A program made the translations under genes and the position numbers. The notes under the pieces are model-generated. The model worked only from the letters and a program-made list of their open reading frames with translations. It was not told where the DNA came from and searched no databases. 64,000 nt of DNA from Ulva prolifera (lineage: Eukaryota; Chlorophyta; Ulvophyceae; Ulvales; Ulvaceae): the NCBI GenBank assembly GCA_023078555.1, contig CM041204.1, positions 220,923-284,922 on the forward strand. Direction: 5' to 3'. Positions 1 to 64,000 of the stretch are shown in pieces (position 1 is the stretch's first letter; the number at the start of each line of letters is the position of its first letter).

Positions 1-1605
1 CAAACGGGAGCGGCGTGCACCTGATGCATTTCAACCCCATGCGTATGCGTACGCTGCGGACGGGCTGACAGATGAACCGAAGACGACTGCGGAGGCGCTT
101 GGCCGACCTGATGCGGAGCTGTGGCGTGCATCCATGGAGGCAGAGTGGGCATCCATCATTGAGAAGGGGGTTCTGGACCTCGTGACTGAAGTACCAATGG
201 GAAAGAGGGTTCTGCCGATGAAACCAGTCTACAAAATCAAGCGCGATGCGTTTGGAGCAGTTGACAAGTACAAGACCCGGCTGGTGGTGCTGGGGTGCTT
301 GCAGCGCAAGGGCATGGACTTCGAAGAAGTTTTTGCTCCCACTGCTCAGCAAGCGACATTTCGAGTCATGCTCGCACACGCTGCGGAGCATGATTTTGAG
401 CTGCATCAGTTTGATGTGGCAACAGCTTTCCTGAATGGGGAGCTTGACCCGACCGACGAGGTGTACGTTCGGATGCCGGAGGCATTCGGCGGCCGCACAT
501 ACAGACTGCGGAAAGCTCTGTATGGGCTGAAGCAGGCCGCGCGTGCCTGGCACGCCAAGCTGCTAAGCGAGCTCACCCGTCTCGGATTCACTGCATCGGA
601 GTCGGACCCATGCATGTTCTACAAAGGTGAAGGGCAGCGGCGAGTCTACATTCTGATCTACGTGGACGACGGTATAATCATCGGCAGGAAGCAGATGGTT
701 CAGGCAGCCTTGGCGGCAATCGCCGGCGCCTTTGAGATCAAGGACATCGGGAAGGTCACCTACTTCCTGGGTCTGCAGCTTCGGAGGGACCGTGAGCTAG
801 GGCAGATCTGGTTGGGTCAGCCGAAGTATGCAGACCCAGGAAGTAGGTGACCTTCCCGATGTCCTTGATCTCAAAGGCGCCGGCGATTGCCGCCAAGGCT
901 GCCTGAACCATCTGCTTCCTGCCGATGATTATACCGTCGTCCACGTAGATCAGAATGTAGACTCGCCGCTGCCCTTCACCTTTGTAGAACATGCATGGGT
1001 CCGACTCCGATGCAGTGAATCCGAGACGGGTGAGCTCGCTTAGCAGCTTGGCGTGCCAGGCACGCGCGGCCTGCTTCAGCCCATACAGAGCTTTCCGCAG
1101 TCTGTATGTGCGGCCGCCGAATGCCTCCGGCATCCGAACGTACACCTCGTCGGTCGGGTCAAGCTCCCCATTCAGGAAAGCTGTTGCCACATCAAACTGA
1201 TGCAGCTCAAAATCATGCTCCGCAGCGTGTGCGAGCATGACTCGAAATGTCGCTTGCTGAGCAGTGGGAGCAAAAACTTCTTCGAAGTCCATGCCCTTGC
1301 GCTGCAAGCACCCCAGCACCACCAGCCGGGTCTTGTACTTGTCAACTGCTCCAAACGCATCGCGCTTGATTTTGTAGACTGGTTTCATCGGCAGAACCCT
1401 CTTTCCCATTGGTACTTCAGTCACGAGGTCCAGAACCCCCTTCTCAATGATGGATGCCCACTCTGCCTCCATAGATGCACGCCACAGCTCCGCATCAGGT
1501 CGGCCAAGCGCCTCCGCAGTCGTCTTCGGTTCATCTGTCAGCCCGTCCGAAGCGTACCCATACGCATGGGGTTGAAATGCATCAGGTGCACGCCGCTCCC
1601 GTCTG
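1..1605. repeat. Large inverted repeat (fold-back) of copia reverse-transcriptase sequence
   Basis: Positions 1-777 read on the plus strand match 829-1605 read on the minus strand almost perfectly, around a 51-bp spacer (778-828). I count only a few mismatches, for example near positions 3, 49, 56 and 134. The left arm probably continues beyond the window. The spacer belongs to the plus-strand copy, which continues a little further into its coding frame than the minus copy does. The arms could be two element copies inserted head to head, a fold-back rearrangement, or an assembly artefact; the mismatches argue mildly against a simple read fold-back. Confidence 0.9.
2..850 (+). pseudogene. Ty1/copia reverse transcriptase fragment, plus-strand copy
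   Basis: The reading frame is open from the window edge and encodes the copia-type reverse transcriptase (RVT_2). Visible landmarks are the entry segment KPVYKIKRD, FELHQFDVATAFLNGEL (first catalytic Asp), RLRKALYGLKQAARAWH and the catalytic YVDD box at about 657-670, followed by TYFLGLQLRRD. About 50 bases after that the frame runs into the inverted second copy and stops, so RNase H and the 3' LTR are absent. This copy keeps slightly more 3' sequence than the minus-strand copy. It cannot be autonomous as seen. The family call is firm; whether the element continues intact to the left is unknown. Confidence 0.88.
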
Positions 1606-3065
1606 GGGTACCTGTGTGCTGGTATCTCTTCTACGGGTGGCGCGCCCGCATCACCGTCATTGCCGGGGTCTTCACCACCATCGGCGTTGCCGTCATCACC
1701 AGCATCACCACCGCCATCGTCGCCAGCATCTTCATTGCCGTCATCACCAGCATCGTCGTCGGAGTCTTCACCGTCCGAGTCCTCGGCATCACTGGCAGCT
1801 TCCAGTGGTGGCATGTCCGCATACATGTCTGGCTCTCCAAGATTAGGAGCCATCAGGTCTTCACCGGTCTCTGAGCCCACCGGCTCTGCATCTGCGGGCA
1901 TCATCTCGCAGTTCATTTCATACACACGCCCACGCTTCTGTCCTGTGAGGATGATGCCTCCTTTAGCGTCCATGATCTCACATCTGTCACCCTTCTGGGT
2001 GCACTCATGAGCTGCTTCAGTTGCCAGGAACCCTGATAGAAGGTTCACTGTCATGCTCGGTACCCATAGCACCGAACGCAGCAGCACCAGGCCCGCTGGG
2101 CCTCCATCCAGCCACACTTCTCCTTCTCCCATGACATCGTGGCACTCACCACCTCCCAGAACCACTCGCTTGGTGCTGCTAGGTCTCATGTCACGAATCA
2201 CATTGCGATTGTGTACAATGTGGTGAGAGAATCCGCTGTCGTAGACCAGAGCATCAGTGCTTGCCCCGGCGGCCATTGCCATCCCCTCGGATGGATGTGC
2301 AGCTTGTGCAACCATTGCTGCTGCCGGCCGCGGGCGATCCTCAGGCTTCACCTTCGGTTGCCGACAGTCCTTCTGGATGTGGCCTACCTTCCCGCAGTTG
2401 AAACATTTCCGCGTCTCTTTCCGCTTCTTCTGGCCCTCGGCGTTCATCGCCTTGCCATCTCTGTTCCCAGCACTCTGCTGAGAACTCTCCACGAGTCTGA
2501 CGGCAGCCTTCAGCTCCTTCATGACCTGGTTGAAGCCTGCGCTCACATGCTGTGTAAGCATCATGACCAGGGACCCCCTCTCTGGAGCCTCCTTTAGTCC
2601 ACGCACGAGCGCATTCGCGGCCAGCTGATCCGCTGCCGCGAAGTCGGTGTCTTGAAGCTTCTCAAGAACCTCAAGCACCCTCTCTGCATACCGCGTGTAT
2701 GCCTCCGATGAGCCTTGCCGAATGTCATTCAGCTCGCTCACCAAGAGCGGTTGCCGAAGCTCCTGCTCCGCCTCGTATTCAGCACGCACTTGCTGCCACG
2801 CCGCCATGGTGGTGGCTGCACGGTCAATGATGCGCGCCAGACCTCTGTCTTCAACGCAGAGCAGCATCCTGCTCCGGACCTTCGCGTCCGCCATCACTTC
2901 CTGTTGTGCAGCCATGTCTGGCTCCTCTGTGAGCCAGCCCTCCACTCCCATAGTAGTCAAGGATGCCCGGAACTGTGCAGCCCACAGCCGGTAGTCCCCA
3001 CCCCGCTTCAGCTTGCGGACGGCATGGAGAGTGCTGCTTCGTTGATCTTCCATTACGCTTAACAC
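756..3065 (-). mobile_element. Ty1/copia Gag-Pol, integrase-deleted and 3'-truncated, frame kept
   Basis: One 769-codon frame holds, in order: a Gag_2/UBN2-like capsid region (about residues 1-200), a CCHC zinc knuckle CFNCGKVGHIQKDC (about 220-235), an aspartic protease centre VYDSGFSHHIV (about 273-283), a gag-pre-integrase-like segment, an Asp/Gly-rich linker, and the copia reverse transcriptase with YVDD. The integrase zinc finger and DDE core, expected between protease and reverse transcriptase, are missing: the protein passes straight from the pre-integrase segment into the acidic linker, yet the frame stays open. After TYFLGL the frame enters antisense spacer sequence, so RNase H is lost as well. 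The start ATG lies just inside the primer-binding site and LTR. The element could only move by using proteins from elsewhere. Confidence 0.9.
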
Positions 3066-3080
3066 AATGAGCCCATAACC
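3064..3080 (-). other. Predicted primer-binding site, half initiator tRNA-Met type
   Basis: On the minus strand the sequence just downstream of the LTR end reads GGTTATGGGCTCATTG. Its complement, GCCCATAACC, is the anticodon-loop sequence of eukaryotic initiator tRNA-Met. Drosophila copia and some relatives are known to prime from an internal fragment of this tRNA rather than from its 3' CCA end, so a comparable priming mode is inferred here. The position, between an LTR ending in CA and the gag ATG, fits. Confidence 0.65.
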
Positions 3081-3470
3081 TGTGAAAGAACACAGCTGCT
3101 GTGAGTGTCTCCCTCTAGAGTACTCACAGATTCATGCAGCCTGTGTTTAACTCCAATAGACAAGATTACAGAGGTATACACTAAGTAGAAGTATACCTGT
3201 GAAAGAACACAGCTGCTGTGAGTGTCTCCCTATAGAGTGCTCACAGATTCATGCAGCCTGCATTCAACATGCTGAGTTATACCAACTCAGCAGACTATGT
3301 GTCCACAAGCACAAACCAACCACATATCCATGCATGTCAGCTAGAGGACACCATACCTGTGTTTAACTCCAATAGACAAGATGTCCTACTGGAGTCAACA
3401 CAAGGCTTATATGCAAACAAGCACACAGACACATAATGTCTACCTATGTGCAAAACAACAAACGCTCCCG
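3081..3470 (-). repeat. 5' LTR region of the copia element, with internal tandem duplication
   Basis: The plus strand starts TGTGAAAGAACACAGC at 3081, next to the primer-binding site, which gives the minus-strand LTR a CA end. The first ~75 bases recur at about 3198-3272 with small differences, and TTTAACTCCAATAGACAAGA occurs at about 3148 and 3362. The unit of about 117 bp is therefore duplicated within or beside the LTR. The outer LTR boundary and its flanking duplication could not be placed; 3470 is an approximate limit. Confidence 0.55.
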
Positions 3471-3639
3471 CTTTCTGAGTCCCTTTATCTCAGGGATCGC
3501 GTCGAGCACGTGTACAGCAACCATGCGTACAACCACCTCTTGATATGCTAGCTTCTAGCTCCCTCACACAGCAGTCTCCTATTGAGCCATGCTTATGATT
3601 CTCCTGAAAACTCCTGGTTTCACCACAGTACGTGCATCT

Positions 3640-4100
3640 CGCAAATCCAGCATGCCCCACTGGCCTAGCCCCCGGCAATCGGGCGGCCAGGATTGGCGGC
3701 CTTGGGCAGCAGTGTGTTGGGCGCAACCCTGTCGCACGGCGACAGGCGTTGTGTTGGATGATGTGTAAAGTAAAGTAAATCTAAATTTACTGAGCCGTAT
3801 CCTATTGGACATTGACAACTCCGAATCAACGGGACCACATATGCCGTGTGGGTGTGTGGTTGTGTGTGGGCCGTTGGGTTTGTGTGTGTGCGTGTGTTAC
3901 AAGGCAAAGGCAGCAAGGCGGGCAGAACCGCGAAAGAATCAAGCAGACGAAGGACACACCCAGACACCCACGCACGCAACACCCAACACGCCCAGATAAC
4001 CCATCACCGGCGCAGCAAACGACACAGACCCGTAGGCCGCCAAGCACACACCCATGGCCACACACCCACACACTCATACACGCACACACAGACCCCACAT
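3640..4100. repeat. Dispersed CA/TG-rich repeat family B, rearranged copy
   Basis: 3660-3760 matches 14085-14170 on the same strand. 3838-3895 and 3890-4090 match parts of 14190-14380 in same and opposite orientation, so this copy is rearranged. The family has a head resembling GTGTTACAAGGACAAAGGC followed by CA-rich sequence, and a GC-rich end containing GGCGATCGGGCGGCCA. A 40-bp motif at about 3766-3807, including AAATCTAAATTTACTGAGCC, recurs inverted at about 40268-40312. Other family B copies lie at 14020-14372 and 42640-42866. No coding capacity is evident. Confidence 0.6.
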
Positions 4101-4157
4101 CTGTATTGATATCATGCTGTCTTTCATGAATCCTGATGTATACGCAAACAACTACAA

Positions 4158-4187
4158 AACAAATCAGATGTGCACATCTGATTTGTT
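4158..4187. repeat. Perfect 30-bp palindrome
   Basis: The two 15-base halves are exact reverse complements, centred on GTGCAC at about 4172. It lies upstream of the LINE-like remnant in sequence without a recognised gene. It could form a cruciform or a hairpin in RNA. Confidence 0.9.
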
Positions 4188-4419
4188 CTGTATTTGTTTG
4201 CTCCGTACCGCGCCGTTTAGCCCAGTTATTCAGCTGTCCTCGCGCAGCACCGTAGGTCCGTTCCGTCCCGGCGACTCGGAGACCTCAACACTTCAGGCTG
4301 CAAAGCCAAACACACAAAGACACCAAAGTATATCCCAGAGAGGCCCCAGCCTCTCGCAGCAAAACCCACCCCACCCATCGGCCGGCCCCCACCCGCGAAC
4401 CATGTGGTATGTATATATA

Positions 4420-5273
4420 TACGGCGCACAGCGCCGTTCGTCCGCGCGCAGCTCGCGGCCGCTCCGAGGCAGATCCATGCTGGCCCGCCGGGCCCTCCCC
4501 CCCCCTGATCCGCCCCAGCCCGCCTCCCAGATCGCGGGCCCTTCGCGCGGGGCGACCTTGCCCGCGGAGCCGATGCCTGCAGCCCCGCCGCCGCCGCCGA
4601 CCGCGCACGCGGACGCGGCGCCGGCACTTACGCCTACTCCGGCCGCCGACACCGTTGCTGGACACAGCGCCCAGATGGGGCGCCACGCGTCAGGCGCGGC
4701 GCAAGCTGCGGCCCTGGCGGCGGCAGCGGCGCCGGGTGGCCGGGATCCGGCGAGGCCTGGGGAGCAGGCCGCTGCCGCGCAGGCGACGGCGCTAGAGCGG
4801 GTGTTCAGGGCGGTGGCCCAGGAGAAACTGGGGGACATCATGTTTATGCCGGCATGCGACGCTTTGTGCATAGGGGATGTGTCGGTTGTGTACCCCTGTG
4901 CTGATACCTATTGCGGCCGAGCGGCCCGGGAGGACGGGGGTGCTGCGGAGACACGGGACGTGCAGAAACGCACTGCTTATCGTGTGTACGACCCTGATGT
5001 GTACAGTATTACAGTTTTGTGCCGTTATCGCATGAGACGCATGGTCGCTTGGGACAGCCTGCCATGAATCACTTGAATCGGCTAACGGAGGTTGCGTCTC
5101 GGTGTGGTAGGGTGAACCGTGCTTTGTTTGGTCTGGCCAGGCCCCCTCATCCACACGCGTGCCCATCAAATCAATATACTGCAGAGAAAATGCTGCAGTA
5201 TTTAGGTTGTGGCGCGTCATGGTACGCCTTCCACGAGTTGGCGAGCGAAATGGTCGCAACCGTGGCAGATTGA
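4420..5273 (+). pseudogene. C-terminal region of a LINE-type retrotransposon ORF, frameshifted
   Basis: Upstream is Pro/Ala-rich sequence. From about 4795 the frame encodes a segment of the type found at the C terminus of algal and plant non-LTR reverse-transcriptase proteins: GDVSVVYPCADTYCGRAAR, then RDVQKRTAYRVYDPD. The family normally continues as a PLSxExYGRLGxPAMxxLNxL motif; here that motif (PLSHETHGRLGQPAMNHLNRL) is in another frame from about 5019 to 5273, so a frameshift near 5030-5040 separates the two halves. No reverse-transcriptase core is present, so this is a 5'-truncated dead copy, as expected after target-primed insertion. Family assignment is from motif memory. Confidence 0.5.
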
Positions 5274-5283
5274 CGATTTGCTC

Positions 5284-5377
5284 ATTACAAAAGAGTGAAC
5301 AGGAGAAAACAAACACTGAAACCGAATCTCATCCGCATCAACATCGACACACACTCACACACACACGAACACAACAA
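5284..5377 (+). mobile_element. SINE-like element copy with perfect 13-bp target-site duplication
   Basis: A 94-bp element with head ATTACAAAAGAGTGAAC, internal ACCGAATCTCATCCGCATCA and a CA-rich tail. It is flanked by TGACGATTTGCTC at 5271-5283 and again at 5378-5390. The duplication length is typical of LINE-mediated target-primed insertion. It landed directly behind the LINE-like remnant. This is the cleanest copy for defining element ends. Confidence 0.88.
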
Positions 5378-5390
5378 TGACGATTTGCTC

Positions 5391-7640
5391 GATTGGACAC
5401 GTAGCAACAAGCGCGCTGACTATCAAGACAAGTGCCCTGCGCACGCAGTACTCTGATGTCCCATTCCATCTGCTGTAGTGCGTTGTGGGACGCCGTCTAC
5501 GTGCTGGCGAGCGGGACACCATGGTGGCAGATCTTGGGGACGCTGTGGCCACAGGCCACTCAGTCGTAAGGTACGTCGGTAACGCGAGCACCTCAGAACG
5601 CTCTGAACTGCACTAGATACTGAAATATGCCGAGCATATCACCTTCATGTCCACTGTACATATGTTTTGAGTCGCTGCTCAAACTCGCACTTCAACATCG
5701 TGTTCCTTGCAGCCGTCGCAAAGCGGGAGCCTGCGAGCGCCCAGCGCGCGCCCGTTGGCCTCACACTCAGAGTGTGTACTTCTGGCCTTTCTATACGTTT
5801 TCTCGTGACTTGTGGTGCTGTGGGCCGCCTATAAGCTGTTGTGACATGGAACGCTCGCCACCAGCATGCAGCCTGCTGAACAGGTATGCTGCAAGAACCC
5901 AGCACCCAAGCCGCTTACTTGTCAGCCTTTGAAATTAGGGGGGTTCCGCATATGCATATGCTATCTATCCGCGTCTGTGTGGCTCGAAGGCACTGAAAGC
6001 ATCGTGCCCTACGCAACTCACTCAACAGGGAGATGGGTTTGCAGACTCTATGTGGCCTGCTTGAACCAGCGCAAGAATTTGTATGTTGAGAAGGCACTGG
6101 CTTATCTGTCCAGAAGTGTATCACCCCACAAAAGCTCTTTGCATGATTTGAGATCGGGTTGTAGGTGCCATGTGACGATGCTCCTGGCATGTTCACCTGG
6201 CATATTCAACAGATCAACCCCTGCATACACCGGCTTTGGAAAGCGGTGCTCTGTGAGTGCAGCCATGGGGCGATGCAGGCAATGCCCATTTTGAGTAGCT
6301 GTCGGGTGTGCTCACATGCTGGTGCACTCACAGGAGCCACAGAATGGATGAATCAGGTGACGCAAAGGCGAGAAAGAGCTGCAATAGACACCACAGCAGC
6401 ATACGCATTGTCTCACTCTGATGCCATCTGCACTGCACAGCAGATCCACGGGCGAACGATCTCAGCCGTGTGCACGACCTGTTCGTCTGGTAGTTTTACC
6501 AGCTTCATGGCCACTGATCAATGAATAAAGTTCTGTGCTGATTGAGTCTGGACATCCACCGGCATCTTCTCAGCAGACCTCAAAATGAGTACTCGTTGTC
6601 TTCATGTCCAGTCACAGCTGGTCGGCCAGACGTCTGTTGTACATATCAGGTATTAATGGGGAAATTCAGTTGCAAGGGCCAGCCATACAGCGCTTGCCTG
6701 TTGCTGGACGTCAGTGCACAGCCTCGACCTGGCCGAGGGTTGAATACAGCTGCACTGCTATAGCAAAGCAGCAAATGCTCACGTCATATTTTTCATCAGC
6801 TACAGTCTGGTCCGCTACGTCTGACTGGCGCCATACAAGACCTGGCCAGCTACATTCCACTATCGATTCTCGAGCCTATCGATGACAGATCCGATGGAGG
6901 CGAGCGAACATCGCATTTGGAACTTGCAATTGCACTATGTTATCAAGCTACTCGCGTGTTGGCCAAGAGTGTGGTGGTTCGAACGATCGTGCGAGGCTCG
7001 CCATGCGTCCCCAAAATGTTTACCCCTCAGACACGCCTAGTGGCAATACCGAGATCACAAATGTAGCGGGCCATCACATCATCACCAGGTACGAACTTGA
7101 ATCGTCTCTGCGCTACGCACTTCTCGGCGAATATTTACAGGCACGTTGACGTTACAGGCATGCCGCATGAGTCGGCATCAACAGCCAGCCTTGATTATAA
7201 TTATAACAGCCATGTTGGTCTCGAGATGCTAAGTTGGGGGACAGTCGCCGGGAACATGTCAATGGCAACCATTCCAAAATGTACTGAAGATGGGCACTGG
7301 GCCTGCCGAATGTGATCTAGCGACGTCTTGATGATCATACTCCAACAGCAGGACTTGGTGAGCCTCAGAATTCTTATCACAGGCAAGGGGCGTGATATGA
7401 CTCGGATCACGTGGGGGAACCAAAGAGCATATCAATTCGAACGGGCTCACTGGTACAGCTGCACACACATCCGCAGGGGTCACCTAAGGTGACTCACCTC
7501 TGGCAGGCAGTGCTGCCTCGATTGACTTGCTCACAGCATCCCGCCCCAACTACACTGCTACAAATCTTTGAAACGCTCATGTTGTATACGTGTGAATCAC
7601 CACGCTTGCTTTACACAGGCCACCACATGCGAAACGGTTT
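5391..7640. other. No recognisable gene
   Basis: About 2.2 kb of moderate-GC sequence. Open frames are short (up to about 140 codons), share no recognisable motif and have no paralog in the window to support them. Nothing I can annotate with confidence. Confidence 0.5.
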
Positions 7641-7650
7641 TCTAACTAGG

Positions 7651-10491
7651 TCACTCAATCTTAATGACCTCAGACTCCGAGTCACGCGTACTGCTGGGTG
7701 CCGCCTCGCCAGCTGTGTACTCATTACCCCCCGAATGAACACTGTCCGTTGCACCGCGCTGCCAGTGCATGTACATCGACATCCGCGGCTTCTTGGCGGC
7801 CCTCTCCAGAGGAACTTCAGCAATCTGCGCCGTCGTCGCGTCCGCCTTCTCCGCACACCTAACCTGCAGATCAAATGCTTCGATGGCATATATGGTAGCG
7901 CGCTGCCCCACAGTACGTGACGATCCGGCCGCCGCCGCGTTCGGCGCCACTGCGGCAACTAGCGGCACGTTGTTTCCCGTTGCCGCAGCAAGCGTTGGCG
8001 CAGCACAAGATGGCTCCTTGACTACCGCCGCAGCAGGCACCGCAGGCGCAGAAGCAGACAGCTCCCTGGTGGCCGCCGCTGCAGGCACGATCGCAGAAGC
8101 AGGCAGCTCCTTGACAGCCTCCGCTTCACTGGCAGGTGCGACAGGCAGGCGCGCAGGACCGTCTCCGGCTCGAGCCGCGACAGGCATAAGCGCAGCAGCC
8201 GCCGTGGTAACACGCACTTGATCCTGGCCGGGGCTGCTGCTCATTGGCCGCAACGTTGCAGTTAACTCGCTGCGTTCTACATCTCCACCTGCACGTGGTG
8301 GCCTTGCTCGGCGCGAAACATGGACATCGGCAGGTAGGTATCATGTGATGATCTCTCTGGTGAAGCCATCGCATTGCAAATCTGTTCGCCCTGCGGGGCT
8401 ACGTGGTGGTCCCCAAGCAGGCGACGATGCAAGATCGTCCGCTCCGCCAACGGCCGCCGCCCCGCGCCCCGCTGTTTTCAGACAGATGCCGCTGGATGTG
8501 CATTGCCTGTGATCAAGATCATGAGCCGTACGGAATGTCACCCCGCAGAGCGGCACACCTGCTGACTCAGCGCCGTGGCTGTGATTCTCTCCAGGAGTCG
8601 TATGGAGGCCATCAAGAATAGTTTTAAGCTGGACAAGTCCTCTGCGGAGCTGTGCCACGTAGGGCTGAAGGGTGCTCGCGAGCAGGTGGCGCACTTGTTT
8701 ATGCATGGCCCATGCGCCTTCTTGCGAGCCCGGGGGCAGCCGCCATGCAATCCACTCTTTTTGCTGACCACTAGTGACAAGCGACACCACGCCAACACGA
8801 AATCCGGTCTCCACCTGCACCACAGTCTCACCCTGAACCGCCTCCAAAGCGCTACACGCAGTGCTCAACTTGTGCTTGAAGCACACATGCATGATGGGCA
8901 ACTTTGATGTTCAATTCAACAACAGGCTTATGCAGCGTCGTAAGTGTGTGGTGCACAAGCAGAGAGCTGCTGAGGCCTCCGGAGATCGACGTACTTGTCT
9001 CGTTATGATCCTCTTGGTTGCGTCTCGAAACCTCGCGAGCCGCTGTTCCCCAGTCAAGTGGTCACCAGTATGTTGGTGGCTGTACCAGGTGTGGTCAATG
9101 TGTATGATGGCACTGGAGCGAAGCGGCATGCATGCACATGGCGCCCGCTGCAGTGCTTCGTGCAGCCTTGCATGTCCAGGACACTTCATAGCGTATGCAC
9201 GCATGGTGCATGCCTCAATGACATCAGAATCCTCAAAACATAACGGCCAGCCAACACCATACACGTGAAGTTTAGATATCGGGGCCCTCTCGGCGGTGGA
9301 ATCAACGCTGATGCTGGCGATAGCGGGGCCCACATGCATGCCGGGCGGGGCGCCGGGCGTGCGCGTCGCATATGCATGGTCTGCGGTACGCGTGACTGTC
9401 AGTGGCTGCAGGGGCGCCTCAACTGTACGCACCACACGGAGCGCATCGATATCATGCGTACGTGCAGGCTCGAGATCTCCGCGTGCCAGGGGTATAGGAG
9501 GGGCTGCCGGCCGACTCGGCCATGCATGCACCGGCACCGCGGCCACATCTGTGGGTGCTTCTCCTCTGGAGACTGCTGTCTCGGCTGTAGGCTGGGATGC
9601 TCCTGCTCGTACGAATGCTGCTGTCTTTGGTGCTTCCACATTAGAGTCTATGTCTACTGCTCCTGGTGGACAAACAGGCCATGCTGTACCTGTGTCGGGC
9701 TGAATCGGCATAATACGGTTGACTCGTACAAACTGTGCTGCTGGCTGCTTTGAAGTTGCAGGGTGTGCTGCTGCAGTGGCTGCTGCTGCTGCTTCTGCTG
9801 ACCATGGTGGACGGCTCATCGATGGCTGAGCTGCTGTCTGCCTTGAAGGATCGGGCGCAACTGCTGCTGCTGCCCCGGGCCAGATCGCCAGCAGGTCTGC
9901 TTTCGATGTAGGTTCTTCGAATTCTGAGGTATCCGTGTCTCTGGCCGTCCCGACCAGTGTCTGTTCGCACACCTGGGCAAGCAATGCATGAGCTGCATCG
10001 TCACTGGTCTCAGACTTGAGACTTGCAGAGTGTGCACCTGGTGGCACTGATACTCCCACAGCCTCCGGTACATCTGGTGCTTCATCGTCTTCTGTGTTCA
10101 AGCCTGCCGGCGCGGGATTTCGGTCTGGCGGCAGTGGATCCGAACACGACTGGCCGTGGCCATGGAGCTCGGCCTCGCGGACGACGTACCTAATCACTGC
10201 GGGGTCGTAGCCCTCGCTGGCGCGCACGATGTTCAAAGTATCGAAAACATGATCACCTGGGTCTTGTACTTCTGCAGCGGCCCCGTCCGCTATGTTTCTT
10301 GACTGATTAAGCACAACGCGTAGCACCACGGGCGCCTGGCCGTGCTCTGTCGTTTGTATAAGTCTGTCGAACAGCGCTCGAAAAGATTCAGCAGCGTGAA
10401 CTCTCACGACCTTGATAGCTGTTGGCAGCAATCTTTTGTCATGCTCATCAACAATACATACAGCTTTGAGAGTGTACTCCGCGGAGGCCAT
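7651..10491 (-). CDS. Unrecognised nuclear-type protein with SUMO-interaction-like tail, paralog 1
   Basis: Three-exon model on the minus strand: 10491-8995, 8814-8559, 8288-7651 (796 codons plus stop), with phases 0 and 1 and donors GTACGT and GTGTGC. All boundaries are shared with the paralog at 15331-18258, and exon 2 is exactly 256 nt in both. The first ~110 residues are conserved (start MASAEYTLKAV, then SEGYDPAVI) and look like a compact alpha/beta domain I cannot name. A long Ala/Pro/Thr-rich spacer follows, then a second conserved block (EDSDVIEA to KRIITRQ) and the exon 2 block with IAWRLPPG. Exon 3 is Ala-rich, has a basic patch AKKPRM and ends SESEVIKIE, which fits a SUMO-interaction motif preceded by acidic/Ser residues. 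A nuclear, SUMO-linked role is inferred only. Confidence 0.72.
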
Positions 10492-10734
10492 CTTGAGCGA
10501 CTGGTATTCGCAGCACTACAGCAGTCTGTTTGCGAGCAAACGTTCCAGGAAAGTCGCAATGTGCGTGAATCATCGCATCAGTGCTACTCACGCAGTTTGG
10601 ACGTGGGTTTGCGCCATGGCGGAGCTGCCTGGTGGCATTGCAGCGTGTTTCAAAGCCTCTCGCAGTCTCGGTGCAGGCCTGAGTCATCATGGTGTGACCC
10701 TTATCATCTGTCCGGCTGCGCATGCATGCACCAG

Positions 10735-10765
10735 GCTGCAACTGCCTGCATGTATATAGTCTTAC
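10735..10765 (-). promoter_or_regulatory. Candidate TATA-type core promoter of paralog 1
   Basis: The minus strand reads CTATATACATGCAGGCAG about 250 bp upstream of the ATG. Nearly the same block, TATATACATGCAGGCAG, lies upstream of the paralog at about 18488-18508 and of the decayed third copy at about 13612-13632. Conservation across three copies with otherwise diverged flanks suggests a functional core promoter; the transcription start is not determined. Confidence 0.45.
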
Positions 10766-10862
10766 ATACACATACCTACATGTGCTTGACTGTTTAATGC
10801 ATAAGATGACTGACTCATGCAACTTCCAGGGTTTTGTTATGTAGATTGTGTGCACATGTACA

Positions 10863-11023
10863 GGTTCCAACTTGAGAAGAGTGCACTGGAGAAGACACGT
10901 ACCAAAACCGAATCTCATCCAAAGCAACAGCAACACATACACACACACGATCACACTACAACCGCACCCACACCACAGTCCGGCAGGATCGCATCCTCCA
11001 GGCCTGCCTCATACCGCAACCCC
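10863..11023 (+). mobile_element. SINE-like element, near full length, 12-bp target-site duplication
   Basis: A 161-bp copy flanked by TGCACATGTACA at 10851-10862 and 11024-11035. It carries the CCGAATCTCATCC core, the CA-rich middle, and an extra 3' part absent from the short copies: AGTCCGGCAGGATCGCATCC followed by CTCCAGGCCTGCCTCATACC. It shows that the 94-bp copies are shortened at the CA-rich tract. It sits upstream of the promoter of paralog 1. Confidence 0.85.
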
Positions 11024-11035
11024 TGCACATGTACA

Positions 11036-13000
11036 CAATTGCAATTGTGATGCTTCAAAGAGATACTGGGCTAGAGCTCAGCAGCTTGAAGGTCAAAGCG
11101 TCAGAGCCTCCCTCGAAGTAGCCGCCACGCATACAGATACACTGGAGACACAGGCCATCAGCATCCTGATCAGATGTGATTGCGCTGCCGGTATGTATAC
11201 AGCTCGCTTGTTCACCTCTGGCCACGATGCATTCCATGATGCCGCAACGCTCAACCAATTGCAAGCGCTTCGCTCCCACAAGCAAGCTGTGCACAACGTG
11301 CGCATCATATCATATGCCTCCTTCGGTGACGTGAACTCACCTAGACCTGCAATTTCGGGGGGGGGGGGGGGGGGGGGGGGGGGAGGCTGGCTTCCTAGGT
11401 CTGCACTGCTACGGCCGCACATGCATGTGTTGCCGCGTACGTTGCCCTGGATTGTATACTCCAGCGCCTATAGCTAGGGCCACATGTGTGGCCCTTCTCG
11501 ACTGCACGCTCGCACGCCACGCCACGCACTACATGCATATGGCGACCGCAGTGACGCGCCTACGGGGCGCCACTGAGCTCAGGACCTTGTGGTGCTCGTT
11601 GCCAGGGCAGCCTCAACCCTGGCGGCGGAGGTCTTGCATGCAATTGCAATGGCGGTGCCACATGGCACGTGCAGTCGAACAGAGGCATCGCTGCATGCAT
11701 GTGGATCCGAAAGCCGGCGGGACCATCACTGCCGTGCGCACGCATGTGCTGAAAAGAGTGTGCCTGATCATGTGTGCATACGCGTACTTCATGATGTCAA
11801 CATCATGAAGCACAAGCATGCACACATGCTGTGCAGGACAGTCATGCTGAATTTGATTGGACTGTCAAGCCCTATGTCATGCCCGACAACAAGGCGCACG
11901 ATGACCAGCGCAGGTATGTGGAAGCCTAGGAAACGCATTGCGGTTTGTCACACAAACAGTGTGGATCAGGCTTCACTTGTCTGACAGATTGACAGAGCCT
12001 GAGTCCGAGCAGAGTCTGCTCTCGATCACGTTTGGTAGGCCTGTAGATGATGAGCTAGATGATGGAGAGATCTGATTATCGATAATTAGAAAATCTATCA
12101 CAGATGAACCATGCCTGGATGGTTCAATTGAGGAGGACCTGTGTGTGTGTGTGTGGCGCCTTGCGTTGGCTCTCTGCACCCAGTCCATATGCATTATTAC
12201 TCCCATTCGCGCCCACGCAGTATCTAGACATAGCACCTCCAGACACCAACGATGCTGTGGCATGTTCCAGCGTGCACTTGCCGCTGCGTGATGTTCACTT
12301 CGCGAGGTCCATGTGGTCTGGAAATAAGTGGTCGATCATTCAACACGCATGCCCCATTCCGCTCAGCATCTGATGTGAGAATCGACTTCGTCGCATTTTT
12401 CAGCAGCCCGTCCATGGCACGAACTTCCAGCCATGAATTGCACATATGCTGCAACCCAAGTAACCTGAACTGGTGTATTTTGCCAGTTGATCTGCCGTAG
12501 CGACACGGCCACATTCGTCCCGTTCGCATTATGTACTGGCGCTGCATTCAGCGACAACATTTCCGATGTCGTCGTCGCCAGAGTCTACTGGGGGATCCTG
12601 GAGCCTAAATTATTGTATGAGGACCACACCGGATGATGTGAGGAGCCTGCAACGCACATGTGGCGAAGGAGCTGTGGGTTTTCTCGCGAGGCATGCCCTG
12701 TACGAAGCGGCGTTACGTGCGCCACTGTCTTGTTGAACTCAGACACACACATTGATCTAATTGATGTGATCTGCCCATGGATACCTGAAAGTGACCGAAC
12801 CATCACTGATGCCCAAGTGAAGAGGCCTCCGGCTCACTAGGCACACTGCAATACACCACAAAGTGCTCCAGTTCCCTGCCCTGGCACATGTACACCACAG
12901 ACTGGACTGAATTAAGGCCGGACCACATGCCCGAGGTGAGCACAGCTGTAGCAAGGAAGCAGGTGGTACTCCAGTGAACTGATCAGCTCATGAGCTGAGG
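11036..13000. other. No recognisable gene; contains a 27-base G run
   Basis: A G homopolymer occupies 11357-11383. The region around 11090-11150 resembles 18715-18775, so part of this spacer is duplicated upstream sequence of the paralog family. I found no conserved coding block here. Confidence 0.45.
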
Positions 13001-13039
13001 ACAAGTCATGGCTCAGCGAAGCTCACATCCTTTCTCACA

Positions 13040-13640
13040 TCGGCCTGCACCTGGTGCTACCAACAGCCACAGGCAACTGGCGCAGCACCCTGGTCATGGC
13101 TGAACGACTGATGAACCATCCCCAGTGCATGCAGTTCACATGCACTGCTGCGCCATCGCCAATGCATCCCACCAGAAACTTGCCCGAAACAACAATTTAG
13201 GTTGTGCTTCTGCAAGTAGCTACTGCACCTCTCATATGACACCGGAGTGTGTTGCTTCGCATGATCTGAGGCCTCTTCACTTTGCAGGCCTTGTAGTATT
13301 GTACAGTATTTCCCGCAGGCCGAGACTCGCACCATCTTCACTGTCCACCACTCGCCACTCAGGCCACGTCACTCTGAGTGACTCACTCATGATCACCCCC
13401 AACAAACAAGCAGCCAAGCTCCATGCCGGGCGCCGCAACATACCCAGCACAACCTCCTTGCACAATTTCCGCTGCAGCGGGCATTCCGCGCCTGTGTCGT
13501 TGTGGCGACGATGTGCGCGATGTGCGCCATGGCGGAGCTGCCGATCCGCGTTCCCGTCCTAAGTTACAAGGCCGCTCGCAATATTGAAATCTAGACGCCT
13601 GAGTCGGATGCACCTGCCTGCATGTATATATGTTCACCTG
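13040..13640 (-). pseudogene. Decayed third copy of the SUMO-tail gene family (promoter and 5' end)
   Basis: The block GCCATGGCGGAGCTGCC at about 13529, the TATA-like element at about 13612-13632 and the downstream GTTATGTAGGATGTGTGCAC at about 13851 match the upstream regions of both intact paralogs. Reading toward lower coordinates, a weak match to the conserved N terminus (a GGDHE segment, then VKMVRVSACGKY against IKVVRVYSTDTF) appears, but the frame is broken by stops. The upstream match is fairly clear; the coding remnant is tentative. Confidence 0.35.
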
Positions 13641-13705
13641 CAGAAAGCTACAAGTACTTGTCTGCTGAATGCATTCGGTGGCTGACTCATGGAATTACCA
13701 GTGCA

Positions 13706-13790
13706 GCATGATCCTGTGTGTATCTGTGTGTTGCTGTTGATTCGGATGAGATTCGGATCTAGTGTTTGCCTTGTTCCATGCACTCTGTTG
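13706..13790 (-). repeat. SINE-like element copy, minus orientation
   Basis: Reads in reverse as the family core: GAATCTCATCCGAATCAACA plus a CA-rich tail. The head is diverged. No clear target-site duplication was found. Confidence 0.6.
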
Positions 13791-14019
13791 TAGTGTCCAG
13801 TGGTGCACCATGGCCAGCCCGGCTGCCTGAATTCAAATTTCAAAAGCCTTGTTATGTAGGATGTGTGCACAACGCTCGGGAGGGTGAACGAGCTCTGCCG
13901 CCGAAACAGATTTTGTCTTTAAAGCGCCATGGGATCTCTCAGAGCAGCAGCCACACCCACAGATCTACTACTGGAAACTCGGCTGGACCTACAGATCGAT
14001 ATAGACACGGTGCAGCGGC

Positions 14020-14372
14020 GGTGTGCCGGCCTGGCGTGGTGTGCTGTGGCTTGGGGGGTGGGGGTGGGGTTTGGGGCTAGGGCGGCCCCCGGCGATCGGG
14101 CGGCCATGATGGGCGGCCTCAGGCAGCAGTGTGTTGGGCGCGGCCCTGTCGTACGGCGGCAGGCGTTGCTGTGTTGGCGGTTGTGTTGTTGTGTGTGGGC
14201 CGTGGGGTCTGTGCGTGTGTGTGCTGGTGTGTGGTTGTGTGCTTGGCGGTCTGCGGATCTGTGTCGCTTGCTGCGCCGGTGATGGGTGCGATGTGCGTGG
14301 GTGTCTTGGTGTTTGCTTCGTCTGCGTGCTACTTTCGCGGTGCTGCCCACCTTGCTGCCTTTGTCCTTGTAA
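14020..14372 (-). repeat. Dispersed repeat family B, most complete copy
   Basis: On the minus strand it starts GTGTTACAAGGACAAAGGCA, continues through GTGGGCAGCACCGCGAAAG and a long CA-rich tract, and ends in the GC-rich GGCCGCCCGATCGCC segment. It matches pieces of 3640-4100, and its head matches 42640-42866 and shorter occurrences near 51165, 53650 and 62125. The TTACAA head resembles the SINE-like family, so the two may be related. Open frames through it reflect the simple-sequence composition. Confidence 0.6.
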
Positions 14373-14415
14373 CACGGTGCACCGGGGTCATGCTGTGATG
14401 TGACAGCTCTGCAAG

Positions 14416-14470
14416 TACGTCGTTACGCAAGAATGAACAGGAAAAGACAACTACCTCGTGCACAAGACAA
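14416..14470 (+). mobile_element. Very short SINE-like insertion with 18-bp target-site duplication
   Basis: A 55-bp fragment with head CGTTACGCAAGAATGAACAG. It is flanked by ATGTGACAGCTCTGCAAG (14398-14415) and ATGTCACAGCTCTGCAAG (14471-14488), one mismatch in 18. It represents only the head of the family. Confidence 0.8.
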
Positions 14471-14488
14471 ATGTCACAGCTCTGCAAG

Positions 14489-14665
14489 GGCCGCGCGTGA
14501 GCAAGGGCTGCAGAATGATGCGGGCCTGGAGGAAGCGACCCTGCTGGGCCGACTCAGATGTCTGGGCGCGGTCGTAGTGTGATCGTGTGTATGTTGCTGT
14601 TGTTCTGGATGAGATTCTTTTAAAAGAATTGAGGTGTTTGTCTTCTCCAATTTACTGACATGCAA
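14489..14665 (-). repeat. SINE-like element, near full-length minus copy
   Basis: In reverse it carries the degenerate head, GAATCTCATCCAGAACAACA, the CA-rich part with CGATCACACTACGACC, and the 3' segment (GAGTCGG, CTTCCTCCAGGCCCGCATCA). It begins right behind the duplication of the previous insertion, so two members of the family sit back to back in opposite orientation. Confidence 0.7.
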
Positions 14666-15125
14666 CATATCATGGCCGCGATGGGCGCCATGTTTGCCCT
14701 CCATTAGATATCTTATATGGTACCAGCTTAGGCCCGACCGAGGACTCCAGGCCTCAGAGGCTTCAAATCTGAAGACACGGAAGCGCTACCAGTGCTAGCT
14801 ATAGGCAAGATTGACCAAAACAGCATTGATCTCGGGCAACAGAGCAGGCTGATCGCAAGTAGTTACCAGTAGTGCAGTATCCGTGTGCCTGCCACAGCGC
14901 GTATCTTCCACAGCGCATAAATGACGCCCGCACCTCGGTCATTGAATGGCCATGTGCACCATTCCCACACGGCGAGCGCATCTCACCAAGACATATACTT
15001 ATTCTATACTCCCTGTCACCTCTCATATCGCACGTGCCATACGAGAGGAATGTACAGGATCCTACTCCAGAGTGCATGCATGTACAGTCACTTCGCACAA
15101 CGGGCCCCGTCGCCCCCAGGTCAGG

Positions 15126-15310
15126 TCACTCAACCACAACAACCTCCCCGTCACGCTCCATGTCGGGCGCAAAGGCGCCCGCAGCGTACTCAGTGCTTCC
15201 CCTCTTGCATTCTTCCGGTGCAACGGGCGGCCTGGTTGGCACTGTGCCGATCGACTGCCGCTCCTCCCTTCAAGATGTCGCTGTTGGCCACGTGCACGGG
15301 CCCCATCGCC
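15126..15310 (-). pseudogene. Duplicated terminal-exon segment of paralog 2, second SUMO-type tail
   Basis: Just downstream of the stop of the 15331-18258 gene, the minus strand again encodes its C-terminal tail: PEECKRGSTEYAAGAFAPD then MERDGEVVVVE and a stop at 15126-15128. The gene itself ends AEDCKRGRAEYDAGLFVPG then VKHHGEVVEIE. Both copies keep the frame, the stop and the hydrophobic VVxx core of a SUMO-interaction motif, while most other positions have changed. It may be a relic of tandem duplication or an alternative last exon. No splice acceptor was established. Confidence 0.55.
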
Positions 15311-15330
15311 ACTTGAGTGCTTACGCCAGG

Positions 15331-18258
15331 TCACTCAATCTCGACGACCTCGCCATGGTGCTTTACGCCGGGCACGAAGAGGCCAGCATCGTACTCTGCA
15401 CGGCCCCTTTTGCAATCCTCTGCTGCAGCGGGCGAGTCGCACGTGTGGACAGACGACCGCTGCCGCTTCTTGCCCCACCCTTCAACCTCCACCGCATCGG
15501 CATCTGCCCTGCCTTCACCCCCAAGCTGCAAAGCACGTGTCTCAAAGGCAGTGGGTGTTTCGGCCGCATTGCCGCTAGCTGTGTACTGACACACGGGGAG
15601 AGAGACTCTCATGTCCGCTGCAGTGTGCGGCGCCTCCGCCACCGCTGCAGCAGGCCGCTCCTCGACCGCAGCAGCCGTGACAGCAGCATGCGGCGGTGGC
15701 ACAGGCGCCGCAGCGGCAGCACCCACTTCAGCGGGACTGCAGCCCAGCTCGATGCGTTCCCCGCCTGCACACCAGCGCTGGGTGGTCGCGCCCAATCGCA
15801 TGTAACAATACCGAATATTAATGAATATGCAGGGGTATTTTCTGAAAGGTAGCCCTGAAAAATGCCGCAAAGGGACCCAGCACTGCTGCACACGCTTGCA
15901 CCGCTCGCTGGTCAACAGTGGAAAGTCACCATGCTTGTGGGGTGGGGGGTGTATAGCGCTGTAGGTCGCTGAATGTAGAGTCCGTGATGGCCATGCATGC
16001 TGCCGCCACGTGTGGCCGCAATAAAATCTTGCCAAATGGCATGCACTGCTGGCCCCTGTCACCCATGCGCACACCAATATTATCAGACTTTCTGGATTCT
16101 TTCGACTCATACGCTGCAAGATGTCTTGAGATTTTGTGAACAGAAGTATGAACTGCTGTGCTGCCGAGCCAGTGCTGGTGGCTATAGTATACAGGACACC
16201 AGTGACTTCTCGCCCCGCGCTGACTGACAGTAAAACGCCATAATTGCAAAGTGGCACCCTCACCGCCCTGCAAATCTATGCAGTCATACAACACCGGCAC
16301 TTTTGCCGCTTCTCCAGACGGCGATGATGCAGCAGCAGCCTCTAGAGGCCGCTCCTCCATAGACACGCGTATACGCGTGGCCATTCCCGTCCCCGGCTAT
16401 TCTTGAGCTGAGCCCGCTGGCGGTGTGGCATTCTCGACGGCATGTGCATCAGCCACTTGGGCGAGCGGCATACCTCCTGAGTCGGCGCTGTGGCTCAGGC
16501 GACCTCCAGCGGGTGCAGAGAGGGCACGGATGACCTCGACCGCCTGAACCCTCCCCTCTCTCAGCTGTCTGATGTACGGCTGAAGGCAGTCTGTGAGGAG
16601 CCGGACGCATTGTCCATGCACGGCACACGCCGCCTCATGCGGGCCCGGGGGAAGACGCCATGCAAACCATGCCTTCTGGCGACGATGAGTCAAAACCGAT
16701 ACGAGGCCGAGACGGCAGCCAAAGTGGACCTGCGCCGCAGACACTGGCTGTGACCACGGTGAGCACTGCCTTAGCTCACAGGGCGGAAGGATCGCAACAG
16801 AAGAATCTCGCAAGCTGCTGAAGCATGTTTCATGTTGCGCACGTGCGTTGAGCACAAAGAAAGATGCTGTTCAGTGTTGCGCACATTTCTCCGTTTAATC
16901 CTTTTTATGCCGTCATGAAACCGCTGAACCTGATACCGTGGTACAAGGTGGCTTACGTGCCGGTAGTACCAGTTGCGGTCAAAGGCTACGATGGCGTCGG
17001 GACAGCACTGATCGGATGCAAATGGCGCAAGCTGCAATGCGTTGTACAGATCTTTATGCCCACGCCAAGATGGAGCATTTGCAGCCTTGGGGACTGCCTC
17101 GATAACATCAGAGTCACGAACAAGCTGAAGGTCGCCAATATCTGCAAAGGAGCGCATCTGCCTGCCACCAGTGGTCGGTTCAGTGCTGTCAGGGGCCATG
17201 CCGGTCCGGACAATGGCCATGGGGGCGCATGTTGCATGCGCATCATGATGGCGGGCCGCCTGCTGCAGTGGCGGGTGGAGCGAGAACGCGTGGCCACGAT
17301 AATGGCGCGCAGGTTCGGCAGCCCGGGCTGCCGTGAAGACAGCCGAAGCTGCTGACACGCGCGCCAGCGCCGCCACCTCGTCTCTGCATGCTTCTGCCCT
17401 GTCGACTGCCGCTGTTGCTGCCGGTCGGAATGCTGCTGCTGTTGAGAACGCTGCTGGTCCTTGTGGCGTGGGAAAGAGCTCAGCTGCTTCCGTCGGACAA
17501 ATCGCCCGGGCTGGGGCCATGCTGGGCTGCAACGCCGCAGCAATAGATGATGTTCGAGCTGCTGGCCGCAGCGGAACGCGAGGCTCTGCTGCCGCCGCTG
17601 GTGCCGCTGCCGCTGCTGCTGGCGGACGCTGAGGCGGCGCCTGAGCTTCTGGCTGCGCCACGGGCCGGGACGCTGTTGCTGCTTCTGCCGCGCCTGCCAG
17701 GAGAGCCAGCAGGTCTGCTTTCGATGGTGCTGATGCGGATCTGCCTGTGCCTTCGAATGTCTGCCCGTTTTGAGCCCGTGTTGACCCTGAGCGTGCCGGC
17801 AATGCATCAGTCTCACACAGCTGTGCACTTGAGGGCACTCCCACAACGCCACATACGTTTGCTGCTTCAGCGGCCGCCTCGCCCAGACTTGAGCCTGCTG
17901 CCATTGGCGCTGCAGCTGGCGTCGATGGACTGAGACCTGGACTGGCCTCGCGCACCACGAACGCAATCACGGCAGGGTCGTAGCCCTCGCTCGCACGTGC
18001 AACCTTCAAGACTTTGCATACGTGATCTTTCGGGTCTTGCACTTCGGCGCCGGTACCGTCTGCCAGAGCTCTCGACTGCTTCAGCAACACGCGTAGCAAA
18101 ACCACGTCGCGCGGCATCTCCAGTTCAAGTCTATCCAGGAGCTCTGAGAACGTATCGGTAGAATACACTCTCACGACCTTGATATCAGTAGTAAAGAGGC
18201 TTTTGTTATGCTCATCGACAACACAAACAGCTTTGAGAGTGTACTCCGCGGTGGCCAT
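15331..18258 (-). CDS. Unrecognised nuclear-type protein with SUMO-interaction-like tail, paralog 2
   Basis: Three exons on the minus strand: 18258-16885, 16729-16474, 15764-15331 (687 codons plus stop). Donors are GTGCGC and GTATGC, and all phases match paralog 1. Conserved parts are the N-terminal domain (MATAEYTLKAVCVVDEH to SEGYDPAVI), the block VRDSDVIEA to KRIKRRN, and exon 2 with FAWRLPPG. The middle is Ala/Gln/Pro-rich and of low complexity. Exon 3 has a basic cluster GKKRQR and ends HGEVVEIE, a SUMO-interaction-like tail. Intron 2 is much longer than in paralog 1 (709 vs 270 bp) because a hAT-like MITE sits at its 3' end; the acceptor GTGTGCAG is one copy of the MITE target duplication. 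The ATG at 18258 matches that of paralog 1. Function unknown. Confidence 0.72.
15773..15885 (+). mobile_element. hAT-like MITE at a 3' splice site
   Basis: 113 bp with terminal inverted repeats CAGCGCTGGGT and ACCCAGCACTG. A perfect 8-bp target duplication CTGCACAC lies at 15765-15772 and 15886-15893. Internal sequence (CCGAATATTAATG, AGCCCTGAAAAATGC) matches the copies at 18777, 28653 and 46739. An 8-bp duplication with CAGNG termini fits the hAT superfamily. On the gene strand the duplication is GTGTGCAG and forms the last eight bases of intron 2 of paralog 2. Confidence 0.88.
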
Positions 18259-18484
18259 GTTGAGGTTATGCGCAGCACTGTAGCGGTCTGACAGCGAGCA
18301 CCACTTCCAGGCGAGCCGCAATGTGCGTGAATCATCGAATCAGTGTGTTCTACGCAGTGTAGCGCCGGTCGCGTGCAATGGCGGAGCTGCCTGGTCGAAT
18401 TCCTTCGTGCTTCAAGGTCTCTCGCGAAGAGTCGGTACATGAGTCATGGGACCCTCCTCATCTTTCAGGCTGCATGCAGCGGGC

Positions 18485-18515
18485 TGCAACTGCCTGCATG
18501 TATATATCTTGACCT
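18485..18515 (-). promoter_or_regulatory. Candidate TATA-type core promoter of paralog 2
   Basis: The minus strand reads AGATATATACATGCAGGCAG about 240 bp upstream of the ATG at 18258, matching the element upstream of paralog 1 in sequence and spacing. Confidence 0.45.
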
Positions 18516-18776
18516 ATACATATCTACATGTACTTGACTACTAGCTACATATGCATCTAGTAGTATTAGATGCATATGATGACTGACTCGTTTGAGCCTG
18601 TGTGGGTACCAGGGTTGTCTTATGTAGATACTGCACATAGACTGCAGACAACATGTGTACACATCCCACAATGCTAGCTTTCCAGAGTCAACTTGAATGG
18701 GCTCTGCCAAGAACAATAGAAGCGTCAGGGCGACGCTGAGACCTGCCCTCGAAGCAGCAGGCACGCACACGCACAC

Positions 18777-18905
18777 CAGTGTTGAGTCATCGGGCCCGGG
18801 CCCGATCACATAGAACAGTTCCGAATATCCAGGTCTAATTTCTGGGTGGCAGGCCGCCTGTCGGCCCGCGAGGCGGCCTGAAAATGCTGCAAATAGACCC
18901 AACTG
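18777..18905 (+). mobile_element. hAT-like MITE, diverged copy
   Basis: Starts CAGTGTTGAGTC and ends GACCCAACTG, having lost two bases of the right terminal repeat. It carries an internal GC-rich insertion (AGGCCGCCTG ... GAGGCGGCCT). The flanking duplication is degenerate. It is the counterpart of the 28653 copy within the segmental duplication, so the insertion predates the duplication. Confidence 0.75.
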
Positions 18906-20534
18906 GTACACACTCCCGGCTGTCATGACCCCGAGGTGTCTGGTCGTCTCCGCGATGCAGGAGTCCCTAGGCTGCGGGCCCTCTCCGCTGCCTGGAGTCT
19001 GCGTAAAGGTACACCATATGCATGGCCTGGACCCGGGCAACCACGTCCTCGCCAGGGGGAAGGATAGCATGGGGACAAGCTGTCACAGGGGCCACACACA
19101 AATCAAATCCGATTTACTTGGCTGTACATACAGCTTGTGATAGTGCTGGAGACGAGTGGCATGGCCACTGGGCAGTATGATCGCTCACGAGCCAGCGTCA
19201 TCGTATGCGGCCGCCATCATGGGGGCAGCAGGGGTGATCCTGGTGCAGGCGGAGGAAGCAGGACCAGGAGGACGTGCACCCTCATGCAGGCGGATCTCCG
19301 GCAGTTACTGTGCAGTCATGCGGATGCATGGGCCACGCTGCTGTGAGCTACATCATCATGCAGGGGATTTCGCGTGCGGGGATGTCCCAGATGTAAGACG
19401 GGCATGCTTGCACATTGTGAAACTGTCCTCACGAACTCACACTGATACGATGATATAGATATGACACAGCTACCAGGAACTCTTTTGGAACAGGATGATC
19501 GGAACAGCAGCGATGACTGGGATCGAAGTGTAGGGAACCAAGTCGTCTGCCACCGCCCTGCACCGCTGCTGGCTGTGTCATAGCCTTTGGTGCCTAGGCG
19601 CCCTGCACCGCAGCTGCGGTGAGGGGCTAGGTTGCGGGTCTTATGAGGAGCACACTGGAATCGATGGCATATTGTATTATACACATGCTCACTGCACAGT
19701 CAAAGTAACATCACATTGTAGTCCAGGACATTCAAAGCTAACAGACGGCAGCATCAACCAATACTGCCAGTGCATGCACCCCGGTGTATGTGACGCATCA
19801 CTGCATCCACTAGAGCTGCATCGCATATTCATTCACGATGTCCGGCCCAAACACAACAGGTTATATATATCAGACGGACGGACCCTCCAAAATGGAGTCC
19901 GACTGTGGGTTGGGCAGCCCTGGGCACAACTACCAGGCATACGGTGCCCTCCCTCATCTCGGACTGAGACCCCAACAATCCATATCAAAACATGCGACTG
20001 TCAAGCACACACAACAGAGGCCTCGCAGCCGCAGCCTACACGCATGGCCACCTATGCAGCTGTGGCAGATCAGCAGGCATCGCCAGCTACAGTTCTCAGC
20101 AGCCATCTCTACACAAGCACCTCTGAAAAAGAAATGCAACGGCTCAGACATTTCTGCACTCACAGAGCGCTCTGTACAACACAGCACCACCAGCATCCAG
20201 GCTGCTTGCGATCGACACGTCTCCTCACTGATGTCTCCCGGGAGACTCGTGTGTGTACAGCGATCAGTGTTCGGCTGTCTGGCCTGACCCCCCTAGGACG
20301 ACTCTGAGCATTTGTCTTCTTGTTTTTTTTCTCTCAATTTTCAGGATAGCAGCCCCGTTAACCACAGGCAGCACGACCCAACAGGCAAGCATACCAGCCT
20401 GCTTCAGTGTGCCCTGGCTCAACAGCCAGCCTCGGCCAGCCAGTGGTCCTGCAGCGCGCCTCACTGTAACTACATACAAGTCTATATCATATACAAGGCC
20501 CCACTCTCTTCCCAAGGCAGCACAACGGCGCCTC

Positions 20535-23500
20535 TCAGCAGCCAATGAGCCCCTGTGACCCTCTGGCCGGGTGGGCGTTGCCGAGTCCCCCGATCGCGCG
20601 GCTGCTGCTCGCCATATTGCAGACGTCACCGGCGTTCCCGACAAACTTGCACTGTGGCACGGCGACTGTGCAGTCTCGGCTCATCACCGTCACCCCCGGG
20701 CCTCCGTTCTGCAGCAGCTGGCACCTCTCGAGCTGGCACACAGGTGGCTGGCAGCACTGGGCGCGTAGCGCATCCTCCCCCTTCCCCCCGGCCGCCCCAT
20801 GCATGAGCTGACTGTCCCCGAACACGCGCCCACCTCCCTGCGCCCCTCCATGCGCGGCAATCAGTGGAGAGGACATCATCTCTTGCAGAGTCATCACCAT
20901 GTCGTCCCGCACGAGGACGCCGCTGGCGCCGCATCGCTCGAACGTGCTGTTCTGTGCTGCCACCTCCACTCCACGAAGCACCTCCACCCCGTCCCGGCCG
21001 CAGTCGGCGACGGTGCACCGAGACAGCTCCCCCTTGCTTCCGCTCAGGAACAGCAGACCGACGCGGCCGCGGAAGTTTGCGCTGCTGGCTCGGAGGCTCG
21101 CGGCCGCCTCGACAACACATGCCGGGGCCGGCCCGTACGCGCAGCATGCACCCTCCTCCACGTCCATGCGCGCGGTCGCCTGCAAGTGGAGCCCGCAGCC
21201 TTCTGCCGCGAGCACGTGTGCCGGGCTGGAGTTGACGTTGCAGCGGCAGTCCTTCAGCCGCACGTACGCCTTGCCTGACACACTCACGCCCGAGACGGAG
21301 TTTGCCTCGAACATGCATGCGGTGCACTCGGCGCAGCTCATGGAGCCGTCGACCTGGAGGCCCCCCCGCAGGCCCCCCTGCAGGGTGCACTGCTCCAGTT
21401 TGGCTCGCGCTCCTTTGCTCACGCACACCGCGACGCCGGGCTGGAATATTGTGCAGCGTGTCGCGACCAGGTTGGCGGCGCCTCCGGCCACTACGACCCC
21501 AACCCTGTGAGCATTGTTGATGACCACCTTGGTCAGATGGACAGCCGCATTTTCCGCAATCACGCCACGTGCTGCGCAGCGCGAAATCTTGCATGCATGC
21601 ACGGCCGCGGACGCGTCGTCCATGACGTGTACACCGTCGCCGAAAGAGGTGATGATGCAGTTGTGGACGACGATGTGCGCGCACGCGGCGACCTGGAACG
21701 CGCAAGGGTGGGCCTTCTCGAGTCGGCCGAGCATGCGGGATGCAGTGAGGGTGGCATGCGAGCCCGCGCCGCGGACATGCACCCCGACAAACGAGATATC
21801 CCGCAGCGCCACCTGCGTGCCGTAGAAGGCTGCGCCGTGCTCGATGAGGAGCCCCGCCCAGGCCTCGATGCGGAGGTTCTGGGCTGAGACGCCTGTGCCT
21901 TGGCCGCGCGCGGTGAGTGCGTAGCAGAGGGTAGAGCCCTGCAGGCCTTTGAAGGAGACATCGTCGAGCGTGGCTGTGGCGCCGTCGATGACGAGCAGCA
22001 CACACCCGCTGAAGCGGCAGGACTGGAGGGAAGTGTAAGATTGCGCCCCGACGCAAACCACGGTGCCACCTGTAGGCACCAGAGCTGCAACAATGCATGG
22101 ATCTATGTGCGATTTCTGGAATGCCTTACATCTAGAAAACAGATTCGAGTTCAACGCACTGCTCGGAACGTCGTGATACAACATGTTCAATGAATGTACT
22201 GCTATGCCCGGCAAACTCTGTATGCGCAGCACCAGGCATCCATGCCACCTCACACGCTGTAGCACAGAAATCTGACGAATCTGGAGACCGCCCAAACTAT
22301 GTCAACAACAATGACAATTGGCTGCTTAAGGGAAAATGGCTTTAGCTACGCTTAAGCAGCAGGTGTGTCATAACATGGCACCTGTGTTGCTACCACAACG
22401 CCACGCAGCGCAGGCGGCCACAGGAGCACTAGGCCACATGCGTCACAACGGCCAATCAGGATTGCACGCACAGGCGCTCACCTTCAAACACGACCCTCTC
22501 GAAAGAGACGTTGCAGAGCTCATCCAGGACGAGAATGCCGCTGCGGCCCAAGCGGATCGTCCCATCTGTGACTGTGCCGCCACCACGCGACACCCGCGAC
22601 ACCACCGCTCCGCCGATTGACATCTTTGTCCGTTCCGGCAGCCAGTCATGTGCCGCGAGCGCAGCAACCACGGCCTGGCCGTGCTGGGTGGGCGGCCAGT
22701 GGCTTCCGCACATCGACACCGCCGCCTTGTGCAGCGACACCCGGTCTCCATGCTCATGCTGTGACAGCCACGCACACAGTTCCGCCTGCGTCTTGATCGC
22801 GCCGTCAGCATCGGGTTGTTCGGACGGGGCGGGTGAGGGCGCACGCGCGGGCCCGCGTGCGGCCGGGCTGTGGTCCAGTGTTGGCACAAGGGTAGCAGGG
22901 CCGCGTGTCAGGGGCGCAGGTGCTGGTGCGATGGGCTGGAGGTAGCGGGGTGTGTGTCCACAGCCAACCAGGTCGGCGTGCATTTGTAGCAGCTCTGCCT
23001 GGACGTCGGCCAGGTGTGGCCGGTCGGACGGCTCCATGGCAACCATGCGCTGGATCAAGGCTCGGAGGGGGGCATGGATGCAGTTGGGCACATGCATGCA
23101 CTCCCCTGCACATGATTCAGGGGGTTCAAAGGGCTTGCACATTGCAGAAGCGCACGGGCGTCACCGGTGACGGCCGCACCGCACATGCATGTTGAAGTCT
23201 CACTCCCCGATAGGTGCAACAATCGCACATGTGAACGCTGCAGGCTGCCCCTGAGGCAAGTTTGATCACATAGCCAGAATCAATGATGGGTTTCGCACTG
23301 CCCACATGGCATGGCGCACAGTGGAGAGTATTGTCCAGCATAGCGTTCATGAATGTTGGGCATGCATGGACAGCCGCACCATCATGGAGGCGCTGGCTGA
23401 TAGCCATTATGCCTGCAGCGCCGTAGGGGTGGCAGCCCGCCGCCGCGAACTTCAGAGTCGCGCCGAAGCTGTACACATCGCTCCGCCGCATCGCACGCCC

Positions 23501-24770
23501 TCGGAGCTGCTCACGGGGCGCGTACCCTGGCGTCCCCCGCGCCACTCCATGCGCCTGCGCGTTGGAGTCCTGCGACGACCCGAGCAGCGACGAGGTCGCG
23601 CAGGCGGGCAGGTGCGTCGCAAAGCCCAAGTCCGCCAGCTTGACGACAAAGGTGTCGGGGCACCGGCCGGCGCCTTGTTGGGATGCGCCCCGCGTTCGCT
23701 TGATGAGGATGTTGGAGGGTTTAACGTCGAGGTGGAGGTACCGCGCGCTGCGGTGCACAGCGTCCAGCGCGCAGCACAGCATGAGGCCCAGCGTCACGAC
23801 GTCCAGCGGCGGCAAGCGGGGGCGACCGGACTCGCGGGCCGCTTGGTGGACGAGGTCAGTGAGCGTGCCTTGGCACCGCTCCATGACGAGCCTGCATGTG
23901 TGCGGCAGTCAGAGACCGTAGAGGAAGACACACCCATTGGCGGAAGAGCAAACCATACAGAGCAGTGGTCACTTTGCTGCTGCACAGTGGAGAAACCAGC
24001 ACCAGCACTGGCACTGGTCGGGTCGGCGCAGGGATTTGCAACACCGGCTGGTTAAACCGTTCTGTTAAATGCTTGGGCACCGTCCGCAGATACACCTCAG
24101 CAGCGTGCCTGCCGCAGCTGACAGCCTCTGCACCACATGCATGGCTAGCAGAAGAAAGGGGGAAGAAACCGCACCAGAGCTCAGAGTCAGTCCAGCAGTA
24201 GCCATGCAGCTTGCACACGTGCGGGCTCGCAGCCGCAGCCAGAAACGATGCAGCAACCACATGCCGCATGCTCGCGGTGTCCTGAGCACGCCGCGGCGCC
24301 AGATGTACCACCTTGACCGCCACCGGTTCGCCGCCGAGGTTGCCGGCAAACACCGTGCCCTCGCTCCCGCCGCCGATGCGCTCCCCGAGTGCCACATCGC
24401 CGCAGCACAGCAGCGGCGGCGCGACCCCTGTCTCCTCCGCGCACACCGCGGCGGCGACGGCGGCGTCCTCCGGGAACGCCGAAGAGGTGTCCAGAGGTGC
24501 GTTGCAGAGGGGGCACTGGCCGTTGTGAGCGCAACTACGGCCGCCGGTACGCGAGACGACAAAGCCGCAGCATGGCATCGTGACGGGGCGGAGGGGGCCG
24601 GTGGCTCGGAGGGGCATGCCGAGGATGAGGCAGGTGGAGAGGTTCAGGCGGCTGCGCTGCACGGCGGCCTGCATCACGGCAGCCCAGCGGGAGCGGGAGG
24701 GGCCAGCGCCGCCAGAGGTGGTGGTGGGGTCGGAGGCGGGGATGCCGACAGGGTTCACAGGTGCCTGCAT
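20535..24770 (-). CDS. U-box + protein kinase + right-handed beta-helix protein (N-terminally shortened paralog)
   Basis: Four minus-strand exons: 24764-24175, 23891-23380, 23105-22482, 22084-20535, with phases 2, 1 and 1; the ATG at 24770 can start the frame (about 1,093 codons). Order of parts: a short disordered segment (NPVGIPASDPTTTSGG); a U-box-like fold (RPVTMPCCGFVVSR, GQCPLCNAPL, PEDAAVAAAV); a kinase with IGGGSEGTVFAG, VAVK, LWLVMERC, catalytic loop LHLDVKPSNILI (Arg of HRD replaced by Leu; Asp, Lys and Asn kept), DLG instead of DFG, GTPGYAPREQ and SDVYSFG; a Pro-rich linker; a helical region (AELCAWLSQHEHGDRVSLH); then about 500 residues of beta-helix repeats of the pectate-lyase type rich in Cys and Val. 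The catalytic residues suggest an active non-RD kinase. A signalling E3/kinase with a beta-helix sensor is inferred. Confidence 0.8.
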
Positions 24771-24960
24771 GATGGCTGGTTACAGTCAGCGGACGCAGTT
24801 GTGGGATGCGAGCGTGGCAATGGCGGCCGCAACGGTGTTACAGTGTACAATTGGCCATGTAATGATTCCAGGGCTATGCTAATGGTGAAGTCCACCACTC
24901 AGGGTGAGAGTGATAGACCATGCATAGACGCAGAAAAGCATAGTTCTGTGCATGCAAGAT

Positions 24961-24984
24961 GGGGGGGGGGGGGGGGGGGGGGGG
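24961..24984. repeat. 24-base G homopolymer in an intron
   Basis: It lies just inside the intron after the coiled-region exon remnant (donor GTGAGC at 25002-24997, minus strand). The right duplicate has only short C-rich sequence there. Length is prone to sequencing error. Confidence 0.8.
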
Positions 24985-25002
24985 CGGTGGGGGCAAGCTC
25001 AC

Positions 25003-25105
25003 CTGGACGTTGCCAGCCTGCATCGCCGGTGGCAGCAGAAACTGGTCCTGGAGGTGCTGCTGTTGGCTATGCATGAGCTGCATGCATTTCATCATCTCGT
25101 ATGCA
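25003..25105 (-). pseudogene. Remnant of the coiled-region exon of the left paralog
   Basis: Encodes MQLMHSQQQHLQDQF and ends AMQAGNVQ before the donor CAG|GTGAGC, matching the end of the long exon at 33902-33332 (FQHLQDQF ... RQAGSRQ and the same donor). Similarity stops near 25105, where the sequence jumps to what in the right copy is about 35977. All further N-terminal exons are therefore missing in the left copy. This remnant would join in phase with the U-box exon at 24764 if transcribed. Confidence 0.7.
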
Positions 25106-28100
25106 GGACAGATGTTGTTCTGTGGTGCTTTGCAATGCCTGAGGTCGTGGTAGTTGCGAATGCCGCGTTGTGATTGCCAAAACACTGACGTGTGTCTCGG
25201 AATGCACGATGGCGTGTATCCGTCGTTGTGGACAGGTTCGGGCCTACTGGACCGTCACAGCTGGCTGTGCTTTGTCAGTGCTGCCTTGCTGTACATACAC
25301 CCGCAAGATGACGTCGACCGCATGTGCGAAGTGTCAGTCGATTGCAAAGCTGATGAGCTGATATATTATATCCAAGCCAAGCATGCTGCTGCAGCGAGTT
25401 GTTATTTGGCCGGGGACAATGGAACCCGCAGGAAACTGCCTCGGCAGGTCACACACACTCGAGAAGGACAATCCGCTGGTCCCACCAGCGGCAACAACTG
25501 ACACATTCGACCATAGTAAGATTGTCAATGCGGCGCTGAAAACCTGAAGGGCGCATCGGTGAGCCTATAGACCGGTACCGTTATCGAGTTGGAGCTACTC
25601 TTGGTTCCAGGCCACGACACCGTGCAATCTGAGTGAAATGGCAGATATACAACTAAGAAGGGCGAGCTGTTGGCATGCGCGGCCTTGCGTATAATCAGTA
25701 GTGAGCAAACAGCTGCCCGTGGGAACGCTTTCGTTGCACAGGTCGGTCGGCTGTATGTTGACTGCCCTTTGGAGCCAGTGATGGAAACTTGACATTCAGT
25801 AGTATTGCAGGTCGGAAACCAAAAACCTCGCGCACGCAGAGGTCCGTAGCACGGGAATGGCGCAACGGCCAGCAGAATCAAGCGTCGACCAAAATGGAAC
25901 CGCCGAAATGAGAAGGCTAAAGAAAGGACATGTACACATGTGAGCAGAGTATCATTTAGATTCGACTGGATTCGAATCACAATGGAGACAGGCTTGAGGG
26001 CACGCGCGATGCCTGCCAGATTCTTGTGGCTTTCGAAAGTGTCCACGCAATACCAGACAGGACTTGAGCATGAATCGGTAGATTCACGAACGGAAACAGG
26101 CTGATTGAACGCAGTGCGGCAATGTCTGCTGGCTGACCCAGTCGATGGAGAAAATTGGACCTCTCGAGGTCGGTACCGGTCAGCCGACAACGCACGAGGC
26201 GCATCAGTGCGCACCATACGACGTCAACACCCAACAAGCTATATGTGCTTGCACCAAAGTGACAAATACGAGAGGCATCGCACTTGCGGGCAACGGGGAA
26301 ATGCGGTCGCAGGTCGGTGACACGTCAGCTATAGCTGGCAAGTCCGCTTTGGCCAAGCTTGGGGCAGATTTGCGTGTTCACACCACTGTGCAGCCGTTTG
26401 CCTACTCTGAGAGTCCACTGTTATCAAAGCGCCTGCTTCGCAACGTTGCTCCTAAGATGAAGTTTCTAATCTTGGTTTCAAGCGCTGCGTCGGAACGTAC
26501 AGGTACCTAAATGGTCCCGGCACGAGATCTGCTTCCATGGTCAGCTGCATCGGCTCGTCTACGGGATCAGCCGACTCTGAGGACATGTAACGTGTGACGG
26601 ATGTACATCAGTGCAGATTAGTGCATGTAGAGACGTAGTGGAATCAGTGCTGCGTCCCCAGCCGCGGTGTGAGTGGTGCCTGTGCGCCGGGGAGGTCCAA
26701 ACATGCAGAGGGAAAAGGGCGCATCACGCATGCCCAGCTGGGCATGTGCCTGGAAGCTGGTCAACCGCCATGGCTTGTCGATAAGCGGATGATGTGTTAT
26801 GATTGCATGAGCAAGATACCGATTTCAGCACAAGCTCAGCTTCCGATTTCAGCACAAGCTCAGCTTCCGATTTCAGCACAAGCTCAGCTTGTCGACCTGG
26901 CAAGCCATCTGCCGGGTCGAGGAAGTGTGGCAAGGCGTGGCGGAGGTGTGGCGGAGTCCTGCTTGCCTCTTCAACAGGTCAGCGAGGGCCTCCATCCCCT
27001 CCACACAGATGGAGCCAATGGCCTGGCCTTGACTTGCGCAAAATCACACAATTCCGGATCGGAAAGACATGGTTGTAAGCAGTGTAGCCTCAGTGAACTA
27101 GCGGCGACAAGCGGGCTAGCGTTCCCAATCAAAGGCAATTTATATTCCTGCGCATGCCATGTACGCGCATCGGACCGCGATTGCAGCACATCGACACAAA
27201 TCTATCACATGGCCTGAATCGCATGATCATGATCTAGCTTCAGCTGATATTGACGTCGCGGCCGGATCCAATTGCGCCGCTCCTCGTTAGACGACCGTGC
27301 CCGTGCAGACCAGCCATTGTGTGCAGACTGGATCTGCAAGGTGTCGGGTCTTGTATTGGTTTTGTCTCCCGAGACAGCAGGCGTCGTGGGGCCGTTGCTG
27401 GACGTTTGGGATCAACTTCGTGGACGATCAGGTGAGCTACAGCTAGCTCAAGCCAACCAACCAGATTGACGTTAACGGACTGCCTGCGTGTTAAGCCTTT
27501 CGGCACCATTGTGTGCCGGAAGTACTACACATGCAGTCTGTGGGCCGAGAACTGTTGTCGCACGCTCAGCGTGTGGTTTCCCAATATGCCGCCCCTTTCC
27601 ATTGCTACTTAGAGTCTTTGGCAGATTATGTAGCTGCACCTCCCGCGTCTGGTCTGTGATGCCCCTCGCAAGTCTCCTGACCACGTTGCTCGCCACAGCT
27701 TCATTGCTCCTCGATCGCACCGTCGGACAATCAAAAGAGTCGGGAGCAGCAGTCACGTGAACTTACAATATCTTTGCACCAGAGCTGCGGGCAAGACCGG
27801 AGGTGTCCACAGAACAGGCTCTGCAGTACCATTTCTGTTTTGAACCCAACTGCTCCACTTAAGGAGAGGGGTTTGCTCTCGAGCGCGGGCCATGCGCATG
27901 TCCATTGGGAAGGCGGGGGACTCGGACATCGCCCAGAGTGTATACAGACTCACACTAACATCCTGAATGCCCTCATATCCCTTCCTAGAGTCCCTGGGCA
28001 AAATCGACCTTTTCGACGAATTCGCATGCATGCCCGGCCAGAATGGCCCATTGTGCCCAGGGAGCGCTCACAGCGCCCTGCGCGTGCCCAGCGCATGCCC

Positions 28101-28480
28101 AGTGAGCGTAGGACACCCTTAACAAGTATACATTCATTTCTTGGGACGTTCACATTGACGATCGATTGCTGTGGAAGGTGGCCTAGCCCGAGTTCATGAG
28201 GTCATGTACTGTCATCTGTAAGCTCATCTGGAGGCTGCTAGGAAGCTGTTCTGCACAATTGGAGCGCGATCAAACATCAATGCGAGTGTTATCCACTCCC
28301 GGGGATGGTCTTTTTTTATCGCTCTGTGTTTTTTGGTTGCTTCAGTGGCTATGAGACCATAGTTGTCCAGTGTATATGGCATGGGTATCTAATTACAGCC
28401 TTCGATATGCCTGCATGCAAACGTTACAGTCACTAAATCGGCTTTGGGTCTCAAATCGGCTTTGCAACTCTAGCGCAGGG
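25106..28480. other. Intergenic part of the left duplication; no confident gene
   Basis: Matches 35977-38765. Plus-strand frames such as VLVLSPETAGVVGPLLDVWD (27345-27405) are conserved between copies but are interrupted here. A 230-codon minus-strand frame at 25525-26217 is not conserved in the other copy, so I do not call it. Confidence 0.5.
26818..26891. repeat. Three-copy 24-bp minisatellite
   Basis: The unit CCGATTTCAGCACAAGCTCA plus GCTT is repeated three times. The right duplicate (about 37727) has a single diverged unit, so the expansion happened after the duplication. Confidence 0.85.
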
Positions 28481-28652
28481 AACCCCGAGCCGCAGCCAGC
28501 CGCCCTCGCATGGCAAGCTTGCTAGCGCACACTCCACCATGGCACCGCCACGCGACCTGCGCCCTGCTGGAGCAAAGCCCACAGTTATCACACAGACCCG
28601 GCTGCAGCTGCGGGTCCACGTGCCGAATCAGCAGGCACGCACGCGTACACAC

Positions 28653-28760
28653 CACTGTTGAGTCATCGGGCCCGGGCCCGATCACATAGAACAATTCCGA
28701 ATATCCATGCCTAATTTTTGGGTGGCAGCCCTGAAAATGCTGCAAGGAGACCCGCCACTG
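28653..28760 (+). mobile_element. hAT-like MITE with perfect 8-bp target-site duplication
   Basis: 108 bp, starting CACTGTTGAGTC and ending GACCCGCCACTG, flanked by GTACACAC at 28645-28652 and 28761-28768. Internal sequence ATCACATAGAACAATTCCGA and GCCCTGAAAATGCTGCAA is the clearest family consensus. Confidence 0.87.
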
Positions 28761-29815
28761 GTACACACTCCAGGCAGGCAGCATCTCGAGGTATCTGGTC
28801 GTCTCTGAGACGCAGGAGTCCCTGCGGGCCCTCTCCGCTGCCTGGAGTCTGCCATACGCATAACCCGGACCCGGGCAGCTGCGTCCTTGTCAGGGGGGAA
28901 GGATAGCATGCATGGGCACAAGCTGCCACAGGGGCCACACGTGTGTACACAATTGTGTACACAATTCAAATCCAATGTACTTGGCTGTATATACAGCTGG
29001 TGATAGTGCCGGAGACGAATGGCATGGCCACTGGGCAGTGTGCTCGCATGCATACGCGCCAGCGTCCTCGTCCTCGTACGCGGCCGCCATCAGGAGGGCA
29101 GCAGGGGTGACCCTGGTGCGGGCGCAGGAATTCCTTAAGCAGGACCGAGCGGACGTGCACACTCATGCAGGTGTTCGATTTCGCGGCAATTACTGTAGGG
29201 TCGTGCGGATGCATGGGCCACACTGTTGAGGGCTCCATCATGATGCAGGGGATTTTGCGTGCGGGGATGTCACAGATGTAAGACGGGCATGCTTGCACAT
29301 TGTGAATCTGTCCTCACGAACTCACACTGATACGGTGCTACAGATGTGACACAGCTACCAGGAACTCTTTTGGAAAAGGATGATCCGAACAGTAGCCTTT
29401 GGTGCCTTCGTTGAGGCGGGCTAGGTGACTGGTGTGATGAGGGGCACGCCAGAACTGATGGCACATTGCAGCACGTGGTCACTACACAATCAATGGAACA
29501 TTACAATGTAATCCAGTCCACATTCACACCCAAAAGGCGGCAGGCTCAACCACTACTGCCGGCGCATGCGCCGCAGTGCACATGACACATCACAATCTCC
29601 ACAGGGGCTGCATCGCATGTACATTCACGATGTCCGGCTCAAACACAATAGGTGATCAGAATGACGGACGCTTGAGCGTCCACATGATGTCCGTTAGGGG
29701 GGGCACGACTCTGGGTTGGGCAGGCCTCGGCACAACTACCGGGCATGTACATACGTGGTGCCCTCCCTCGTCTCGCACTGAGACCCCAAAAATCCATATC
29801 AAAACATGTGACAGT

Positions 29816-29817
<2 letters not shown>

Positions 29818-29901
<84 letters not shown>
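29818..29901. repeat. (CA)n microsatellite, about 42 units
   Basis: Uninterrupted CA dinucleotides, present only in the right duplicate; the left copy has a short ACACACAAC at about 20010. Confidence 0.95.
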
Positions 29902-30413
29902 AGAGTCCTCACAGCCACAGCCTACACGCATGGCCACCTGTGCGGCTGTGGCAGATAAGCAGACATCGACAGCTAGAGCTCTCAGCAGCTATCTCTACAC
30001 AACCACCAATAAAAAAGCAATGCAACGGCTCAGACGTTTCTGCACTCACAGAGCGCTCTGTACAACACAGGACCGCCAGAGTCTAGGCTGCTTGCGATCA
30101 GCACGACTCCTCCGAGTCACTCCACAACGTCCGCGACGCTGGTTTGTGTACAGCGATCAGTGTTCTGCTGTCTGGCCTGATCCCCCTAGGACGATTCCGA
30201 GTTTTTTCTCCATTTTTTCTTTTCAACTTTCAGGATAGCAGCCCCGCTCACCACATGCAGCACAACCCAACAGGCAAGCATACCAGCCTGCTTCAGTGTG
30301 CCCTGGCTCAACAGCCAGCCTCGGCCAGCCAGTGGTCCTGCAGCGCGCCTCCCTGTACCTATGCTATATACAAGCCGCCACTCTCTTCGGCAGCACAACG
30401 GCGCCTCTCCGAG

Positions 30414-33400
30414 TCAACAGCCAATGAGCCCCTGCGGCCTTATGGCCGGGTGGCTGTTGCCAAGACCGCAGATCGCGGGGCTGCTGCACGCCATATTGCA
30501 GACGTCACCAGCGTTCCCGACAAACTTGCACTGCGGCACGGCGACTGTGCAATCTCGGCTCATCACAGTCACCCCCGGCCCTCCGTTCTGCAGCAGCTGG
30601 CACCTCTCGAGCTTGCACACAGGTGGCCGGCATTGGGCACTTAGTGCATCCTCCCCCTTCCCCCCGGCCGCCCCATGCATGAGCTGACCGTCAACAAATG
30701 CACGCCCGACTCCTTGCGCCCCTCCATGCGCGGCAATCAGTGGAGACGGCACCATCTGCTGCAGAATCATCACGATGTCGTCCCGCACGATCACTCCGCT
30801 GCCGCCGCATCGCTCGAACGTGCTGTTCTGTGCTGCCACCTCCACTCCACGAAGCACTTCCACCCCGTCCCGGCCGCAGTCGGCGACGGTGCACCGAGAC
30901 AGCTCCCCCTTGCTTCCGCTCAAGAACAGGAGGCCGACACGGCCGCAAAATTTTGCGGTGGTGGCTCGCAGAGTCGCGGCCGCCTCAACAATGCATGCCG
31001 GGGCCGGCCCGTACGCGCGACACACACTCTCCTCCACATCCATACGAGCGGAAACCTGCAGGTGGAATCCACAGCCTGCGACCTCCGCCGCGAGCACATG
31101 CGTCGGGGTGGTCTTGGGATTGCAGTGGCAGTCCTTCAGCCGCACATTTGCCTTGCCGGACACGCGCACGCCCGAGACGGAGTTGGCGTTGAACTCGCAT
31201 GACGTGCATTCAGCGGAGCTCCACGCGCCGTCAACCTGTAGGCCCCCCATGAGGCCCCCCGTCAGGACGCACTGGTTCATCTTGGCTTGCGCTCCTTTGC
31301 TCACGCACACCGCAACTCCGGGCTGGAGGATCCTGCAGTTCGTCGCGTCGAGTTTGGCGTCGCCCCCGGCCACAACGACCCCCTTCTCAAGAGCGTACTC
31401 GATGTCCACCCCCGTGAGGTTAATTTCTGCGTTCTCCGCGATCACGCCACGCGCGCCGCAGCGCAAAATCTTGCATGCATGCAAGGTCGCGGACGCGCCA
31501 TCCATCACATGCGCGCCGTCGGCGAACTTGGTGATGTTGCAGTTGCGGATGTCAACTTGTGCGCGTGTGGCGACCTGGAACGCGCAGGGGTGGCAATTCT
31601 CGCGTCGGCCGAGCATGCACGACTCGGTGAGCTCGGCGCGCGAGCCCTCACCGCGGACATGCACGCCGACAAACAAGATATCCCGCAGCGCCAGGTGCGT
31701 GCCGTAGAAGGCTGCGCCGTCCTCGATGAGGAGCCCCGCCCAGGCCTCGATGCGGAGCTTTCGGGACTCGACGTGCGTGCCTCGGCCGCGTGCGGTGAGT
31801 GCGTAGGAGCGAGTGGAGCCTTCCAGACCCTTGAAGGAGACCTTGTCGAGTGTGGCCTTGCAGCCGTCAATGACAAGTAGGACGCACTCGATAAAGCGGC
31901 AGGACCTAAGGCCCATGTGAGCTTGCGACCCGAGGCAAACCACGGTGCCACCTGTAGGCACCCGAGTTGCATTAAGCGCAATACTTTGGACCGTGATTAT
32001 GTCAGGCCGCGTGCAGTTTCGATTTAACGTACCATCAGACACATAGTAAGAGGCGCGCTAGATTGGCATACTACAATGCACCGTCGAGCTCAGTATGGGC
32101 AGCACCAGGCTTGCATACCACCGCAACTTGAAGGGGCGCTGCAGCACACAGAATTGACCAATCGGGAGACCTCCAGAATCCTGTGAAAGATCAAGAACCC
32201 CAATGGAATGCTGTTGGATGCAAGGTAAAGCACGCAGGTAAATAGAAGGGGGCCTATGTCGCATGGCGATCGCATTCATTGGGGCGGAAGCAACACCAGG
32301 ATGGCATCGTGTGGCGATGGCCACCGAGGTCTGCGAGGAGCTCACCTTCAAACACGACCCTCTCGAAAGAGACGTTGCAGAGCTCATCCAGGACGAGAAT
32401 GCCGCTGCGGCCCAAGCGGATCGTCCCATCTGTGACTGTGCCGCCACCACGCGACACCCGCGACACCACCGCTCCGCCGATTGACATCTTTGTGCGTTCC
32501 GGCAGCCAGTCATGTGCCGCGAGCGCAGCAACCACAGCCTGACCTTGCTGGGTGGGCGGCCAGTGGCCTCCGCCCATCGACACCGCCGCCTTGTGCAGCG
32601 ACACCCGGTCTCCATGCTCATGCTGTGACAGCCACGCACACAGTTCCGCCTGCGTCTTGATCGCGCGGTCAGCAGCGGGGTGTTCGGGTGAGGTGGGTGC
32701 CTGCTCATGTGCGGGATCGTGCGCGAACGCGCTTGCAGACGGGTTGTGCTCCAGGGCTGCAAGTGTAGGCGGGCTGCGTGCCAGGGGCGTGGCTACGGGT
32801 GCGATGGGCTCGAGGTGGTGGGTCTGCGCGGCAGCATGCATCGCGGTGGCCTGGCGGGAGCGGGAGGGGCCAGCGCCGTCAGAGGTGGTGGTGGGGTCGG
32901 AGGCGGGGATGCCGACAGGGTTCACAATCGCCTGCATGATGGCTGGACACACTCAGGGCAGGTTAACATGTGGGTCGCCCGTGTGGTAATCGCGATGTAA
33001 AAACTGGCATGGTACACAATCAGGTGCGGAGCGATATCAGGTTAAAAACTGACAAATTTCTGCTATCAGTGCAATCTATAACTGATGTTGCAGGTGATTG
33101 ACGGTGTGTGCGCGCCATGAAACGGGCGTGTGCATCGCATGTTTGTTTACATCATGATGCTGAACATGGCGAGCAATGCCCCCGCGCATGCACTCGGTCC
33201 ACGAGGGTTTGGGGCTGGGCGGCAGCAGCAGCAGCAGCAAGTCTCACGACGGCAGCAGCGTAGTGTGGACTGTCGTCCAGGCATTGCACAGCATTGTTCA
33301 GGGCAAATTGGGGGGTTGGGGGCAAGCTCACCTGGCGACTGCCTGCCTGCCTCGCCAGCTGGGAGGCCGGTGAATCCACAAACTGGTCCTGGAGGTGCTG

Positions 33401-34809
33401 AAATTGGCTAAGCATGTCCTGCATGCATTGCATCAGCTCGTCCTGATTCGCTGCCATCTGCCCCTGGCCCCGTTGCACCTCCTCCAACGTCTCCTGTACA
33501 ACGTGAAGCACCGCAGACGAGCTGTTGAGGTCACCGACCTCGTGGAGGATTTTCGCCGCAGCAGCGTCCAGCTTCACATGAATGTCCGCGCAGCCATCGA
33601 GCACGCGGCGCGTGATGTCGCCATGCAAATCCCGCATGGCGCCGTGCAGCGTGGTGAGCGTCTGCTGCACGTCAGTCCTCGTGGCGCCGCAGTGGGACAG
33701 ACCGTCGACGGTGGTGGCGATCTGGCGGAGGTGGTACGATGACTCAGCGCACTCCCCCTGCAGGGAGACGATGCGGCGCAGCAGGTCGTCGAGCGCGGCC
33801 TCGATGCCGCCGCTGGAGGCGAGGGAGACGGTGAGCAGCGGCAGCAGCTGCCGCACCTGCGCCTCTATGTCCCGCATCTTCTTCTGCACATGCGCCGTCA
33901 CACTGAGATGTTGAACACACATACTGCAGCTGCCAGAGGAAGCATGTCCATGTGTCCCCGTCTGTGAACCTCTGAGAAAGTGCCTTAACACCAAGTCTGG
34001 ATGTTGACAACAAAAAGGTGAAAGCGGACGCAGCGGTGTGCATGGCCAGCATGCATGCAGGGTTGGCGCAACTGTATCTCAGCGCAGTCACTAAACTAGA
34101 CTTGCAGTCGTACCCCGGCGCCTGGAGCGGTACATGTCCGCATTGGTTTGGCCGGGCAATCATGCATTCATAGCCGCACACACATTCATGGAATCCATGC
34201 ATGCTTGGTTGCCGCGCATTGCCTTCGACGTGTACAGGCCGGCACTTCAGGAAGACCGGATCCGGTCGGGAGGTTCGCGCGCACCTGCTCGTTGCGCATG
34301 TAGAAGGGCACCGTCACGAGGCTGCGGTCGGTGTACTTCTCCACCTTCGTGGACGCCAGCTCCAGCAGCGCATGCAGTGCGTCGACGACCGGCACGGCAC
34401 CCTCCGGCACCCGCTCGACTCCATTCACCACCGTCTTCGTGGCTTCCATGAGCCTGCACTTGCCGGCGAATGTGAGGATGCGCTGCAGATAATGCTTGCG
34501 CCCAATGCATTTGCGATACGTTGGTTGACTAGCTATAGCTGGGCTGCTAGCACTCATCCTACTTTTGTAACGAATCCGGTGCGGCGCAACGACAACAGCT
34601 GCAAGGCAGAGGGCACCACGGCCGCAGGCATCACGGGCATCACCCGACGAGCGGGGGTTGTTGCCCAATGTGGGCAGCCCCGCCGCTAATCGATCTGCGC
34701 ACCGAGAAAAGCTCTTCATTTCGCCATCGCGGGCCTTGCAGTCCTTGTACAGCTTGCGGCCCTTCTCGACCAGCTGCAACAGCAGCTCCAGACCCTCGAG
34801 CAGCGACAT
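30414..34809 (-). CDS. Helical-bundle / coiled / beta-helix protein: paralog lacking U-box and kinase
   Basis: Minus-strand exons I can place well: 33902-33332, 32931-32346 and 31951-30414, with phases 0 and 1. Two earlier exons are likely near 34809-34650 and 34495-34270, but their junctions are uncertain. The start MSLLEGLELLLQLVEKG and the later segment HALLELASTKVEKYTDRS resemble in pattern the N-terminal four-helix bundle of MLKL/HeLo-type proteins. The next exon is helical and heptad-rich (QVRQLLPLLTVSLASSGG onward). The exon from 32931 starts AIVNPVGIPASDPTTTS exactly as in the left paralog, but after SRSRQATAMHAA it passes straight to HHLEPIAPVATPLA, which lies behind the kinase there; U-box and kinase are cleanly gone. 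A beta-helix of about 500 residues ends the protein. Membrane or cell-death roles are speculation. Confidence 0.68.
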
Positions 34810-34999
34810 CGGCCTCCTTCACCACTTGCTTGCAGTTTGTTCAGGCACAACCTGACCTGTTCAGATGTGTGTGCAGACCAGAAAGTGCAGCTGCAGTGTT
34901 CAACGTGTGCCCTTCCTGCCGTGTGCCCCACTACGCTTCAACTTGGGACTATAACGATGGCCGCCTTCCGGGACCAAGCTCGATGCGGCTCAGGAATTC

Positions 35000-35975
35000 C
35001 GGTGTATTAGTGTGACTCGATTGATTGATCAGGCGCCGCGCAGCGGCTCTGCGCCGGCCAGTGCTCCGAGTCGCTGTAGGCTCGCAGGTTGCTGTCAGTA
35101 GCTGCAGAGGAACTGTCGCAAAGCAGTGCTTGGAAGTCCTGCGGTCCCTGCAGAGGCCGCATCCGAGCTTGTAAAGCAAAGAAAATTGTTTCATGTTGAC
35201 AACAACATGAATAACATGTTCGACTGAGCTTCCTTCAACGTGCAAGGCACGGCATGAGCGCTCATGAAGGGTGGCGTGTACGCAGGGATTCAAGTCTGTG
35301 GATCTTATGCGCGTTGAGGTGTGCCTTGCAAGCATCTCTCTGCCAGCGGCTGTGTGCGTGTGGCTACAAGGGCGCTCGTGAGTTCACAGACCGCCTGCAC
35401 GGTGTGAATTTCATCTCATTGTCTGGGCGCACACATGTGCTCGTCAGTGACATTGTTCCGGGGCCCACTTTCCTGGCATTCGGTGAATGTCTCTATTGAC
35501 AAGGACATGATCAGCAGAGCAGGTGTGCATGCATGTGCGGGTGTGCCTGCAAGCACACACGCCTGCAAGCAATATTACATATGTCACTCCCTCTCCGTGG
35601 ATTCTCTCTCAGTGAGTATTATCCACCACAAAGCGTCCCACCGACACTGCAAAACCACCGCTGCGCGGCACTATCGTCAACGCCCTGTCATGTCAGCTGA
35701 CATGTAAGGGCCATTGGGAGGCAACGCAGTGCATGCATGTGCATGCAAAAACAAGCGGCCCGCAGCTCGAGCTCTCAGGCCAGATGGCCAGCAATCGAGA
35801 GGAGGTCGGACGACACCATTTGTGTGTGGACGTGTGTGGCTGTGTCAGAGTGGCTGTGGCAACTTGACGCTGTTGTGCAGTGGGGGGCAGGGGCCAGCGC
35901 ACGGGTGAGTGGGGAAGGCAAGCACTGTGCGCAGAGTAAATCTGGATACTGAAGCACTTCATCCACATAGCATCG
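35000..35975. other. Upstream region of the right multidomain gene; no gene seen
   Basis: Lies before the minus-strand start at 34809 and is absent from the left duplicate. No conserved frame, TATA block or repeat family was recognised. Confidence 0.4.
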
Positions 35976-38159
35976 AGGTCGTTCTGTGGTGCTGTGCAAT
36001 GCCTGTGGTGGTGCTTGGCCCTCCTGCGATGTGCTTGTCATAACACGTACCTACGTCTCGCGAGATACATGTGGATACACGATGGCGTGTTACAAGGATA
36101 AAGGCGTGCACCCTTGCCGTGGACGGGGTTGGGCCTACTGATAAAGCCGGCTGTGCCTTGCCAGCACTGTCTTGCTGTATATACACCCGAAAGATGACGT
36201 CGACCGCATGTGCGAAGTGTCAGTTGACTGCAAAGGTGGTGAGCTGATATATTAAGCCAAGCATGCTGCTGCAGCGAGTTGTCATCTGGCCGGGGTCGAT
36301 GGGACCGGCCGGAAACTGCCTCGGCAGCTCATCCATACTCGGAGAAGGACGAAGCCTGGTCCCAACAGAGGCAACAACGTATATCTTTGACGTTACTAAG
36401 CCACTTTCGATGCGGCGCAAACACGCATTGGTGAGCCTATGGCCCAGTACCGTTATCGAGTTGATGCCAAACTCAGCGCCAGGCCACGACACCGTGCAAT
36501 TTCAGTAACACCCCACCAAAATAAAACTAAGAAGGTAAGCTGTTGACATGTGCGGCCTTGCGCCTAATCAGCAGTGAGCAAACAACTGCCTCTGCAATTG
36601 TGACCGCTTTCGTTGCACAGGTCGGGTGGCTGTTTGTAGACTGCCCTTTGAAGCCTGTGATGAAAGCCTGACCTTTAGTAGTATTGCAGTTCGGATACCA
36701 AACATCTCGCGCACGCAGAGATCAGTCACACGGGAACGGCGCAACGCTCAGCAGAAGCAAGCGTCAACGGAAACATGGGACACGCGTAATGGCAAAAAAC
36801 ACAGGTATTCATGTGAGCAGAAGATTGTCTGGATTCGACCGGATTCGCATCACACTGTAGACAGACTTGAGCTCGAGTGGACGCGCGCGCGATGCCTGCC
36901 AGATTCTTGGGGCTTTCGAAGGTGTCCACGCAATAGCAAACAGGACCTGAGAATCAATCAGTAGATGTCGTGAACGGAGTAGGCTGGTTGAGCACAGTGC
37001 GGCAATGTCTGCTGGCTGACCAAGTCGGTGGAAAGAATGAACCACTCGAGGTCGGTACCGGTCAGCCGACAACGCACGAGGTGCATCAGTGCGCACCATA
37101 CGACATCAACACGCAACAAGCTATATGTGCTTGCACCAACGGGTCAACTACGAGAGGCATCGCACTTGCGGGCAACGGGAAGTGTGGTCGCAGGCCGGTG
37201 CCACGTCAGCTAGCTGGCAAGGGCAGATTTGCGTGTTCACACCACTGTGCAGCCGTTTGCCTAATCTGAGAATCCACTGTTGTCAAGGGGCCTGCTTCGC
37301 AACATCGCTTCCAAGATGAGGCCGCTTAGTCTTGGTTTCAAGCGCTGCGTTGGAACGTATAGGTAACGAAATGGTCCGGGCACGAGATCTACTTTCATGG
37401 ACAGCTGTACATGTGCGGCTTGTCTACGGAATCAGCCGAATCTGCGGAGATGTGACGTGTGACGGACGTACATCAGTGCAGATTAGTGCATGTAGAGACG
37501 TTGTGGAGTCAGTGCTGCGGCCTGGCTTGGGCAGGTCCAACGGTTGTTGGGGCCCACTGGCATGCCATGCGTGACAAAAGATGGGCCCATGGGGGTAACA
37601 CGCGTCTGCCGTTCACTATTGTGTCGACACGCGTGTGCCTGGAAGCATGTGCCTAGAAGCTGGTCAACCGCCATGGCTTGCCGATAATTGGCCATGGATG
37701 ATCTGTGATGATTGCATGAGAAAGGTCCCGATTTCGACAGAAGCTCACCTCGTCAACCTTAACAGGCCGTCTGCCGGGACGAGGAAGTCTGGCTTGGCGT
37801 GGCGGAGTCCTGCTTGAGGGTCACAAAAGAGTGAACGGAAGAAGAGTCCCTGAACAGTTCAGCGAGGGCCTCCATCGCCTCCAAATATACGAAGCCAATG
37901 GCCTTGCCTCGGCTTGCGCTTGAACACCCCAATTCCGGATCATAGACACATGGTTGTAAGCAGTGTAGCCTCCGTGAACTAGCGGCGACGAGCGGGCTAG
38001 CGGTCCCAATCAACGGCAATTTATATTCCTGCGCATGCCATGTACGCGCACCGGACCGCGATTGCAGCATCTCCACAAACCTATCACATGGCCTGAAACT
38101 CGTGTCTTCCTTCGCGGGCCTACTGCATGATCACGATCTAGCTTCAGCTGATATCGATG

Positions 38160-38956
38160 TCGCGGCCGGATCCAATTCCGCCGCTGCTCTTTAGACAACC
38201 GTACCCTTGCAGACCAACCACTTTTTCACAGTGTCGGATCAGGTATTGGTCTTGTCTCCCGAGACATCATGCGTCGTGGGACCGTTGCTGGACGTTTGGG
38301 ATCAATTGCAACTTCGTGGACGATCTGATGAGCTACAGTTCAAGCCAAGCAACCAGAAGAACATTAAATTACTGTCTGGATGTCAAGCCTTTCGGCTCCA
38401 TGGCGTGCCGGAAGTATTGCACATGCAGTCTGTGTGCGCCGAGAACTGTTGTCGCACGCTCAGCGTGTGTTTTCCCGATATTCTGCCGCTTGGTGTTACT
38501 GCTTCGTGTCTTTGGCAGGTCACGTAGCCGGAGCTCCCGAATCTGGTCACCGACGGTCTGCGATGCCCCTCGAAAGTCTCCTGACCACATTGCTCGCCAC
38601 AGGTTCATAGCTGCCCGGTTGTACCGTCGGACGATCAAAAGATCCGGGAGCATCATACTGTGTCGCGTGAAGTTATATCTTTTTCACCAGAGCTGCGAGC
38701 AACACCGGAGGTGTCCATAGAACAGGTATTGCAGTACCTTTCTGTTTTGAACCCACCTGCGCCACTTTCATGGCTTCTGCTCACGCTAGCTGATGTGGCC
38801 AGCTTGGTTGCTCTGTTCGTCAGATTGTTCGATGTTTGTTCCGTTCCATTTGGGCATCAGCACCGGCACTTCCATGCCGACACACAACATAGCAGCGGGA
38901 GCAATGTTTCTGTAATGGGGTACCAACGTTGCAGTGGGCCGGCCTGCTTCCACTGA
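38160..38956 (+). CDS. Hypothetical plus-strand gene fragments conserved between duplicates
   Basis: Two plus-strand stretches look protein-coding by comparison with the left duplicate. 38207-38527 carries VLVLSPETSCVVGPLLDVWD and later FRLHGVPEVLHMQSVCAENC; 38660-38956 carries PEVSIEQVLQYLSVLNPPAP. In the left copy the same segments (27330-27840) have frame breaks. I recognise no family, and joining exons, start and stop are not established. They could be remnants of a gene that decayed in one copy, or chance conservation in a young duplication. Confidence 0.25.
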
Positions 38957-39059
38957 ATTCTTAAGCTGTATGCTAAGTGTGTGACTGGATGGCAGTCACC
39001 ACCGGTTTGACCCAGCAATCGTTGCGGCGTGTTACAAGCCAGCTGCCAGTCATCTCAGA

Positions 39060-39172
39060 GGCTGCTGCAGCATTGATGACTCCATCGCTGCACGCTGGCT
39101 CTGCTGCAGCATTGATGGCTCCATCGCTGCACACGCTGGCTCTGCTGCAGCATTGATGACTCCATCACTGCA
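39060..39172. repeat. Three-copy tandem repeat of about 42-44 bp
   Basis: The unit GCTGCTGCAGCATTGATGAC plus TCCATCGCTGCACGCTGGCT occurs three times with small changes, the last copy incomplete. Confidence 0.85.
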
Positions 39173-39257
39173 GCCATTCACCCGTTGTCACAAAATCTGT
39201 TGTAGCTGTCGTGTGCTGGAGCCATTCCAGGACCTTCTGTGATACCTGCCTGACCTT

Positions 39258-39315
39258 CTATGCGCTGGCCTTGTCGACAAGGCCAGCGCATAGCATGGTG
39301 TTGATCAACACCATG
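39258..39315. repeat. Two adjacent perfect palindromes (36 bp and 22 bp)
   Basis: 39258-39293 is an exact palindrome centred on TTGTCGACAA, directly followed by 39294-39315, an exact palindrome centred on TTGATCAA. They abut with no spacer. A minus-strand frame (39178-39462) with an HTH-like segment (SVEKVARKHGV) reads through both, so they might lie within a transposase-like remnant. Confidence 0.92.
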
Positions 39316-41309
39316 CTTGCGGGCAACCTTTTCCACAGATCCCCAGCCAATGATAATGCTCTCGTCAACCAGGTCCTCATCATGGAGGCGCTTGGGGGTC
39401 ATGCGAATTTGCAAGCACCAGAACCAATGCAGCAACAATGATTTCCAGAATAGACAAAGCAAGCCTGTCCACTGGGAACCGAGTGAATCGTCTTTGGCCT
39501 AGCGGTCCCATCACCTGATTTCCGCACCCTCCACCCCCTGGAACCCCGCCTGAAATCATACGTACAGTTCCCATGCGTGTACCCCGGCAAGCCATGCATT
39601 ATATACCACGGTACGAGTTCACAGACGTACCACGTGGCCAGGTACTGTGTCCAGGAGCCCCGCACCCGGCACGACAGTGCATATTCTCAGCCAAGACCAC
39701 GGCTTGCAAGAGCGCCTCCTATTGCACTTCTCACGGCTGTCCGCACCACTATCCTCAGCTGCCCCTCTGACACGCCAGGCTGCGCAGCCTGAGAGGCGCC
39801 TCTCAGACACCCCAGGCTGCCTCTGGACCTGGTCTCGCCGCTGCGGCCGCGGCCCCCTGCCACACCCTCATGCAACAGAGTGAGACTGTGGTCTAGAGCT
39901 CACTCTACACGCACCCTGTGCCTCAGATCGCCCGACAGTGTGTCCAGACATCAGCTTGTGCGTGCCCCATGCAGGTCCCCTTCCTGTTCGTGCAGCCCGG
40001 GGGCGGGTCGATGGTCAAGCGATTGTCCTGCTGTTGGCGCCAGGTCTGGATCTCTGGGGCTGTATTTGTCAAGGACAGAGCCAGTGAGGCAGGTAGCACC
40101 GCAGGCCACACACGGGTGCACTGCACACCCACGCCACACATTCAGATTTACTTTACATTACACAGACCAACACACCCATGCAACCACACACGTCAGCAGC
40201 GGGGCTGTACGTGTGTCAAGGGCCGCCATGGCTGGCTGCGAATTCCAAGGCGCAGGTGCGGGCTACTCCAATAGGATACGGCTCAGTAAATTTAGATTTA
40301 CTTTACTTTACTCCTGCCATAGCCCCAGCTGGTGGCCACATGTGAGTCCTCGAGATCAATGGCAGCAGTTCACTTGTTGAGCTCCGCATGCCATGGACAG
40401 TGTCCATGGAGCCAACTTCACTTCCCAGCAACGGCCAATTGCAGCTGCCATTGCATGTCACACCGTGTGACTGCTGTCTGCTCACACAGGCTGCTACCTA
40501 TTTGATTTGAACCTACTGGCGACAGACAAATTTGTTTTGTACTCAGATGTCTAACCTGCATTGCAGCTTGCTCGGGTGATTCAGATCGAGATCAGTTGCA
40601 AGATGAAGACCGGTCTCAAGTTGGGAGTTGGGAGTGGCAGTCTAGGGCGCATCCATCGCTTGGATCAACGCAGCAGCTGCTCAGGTGATTGACCTGGTGG
40701 GAGGAGCAGGACTAGGAAGCACTGACTAGGAGGCACATCCATGTACCCATTTGCTCCTGCTGCAGAAGCACATGGATACACGGGTGCGCCTCCTGAAGCA
40801 GGCAAGCACTCATGCCAGCTGGCATACCTAGGTATGCAGGAGGTGAACTTCAAGACATGACTCTGGTACGCCCTTCCTCCCTCCCTCCCCTCACCACAGG
40901 CCGATACCCAGATCCAGCTCTAGATCTTGTGACGCAGGAGCGCAAGATCTTGTGACTGTGTGTTACCTGTGAACCACCTGATAGCCAGAGCCAACTCTTC
41001 CTGGATGTTGTGTATGATCTGAGGTGGGAAACCCCTTGGACGATGCTTGCCGGGGCTCTCATCAGGCTGGCATGGCCTGATCAGTCTCTGTCGTGTTGTG
41101 CGCAGCACTAGATTCAAGCATGCATATACAGCACCACACCATGCCAGATCTGGGAGGTGTCCTAGGCCTGCAGCAGTAAAACCAGAGTCAAGTAAGCCTG
41201 ACGCCTCCGGTAGCACATATGTGCTTAGCTTGAGATACACTGAAATCATCAAGCATCACTACAACATGCCTATAGCTGTACATACAGGACCACAGAGGTG
41301 AGAGCTTGT

Positions 41310-41395
41310 GTCAAATTTATACCATTTAACTTTATAATTAGTTCACAATAAGTTTATAATTAAACCCGTTTAGTTATCGTTAATTAATTGCACTG
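41310..41395. other. AT-rich island
   Basis: A run of low-GC sequence (TTTATAATTAGTTCACAATA, TTTATAATTAAACC, GTTAATTAATTG) in an otherwise GC-balanced region. No gene or element end was recognised. Confidence 0.5.
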
Positions 41396-41447
41396 GCCAG
41401 TACAATCCATAGTCTGAGCACACCAAGGACGCAGATGTGCCTTGCCT

Positions 41448-41510
41448 GAATTCAGGTTCGAGAATTCAGGTACGAGAATTCAGGTTCGAGGCAAGGTTCG
41501 AACCTTGCCT
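41448..41510. repeat. Tandem 14-mers next to a 22-bp perfect palindrome
   Basis: GAATTCAGGTTCGA, GAATTCAGGTACGA, GAATTCAGGTTCGA follow one another at 41448-41489. A perfect 22-bp palindrome centred on GGTTCGAACC starts at 41489. The palindrome halves reuse the AGGTTCGA motif of the tandem units. Confidence 0.85.
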
Positions 41511-42639
41511 GAAACCTGAGTGCAGCAGACATTCTTTCTCCATGGGATGAAACCTGTCAGATACTCTGCAGCATGCTGCCCCTACATTAGTTCTCTGTGA
41601 CATGCAACCAGCATCTACCAGCTAGTGGGTCCCAGACAGTACATTCATGCGCATATATACATGTATATCTGGTGCCAGATGGCTGCCCGCTCCCACATGC
41701 ATCCTCTTGCCATCTTGCAACCAGCTGTGCTTACACAGGCAGGTCCCATCTGCATCTCTGTCTCACATCCTCATCCTCATCACAGCCAATATCCTGATAA
41801 CACATCCCGCCTGCATCAACACACAGGCAGGTCCTGCATGTTCGTGTCCTCATCTTCTAAATTGTCCACATGGCACATATGTGACCATGTGCCCACTCAG
41901 CAATTCCAGCTGTTCATCATGTCCATCAGAGGTCAGAAGACGCCCCTTGAGCTTCTGAGCTTCTCTGGTCTGACTCATCATGTATGTCATCAAGATCAAT
42001 GGCAGCAGTTCACTTGTGGAGCTCTGCATGTCCATGGAGCCAACTTCACTTCCCAGCAAGGGCCAATTGCAGCTGCCATTGCATGTCACACTGCTGTCTG
42101 CTCTGCCTCCAGTTCAGTCCCTACATCTGTACACATGCATGCTCGCATCATGGACCCGCTGGGCAACCCACCTGTGGCCATTGGTCATTGTTTCTGTGTA
42201 CAGTCATTCATGTGACGTGCAGTCAACCACATGCACCACTACCACAGCTTACCAATCGCAGTGCACACTGGGATAGCCTCTTATCCGGAGCTGCTGTGAA
42301 TCACTTGGTAGCGGTTGTATGAAGTGGCTACAGGTGTCAGGTGCATCCAGCTGCAGGGGTCTGCTTTCTGTGTGCAATGATGCTCTGCCACGCAATGCAA
42401 CTCTGGCATGAGCATGAGTCATGTTGTGTCTGTTGGCAAATCCATGGCAAATGTGGGGATGATGGACGAAGAGCCTGGGCCTGCCTCTCTGACTTGGTCC
42501 CTTGATGCACACATGCCTAACCAATTCAATTTTCAAGTTGCAAAAGTTTGATATGTTTGCGGCTCCGCCTTTGCCCATACATCTAGGATGTGTTGACACA
42601 TAGGCTGGAAGGCCAAGCCCAGATGGTGGTGTTGTGAGG

Positions 42640-42866
42640 GTAGACCACATGCATGGCTGCTCCGCGATGGCGCCCATCTGGGATGGCAGCATGGGTGGCC
42701 GCGCCATGATGAGGCACAGGCTTCTGTTTGTCTGGCTGCGGCCAGGGCGGATGCTGACTTTTTTTTTGCCGTTGCATGGGTGTGTTGGTCTGTGTATATA
42801 TGGGTGTGTTGGTCTGTGTTGCGTGTTGGTGTTGATGGTTGCTGGCTTTGTCCTTGTAACACATGC
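42640..42866 (-). repeat. Dispersed repeat family B, diverged copy
   Basis: On the minus strand: GTGTTACAAGGACAAAGCCA, then CA-rich sequence (CACAGACCAACACACCCAT repeated) and ATCCCAGATGGGCGCCATC at the far end. Immediately next to it (42880-42910, minus) is a TTACAAAAGAGTGAACGGGA head of the SINE-like family. Confidence 0.5.
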
Positions 42867-43872
42867 TTCTGTCAAATCGTTTTCTCCCGTTCACTCTTTT
42901 GTAATATCTTCTGTCACTGACGCATTCGAATCACGATCGAGGGGCCCAGGCCAGCAGTACTGCAGTGCACTTATCATTATGACCACCAGTCTGCTGCTCA
43001 GGAATGCGGCTGCCCAATATGCAACACGCGTACGGTACACGGCAAACATGCATGCGGACTCCGCAGTCGGGCTCATGCGCTTGCTCTGACAGAGGTCTGC
43101 ATCCGGGCGCCACATGCATGCGGGCAGCCTGATCCGCTCTTGCTGACATCAGCCGCGGTTCGCCCTCGTCCGGTTCCGTTGACACCCGCGGCAGACCTCG
43201 CGGTGCGTACGTAATCAGGGTGCAGCGCGGCAGCTGCGACGGCACCAGCGGCAGACTCCACGAACGAGTGAACTGGCAATTGTTAATTAATTGCAATCAA
43301 AACTGGCAACATCTGCCCACCCGTACGGACCAGGCAGCGTCCGGCCCAGGAGCATGTGTATATGTACTCACGCATCAGCGGCAGGCAAGTGAGCTACAGA
43401 AGTCAGTGCAGCGCCGCGGTCAGCGTGGCGACGCGACATCCCGGAAGCCACGAAATGACGCGGGTAGCCACGGACAAGAGGCGCAAGCTTGGTGCGCTGT
43501 ACAAAGACATACCTGTACTGTACAGTGTATTCGCCGCCATGAGCAATCACGATATTACCGCGACACGCTGACGCCTGCTGTGTCTGCTAGCAGCTGCTCA
43601 TACGACCGATGCTAGGCGGTACAGGGCACAATCCTTGCAAGAATTGAGCAGCCTCTGCGCATCAACAGGCACTATAGCGCTAGCTAGCGCTGTCTATGGT
43701 TTCGACATCCTTAGTCCTGTGATACAGCACAAACTAGAGCTCGCATGTGTTCGGATATGCGAAGTCTGCGATAGCTTTAGGCGTAACCAATCGCAATTTT
43801 GCAGCGAAGCCTACGTCCAGCTCCCTCCAGCAACTCACAATTGCTGCAGCATAGAGATAGGTAGCAGTGCCG

Positions 43873-46800
43873 ATGTTGGTGTTGCCATCCTTCGTGTGGC
43901 TGTTCAGCGCTGCACTGGCGCTGTCGGTACCTGGGGCGGTGCCGCGGAGGCTCAGCTTGAGTGCACAGGATCTACACACAGGGCTCGCTAGAGCTTCAGC
44001 TGAGGGTCCCGGGGCAGCATATGCAGCGCAGAACCGGACGTTCATGCAGTGCCTTGGCACACAGACGATGACCCGGGCATGTCACTTTCAAAATGTGTAT
44101 TACGACCTGCAGACTTCGAGGTTCGTGCACTACGGGATCGCTAGCGCGAAGGCAAGCACCTTCGGCGACGACATCGAGTCGAACGAGCCCTGGCTGCGCC
44201 TGGTGCGGTATGTCCCTCTCGCTGCTCATCTGAGCCATCTCATGTTACCACTGAGGCGGTCCTGCGGGACCGATGCGTGTTTGCGTGCGCTGCTGTTGTG
44301 TGGCTGTGGATTCGGCCGCGGAAGAGATTGCTTTGTTGTGTTTGTGTATGCCCGTGAACGAATTCACTGTTCTGCAACTTATGTATTCACTGAGGCGTCG
44401 CGCTGGTGTGTTGAACGTGACTTGTGTGCCATGTGTACGAGTCCTCCAGGCCCACATCATACCGCAGCCCATGCTTCCGCGAGATGACAAGCACTTCAGC
44501 CTGTGCCACCATGTTTGTGGCAGCTATCTCGAGATAGCTCGCGACCTCGAGGACTCACCCCGGAGTCTCAAGGTCATGATCAATCGATGATGCGGACCAC
44601 CGTGCGCGCCATCAGTACCGTGCGGACAGCAGCATTCGACACTTACAGCGTCCAGCTTCGCTCGCCTGCCGCGATCGTGTGCACCAGCTTGCTCGCGGAG
44701 CGTCCTAACCAATCTGATGTATCCTGGCGACGCTAATGTGCACACCTATAGCCACCATGCATGCATGCACTTGAGTGCGTCCTGGTGTACATGGCATGAC
44801 ACGTGTACACTGTACAGTTGGCCAGTCAGTCTACTGTACATATGTGCGTGACCATCAGCATTGCCAGCGTCACAAGAACGGGGAAACAGACACACGGGTC
44901 TACTTTATCACCCAACAGAAACACGGGTCTACTGTATCACCCAACAGAAACACCCAGGCTCAAGCACTGCAACGCGGTCGTCCACCCGGGTATCTGCTGG
45001 CCGCATCATCAGCCACATGTGTACAGCAGTGACCGTCGTGACATGGCAATGCCGCTGTTGGACCTGAGGTATTTTTCATCGACATACAACTCAGCCAACT
45101 GCAGTCCACAATTGCAAGACGTGGTGGTGCCGTGATGTTTGCATCACTACAATTGTTAAGGACGGGTGGGGGGTATGACTGTATCTGTGTGCCCCAGCAC
45201 CAGCCATCTCCGCCCAGACTGGCACCTCCCCCTCTGACGCAGGCGCAAATGCAGAGGAACGACCTCCTGGCGGGAGGGCGAACCCGAGGCAAAGTCCCAG
45301 TTCTACATGGACTGGCGGCCGGGGGCGGCGCTGCCGGCGGCGGAGGAGGTGGTGGAGTACGGCCAGCCCTTGCACCTGCGCGCCCCCTTCAACACCAAGA
45401 GCATCGGCCACCTGCTGCGCGACAACCTGCAGTTCCTCATCGACCTGCCCCTCCGCTTCGGCCGCGACCCTGCCGCCTTTGACTGGGTGCGGCTTGGCTA
45501 CCATATGCATGCGCATTCCCCCCCCCCCCCTAGGGAAGTAATGAAACACACGAATGAGAACTGATATCACATTGTGTATGGCAGCTTAATGAGACTATGC
45601 AAAAAGTGTTATTTCTTGTCACTTCTTCGGTGGTGCACTATGCCTGATGCAGCCAGATTGTGAATGTCCCTGACTACATGCCGTAGCGGGCAACTGGAGA
45701 GTGCCCTCTGGCATGCCCGTGTCCTCGCCGCCGCTGTGCTGTGCTGTGCTGTGCTGGGGGGCTCCTGCGGTGTGCATCTGCACATGAGGGGGGCATGGTA
45801 GCCCTGCCATATCGTCAAGATGCGGCCGGCAATCGTCACAGCCCGCGACATAAGTCGACGCTGCTGTAGAGCTTGCCACGACGCGTCTACATGCTCAGCC
45901 TAGTGCCATGCATGGAGCTGTAGACAGGCACTGCCAGCCTGGGTGCAGGTGCGGTGGCACACAGGGTTGTCCTTCTCGGACTGGGAGGAGGAGAGCCCCA
46001 CTGCGCTGCACTATCGTGGCCTCTTCAACAACCGCCCCTCGCTCACGTGGCAGCAGGTGCTCGACGCGGCTCTCGAGGGCAGGGACCGATCGCAGAACAG
46101 TGCGCCCACCCCCTCCGTAGAACTCAAGCGTGTCCGTCCTGATGTGACGCACTGCGTGGGCGCCTCTTCACGGCAGAAGCATCGTGTGCAGCGTGATCAC
46201 AGGCACCTGTTCCCTGCACCGGGCGTCCGAGGGTGCTGCCAGCGACAGGGCCCCAGCCCAGCACCATGTGCATCCTGAAGGGGTACTGCTGGAAATCATC
46301 ATGCAAACATGCGAGCATCTCACATCTCTCATCTCGTAGGAGCCATTCAGACCGTCTGAAGTAGCTTCGGGGGATGTTCTGTTTCGGAATGCAGAGGCTC
46401 CGGTATCGCACGGTGCCGATTCAGCTTGCAGACCTCGCCCAGCCACATTGCTGCTGGCACATCCATCGCCAGGGCGATGCATTCAAACAAATGTAGTACA
46501 GTTTCTGCTGGTCTTCGCCACCAGGTCTCTCTCACCGGCCCCGCGCGGCGCCTCTTGCCACTCACTCAAGTGAAGTGAAGCAATCTCAGCGCACGTCTAG
46601 CCCTCTGTGGAGAGACTGTTACGAGCTCGAGGGAGGCTGCCACTCAAGTAGCACTATGTATGCATCCCACCTACATCAGCTGACAATCGATCCTCCAGGG
46701 TTGGCGCGTTTCGCTCAATAGACCAGGCCTGTGTGCAGCAGTGTTGGGTCATAAGGCCCAATCACATAGAACCATCCCGAATATTCACATCTAGTTTGGG

Positions 46801-48650
46801 GGTGACAGCCCTGGAAATGCTGCAAAGCGACCCAACACTGGTGTGCAGGTGTCAGGTATGTGCTGTTTGCGGAGATCATCGCCGGTCAGGGCCCGGCGGA
46901 CATCTTCTCACAAGTCGGGTCGCTCTGGAGCGAAATCACGGCGTCGCAGCTGGCGGCCTGGGCGCACATGTGCGACCCCTTTCCGTTCGTCGCGATGCGG
47001 AACATCGCATACCGCAACTTTGGCCTGCAGGTGCGCCCCCCCCCCCCCCCGCCCCTGCCCAAGAGGCCGTGTCTTTGCCTGCCTGTGTCAAAGACTCGGA
47101 GAAGGAGACCTGCACCAGGCGGGCGTGTCTCCACATCCCTGCATGCGCTGCTGTACGGCACAGCAGTCTTGTTTTGACATTGTGTCGCAGGCTCGGCTGT
47201 GCAGTCAGACCCTGCCATGCGTACCCGCCCGCGTTCCCCCGCACGAGTGCCAGTCAAACCCTGCCATGCACATGAGTGCTGGAAGCTGCCGCAGAAGCCG
47301 CCTGTCAGCTGCGGGTTTCCGATCGCCACTCAGGCATTCCGTCGGTTCAGCCCCTCCAGACAATCGTACACTGCTGTAGCTTGTCAGGTATGGTCTGCTG
47401 TGGTCGCGCGAGGTGTCCAAGCACATGCATGGCCGCCATGCAGGTGGCGAGTGTGCACGAGCTGGAGCCATTCGTCCTGTTCCTGGACGGCCAGCCGAAT
47501 GAGAAGCGGCACATCGGGAACGCCGGTGAGCTCATCCCGAAGCTGAAACAGACCTTCCCAGGTGTGCTTCCGGATCACATCAGCACTGACGCTTGACGCG
47601 ACCAGCTCCCCGCCAGCACCCTGACCCACAGGCCGTCGCCACACATTCCTCTGCCGCCATGAGGCCTGCCGAACCATACTGGAGCGCGCCTGGACGACTG
47701 ACGGCCTGCTCGCCTGATTTCTGGGGTGCTTGCGGTAACGCACCTGTAGACACATGATCATGCATGCATATCATGCATGCAGGGGTGCGCATGGAGCACG
47801 TGGAGGTCTCCGCAGCCCCCTTAGAGACGCAGCTGCAGCTGGTGTCGAAGGCGACGGTGCTGGTGTCCAACATCGGCAGCCGCAGCTTCCGCCTCATCTA
47901 CCTGCCCAATGGCGCCACGACCATCCTTGTCGGGCCCCCTGAGTGCGCCCCCCAGGCCCTTCCCCTTGCCCCCCTCGTATGTTGCAGCACAGCGATTGAC
48001 CTACACAATTGAGAGTCTACCCTGTTCCCACAGTCAAAATAAAGTCGAATCAATCTGGGCGTACCGATACGATGCACCATACCGGGCCTGGTGCAACAGC
48101 ACGTGGATGAAGGACTGTGCGTGTCAGGTCCGGCGGCCTTGTGCGCTGGCCGCGTGGGCGGTGTCACCGGACTTTCACGGTAGTATGCACACCGCACTCA
48201 TTCCGAACTGTCAGCGAGCCAGAACGACGAGTCAACACTGCAATCGCACTCCGCACTCGGCACCGTCACAGAGTCTTTCAGGTGTTGGAGACCGGCTGCA
48301 GGTACACGTTTGAGCTGTTCCCGAACCCCGAGAAGAAGCGCCGCATGCGCCCCGACGCGCGCTCGACCGTCGTCGACGTCGTCACGCCGTACCAGCTCGA
48401 GCGCCCCTTCCTCGAGATCGATTGGTGCTGGGGCTACATTGGGTACGTAAACATGCTGCGCTACCACGTCGAGAGCGAGGAGGAGGTGCCCCGAACGAAG
48501 AAGTGGTCGTCGCCGCGGGACGCGCGCAACGCCGACATCGCGCTCGACGAGGCGAAGCTCGCGGACCTCCTGACCCTCGCGCTAACGCGGACGGAGCATA
48601 GCGTGGCGCAGCGCGGCAGCGGCGACCTGTCGGCGTACGCGGTGGGCTGA
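43873..48650 (+). CDS. GT61/EOGT-like glycosyltransferase, tandem copy 1
   Basis: Seven-exon model: 43873-44207, 45255-45486, 45949-46099, 46849-47030, 47444-47561, 47783-47942, 48302-48650; total 1,527 nt, 508 residues, phases 2,0,1,0,1,2, all shared with copies 2 and 3. The N terminus is hydrophobic (MLVLPSFVWLFSAALAL), a likely signal peptide or anchor, then MQCLGTQTMTRACHFQNVYY. Exon 2 holds LRDNLQFLIDLPLRFGRD; exon 5 FVLFLDGQP; exon 6 EVSAAPLETQLQLVSKATVL then NIGSRSFRLIYLPNGATTIL, which resembles the DUF563/GT61 region around HGAGLTNxLFxPPG with altered residues. The C terminus has IDWCWGYIGYVNMLRYHV. A secretory-pathway glycosyltransferase is inferred; donor and acceptor are unknown. 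Intron 3 ends in a MITE at the splice acceptor. Intron 5 starts with GT, unlike its paralogs. Confidence 0.75.
44262..44490 (-). repeat. Degenerate SINE-like sequence in intron 1 of glycosyltransferase copy 1
   Basis: Minus-strand pieces resemble the family (AACAGTGAATTCGTTCACGG head, ACACAACAGCAG core). A plus-strand segment GTCCTCCAGGCCCACATCAT resembles the 3' part. The copy is old or composite, hence low confidence. Confidence 0.35.
45520..45757. repeat. Simple repeats in intron 2: C run and (GTGCT)n
   Basis: A run of about 11 C at 45520-45531 and about five GTGCT/GCTGT pentamers at 45733-45757, both inside intron 2 of glycosyltransferase copy 1. Confidence 0.75.
46739..46840 (+). mobile_element. 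hAT-like MITE at a 3' splice site, best terminal repeats
   Basis: 102 bp with terminal inverted repeats CAGTGTTGGGTC and GACCCAACACTG (12/12), flanked by a perfect 8-bp duplication GTGTGCAG at 46731-46738 and 46841-46848. The second copy of the duplication forms the last eight bases of intron 3; exon 4 starts at 46849. Paralogs 2 and 3 have the same intron without the MITE, ending GGGTGCAG. Confidence 0.92.
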
Positions 48651-50006
48651 CTGTGGTGGGCAGTACCACCACTAGTGGTCCGGACATCGGCGATGCGTGC
48701 GCCGCGGCGGCTGCTGTGCGTGCAGCGTGTCGCGTCGCAGCGGCGGCAACCTGCCGGCGTATGCGGGCTGACCGTGCGGCGCCGCTGTTTGGAGATTGGC
48801 GGTGCGTACGGCCGTGGCGCAGCAGCGTGTGCTGTGTGCTGTGGAGGTGGGTACGCAATCGCAGTGTGGCTGCAGTGCGATTGATATGCCGCAAGCGGCA
48901 AGAGCAGGTTGTGCTATTGCAGGTGCGCTCGGGTCTGTGGCTGGGGGCTGGTCGACGGCCCAGCACGCTAGCGCATGCTGTATAGCTGTGCCATACTGTA
49001 TACAGCATGCATATGTTTCAGGGGGGAAGTGCATGCTACGGCAGCATCTGGGCGTAGATGATTGTAGGGCGGTTCCGGTCTGTCAAGCGCCAGTTGACAG
49101 ACGGGGAAGGCACCGCGCTGGTGGTGCTGAAGCGCGAGAAGCCGGGCCCCGGGGCTCCCCGCCGCTTTCTCTGTTTGTTTTTTTATCTCTCTTTTGCGGC
49201 CGTGGTTCTGTTTCTTTTTTCACATGCCACTGCATGCCACCGGAACTCTGCTGCTGCCGCTGCTGTTTGCGGCATGACCATTGCAGCAGGCACCGCTCGG
49301 TATGCGCCAGCATACGAGAAGGTTCATAGTGGGCATCGCACTGAAGCCTCCAGCACACATGCGGGCGCGAGCTGCTGTCCTCTGCAGCTGCAGGGGCATA
49401 GCGTGCATGCATGAGATACATGTGTGTCGGGGTTGCATGTGCTTTCGGCAGGGGGGTGGCCATGCATACGGCCAGTTCGATGTCAAGATCTGCTCACTTA
49501 GCCAGCCGTAATCATGTGCATGTGCGCATGCATGCTATGGTCAACCTGGCAGTGGTCAGCCGTACGCATGTGTCTCCTGTAAAGAGAGGACTGGTCAGAG
49601 TACCTGAAGTGCATTGGAGGCACGTGCAGGGGACGCCAGTGCAGTCAGATAACATGTGCACGCCGCACGTGTTGGCTACAGGATGGGGTTCTCGCCGCGC
49701 CTGGTCGTGATTGCATGGTGGATCCCCATGTCCGCCGGCGACAGCTCCTCCGTGTGCCCGCTGTATTGCTAGGACAGCATGTTGATCGTACGCGAGGCAG
49801 GTGGCAGTGCTTGTGCCCCAGAGTTGAGCATCACAGGCGCGGTGCCTTGCCAGCAGGGAGCGTGCCAGCAGTGAGCGTGCCAGGAGTCGCTGCAGCTGTC
49901 GCAAATATCTGAAACGATTGCCATCTAGGCGTTTGCTTTACATGGCAGTTACCTTTCCGGAACACATCCAAACAGTCATGAAACCTACTTGTAACAACAA
50001 ATCTCG

Positions 50007-50091
50007 GTTCACAAAGGAGTGAACAGAAGAAGCCATACACCAAAACCGAATCTCATCCGAAGGAACAGCAACACACACACACGATAACACC
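50007..50091 (+). mobile_element. SINE-like copy with 10-bp target-site duplication
   Basis: Flanked by ACAAATCTCG at 49997-50006 and 50092-50101. Head GTTCACAAAGGAGTGAACAG, core AACCGAATCTCATCCGAAGG, CA-rich tail. Confidence 0.82.
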
Positions 50092-50960
50092 ACAAATCTC
50101 GATCATACTGAATATTACCTCTAGTACTACTAGTAGTTGGGTACCAGCCTCTCCTGCCTGCAGGTAGGAGCCAGCTGTGCCCTGCACATCAGGATTCCAG
50201 GAGGGAATCGGGACTCTACACCATCACTGACATGCAAGCCTGAGGGCATGCACCGCACATTTTAAGTGGTTTAAACGCTGTGAGCGGGACGTGAAGCAGC
50301 CCCCGGTCCGGCAAAGCAGCCCGCCGCTGCGCAAATGATTGCGCCTGTGGGTCATGATCTATCTATCAGTGCGCAGGTGGTGAGGTGGCGACAGTGGCAT
50401 CATGCATTGGCAGGGCCCTGAGACGGCCGGCAACGCATGCCCCCGCGCAGGGTCCTCCCGCGGGGGACGGTCAGATACGCGCTGACTGCAAAATGCGCGG
50501 CCTCCAGCGGATCGGGCACATTTTCTCGTCTGCTGTGCATCTTTCGGCATGCCGAATGCTGTAGCATCAGCGTATCCCGTGAAAGTGCATGCATGCGTGC
50601 CCGCACAAGCACAAGCACAAACACGCCGGAACCGATCATGAGGTCCTTTCTACCTCAGTACTTGAGGTCCGACTCGGAGTGCCGGCCGGCACTCAGAAAC
50701 ATTGGATCAGGATCTATAGATATCATGGATCAGGATCTATAGTGGGAACTTTGCGCAACGCTGCCTAGCACCGGGGTGCGTGCCACCAACGCCACGTACC
50801 AGAAACAGAGTTCAGAAACAGAGTTCAACAGCCCCAATGCAGCAGCCTTGATCATTTTTGGTCTGGTAGTCATCATCGCGATCGGCAGGCATCATATGAT
50901 ATCTGGAGGGTCCGGCGGGCGTGCCAACCTAAGCCTGCTCGCAAGAGGGATGCTGGAGCA

Positions 50961-51042
50961 AAAGAGTAAACGGGAGAGGACAAAAACACCAGAAGAATCT
51001 CATCCGAATTCGCTTAAGCACCAGCAACACACACACGATCAC
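50961..51042 (+). mobile_element. SINE-like copy with 17-bp target-site duplication
   Basis: Flanked by AGAGGGATGCTGGAGCA (50944-50960) and AGAGGGATGCTAGAGCA (51043-51059), one mismatch in 17. Head AAAGAGTAAACGGGAGAGGA, core GAATCTCATCCGAATTCGC, tail ACACACACGATCAC. Confidence 0.85.
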
Positions 51043-52401
51043 AGAGGGATGCTAGAGCACAGTCGGTTGCATGCCCAATACATCACGCAGCCCCAGCAGG
51101 AGAGGCCAGCACAGCACTGTCTTGCTTGACTGCATGCGGCCCACACACTCAACTTGAAGTGTGTTACACGGACAAAGCCGGTGGCACCACCACTCAAATG
51201 TGCGGTTCCACTAGTAGAACCAGTACTGGTTGTGTTATCTGCCTTGCTTGCTTTGTCCTTATGACACACACTCACTCAAAGCTGTGGTACTAGGATAAAG
51301 ATGGCAAGGCGGGCGCCCTGCTGCGCAGCACCGCGAACTCGAGTCTGCTGGGTGCTATCTGGCAGCAGGTATTGATGGCACACAGCTGCACGCTAGTAAT
51401 CAGCTGCAGGATGAGATAGCATATAAATTTGAAGCGTGCACAGCATCTGGCTGGCTCAACCAGCGACAGGATACGCGCGCGTGACGTCAGCTGCTGGAAG
51501 CAGGAGCAATCAAGAGCAACTGATCATGACGCCACCACTGCCAGGCACATCCCATGAAGCAGCAGGAGCTGCTGCACTGCATGCCATAGCTGCAGCGCTA
51601 TTGCATGGCAACCCATCGCAAAATGTACAATCTCAGGCTGATAAATGTTGCGTCGATGCAATTCTGGCAAGCCAGCTGGCGGGGAATCAAGTTTGGTCAA
51701 GGCATGGGCCAGCGTCCGCAGTACTCTGGGGCTTGCCTTCAAAATGTTTTCCGGCAGTTCTGGAGATGTCAGGATGTCGTGTCGACGCCTCTTTTGTAAT
51801 CTGAGGATGTCGAGTCGACGCCCGAGTCAACTCCGGCGTCGCGATTTCCACGTGGTATACGTACACGCGTACGACCAGGGTGGTACTCCATGTCGTACAC
51901 AAGTGTGTTCAGATGACTGATCGAATCCGACTTCGTGACCACGCGGTTGATAGTGCAGCTGCTGCCAGCGCTAGGCCCACCGCTGAAAACTGTGTGACAC
52001 GGTCTGCAAAATATAGAATTCGCGGGCACAGTGGCTATATAGCTTCGTGATGTATTACCGCATGCAGTCCGTGCCGTACACATGAATGTTTAAATTTGCC
52101 ACACTCCCTGCGCAGAGGGAATAGCACCAGTGAGCTCTCAAGAGCGCTTGCGTCAACTCGATCAATGTCAGTCGATCGATCGGAATTAGCAGCCTCGTAG
52201 ATAGATGAGCCCATTGTCGTGCATGGGACGCGTCCTTGTAGTGTACAGGGCAGGTCTGAGCTCCAGCATGGGATGAGCTAGCTCTGCTAGTCGACGTTCG
52301 CCTGCACTCTACAGCCTGAGCGCGGGACGTCAGGGAACGTGCAACTACCAGTAATCACTAGTTAACATAGAAGCGTGAGACGGCTCAGCGACGTGGCGTA
52401 G

Positions 52402-55400
52402 ATGTGGCTCTTCAGCGCTGGACTGGCGCTAATGCTGCCTGCGGCGCTAGCAAGGAGCTCGAATCTGGGACTACGCATCCAGGAATATGTTGAGCTCGAT
52501 GGTGGAATCGAAGACAACCGCGTGGTTGTCAATGACGCTCCAGCTCGAGCTGATAATGTTGCGCACGAACGGACGCTCATGCAGTGCCTTGGAACTCAGA
52601 CGATGACACGAGCGTGCCACTTTGAGAATGTGTACTACGATCTCAACACCTCACGATTCGTGCACTTCGGAGTCGCTGGCGCGACACCAGGCATGTTTGG
52701 AGACGACTACCGACCTGAGGATCCCTGGCTGCGGCTGGTGCGGTGAGTACTCTTCCCGGATGCAGTCAAATAAGTGAGATGTGTGCAGTGTCATACTGTG
52801 CTTTTAATCGCGTCCTGTGCGCTGCCGTTTTAACGGCGATGACGATGCCAAGTTGCCATCGAGCTCCACAAGGAGGTCCACCGAGACTCTGTGAGAGAGT
52901 GCTCCCCAGCAGGGCTAGCGCGTCACTCACAACTGCCGCGAGCGCTTGCGTCACCACTCCGAAATCCGACACATTTCTAGTATGTGATCCCATGACGTGA
53001 ATGATTGTCAGATCCACTCTGCTCGTGCCGTTTCGGCCGTACCAGATGGCTCGAGCTAGAGCTCTCGAGCTCATGAATCCTGATCCTCAGTTCAGCTGAG
53101 CTAACATGCTTATCTGATGGGACCAGCAGCTGTCTTGTGCAACCGACAAATGCCACCATTGCACATGTTGTCCAGTGAATCCGAGTCAGCCGCATGATCC
53201 TTCACGGACGGGTACCCCCGCATGCGTGCCTTCCAACGATCGCGGGCGACTCCAGTTGCCCGCGGGAACGTCCATTCTCTCGCCGGCCTCGGGACTCCGA
53301 ACGCGAACCTGCATGTATGCGCAGGGGATTAACGAAGTGGCGGCGGGGGAACCCCGAGGCCAAGACGCAATTCTATATGGACTGGCGGCCGGGGGCGGCG
53401 CTGCCGGCGGCGGAGGAGGTGGTGGAGTACGGCCAGCCCCTGCACCTGCGCGCCCCCTTCAACACCAAGAGCATCGGCCACCTGCTGCGCGACAACCTGC
53501 AGTTCCTCATCGACCTGCCCCTCCGCTTCGGCCGCGACCCCGCCGCCTTTGACTGGGTGCGTGGCTCCGCGGGGCATATCTCTGAGATACTGCGTTGCTT
53601 TCACCAGGTGAAGTCATATGACCGTGTGTTGACGAACAACGATGCATGACTTCTCCTTGTAACACACACAGATCAAGAATATATTGAATTGTTTAAACCG
53701 CTCTCCAGAGTCTATGCTGCTGAGGGAACTGCTTTTGTGTTTGGCCACGCTGATGTGTCTGATGCTCACCGACCCTGGACCGAAGGGCGCCGGCACTGTC
53801 TGAAACCTGGCCTCGCCGCATGTTGATCAGTGCTAGTCATCAGTAGATACTATTGCACGCTTCAGCCTGATCTGTACATACGATCCCTCGGCCACGAGAG
53901 ACGCTGTCGACGATTGACGAGCGCGCCAACGTCTCAAACACCCGAATTGTCTCACCCCGGCGGCGGCCCCTCAGGCTGTTGTTGCCCCTGACCCCTCATC
54001 AACGTCCGCATCACCAGGGGGTTCGCAGTGTAGGTGCGGTGGCAGACAGAGCTGAGCTTCTCGGACTGGGAGGAGGAGAGCTCGCCGGCGGAGCACTACC
54101 GGGGGCTGCTCAACGGCCGCCCCTCGCTCACATGGCGGCAGGTGCTCGACGCGGCGCTTGAGGGCAGCGACCGGGACAGTACGCCACCGCTCATGAGCAT
54201 CATGCAGTGCGTAGCCTTCTTTCTACGGCCCGCATGTCTCTGGCATCATGCGTAGCTCATCAATGCCTGCGGCCATCCTCTGCGGTGAGGCCGTGGGCAG
54301 TGGAGATTGACATAAAAGCCAGAGCCGGGTGCAGGTGTGAGGTTCATCCGCTTTGCGGAGGTTATAGCAGGGCAGGGCCCGGCAGACGTGGCCGCGCAGG
54401 TTGGGTCGGTGTGGGAGGCAACGACGGCGCCCAAGCTGTCCGCGTGGGCGCACATGTGTGACCCCTTCCCCTTCACTGCGATGCGGGAGGTCGCCTATCG
54501 CAACCACGGCCTGCAGGTGTGCTCCCATCGGTATCTCACATACTGTGTGTGTTGCAGCCAGCACGTGCCGTCATCTGGTGGCCACCCCACTCGGGTTCAC
54601 TCGGGTACAGAGTATGAATAGCATAGCGGTCGGTTGTGCGCGTGTGTGCATGCTGTGTCTAGCGATGATGCTGCCATGCCCGGCTCCAATCAATTCTCCT
54701 GAGCAACACTGCAGCGATGCAGATGTATACATGTTGGCGTGACTGCGGTGTAGGTGGTGAGCGTGCATGAGCTGGAGCCGTTTGTGCTGTTCCTGGACGG
54801 CCAGCCGAAGGAGAAGCGGCACCTGGTCAACGCCGGCGAGCTCATCCCGAAGCTCAAGGAAACCTTCCCAGGCATGCACTGGCATCTCTCGACTCGGAGC
54901 TTGCAGTTATCACGACCTTGCGCACCTACATGTTGTTGACCTTTGCACAATCCAGTCGTCCATGTACAGCCCCAGACCGTCGTCGGGGTTGTGAGCTGCC
55001 CGAGCCGGTCATGGATTTCACATCCGATTGCATTCCCGTGACCGGGGCGGAGGCCACAGCTGAGTCATCAGCCTGGACCGTTGATGGACTGTTGAGTTTT
55101 GTATGCAACCTTAGCTTGTTCTCAACACCACGTTCGCTTGCCGACGGTCTGCGCTGATTGGAGTGTCACCGTCGACACCTTAATCGGTGCAATCGCTGCA
55201 TACGCACAGAGACACCACACAGTGGTGGCTGTGCATGCATATGTCACTGCATTCCGGCCGTCTTTGTTTTGCTCACATGTCTAGAGTGAGCTCGTATTTC
55301 CACGGATGTCCGCGTATGACTGCTGCTGATGCATTGCGCTCATGCATGCAGGCGTGCGCATGGAGCACGTGGAGATATCAGCGCACCCACTCGAGCAGCA

Positions 55401-56568
55401 GCTGGAGGTACTGGCCAAGGCAACGGTGGTGGTGTCCAACATCGGCAGCCGCAGCTTCCGCCTCATCTACCTGCCCAACGGCGCGACCACCATCCTCGTC
55501 GGGCCCCCCGAGTGCGTGTCAAAAACCCTCACCCTTGCGTCTGCCAGCCGCATGTACAGGGCCAAGCCAGCTCTGCAGATCATTCAAAATATTCCATGAC
55601 CACAGCTTCTGTCACAGCCGAGCTTTGCGTCTGTGTTCGAACGACAAGGACTTCAGGGTTCTGCAGTCATTGCTATCTGAAATGATGACGATCACCTCAA
55701 TGGTGGCTCAGAACTGCGGTCTAGAAGCAGGCAGATCGCAAGTACCGTTGTGTCACGCCTGTGCATGGGAGCCTGTGCCAGGGCCCGACGCACGGGCCCG
55801 CTGTACATTCGCGAGCTGCTTCGGTGTCCCTCATACCGCAACATCACGGCAAGACAGAACAGCAGAGTATTGGTCGATATCGCCTCATTATGGCACCGCA
55901 TGGCATTCAGCCTGCGTGTGGGATGAGCATGCGGACACGGCCGCTCTGGATGAGATGGTGCGACGTGCCCCACACAGCCCAATTAATAGCCGCTGCGGCA
56001 ACGGTAGCAGTGGTGTGATGTACGACAGCCAGGTATACCTTGGCGGGGGGAGTGTGGAGCGCTTGTCGAGCCGCGGCGATCGTGAATGCAAGCCACTGCC
56101 AGCATTCCACTGCCGGCTGCAAGCTTGAGAACTCCATTGCTGCACAGCTTGCGGAAACCACCTGCACCATCAGGCCATATATCATTTGAATTTGGGTGCC
56201 TGGTGTGACCCACAGCGCCGGCACCTGCATGCAGGTACGAAGTGAAGCTACTGCCAGCCCCAGACCAGCCGTCTGGGTTTTTCCGCACTCCCGTGACCGA
56301 GATCACGCCCTACACGATCCAGAGCCCCTTTCTCGAGGTCGACTGGTGCTGGGGCTACATCGGGTACGTCAACATGCTGCGCTACCGCGTCGAGAGCGCG
56401 GCCGAGGTGCCGCGCAAGGGGAAGTGGTCCGCGCCGATCGACGTGCGCAACTCCGACGTCGTGCTCGACGAGCCCAAGATCACCCGCCTGCTGCGCGTCG
56501 CGCTGCAGCGGGCGCAGCACAGCACGGCGCAGCGTGGCAGCGGCTACCTGTCCGCGGACTCCTCGTGA
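52402..56568 (+). CDS. GT61/EOGT-like glycosyltransferase, tandem copy 2
   Basis: Exons 52402-52742, 53325-53556, 54034-54178, 54335-54516, 54754-54871, 55352-55511, 56235-56568; 1,512 nt, 503 residues. The start MWLFSAGLALMLPAALA is a likely signal peptide, followed by MQCLGTQTMTRACHFENVYY. Internal motifs match copy 1; the C terminus has VDWCWGYIGYVNMLRYRV and ends YLSADSS. Intron 5 begins GCATGC after CCAG, a GC-AG intron, where copy 1 has GT. Introns 2 and 4 are nearly identical to those of copy 3, so copies 2 and 3 are the most recent duplicates. The ATG was chosen because it aligns with the hydrophobic start of copy 1. The glycosyltransferase call has the same limits as for copy 1. Confidence 0.76.
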
Positions 56569-58349
56569 GCTCCTTGTGGGCGCATGCATGCATGCAGTGA
56601 TGCGTGCGGTGTCGCACACCGCAACCGACGCTACGCCTGAGGACGGCGTTGGCGCCGGCGCCGGTGCCAAACAGAAACGGATGCGGCTGCGGCATGTGCA
56701 TGTGTAGCAGAGTGTTGTGTGCAGCATGCGCGGCGTGACATTAGGGGTGCAAAAAGGCGGCTTGCCAACGTCCAGGCCGGGCCATTGTGGTGGACCATGT
56801 TTTGAACCATGTTTTGGACCTTGTTTTGGACCTTGTTTTAAGACACGCATGTCTCAGGTTGCAGCCGCTGGCGGCGTTGCTGCTGCCATGGCGCATGCTG
56901 GCCGTCACACGTTCAGCTGTACATTTCAGCGGGGGGATGGGGGGAAGGTGCCGGAAGGGGACACTGTATTAGCAAAGATGCCGAACTTGGTGCAATGCAG
57001 AGCACGTGCGGAACCCTGGGCACATGTACATCTTGTGCTGAGCTGAGTTTCGGGAGGCGGGTGAAGTCTGACACATGCTAGCATGGCACGTGTACTGCAT
57101 GCCATGCCAGAATCTGCTACAGTGGCTGGCATACACTGGCGCAAGCTTATGTGTCAGCAGGCCTACGTGAAAGTCAATGAGAACTCGAAGCACAGGTGTC
57201 AGGCAGGCGCATAGGTTGTGCGGTACATTTGGAGCCGCTGCTGCATTCAGAGAGGTGTGAGGCGGGGGAGCCGTGCCGCCTATTGTGGGGTAGCTGATGC
57301 ATGCATGGGGGTGGGGGGCGGGCTGCAGCTGGCTGCAAGCTGGGGGTTAGGGCTCGAGGGCTGTCCGAAAGAAATGCAACACCATGGCGCATGTTTTCCC
57401 TGATGCGCGTATGCGCTTAGCTGCCAAGTCTCTCAATCTGCCTGGCTGGAGCAGCTGAGACTGCCAGTGAGCATCCTACCCGAGCTGTCGCTGCAAGGCT
57501 GTGGAAAGGTGATGGGGGAGGGGGGATGCGGCTGCTGCCGACTATGCATCGGAAGTGTGCAGCCGCGTTCTTTTGAAGCTCTCTAGGGAGCTGCTCACCA
57601 GCTGCTCAAGCGGAGACACTGGCTGCTCCCCCGCAGATAGGGATGCCGGCAAAGACTCTTCAATGAAGAGGCCTGCACAATGTGCTTCTTTGCAGCACAC
57701 TGTTTATGTATATAGTATGTCGTGTAGTTGGTGTAGTGCGTAGACAGTATATACTCCACTTCGTGTTGTAGCTTGTATGCAACACTGATGTTCGTGCCTA
57801 CCATGCAAACTATATTCAGCCAGCGATTGTGCCGGCAACTCCGCGAGTTGCTAAATGGTGGCCGTCAGCAATCCTGCATCTGTCACGTAATATTCTTATC
57901 CCTGTTACATCCCACACACTCCACATGCATACGTGCCCATTGCATGCTCGCTAATTCTGCAAGTCGATCAAAAAATACACGAAGCCCTCCGCGTAGGCAG
58001 ACGACCAGGCATGCGTGACGGTCTTGGTCCCGCCGCGTGTGCTGACGCCGGCCTGCAGCGCTGCCATATCCTCCACAGCGCCGCAGTCGTACTTTTGCAG
58101 GGTGCAAATTGCCAGGATTCCTGTTTTCGTCGCATGCGGCCACCGAATTCGAACCGACGCATAAAATTGTCAATACTACATGCCCTGTTCGGCACGGTGT
58201 TGCGCGAGACATTCCTGTTAGACAGCCTCCCCGCCGTCCTGGAGCACCGCCGTCCTGGAGAAGCCGGACTGCGGCGGGCGGCTGAGCGCCGTGGGGGAGG
58301 CCTGGTGCCACGTTTCGGTCCTGCAGGAGCTGACATAAGCTACGCATGA

Positions 58350-58530
58350 GCTGCATTCATTGCATGATTTGTCCAGAGTCACAGCGATCTGCCTCTGCGC
58401 AGGCCCCCGTATCACCTCCATTAATGTTTGCGGCACAGCCTGAAGTTCCGCAGCTGCTCGGGTTAGGCCATCGATCTCGCGGAGGATGTTTGCCACATCA
58501 GCGCCCAGCTGCACATGCATGGCCGACAAT
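58350..58530 (-). pseudogene. Stray fragment of the coiled-region exon of the multidomain family
   Basis: The minus strand encodes HVQLGADVANILREIDGL then AVPQTLMEVIRG, matching HVKLDAAAAKILHEVGDL and VVQETLEEVQRG in the exon at 33902-33332. No neighbouring exons are found, so this is a third, isolated piece of that family, about 24 kb away. Confidence 0.5.
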
Positions 58531-59994
58531 CTGCGCAGACCAACAACTAGTAAGACGCACAGCTAAACTGGCCGGTGCCTGGTTCCTGGTGGTGCACGTA
58601 CACAGCCGGCCACAGCTACGAGTATGAGGCGCACTGCGGGCGCGATCGGTCGGCCGGATCCGGGAGCAGGGGCCGCTGAGGTTGGACCGCCGGCGACCGG
58701 GCGACTGTCGGACTAGTACTGCCCCCCTGAAAGTTCATAACATGTGTGCTGTCCGGTGCGGGAGTGCCTGATGCAGCGGCACACTCATGCTGACGGGCCT
58801 GCTTAGAATTGCATTCAAATGCGTATCTTGGGTTTTGATACATTCCATATGCGAATTTCAATTTACCGTACCTTTTCAGCGTGTAATACGCACATATGTT
58901 TCGGACTTGAGCGTTGTTGGATACCCTTGAGCTCGGCACTGTGGTGCACCCCTACTAGTAGGCACAACTTGAAGGCTGAAGAAGGCCTTGAGCACCCCTT
59001 GCACTGCAGTGCTGGAGAGGAATACACTAAAGCACTTGGCGGAGCTAACATATGCCTTACCACAAACTGTATGGTGCTCTTCTTCAGTTTCCCTAAGCAG
59101 AGTCGACACTGGCCATGGCGCAAGCCAGCTAGCGATCAGTCCATGTATTCTACACATCTAATGTTTCAATACCACTCAAGTCTATGACACATATCAGAGT
59201 GTCTTTGGGGTGTTCTCAGCCCACTGTGCTCACTGGCCATGTGCTGGGCGCCGTTCAGGCCTCTATGGGCAAACTCGGCTTCAGAAATTTCGGCCGAAAA
59301 CGGGCTTTCCCCTGGGCAGTTTTCGACGTTTCGCACTGGACCCCTACATTAGCATCCAGTACGTGATCGTGAGTGTACAGACACCGCCCATGGCCCTTGG
59401 CGATGTCTGAGTTGCTCGCCGTCCCGATGGACGTGTGCATGGCCCGAGTGCAGACCTGGCTGGATGGTCATTGCTGGTGGCTGGCACCTAGGAGCTCTCA
59501 GGGCCAGGCGAGCTGTTGCGCCTCGCCTGGCCCTGCATTCGGCGCAGATAGTATCTGTTGATTGTGTCTGCACAGCGACGAGCCTTGGTTGCAGTCCCGC
59601 TGGCAAGGGCTGCGCGCTGTCGCTTGGGCTCTGGGCTCGAGAGTCTGGAGACCCGCGCGGTGACGCGCACTGCACGACTGCGACATGTCTGATGTTCTGA
59701 TTAACAACTCCATTAGATGTTCAGATGCTGCGTTTGTCTCCAATCGTTGGGTTGGGTAACCTAACTTCGGTCGCACGGGCGACTGCGAAGCGTGCTGGCG
59801 GTTCAGATCGCTTCGCTTGGCCTCGCCGATAACGGCTCATTTCGCTTCGGCTCGCGAGCCGATCGCCCATGGCATCCTAGCATCGCAGATACGGCAGCAT
59901 ATGACCAAACAGGTGTCATCTGACGCCAAGCGCCAATTCGCTGGGAAGGCGACTGCCATGCAGATGAGGTCCGTCGACACGACCAGTAGACAAT

Positions 59995-60084
59995 CTACAC
60001 TATTACAAAAGAGTGAATGGGAGAAGACAAACACCAAAGCCGAATCTCATCGGAATCAACAGCTAGCCATACACACACGATTAC
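59995..60084 (+). mobile_element. SINE-like copy with 13-bp target-site duplication
   Basis: Flanked by ACCAGTAGACAAT (59982-59994) and ACCAGCAGACAAT (60085-60097), one mismatch. Contains TTACAAAAGAGTGAATGGGA and GCCGAATCTCATCGGAATCA. Confidence 0.83.
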
Positions 60085-60440
60085 ACCAGCAGACAATGGG
60101 CTCTTTTATAATACACATTGCACGTAGGCACGTAGGAGCCAATGTCATGGTCGATTCGTGAAGTGCAAGCTGGGACGCGGTGATGCAGCCTATAGCTACG
60201 TGGTTCACATTGAGATATGCTTTACAGTTGCTCTGCACAATGGCGTGCTGCCTGATCGATCGCTCTGCGCCAAATGTGTCTTGGGTGTCTCGGGCGAGAA
60301 CACGCTGCATTTGTTGTCGTGATCCGTTCGCTCTTCGGCAATCAGCGGTCAAATGGCTACTAGCAGGTGCTATTGTTTATAGAAGCGTACCAGCGAGCGG
60401 GATCAACTTGAATCAACACACGAATTCTGGCGTGTCGCTA

Positions 60441-63400
60441 ATGCGGCTTTCCAGCAGCGCTGGGCTAGCGCTTGCGTTGCTCGTGGCTCCAAGGAGCTCG
60501 GGTCTGGGCTTCAGCACCGAGGAGTATATCGAGCTCTATGATGGGGCTGAAGATGCCGGCATGCTGGTCAACTACGCTCCAGCGGGGGCTGATTCGGTTG
60601 TTCAGCTGCGGGAGCAAGAACGGTCGCGGACGCTCATGCAGTGCCTCGGAACAGAGACGATGACCCGAGCGTGCCACTTTGAAAACCTGTATTTCGATTT
60701 GAACACCTCGCGGTTCATACACTACGGAATTGCTGGTGCCGAACCAGGCATCTTCGGAGAGGACAGCCGATCGGGGGATCCTTGGCTTCGGCTGGTGCGG
60801 TGCGCATCACTCCCACTCGCTGTCAGCTCAAAATGTGCACGTTCATAGAGCTGGATGGACAGCTGTATAAATGGTGTTAAAGCATCTAATACCTGTCCAC
60901 TCTGCCATGATGCATCTTGTATCGCGATGGAGCGACTATGGAGTGCCAGCCTGTCCTCCTGTTCACTCTTCTGATAATAATGGAGTGCTAGCCTGCGATG
61001 CCGTGCTTGCATTGCCGATATAGCGCGCTATACACGTTTACAGAAGAGTGAACGAGGGAAGACAAATACTGCAAAAGACTCTCATCCGCGTCAGCAGCCA
61101 CATACACACGGCCACACGACAACCGCGCCCACATCTCAGTCCGGCATGATAAATGACCGCACGGGCACCCGTGCGGGCAGGCACGCAGTGACAATATTAA
61201 TACAAAAGAGTGAACGGGAGAAGACAAACACCAAACGCGAATCTCATCTGAATCAACAGCAACACATACACACACGATCACACTACAACCGCACCCACAC
61301 CTAGCTAGTGTCTGTTACAAAAGAGTGAACGGGAGAAAACAAACACTGAAACCGAATCTCATCCGCATCAACATCAACATACACTCACACCTCAGTCCGG
61401 CAGAATCGCGTCCTCCGGCGGCCAGGCCACGCGTACGCAATGACCGGTCATGCACGCGCCAGCACCGGCCCCGCGCAGTGCTGCTGTGACTGAGCACATG
61501 CATGCCCACCGGTCGGAGCTGGGTCAGCAGACACGTAACTGTGACTATCTGCTTGCCCGCTAGGAGCGAACACGTACATCCGCAGGGGCATAAAGTTACA
61601 CTACGTAGTACTGACCGGTGGGGTCGACCGCAATGCGATGACCCGTTCGGGGCACGGGTCGACCGAACGGGTCATCTCATACGGCATCGACATAGCAATC
61701 GTTTATGCAGCTGGCGGCACGACACCTGCAGCTGCCCACGGGCGCAGGCATACCCTCGTCTCCCTAACGGTACAAATGCATGCATGCACAGGGGCATGAT
61801 TCAGTGGCGCCAGGGGAACCCCGAGGCAAAGTCGCAGTTCTACATGGACTGGCGGGCGGGGGCGGTGCTGCCGGCGGAGGAGGAGGTGGTGGAGTACGGC
61901 CAGCCCCTGCACCTGCGCGCCCCCTTCAACACCAAGAGCATCGGCCACCTGCTGCGCGACAACCTGCAGTTCCTCATCGACCTGCCCCTCCGCTTCGGCC
62001 GCGACCCCACGGCCTTTGACTGGGTGCGTGCGCTCCGCGGGGCATACTGCGACGCTCTCACCAGGTGAAGTCACATGACCGTGTGTTGGCGACCGTGTGT
62101 TGGCGAATCATGTATGACTTCTCCTTGTAACACACACAGATCAAGAATTTCTTGAACTGTATACACCGCTCTCCAGGGTCTATGCTTCTGAGGGAACTGC
62201 TTTTGTGTTTGGCCACGCTGATGTGTCTGATTATGCGCACCGGCCCTGGACCGAAGGGCGCCGGCACTGTCTGAACTTCAAACTTTGAAACCTGGCCTGC
62301 CGCATGTTGATCAGTGCTAGTCATCAGTAGATACAATTGCACGCTTCAGCCTGATCTGTACATACGATCCCTCGGCCACGAGAGAAGCTGTCGACGATTG
62401 ACGAGCGCTCCAACGTCTCAAACACCCGAATTGCCTCACACCGGCGGCGGCCCCTCAGGCTGTTGTTGCCCCTGACCCCTCATCAACGTCCGCATCACCA
62501 GGGGGTTCGCAGTGTAGGTGCGGTGGCAGACAGAGCTGAGCTTCTCGGACTGGGAGGATGAGAGCTCAACGGCGGAGCACTACCGGGGGCTGCTCAATGG
62601 CCGCCCCTCGCTCACATGGCGGCAGGTGCTCGACGCGGCTCTGGAGGGCAGCGACCGGGACAGTACGCCACCTCCCTTATCTGACACGTCATCAGGGTGG
62701 GTGCATGCGAACCCGCGTCAGGCCTAAGCAGCCTCGTTAACAATTGTGGCAACAACAACAGATCAGATGGTCTTTCGCCAGGACAATTGATATTTTTGCA
62801 GTCTCCTAGGTTTCAGTAGTCTCCTTGTTTCCTAGGTCTCCCACAGCTGTACTGCATGCATCACCGAAGCGCTGTGGTCAACAGTACGTACTGTACAGTA
62901 TACTAGCAATGCTGTTGACCATCGGCGCTTCAGTGATGCGCCGTGACGGTGCAGTGCCACAGTTTTCGTGATCATTCGGTGTACATCGATCGGCGCGTGA
63001 GGCACATACTATAGTATGCACCGCTCCTGATAATCGTGCAGTATGGAGCCTTGTCTACGGCCCTCGAGACATGAGCTCATGTCTCTGGCATCATGCGTAG
63101 CTCATCTATGCCCGTGGCCGTTCTCCGCGGTGAGGCCGTGGGCCGTGGAGATCGATATAATTATCAAAGCCAGAGCCGGGTGCAGGTGTGAGGTTCATCC
63201 GCTTTGCGGAGCTTATAGCAGGGCAAGGCCCGGCAGACGTGTTTTCACAGGTTGGGCCGGTGTGGGAGGAGCCGACGGCGCCACAGCTGTCTATGTGGGC
63301 GCACATGTGTGACCCCTTCCCCTTCACCGCGATGCGGGAGGTCGCCTACCGCAACCACGGCCTGCAGGTGTGCTCCCATCGGTATCTCACATACTGTGTG

Positions 63401-64000
63401 TGCGCCAATTGCAGCCAGCACGCGCGATCATCTGGTGGCTACCCCACTCAGGCTCACTCCGTATACATAGGATGAATAGTATAGCGCATATTTGTGCGCG
63501 TGTGTGCATGCTGTGTCTACCGATGATGCCGCCATGCTCGGCTCCAATCACCTCTCCTGAGCAACACTGCAGCGATGCAGATGTATGTAATCAGAATCAT
63601 GTTGGCGTGACTGTGGCGCAGGTGGCGAGTGTGCATGAGCTGGAGCCGTTTGTGCTTTTCCTGGACGGCCAGCCGAAGGAGAAGCGGCACCTGGTGAACG
63701 CCGGCGACCTCATCCCGACGCTGATGCAATCGTTCCCAGGCATGTCACTCGCCCGCGGCCGCGTCAACGTATGCCTGCGTCTGCATGCGTCTGCCCGTGT
63801 CTGCCCGCGTCTGCCCGCTTCTGCCCGCTTCTGCCCGCGTCTGCCTGTGTCTGCCTGCTCCTCAGATGTAGCAAGTGTAGCAACCTTTGCATTCGGCACA
63901 TAGAAACTGTTGACCACAGTCAACAACTCAGCAGGTTAAGGTAGCGGGCCACCTGCGTCAGTTGCAGTGGCAGGCTCTGGCAGACGTAATCGTGTTCGAG
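60441..64000 (+). CDS. GT61/EOGT-like glycosyltransferase, tandem copy 3, cut by window end
   Basis: Exons 60441-60799, 61792-62023, 62518-62662, 63186-63367, 63622-63739; exons 6 and 7 would lie beyond the window. The start MRLSSSAGLALALLVAP is a signal-like stretch, then MQCLGTETMTRACHFENLYF. All splice phases equal those of copies 1 and 2. Intron 1 (992 bp) has accumulated three SINE-like copies in a row. Intron 5 begins GCATGT (GC-AG type) and contains a minisatellite. No frame break is seen in the five exons, so the gene is probably intact. Confidence 0.74.
61034..61420 (+). repeat. Three SINE-like copies in tandem, same orientation
   Basis: Copies at about 61034-61150, 61198-61305 and 61314-61420, with heads TTACAGAAGAGTGAACGAGG, TACAAAAGAGTGAACGGGAG and TTACAAAAGAGTGAACGGGA. 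The first and third extend into the 3' CAGTCCGGCA segment; the second stops after CCGCACCCACACC. All lie in intron 1 of glycosyltransferase copy 3. Confidence 0.8.
62843..62942. repeat. Inverted repeat with imperfect ~25-bp stem in intron 3
   Basis: CATCACCGAAGCGC plus GGTCAACAG pairs with CTGTTGACC plus GCGCTTCAGTGATG around a TA-rich loop containing CAGTACGTACTGTACAG. It is absent from the equivalent intron of copy 2, so it is a recent insertion or a small fold-back element. Confidence 0.6.
63766..63858. repeat. 10-bp minisatellite, about nine units
   Basis: Units of the type GTCTGCCCGC / TTCTGCCCGC repeat through intron 5 of glycosyltransferase copy 3; copies 1 and 2 lack it. Confidence 0.85.

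Follow-up and report, generated by a model that had tools for sequence, protein, structure and literature searches.

Two neighbouring genes in the genome of the green alga Ulva prolifera, one predicted to encode a protein kinase followed by a beta-helix and the other a helical N-terminal region followed by a beta-helix, raise the question of whether they descend from a single multidomain gene that lost a different part in each copy, and of what the two shortened products might do. Both genes lie in a window of 64,000 nucleotides (C9:220923-284922), the whole stretch of DNA analysed here, and the comparison was extended to the genome (44 contigs, 88.9 Mb); the genome searches score best candidates only, so that the family counts given below are lower bounds. 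Contigs C1 and C9 carry Rubisco small-subunit genes, as befits an alga of the green lineage. Across the window, no Rfam match was obtained at the gathering threshold, and a Pfam scan of ten other frames of the window at E 0.01 produced a match for one of them, a copia-type element.

The left gene (25095-20535, minus strand) consists of five exons that form one closed frame of 1117 amino acids, with all introns bounded by GT-AG. Its first exon (25003..25095) is a remnant of the 3' end of a helical/coiled exon, and this region aligns with 33441-33310 of the right gene over 132 bp at 76.5% identity (blastn); the start codon is placed at 25095 on the minus strand, with an in-frame ATG at 24770 as the alternative start. 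The remaining exons, likewise on the minus strand, carry a linker, a putative U-box/RING-like module and the kinase N-lobe with its VAVK motif (exon 2, 24175..24764, an open frame 59% identical to the copy at C9:180304); the catalytic part of the kinase with HLDVKPSN and DLG, recognised by Pfam Pkinase on the spliced product (exon 3, 23380..23891); the kinase end, a proline-rich linker and the first turns of the beta-helix, which were assigned through comparison with relatives (exon 4, 22482..23105); and the right-handed beta-helix itself, recognised by Pfam Beta_helix, up to the stop codon at 20537-20535 (exon 5, 20535..22069). The product matched Pkinase (PF00069) at E 4e-25 with 89.1 bits against a cut-off of 31.7 and Beta_helix (PF13229) at E 4.5e-28 with 98.3 bits against a cut-off of 25.9. 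Solved kinases were matched with a best E of 9e-16 in a PDB search (best 60 of 769 sequences), and the catalytic residues within VAVK, HLDVKPSN and DLG are kept, the catalytic Lys and Asp being present. A protein kinase joined to a right-handed beta-helix is a secure prediction for the left gene. The beta-helix profile, searched against the PDB at E 0.01, returned no relative.

The right gene (34809-30414, minus strand) also has five exons and one closed frame, here of 983 amino acids, and GT-AG boundaries at all introns. Its exon 1 (34703..34809, minus strand) opens the N-terminal region with a first predicted helical segment and ends at 34703 with a phase-2 donor, after which the intron begins GTGCGC; the same junction is present in a copy on contig C1. 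Next come, on the same strand, further helical segments with a likeness to the Pfam model MLKL_N (exon 2, 34285..34453, to which the exons L036-L040 and L042 are homologous), the last helical segment and the coiled region (exon 3, 33332..33883), a linker that lacks the kinase block and leads into the first beta-helix turns (exon 4, 32346..32931), and the beta-helix with its stop codon at 30416-30414 (exon 5, 30414..31951). This beta-helix was assigned by its likeness to the left one, the Pfam scan being that of the left product; in a 512-column alignment, the left and right beta-helix exons share 77% protein identity. The preliminary description needs one correction here, the single N-terminal exon that it had drawn being in fact two (34809-34703 and 34453-34285). 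Coding use of 34702-34454 was rejected, as the splice phases and the C1 copy favour an intron. A model joining both genes into one was likewise discarded, the right stop lying at 30416 and the left start 5.3 kb further on.

A unit of ~10 kb has been duplicated in tandem to give the two genes. A blastn comparison of the left part of the region (19000-28200) with the right part (28900-39300) gave seven blocks with 74-89% identity, covering the flanks and the shared exons. The shared 5' flank of ~2.7 kb is recovered in two blocks on the minus strand (25111..27860 in the left copy, 74.9 and 78.7% identical to 38767-35975; 35975..38767 in the right copy). The alignment is interrupted by two sharp breaks that complement each other: at the first, positions 25111|25100 of the left copy face 35975|33441 of the right one, and the left copy is without the helical exons; at the second, 32824|32822 of the right copy face 24657|22949 of the left one, and the right copy is without the U-box-like module and the kinase. 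Each tandem copy has undergone one internal deletion, and the reciprocal loss suggested by the preliminary description is borne out. All the marks of common origin on which that description had relied were recovered: the donor CAG|GTGAGC at both positions (25003 and 33332), NPVGIPASDPTTTS at the start of the following exon, and the linker that reads QPIAP or EPIAP. An assembly artefact as the source of the duplication was rejected on the ~20% divergence between the copies.

The shared exons differ in their divergence. A 300-bp stretch overlapping the end of left exon 4 is 98% identical to 32336-32635 of the right copy, and dS in the linker-exon stretch is 0.038 over 106 codons, compared with 0.385 in the beta-helix exon (dN 0.137, dN/dS 0.36, 509 codons), which suggests recent gene conversion of the linker. 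The dN/dS of 0.36 shows constraint at the protein level over a time that includes the period before the deletions and hence is no proof that both shortened genes work. The same figure bears on an alternative in which both genes would be decaying, functionless duplicates that are about to be lost. A large block is missing from each gene, the helical exon at C1:1506408 also stands without a U-box or kinase nearby, and a kinase fragment is interrupted by a stop elsewhere on C9; however, 1117 and 983 codons are open despite the ~20% nucleotide divergence, the spliced frames remain open across the deletions, and the constraint on the beta-helix exon likewise argues against decay, which we judge clearly unlikely.

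An undivided ancestor had been postulated from the window pair, and relatives combining the helical exon, the module and the kinase do exist today in the same genome. Searches returned 72 matches with the left module and kinase, 27 with the right coiled exon (right exon 3 itself included) and 34 with the module of a paralog, 26 of which scored above 100 bits. A scripted pairing of these 26 module/kinase loci with the 27 helical matches showed that 23 of them are preceded, on their own strand and at a distance of 520-830 bp, by a helical exon, the loci without one being the left gene, C1:12383909 and C1:12343292. Conversely, helical exons without a module are those of the right gene, C1:1506408 and C1:12331660, and a fourth unpaired helical exon, C9:182180, belongs to the gene at C9:180304. 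Judged from these loci, genes that unite helical exon, module and kinase are the usual form, and the window pair is derived. The pair shows clearly how tandem duplicates can each lose the domains that the other keeps. Since undivided relatives are available for comparison, the sequence of the changes and the role of either half are open to direct testing.

By hand count, the family is spread over contigs C9 (10 of 26 loci), C1 (11 of 26), C36 (2), C4 (2) and C2 (1); the C36 pair, on a small contig, has the same scores as copies on C9 and may represent alternative copies. Seven of the C9 copies fall within the first 0.33 Mb of their contig and nine of the C1 copies within the last 0.49 Mb, and this clustering near contig ends would fit the behaviour of fast-turnover recognition families, while proving nothing. 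A short kinase fragment with a stop is found at C9:289044. Viral contigs searched with an alignment of the module and N-lobe gave 39 pattern matches and no confirmed relatives. To our knowledge, few receptors of algal recognition or immunity are known, and a kinase family with such a domain order at ~26 loci in one green alga provides candidate genes for these roles.

Of the 25 loci that lie outside the window, five were read in the DNA downstream of the kinase. A beta-helix follows at C1:12449903 and C2:2289761, with Pfam Beta_helix scores of 27.6 and 28.3 bits, respectively (cut-off 25.9), and at C9:1117613, by eye; at C1:12263137, the first beta-helix exon lies at the end of the fetched piece. 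At C9:180304, a close relative, a long proline-rich tail was seen and no beta-helix was recognised downstream of the kinase, so that the C terminus of the family is not fixed. The C2 copy holds the kinase end and the beta-helix start in one open frame; in the C1 copy they occupy different frames, which makes a further intron between them probable. Six exon junctions of the C1 copy were compared by eye with those of the window genes. Four agree at donor and acceptor alike, in phase as well as position, and for the other two the agreement is confined to the acceptor: its second exon most likely ends at a GT that precedes the marked donor by a few codons, and no donor was located for its third exon. 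Helical exons 1 and 2 were found in full in the C1 copy only, with exon 1 seen tentatively far upstream at C9:1157.7k. The kinase motifs vary, with HLDLTP and no DFG in the C1 copy and HLDVTP together with DFG in the C9:1117613 and C2 copies, so that the family may mix active kinases and pseudokinases.

The module ahead of the kinase could give the family a different meaning, that of ubiquitin ligases resembling plant PUB-ARM proteins with an inserted kinase, the left product being the ligase and the right one a dominant-negative form or adaptor. The module cysteines C15, C35, C36, C54 and C57 are invariant in five members, and their pattern, together with a C-terminal helix, is one that we take to be U-box-like. 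A PDB search with the family module profile yielded 16 matches, all below threshold (best E 0.034), 11 of which bear the name of a ubiquitin ligase or RING finger protein; 10 of the 11 belong to one group (Arkadia, RNF165, ARK2C) and so are not independent, and a twelfth match, NOT4, is a RING protein as well. Pfam matches below the cut-off point the same way (Rtf2 RING at 0.18 in the C2 copy, zf-C3HC4_3 at 0.15 in the C1 copy). However, the Pfam U-box model (PF04564) matched 16 places over the genome, none of them in the module/kinase family, and no U-box appeared in scans of the left gene, the right N terminus and family members up to E 1. Alignment of the module by hhalign with six U-boxes stayed at chance level (20 and 21 of 100 shuffles scored as high), and a comparison of the family with one PUB N-terminal helical domain (UND) was equalled by 51 of 100 shuffles. 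A family of PUB-ARM-like ligases appears improbable, and the U-box of the preliminary description is not confirmed; a RING/U-box-like module in left exon 2 is possible.

The N-terminal helical region could also point to an MLKL-like cell-death family, in which a HeLo/MLKL four-helix bundle would permeabilise membranes upon kinase activation, with the right product as executioner and the left one as its kinase, as in RIPK3 and MLKL. The joined right N terminus matched Pfam MLKL_N at E 0.013 (residues 48-105 on model positions 47-104), although its 15.4 bits stay below the cut-off of 27 and other weak matches score close to it: SesA at 0.021 on the coiled part, in a read-through right model that includes the intron 34702-34454, and Mus7 at 0.027 in one of two other family members, neither of which matched MLKL_N. 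An hhalign comparison of four family members with human and mouse MLKL scored 24.4 over 74 columns, a value reached by none of 300 shuffles (150 of target columns, 150 of query columns) and exceeding the reversed controls (13.9 and 16.8); without the right gene, however, the score fell to 13.9 and 17 of 100 shuffles were as high. Searched over the genome, MLKL_N matched three places, none above the cut-off and none in the window, one of which (C5:4529505) is a distant relative of right exon 2. The N-terminal alignment, run as a profile against the PDB, drew five matches (best E 0.27), none of them MLKL. Plant MLKLs are described as having a HeLo bundle and acting in immunity (PMC9950082). The bundle proposed in the preliminary description thus keeps the match below the cut-off and the shuffle result on its side, and has against it the loss of the signal without the right gene and the lack of MLKL among the PDB matches; the signal, which comes from the right gene only, weakly suggests an MLKL-like bundle, and an MLKL-like cell-death family as a whole seems rather unlikely.

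The window genes go back to one gene that ran from an N-terminal helical region through a coiled region, a U-box/RING-like module and a kinase to a beta-helix, and each copy has lost one internal block. Our preferred reading of the outcome, a tentative one that falls somewhat short of probable, is that the deletions left a sensor kinase on the left and an output module on the right. The family would act in signalling inside the cell: its beta-helix solenoid is assumed to bind a ligand or partner as a sensor or docking surface, its kinase would act as a switch, and its helical region would provide the output by self-association or by acting on membranes or partners. After the deletions, the left copy, a kinase and beta-helix protein, would be a sensor kinase deprived of the N-terminal output module. 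The right copy, a helical and beta-helix protein, would be an output module unable to signal alone, and the beta-helix common to both could serve to recruit or to restrain it. We read the family as lineage-expanded kinases with a solenoid sensor, two members of which were split by deletion. A putative cell-death role of the helical region is plausible, resting on the weak similarity to MLKL and on what is described for MLKL and plant MLKLs (PMC9950082, PMC11476962). The fullest version, in which sensing falls to the beta-helix, switching to the kinase and killing of the cell to an MLKL-like bundle, the window containing a kinase half and an executioner half paired through the beta-helix, is very unlikely; if true, such a split receptor would be an algal counterpart of the RIPK3-MLKL couple or of paired NLRs, and the family would be one of receptors of a new plan.

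Each part of this arrangement has counterparts in known systems. Plant PUB-ARM U-box ligases consist of a helical domain, a U-box and an ARM solenoid, and share with the family the order of helical domain, U-box-like module and solenoid; the family differs in having a kinase between module and solenoid and a beta-helix in place of ARM, and its U-box is putative. Plant U-box kinases also unite a U-box and a kinase in one protein, but carry the U-box after the kinase, whereas in the family the module precedes the kinase and a beta-helix follows it. MLKL of plants and animals combines a HeLo bundle with a kinase or pseudokinase and resembles the family in having an N-terminal helical region ahead of the kinase domain, with weak N-terminal sequence similarity that stays below the cut-off and is carried by the right gene; the family adds the coiled region, the U-box/RING-like module and the beta-helix. 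Among the matches listed from the open-licence literature (titles and abstract openings), the whole architecture of helical region, module, kinase and beta-helix is undescribed, and the parts appear to be of known kinds and their combination new. The NLR immune receptors (PMC9950082) offer a parallel in overall plan: a helical N-terminal effector, a central switch, a C-terminal solenoid and lineage-specific expansion. The family, for which an immune role is only a candidate here, would differ from them in using a kinase as its switch and a beta-helix as its solenoid.

The linker-exon stretches of the kinase-bearing left gene and the helical right gene (window 22472-22771 and 32336-32635) are 98% identical, within tandem copies that elsewhere differ by about 20% in nucleotides, a pattern that looks like the outcome of gene conversion.

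Relatives elsewhere in the same genome differ in domain content. An undivided copy (pieces L018 and L026, C1:12446107-12452996), which keeps the helical exon together with the U-box/RING-like module and the kinase, has a kinase domain devoid of the DFG motif and the catalytic-loop lysine and is, on these residues, probably a pseudokinase. The closest relative of the left gene's U-box/RING-like module (L045 and L030, C9:174201-182376) carries a long proline-rich tail at the place occupied by the beta-helix in other members. Another helical exon (L041, C1:1504908-1508291), for which no U-box or kinase match was found within 4 kb downstream, perhaps represents a further shortened copy of the family. 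The first two helical exons also have relatives in a gene whose tail is rich in glutamine and alanine (L044, C5:4528542-4530483), with no kinase recognizable by eye within this piece. A distant relative (L050, C3:8855801-8857700) is a single long frame in which a CPIT-type cysteine module precedes a weak match to a kinase, and a short plus-strand kinase fragment (L023, C9:289044-289202) contains an in-frame stop.

Within window 44035-64000, repeats spaced by approximately 7.3-8.9 kb point to three tandem copies of one unit; six frames scanned in this region gave zero Pfam matches at a threshold of 0.01. Nothing in Pfam was matched at the same threshold by two long minus-strand frames (8911-10515 and 16771-18339) with similar starts, MASAEYTLKAVC and MATAEYTLKAVC. 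At the window start, a 777-nt inverted repeat (1-777 and 829-1605; arms 99% complementary, separated by 51 nt) is overlapped by a minus-strand frame (756-3131) of a Copia-type retrotransposon (Pfam RVT_2, 5e-44).
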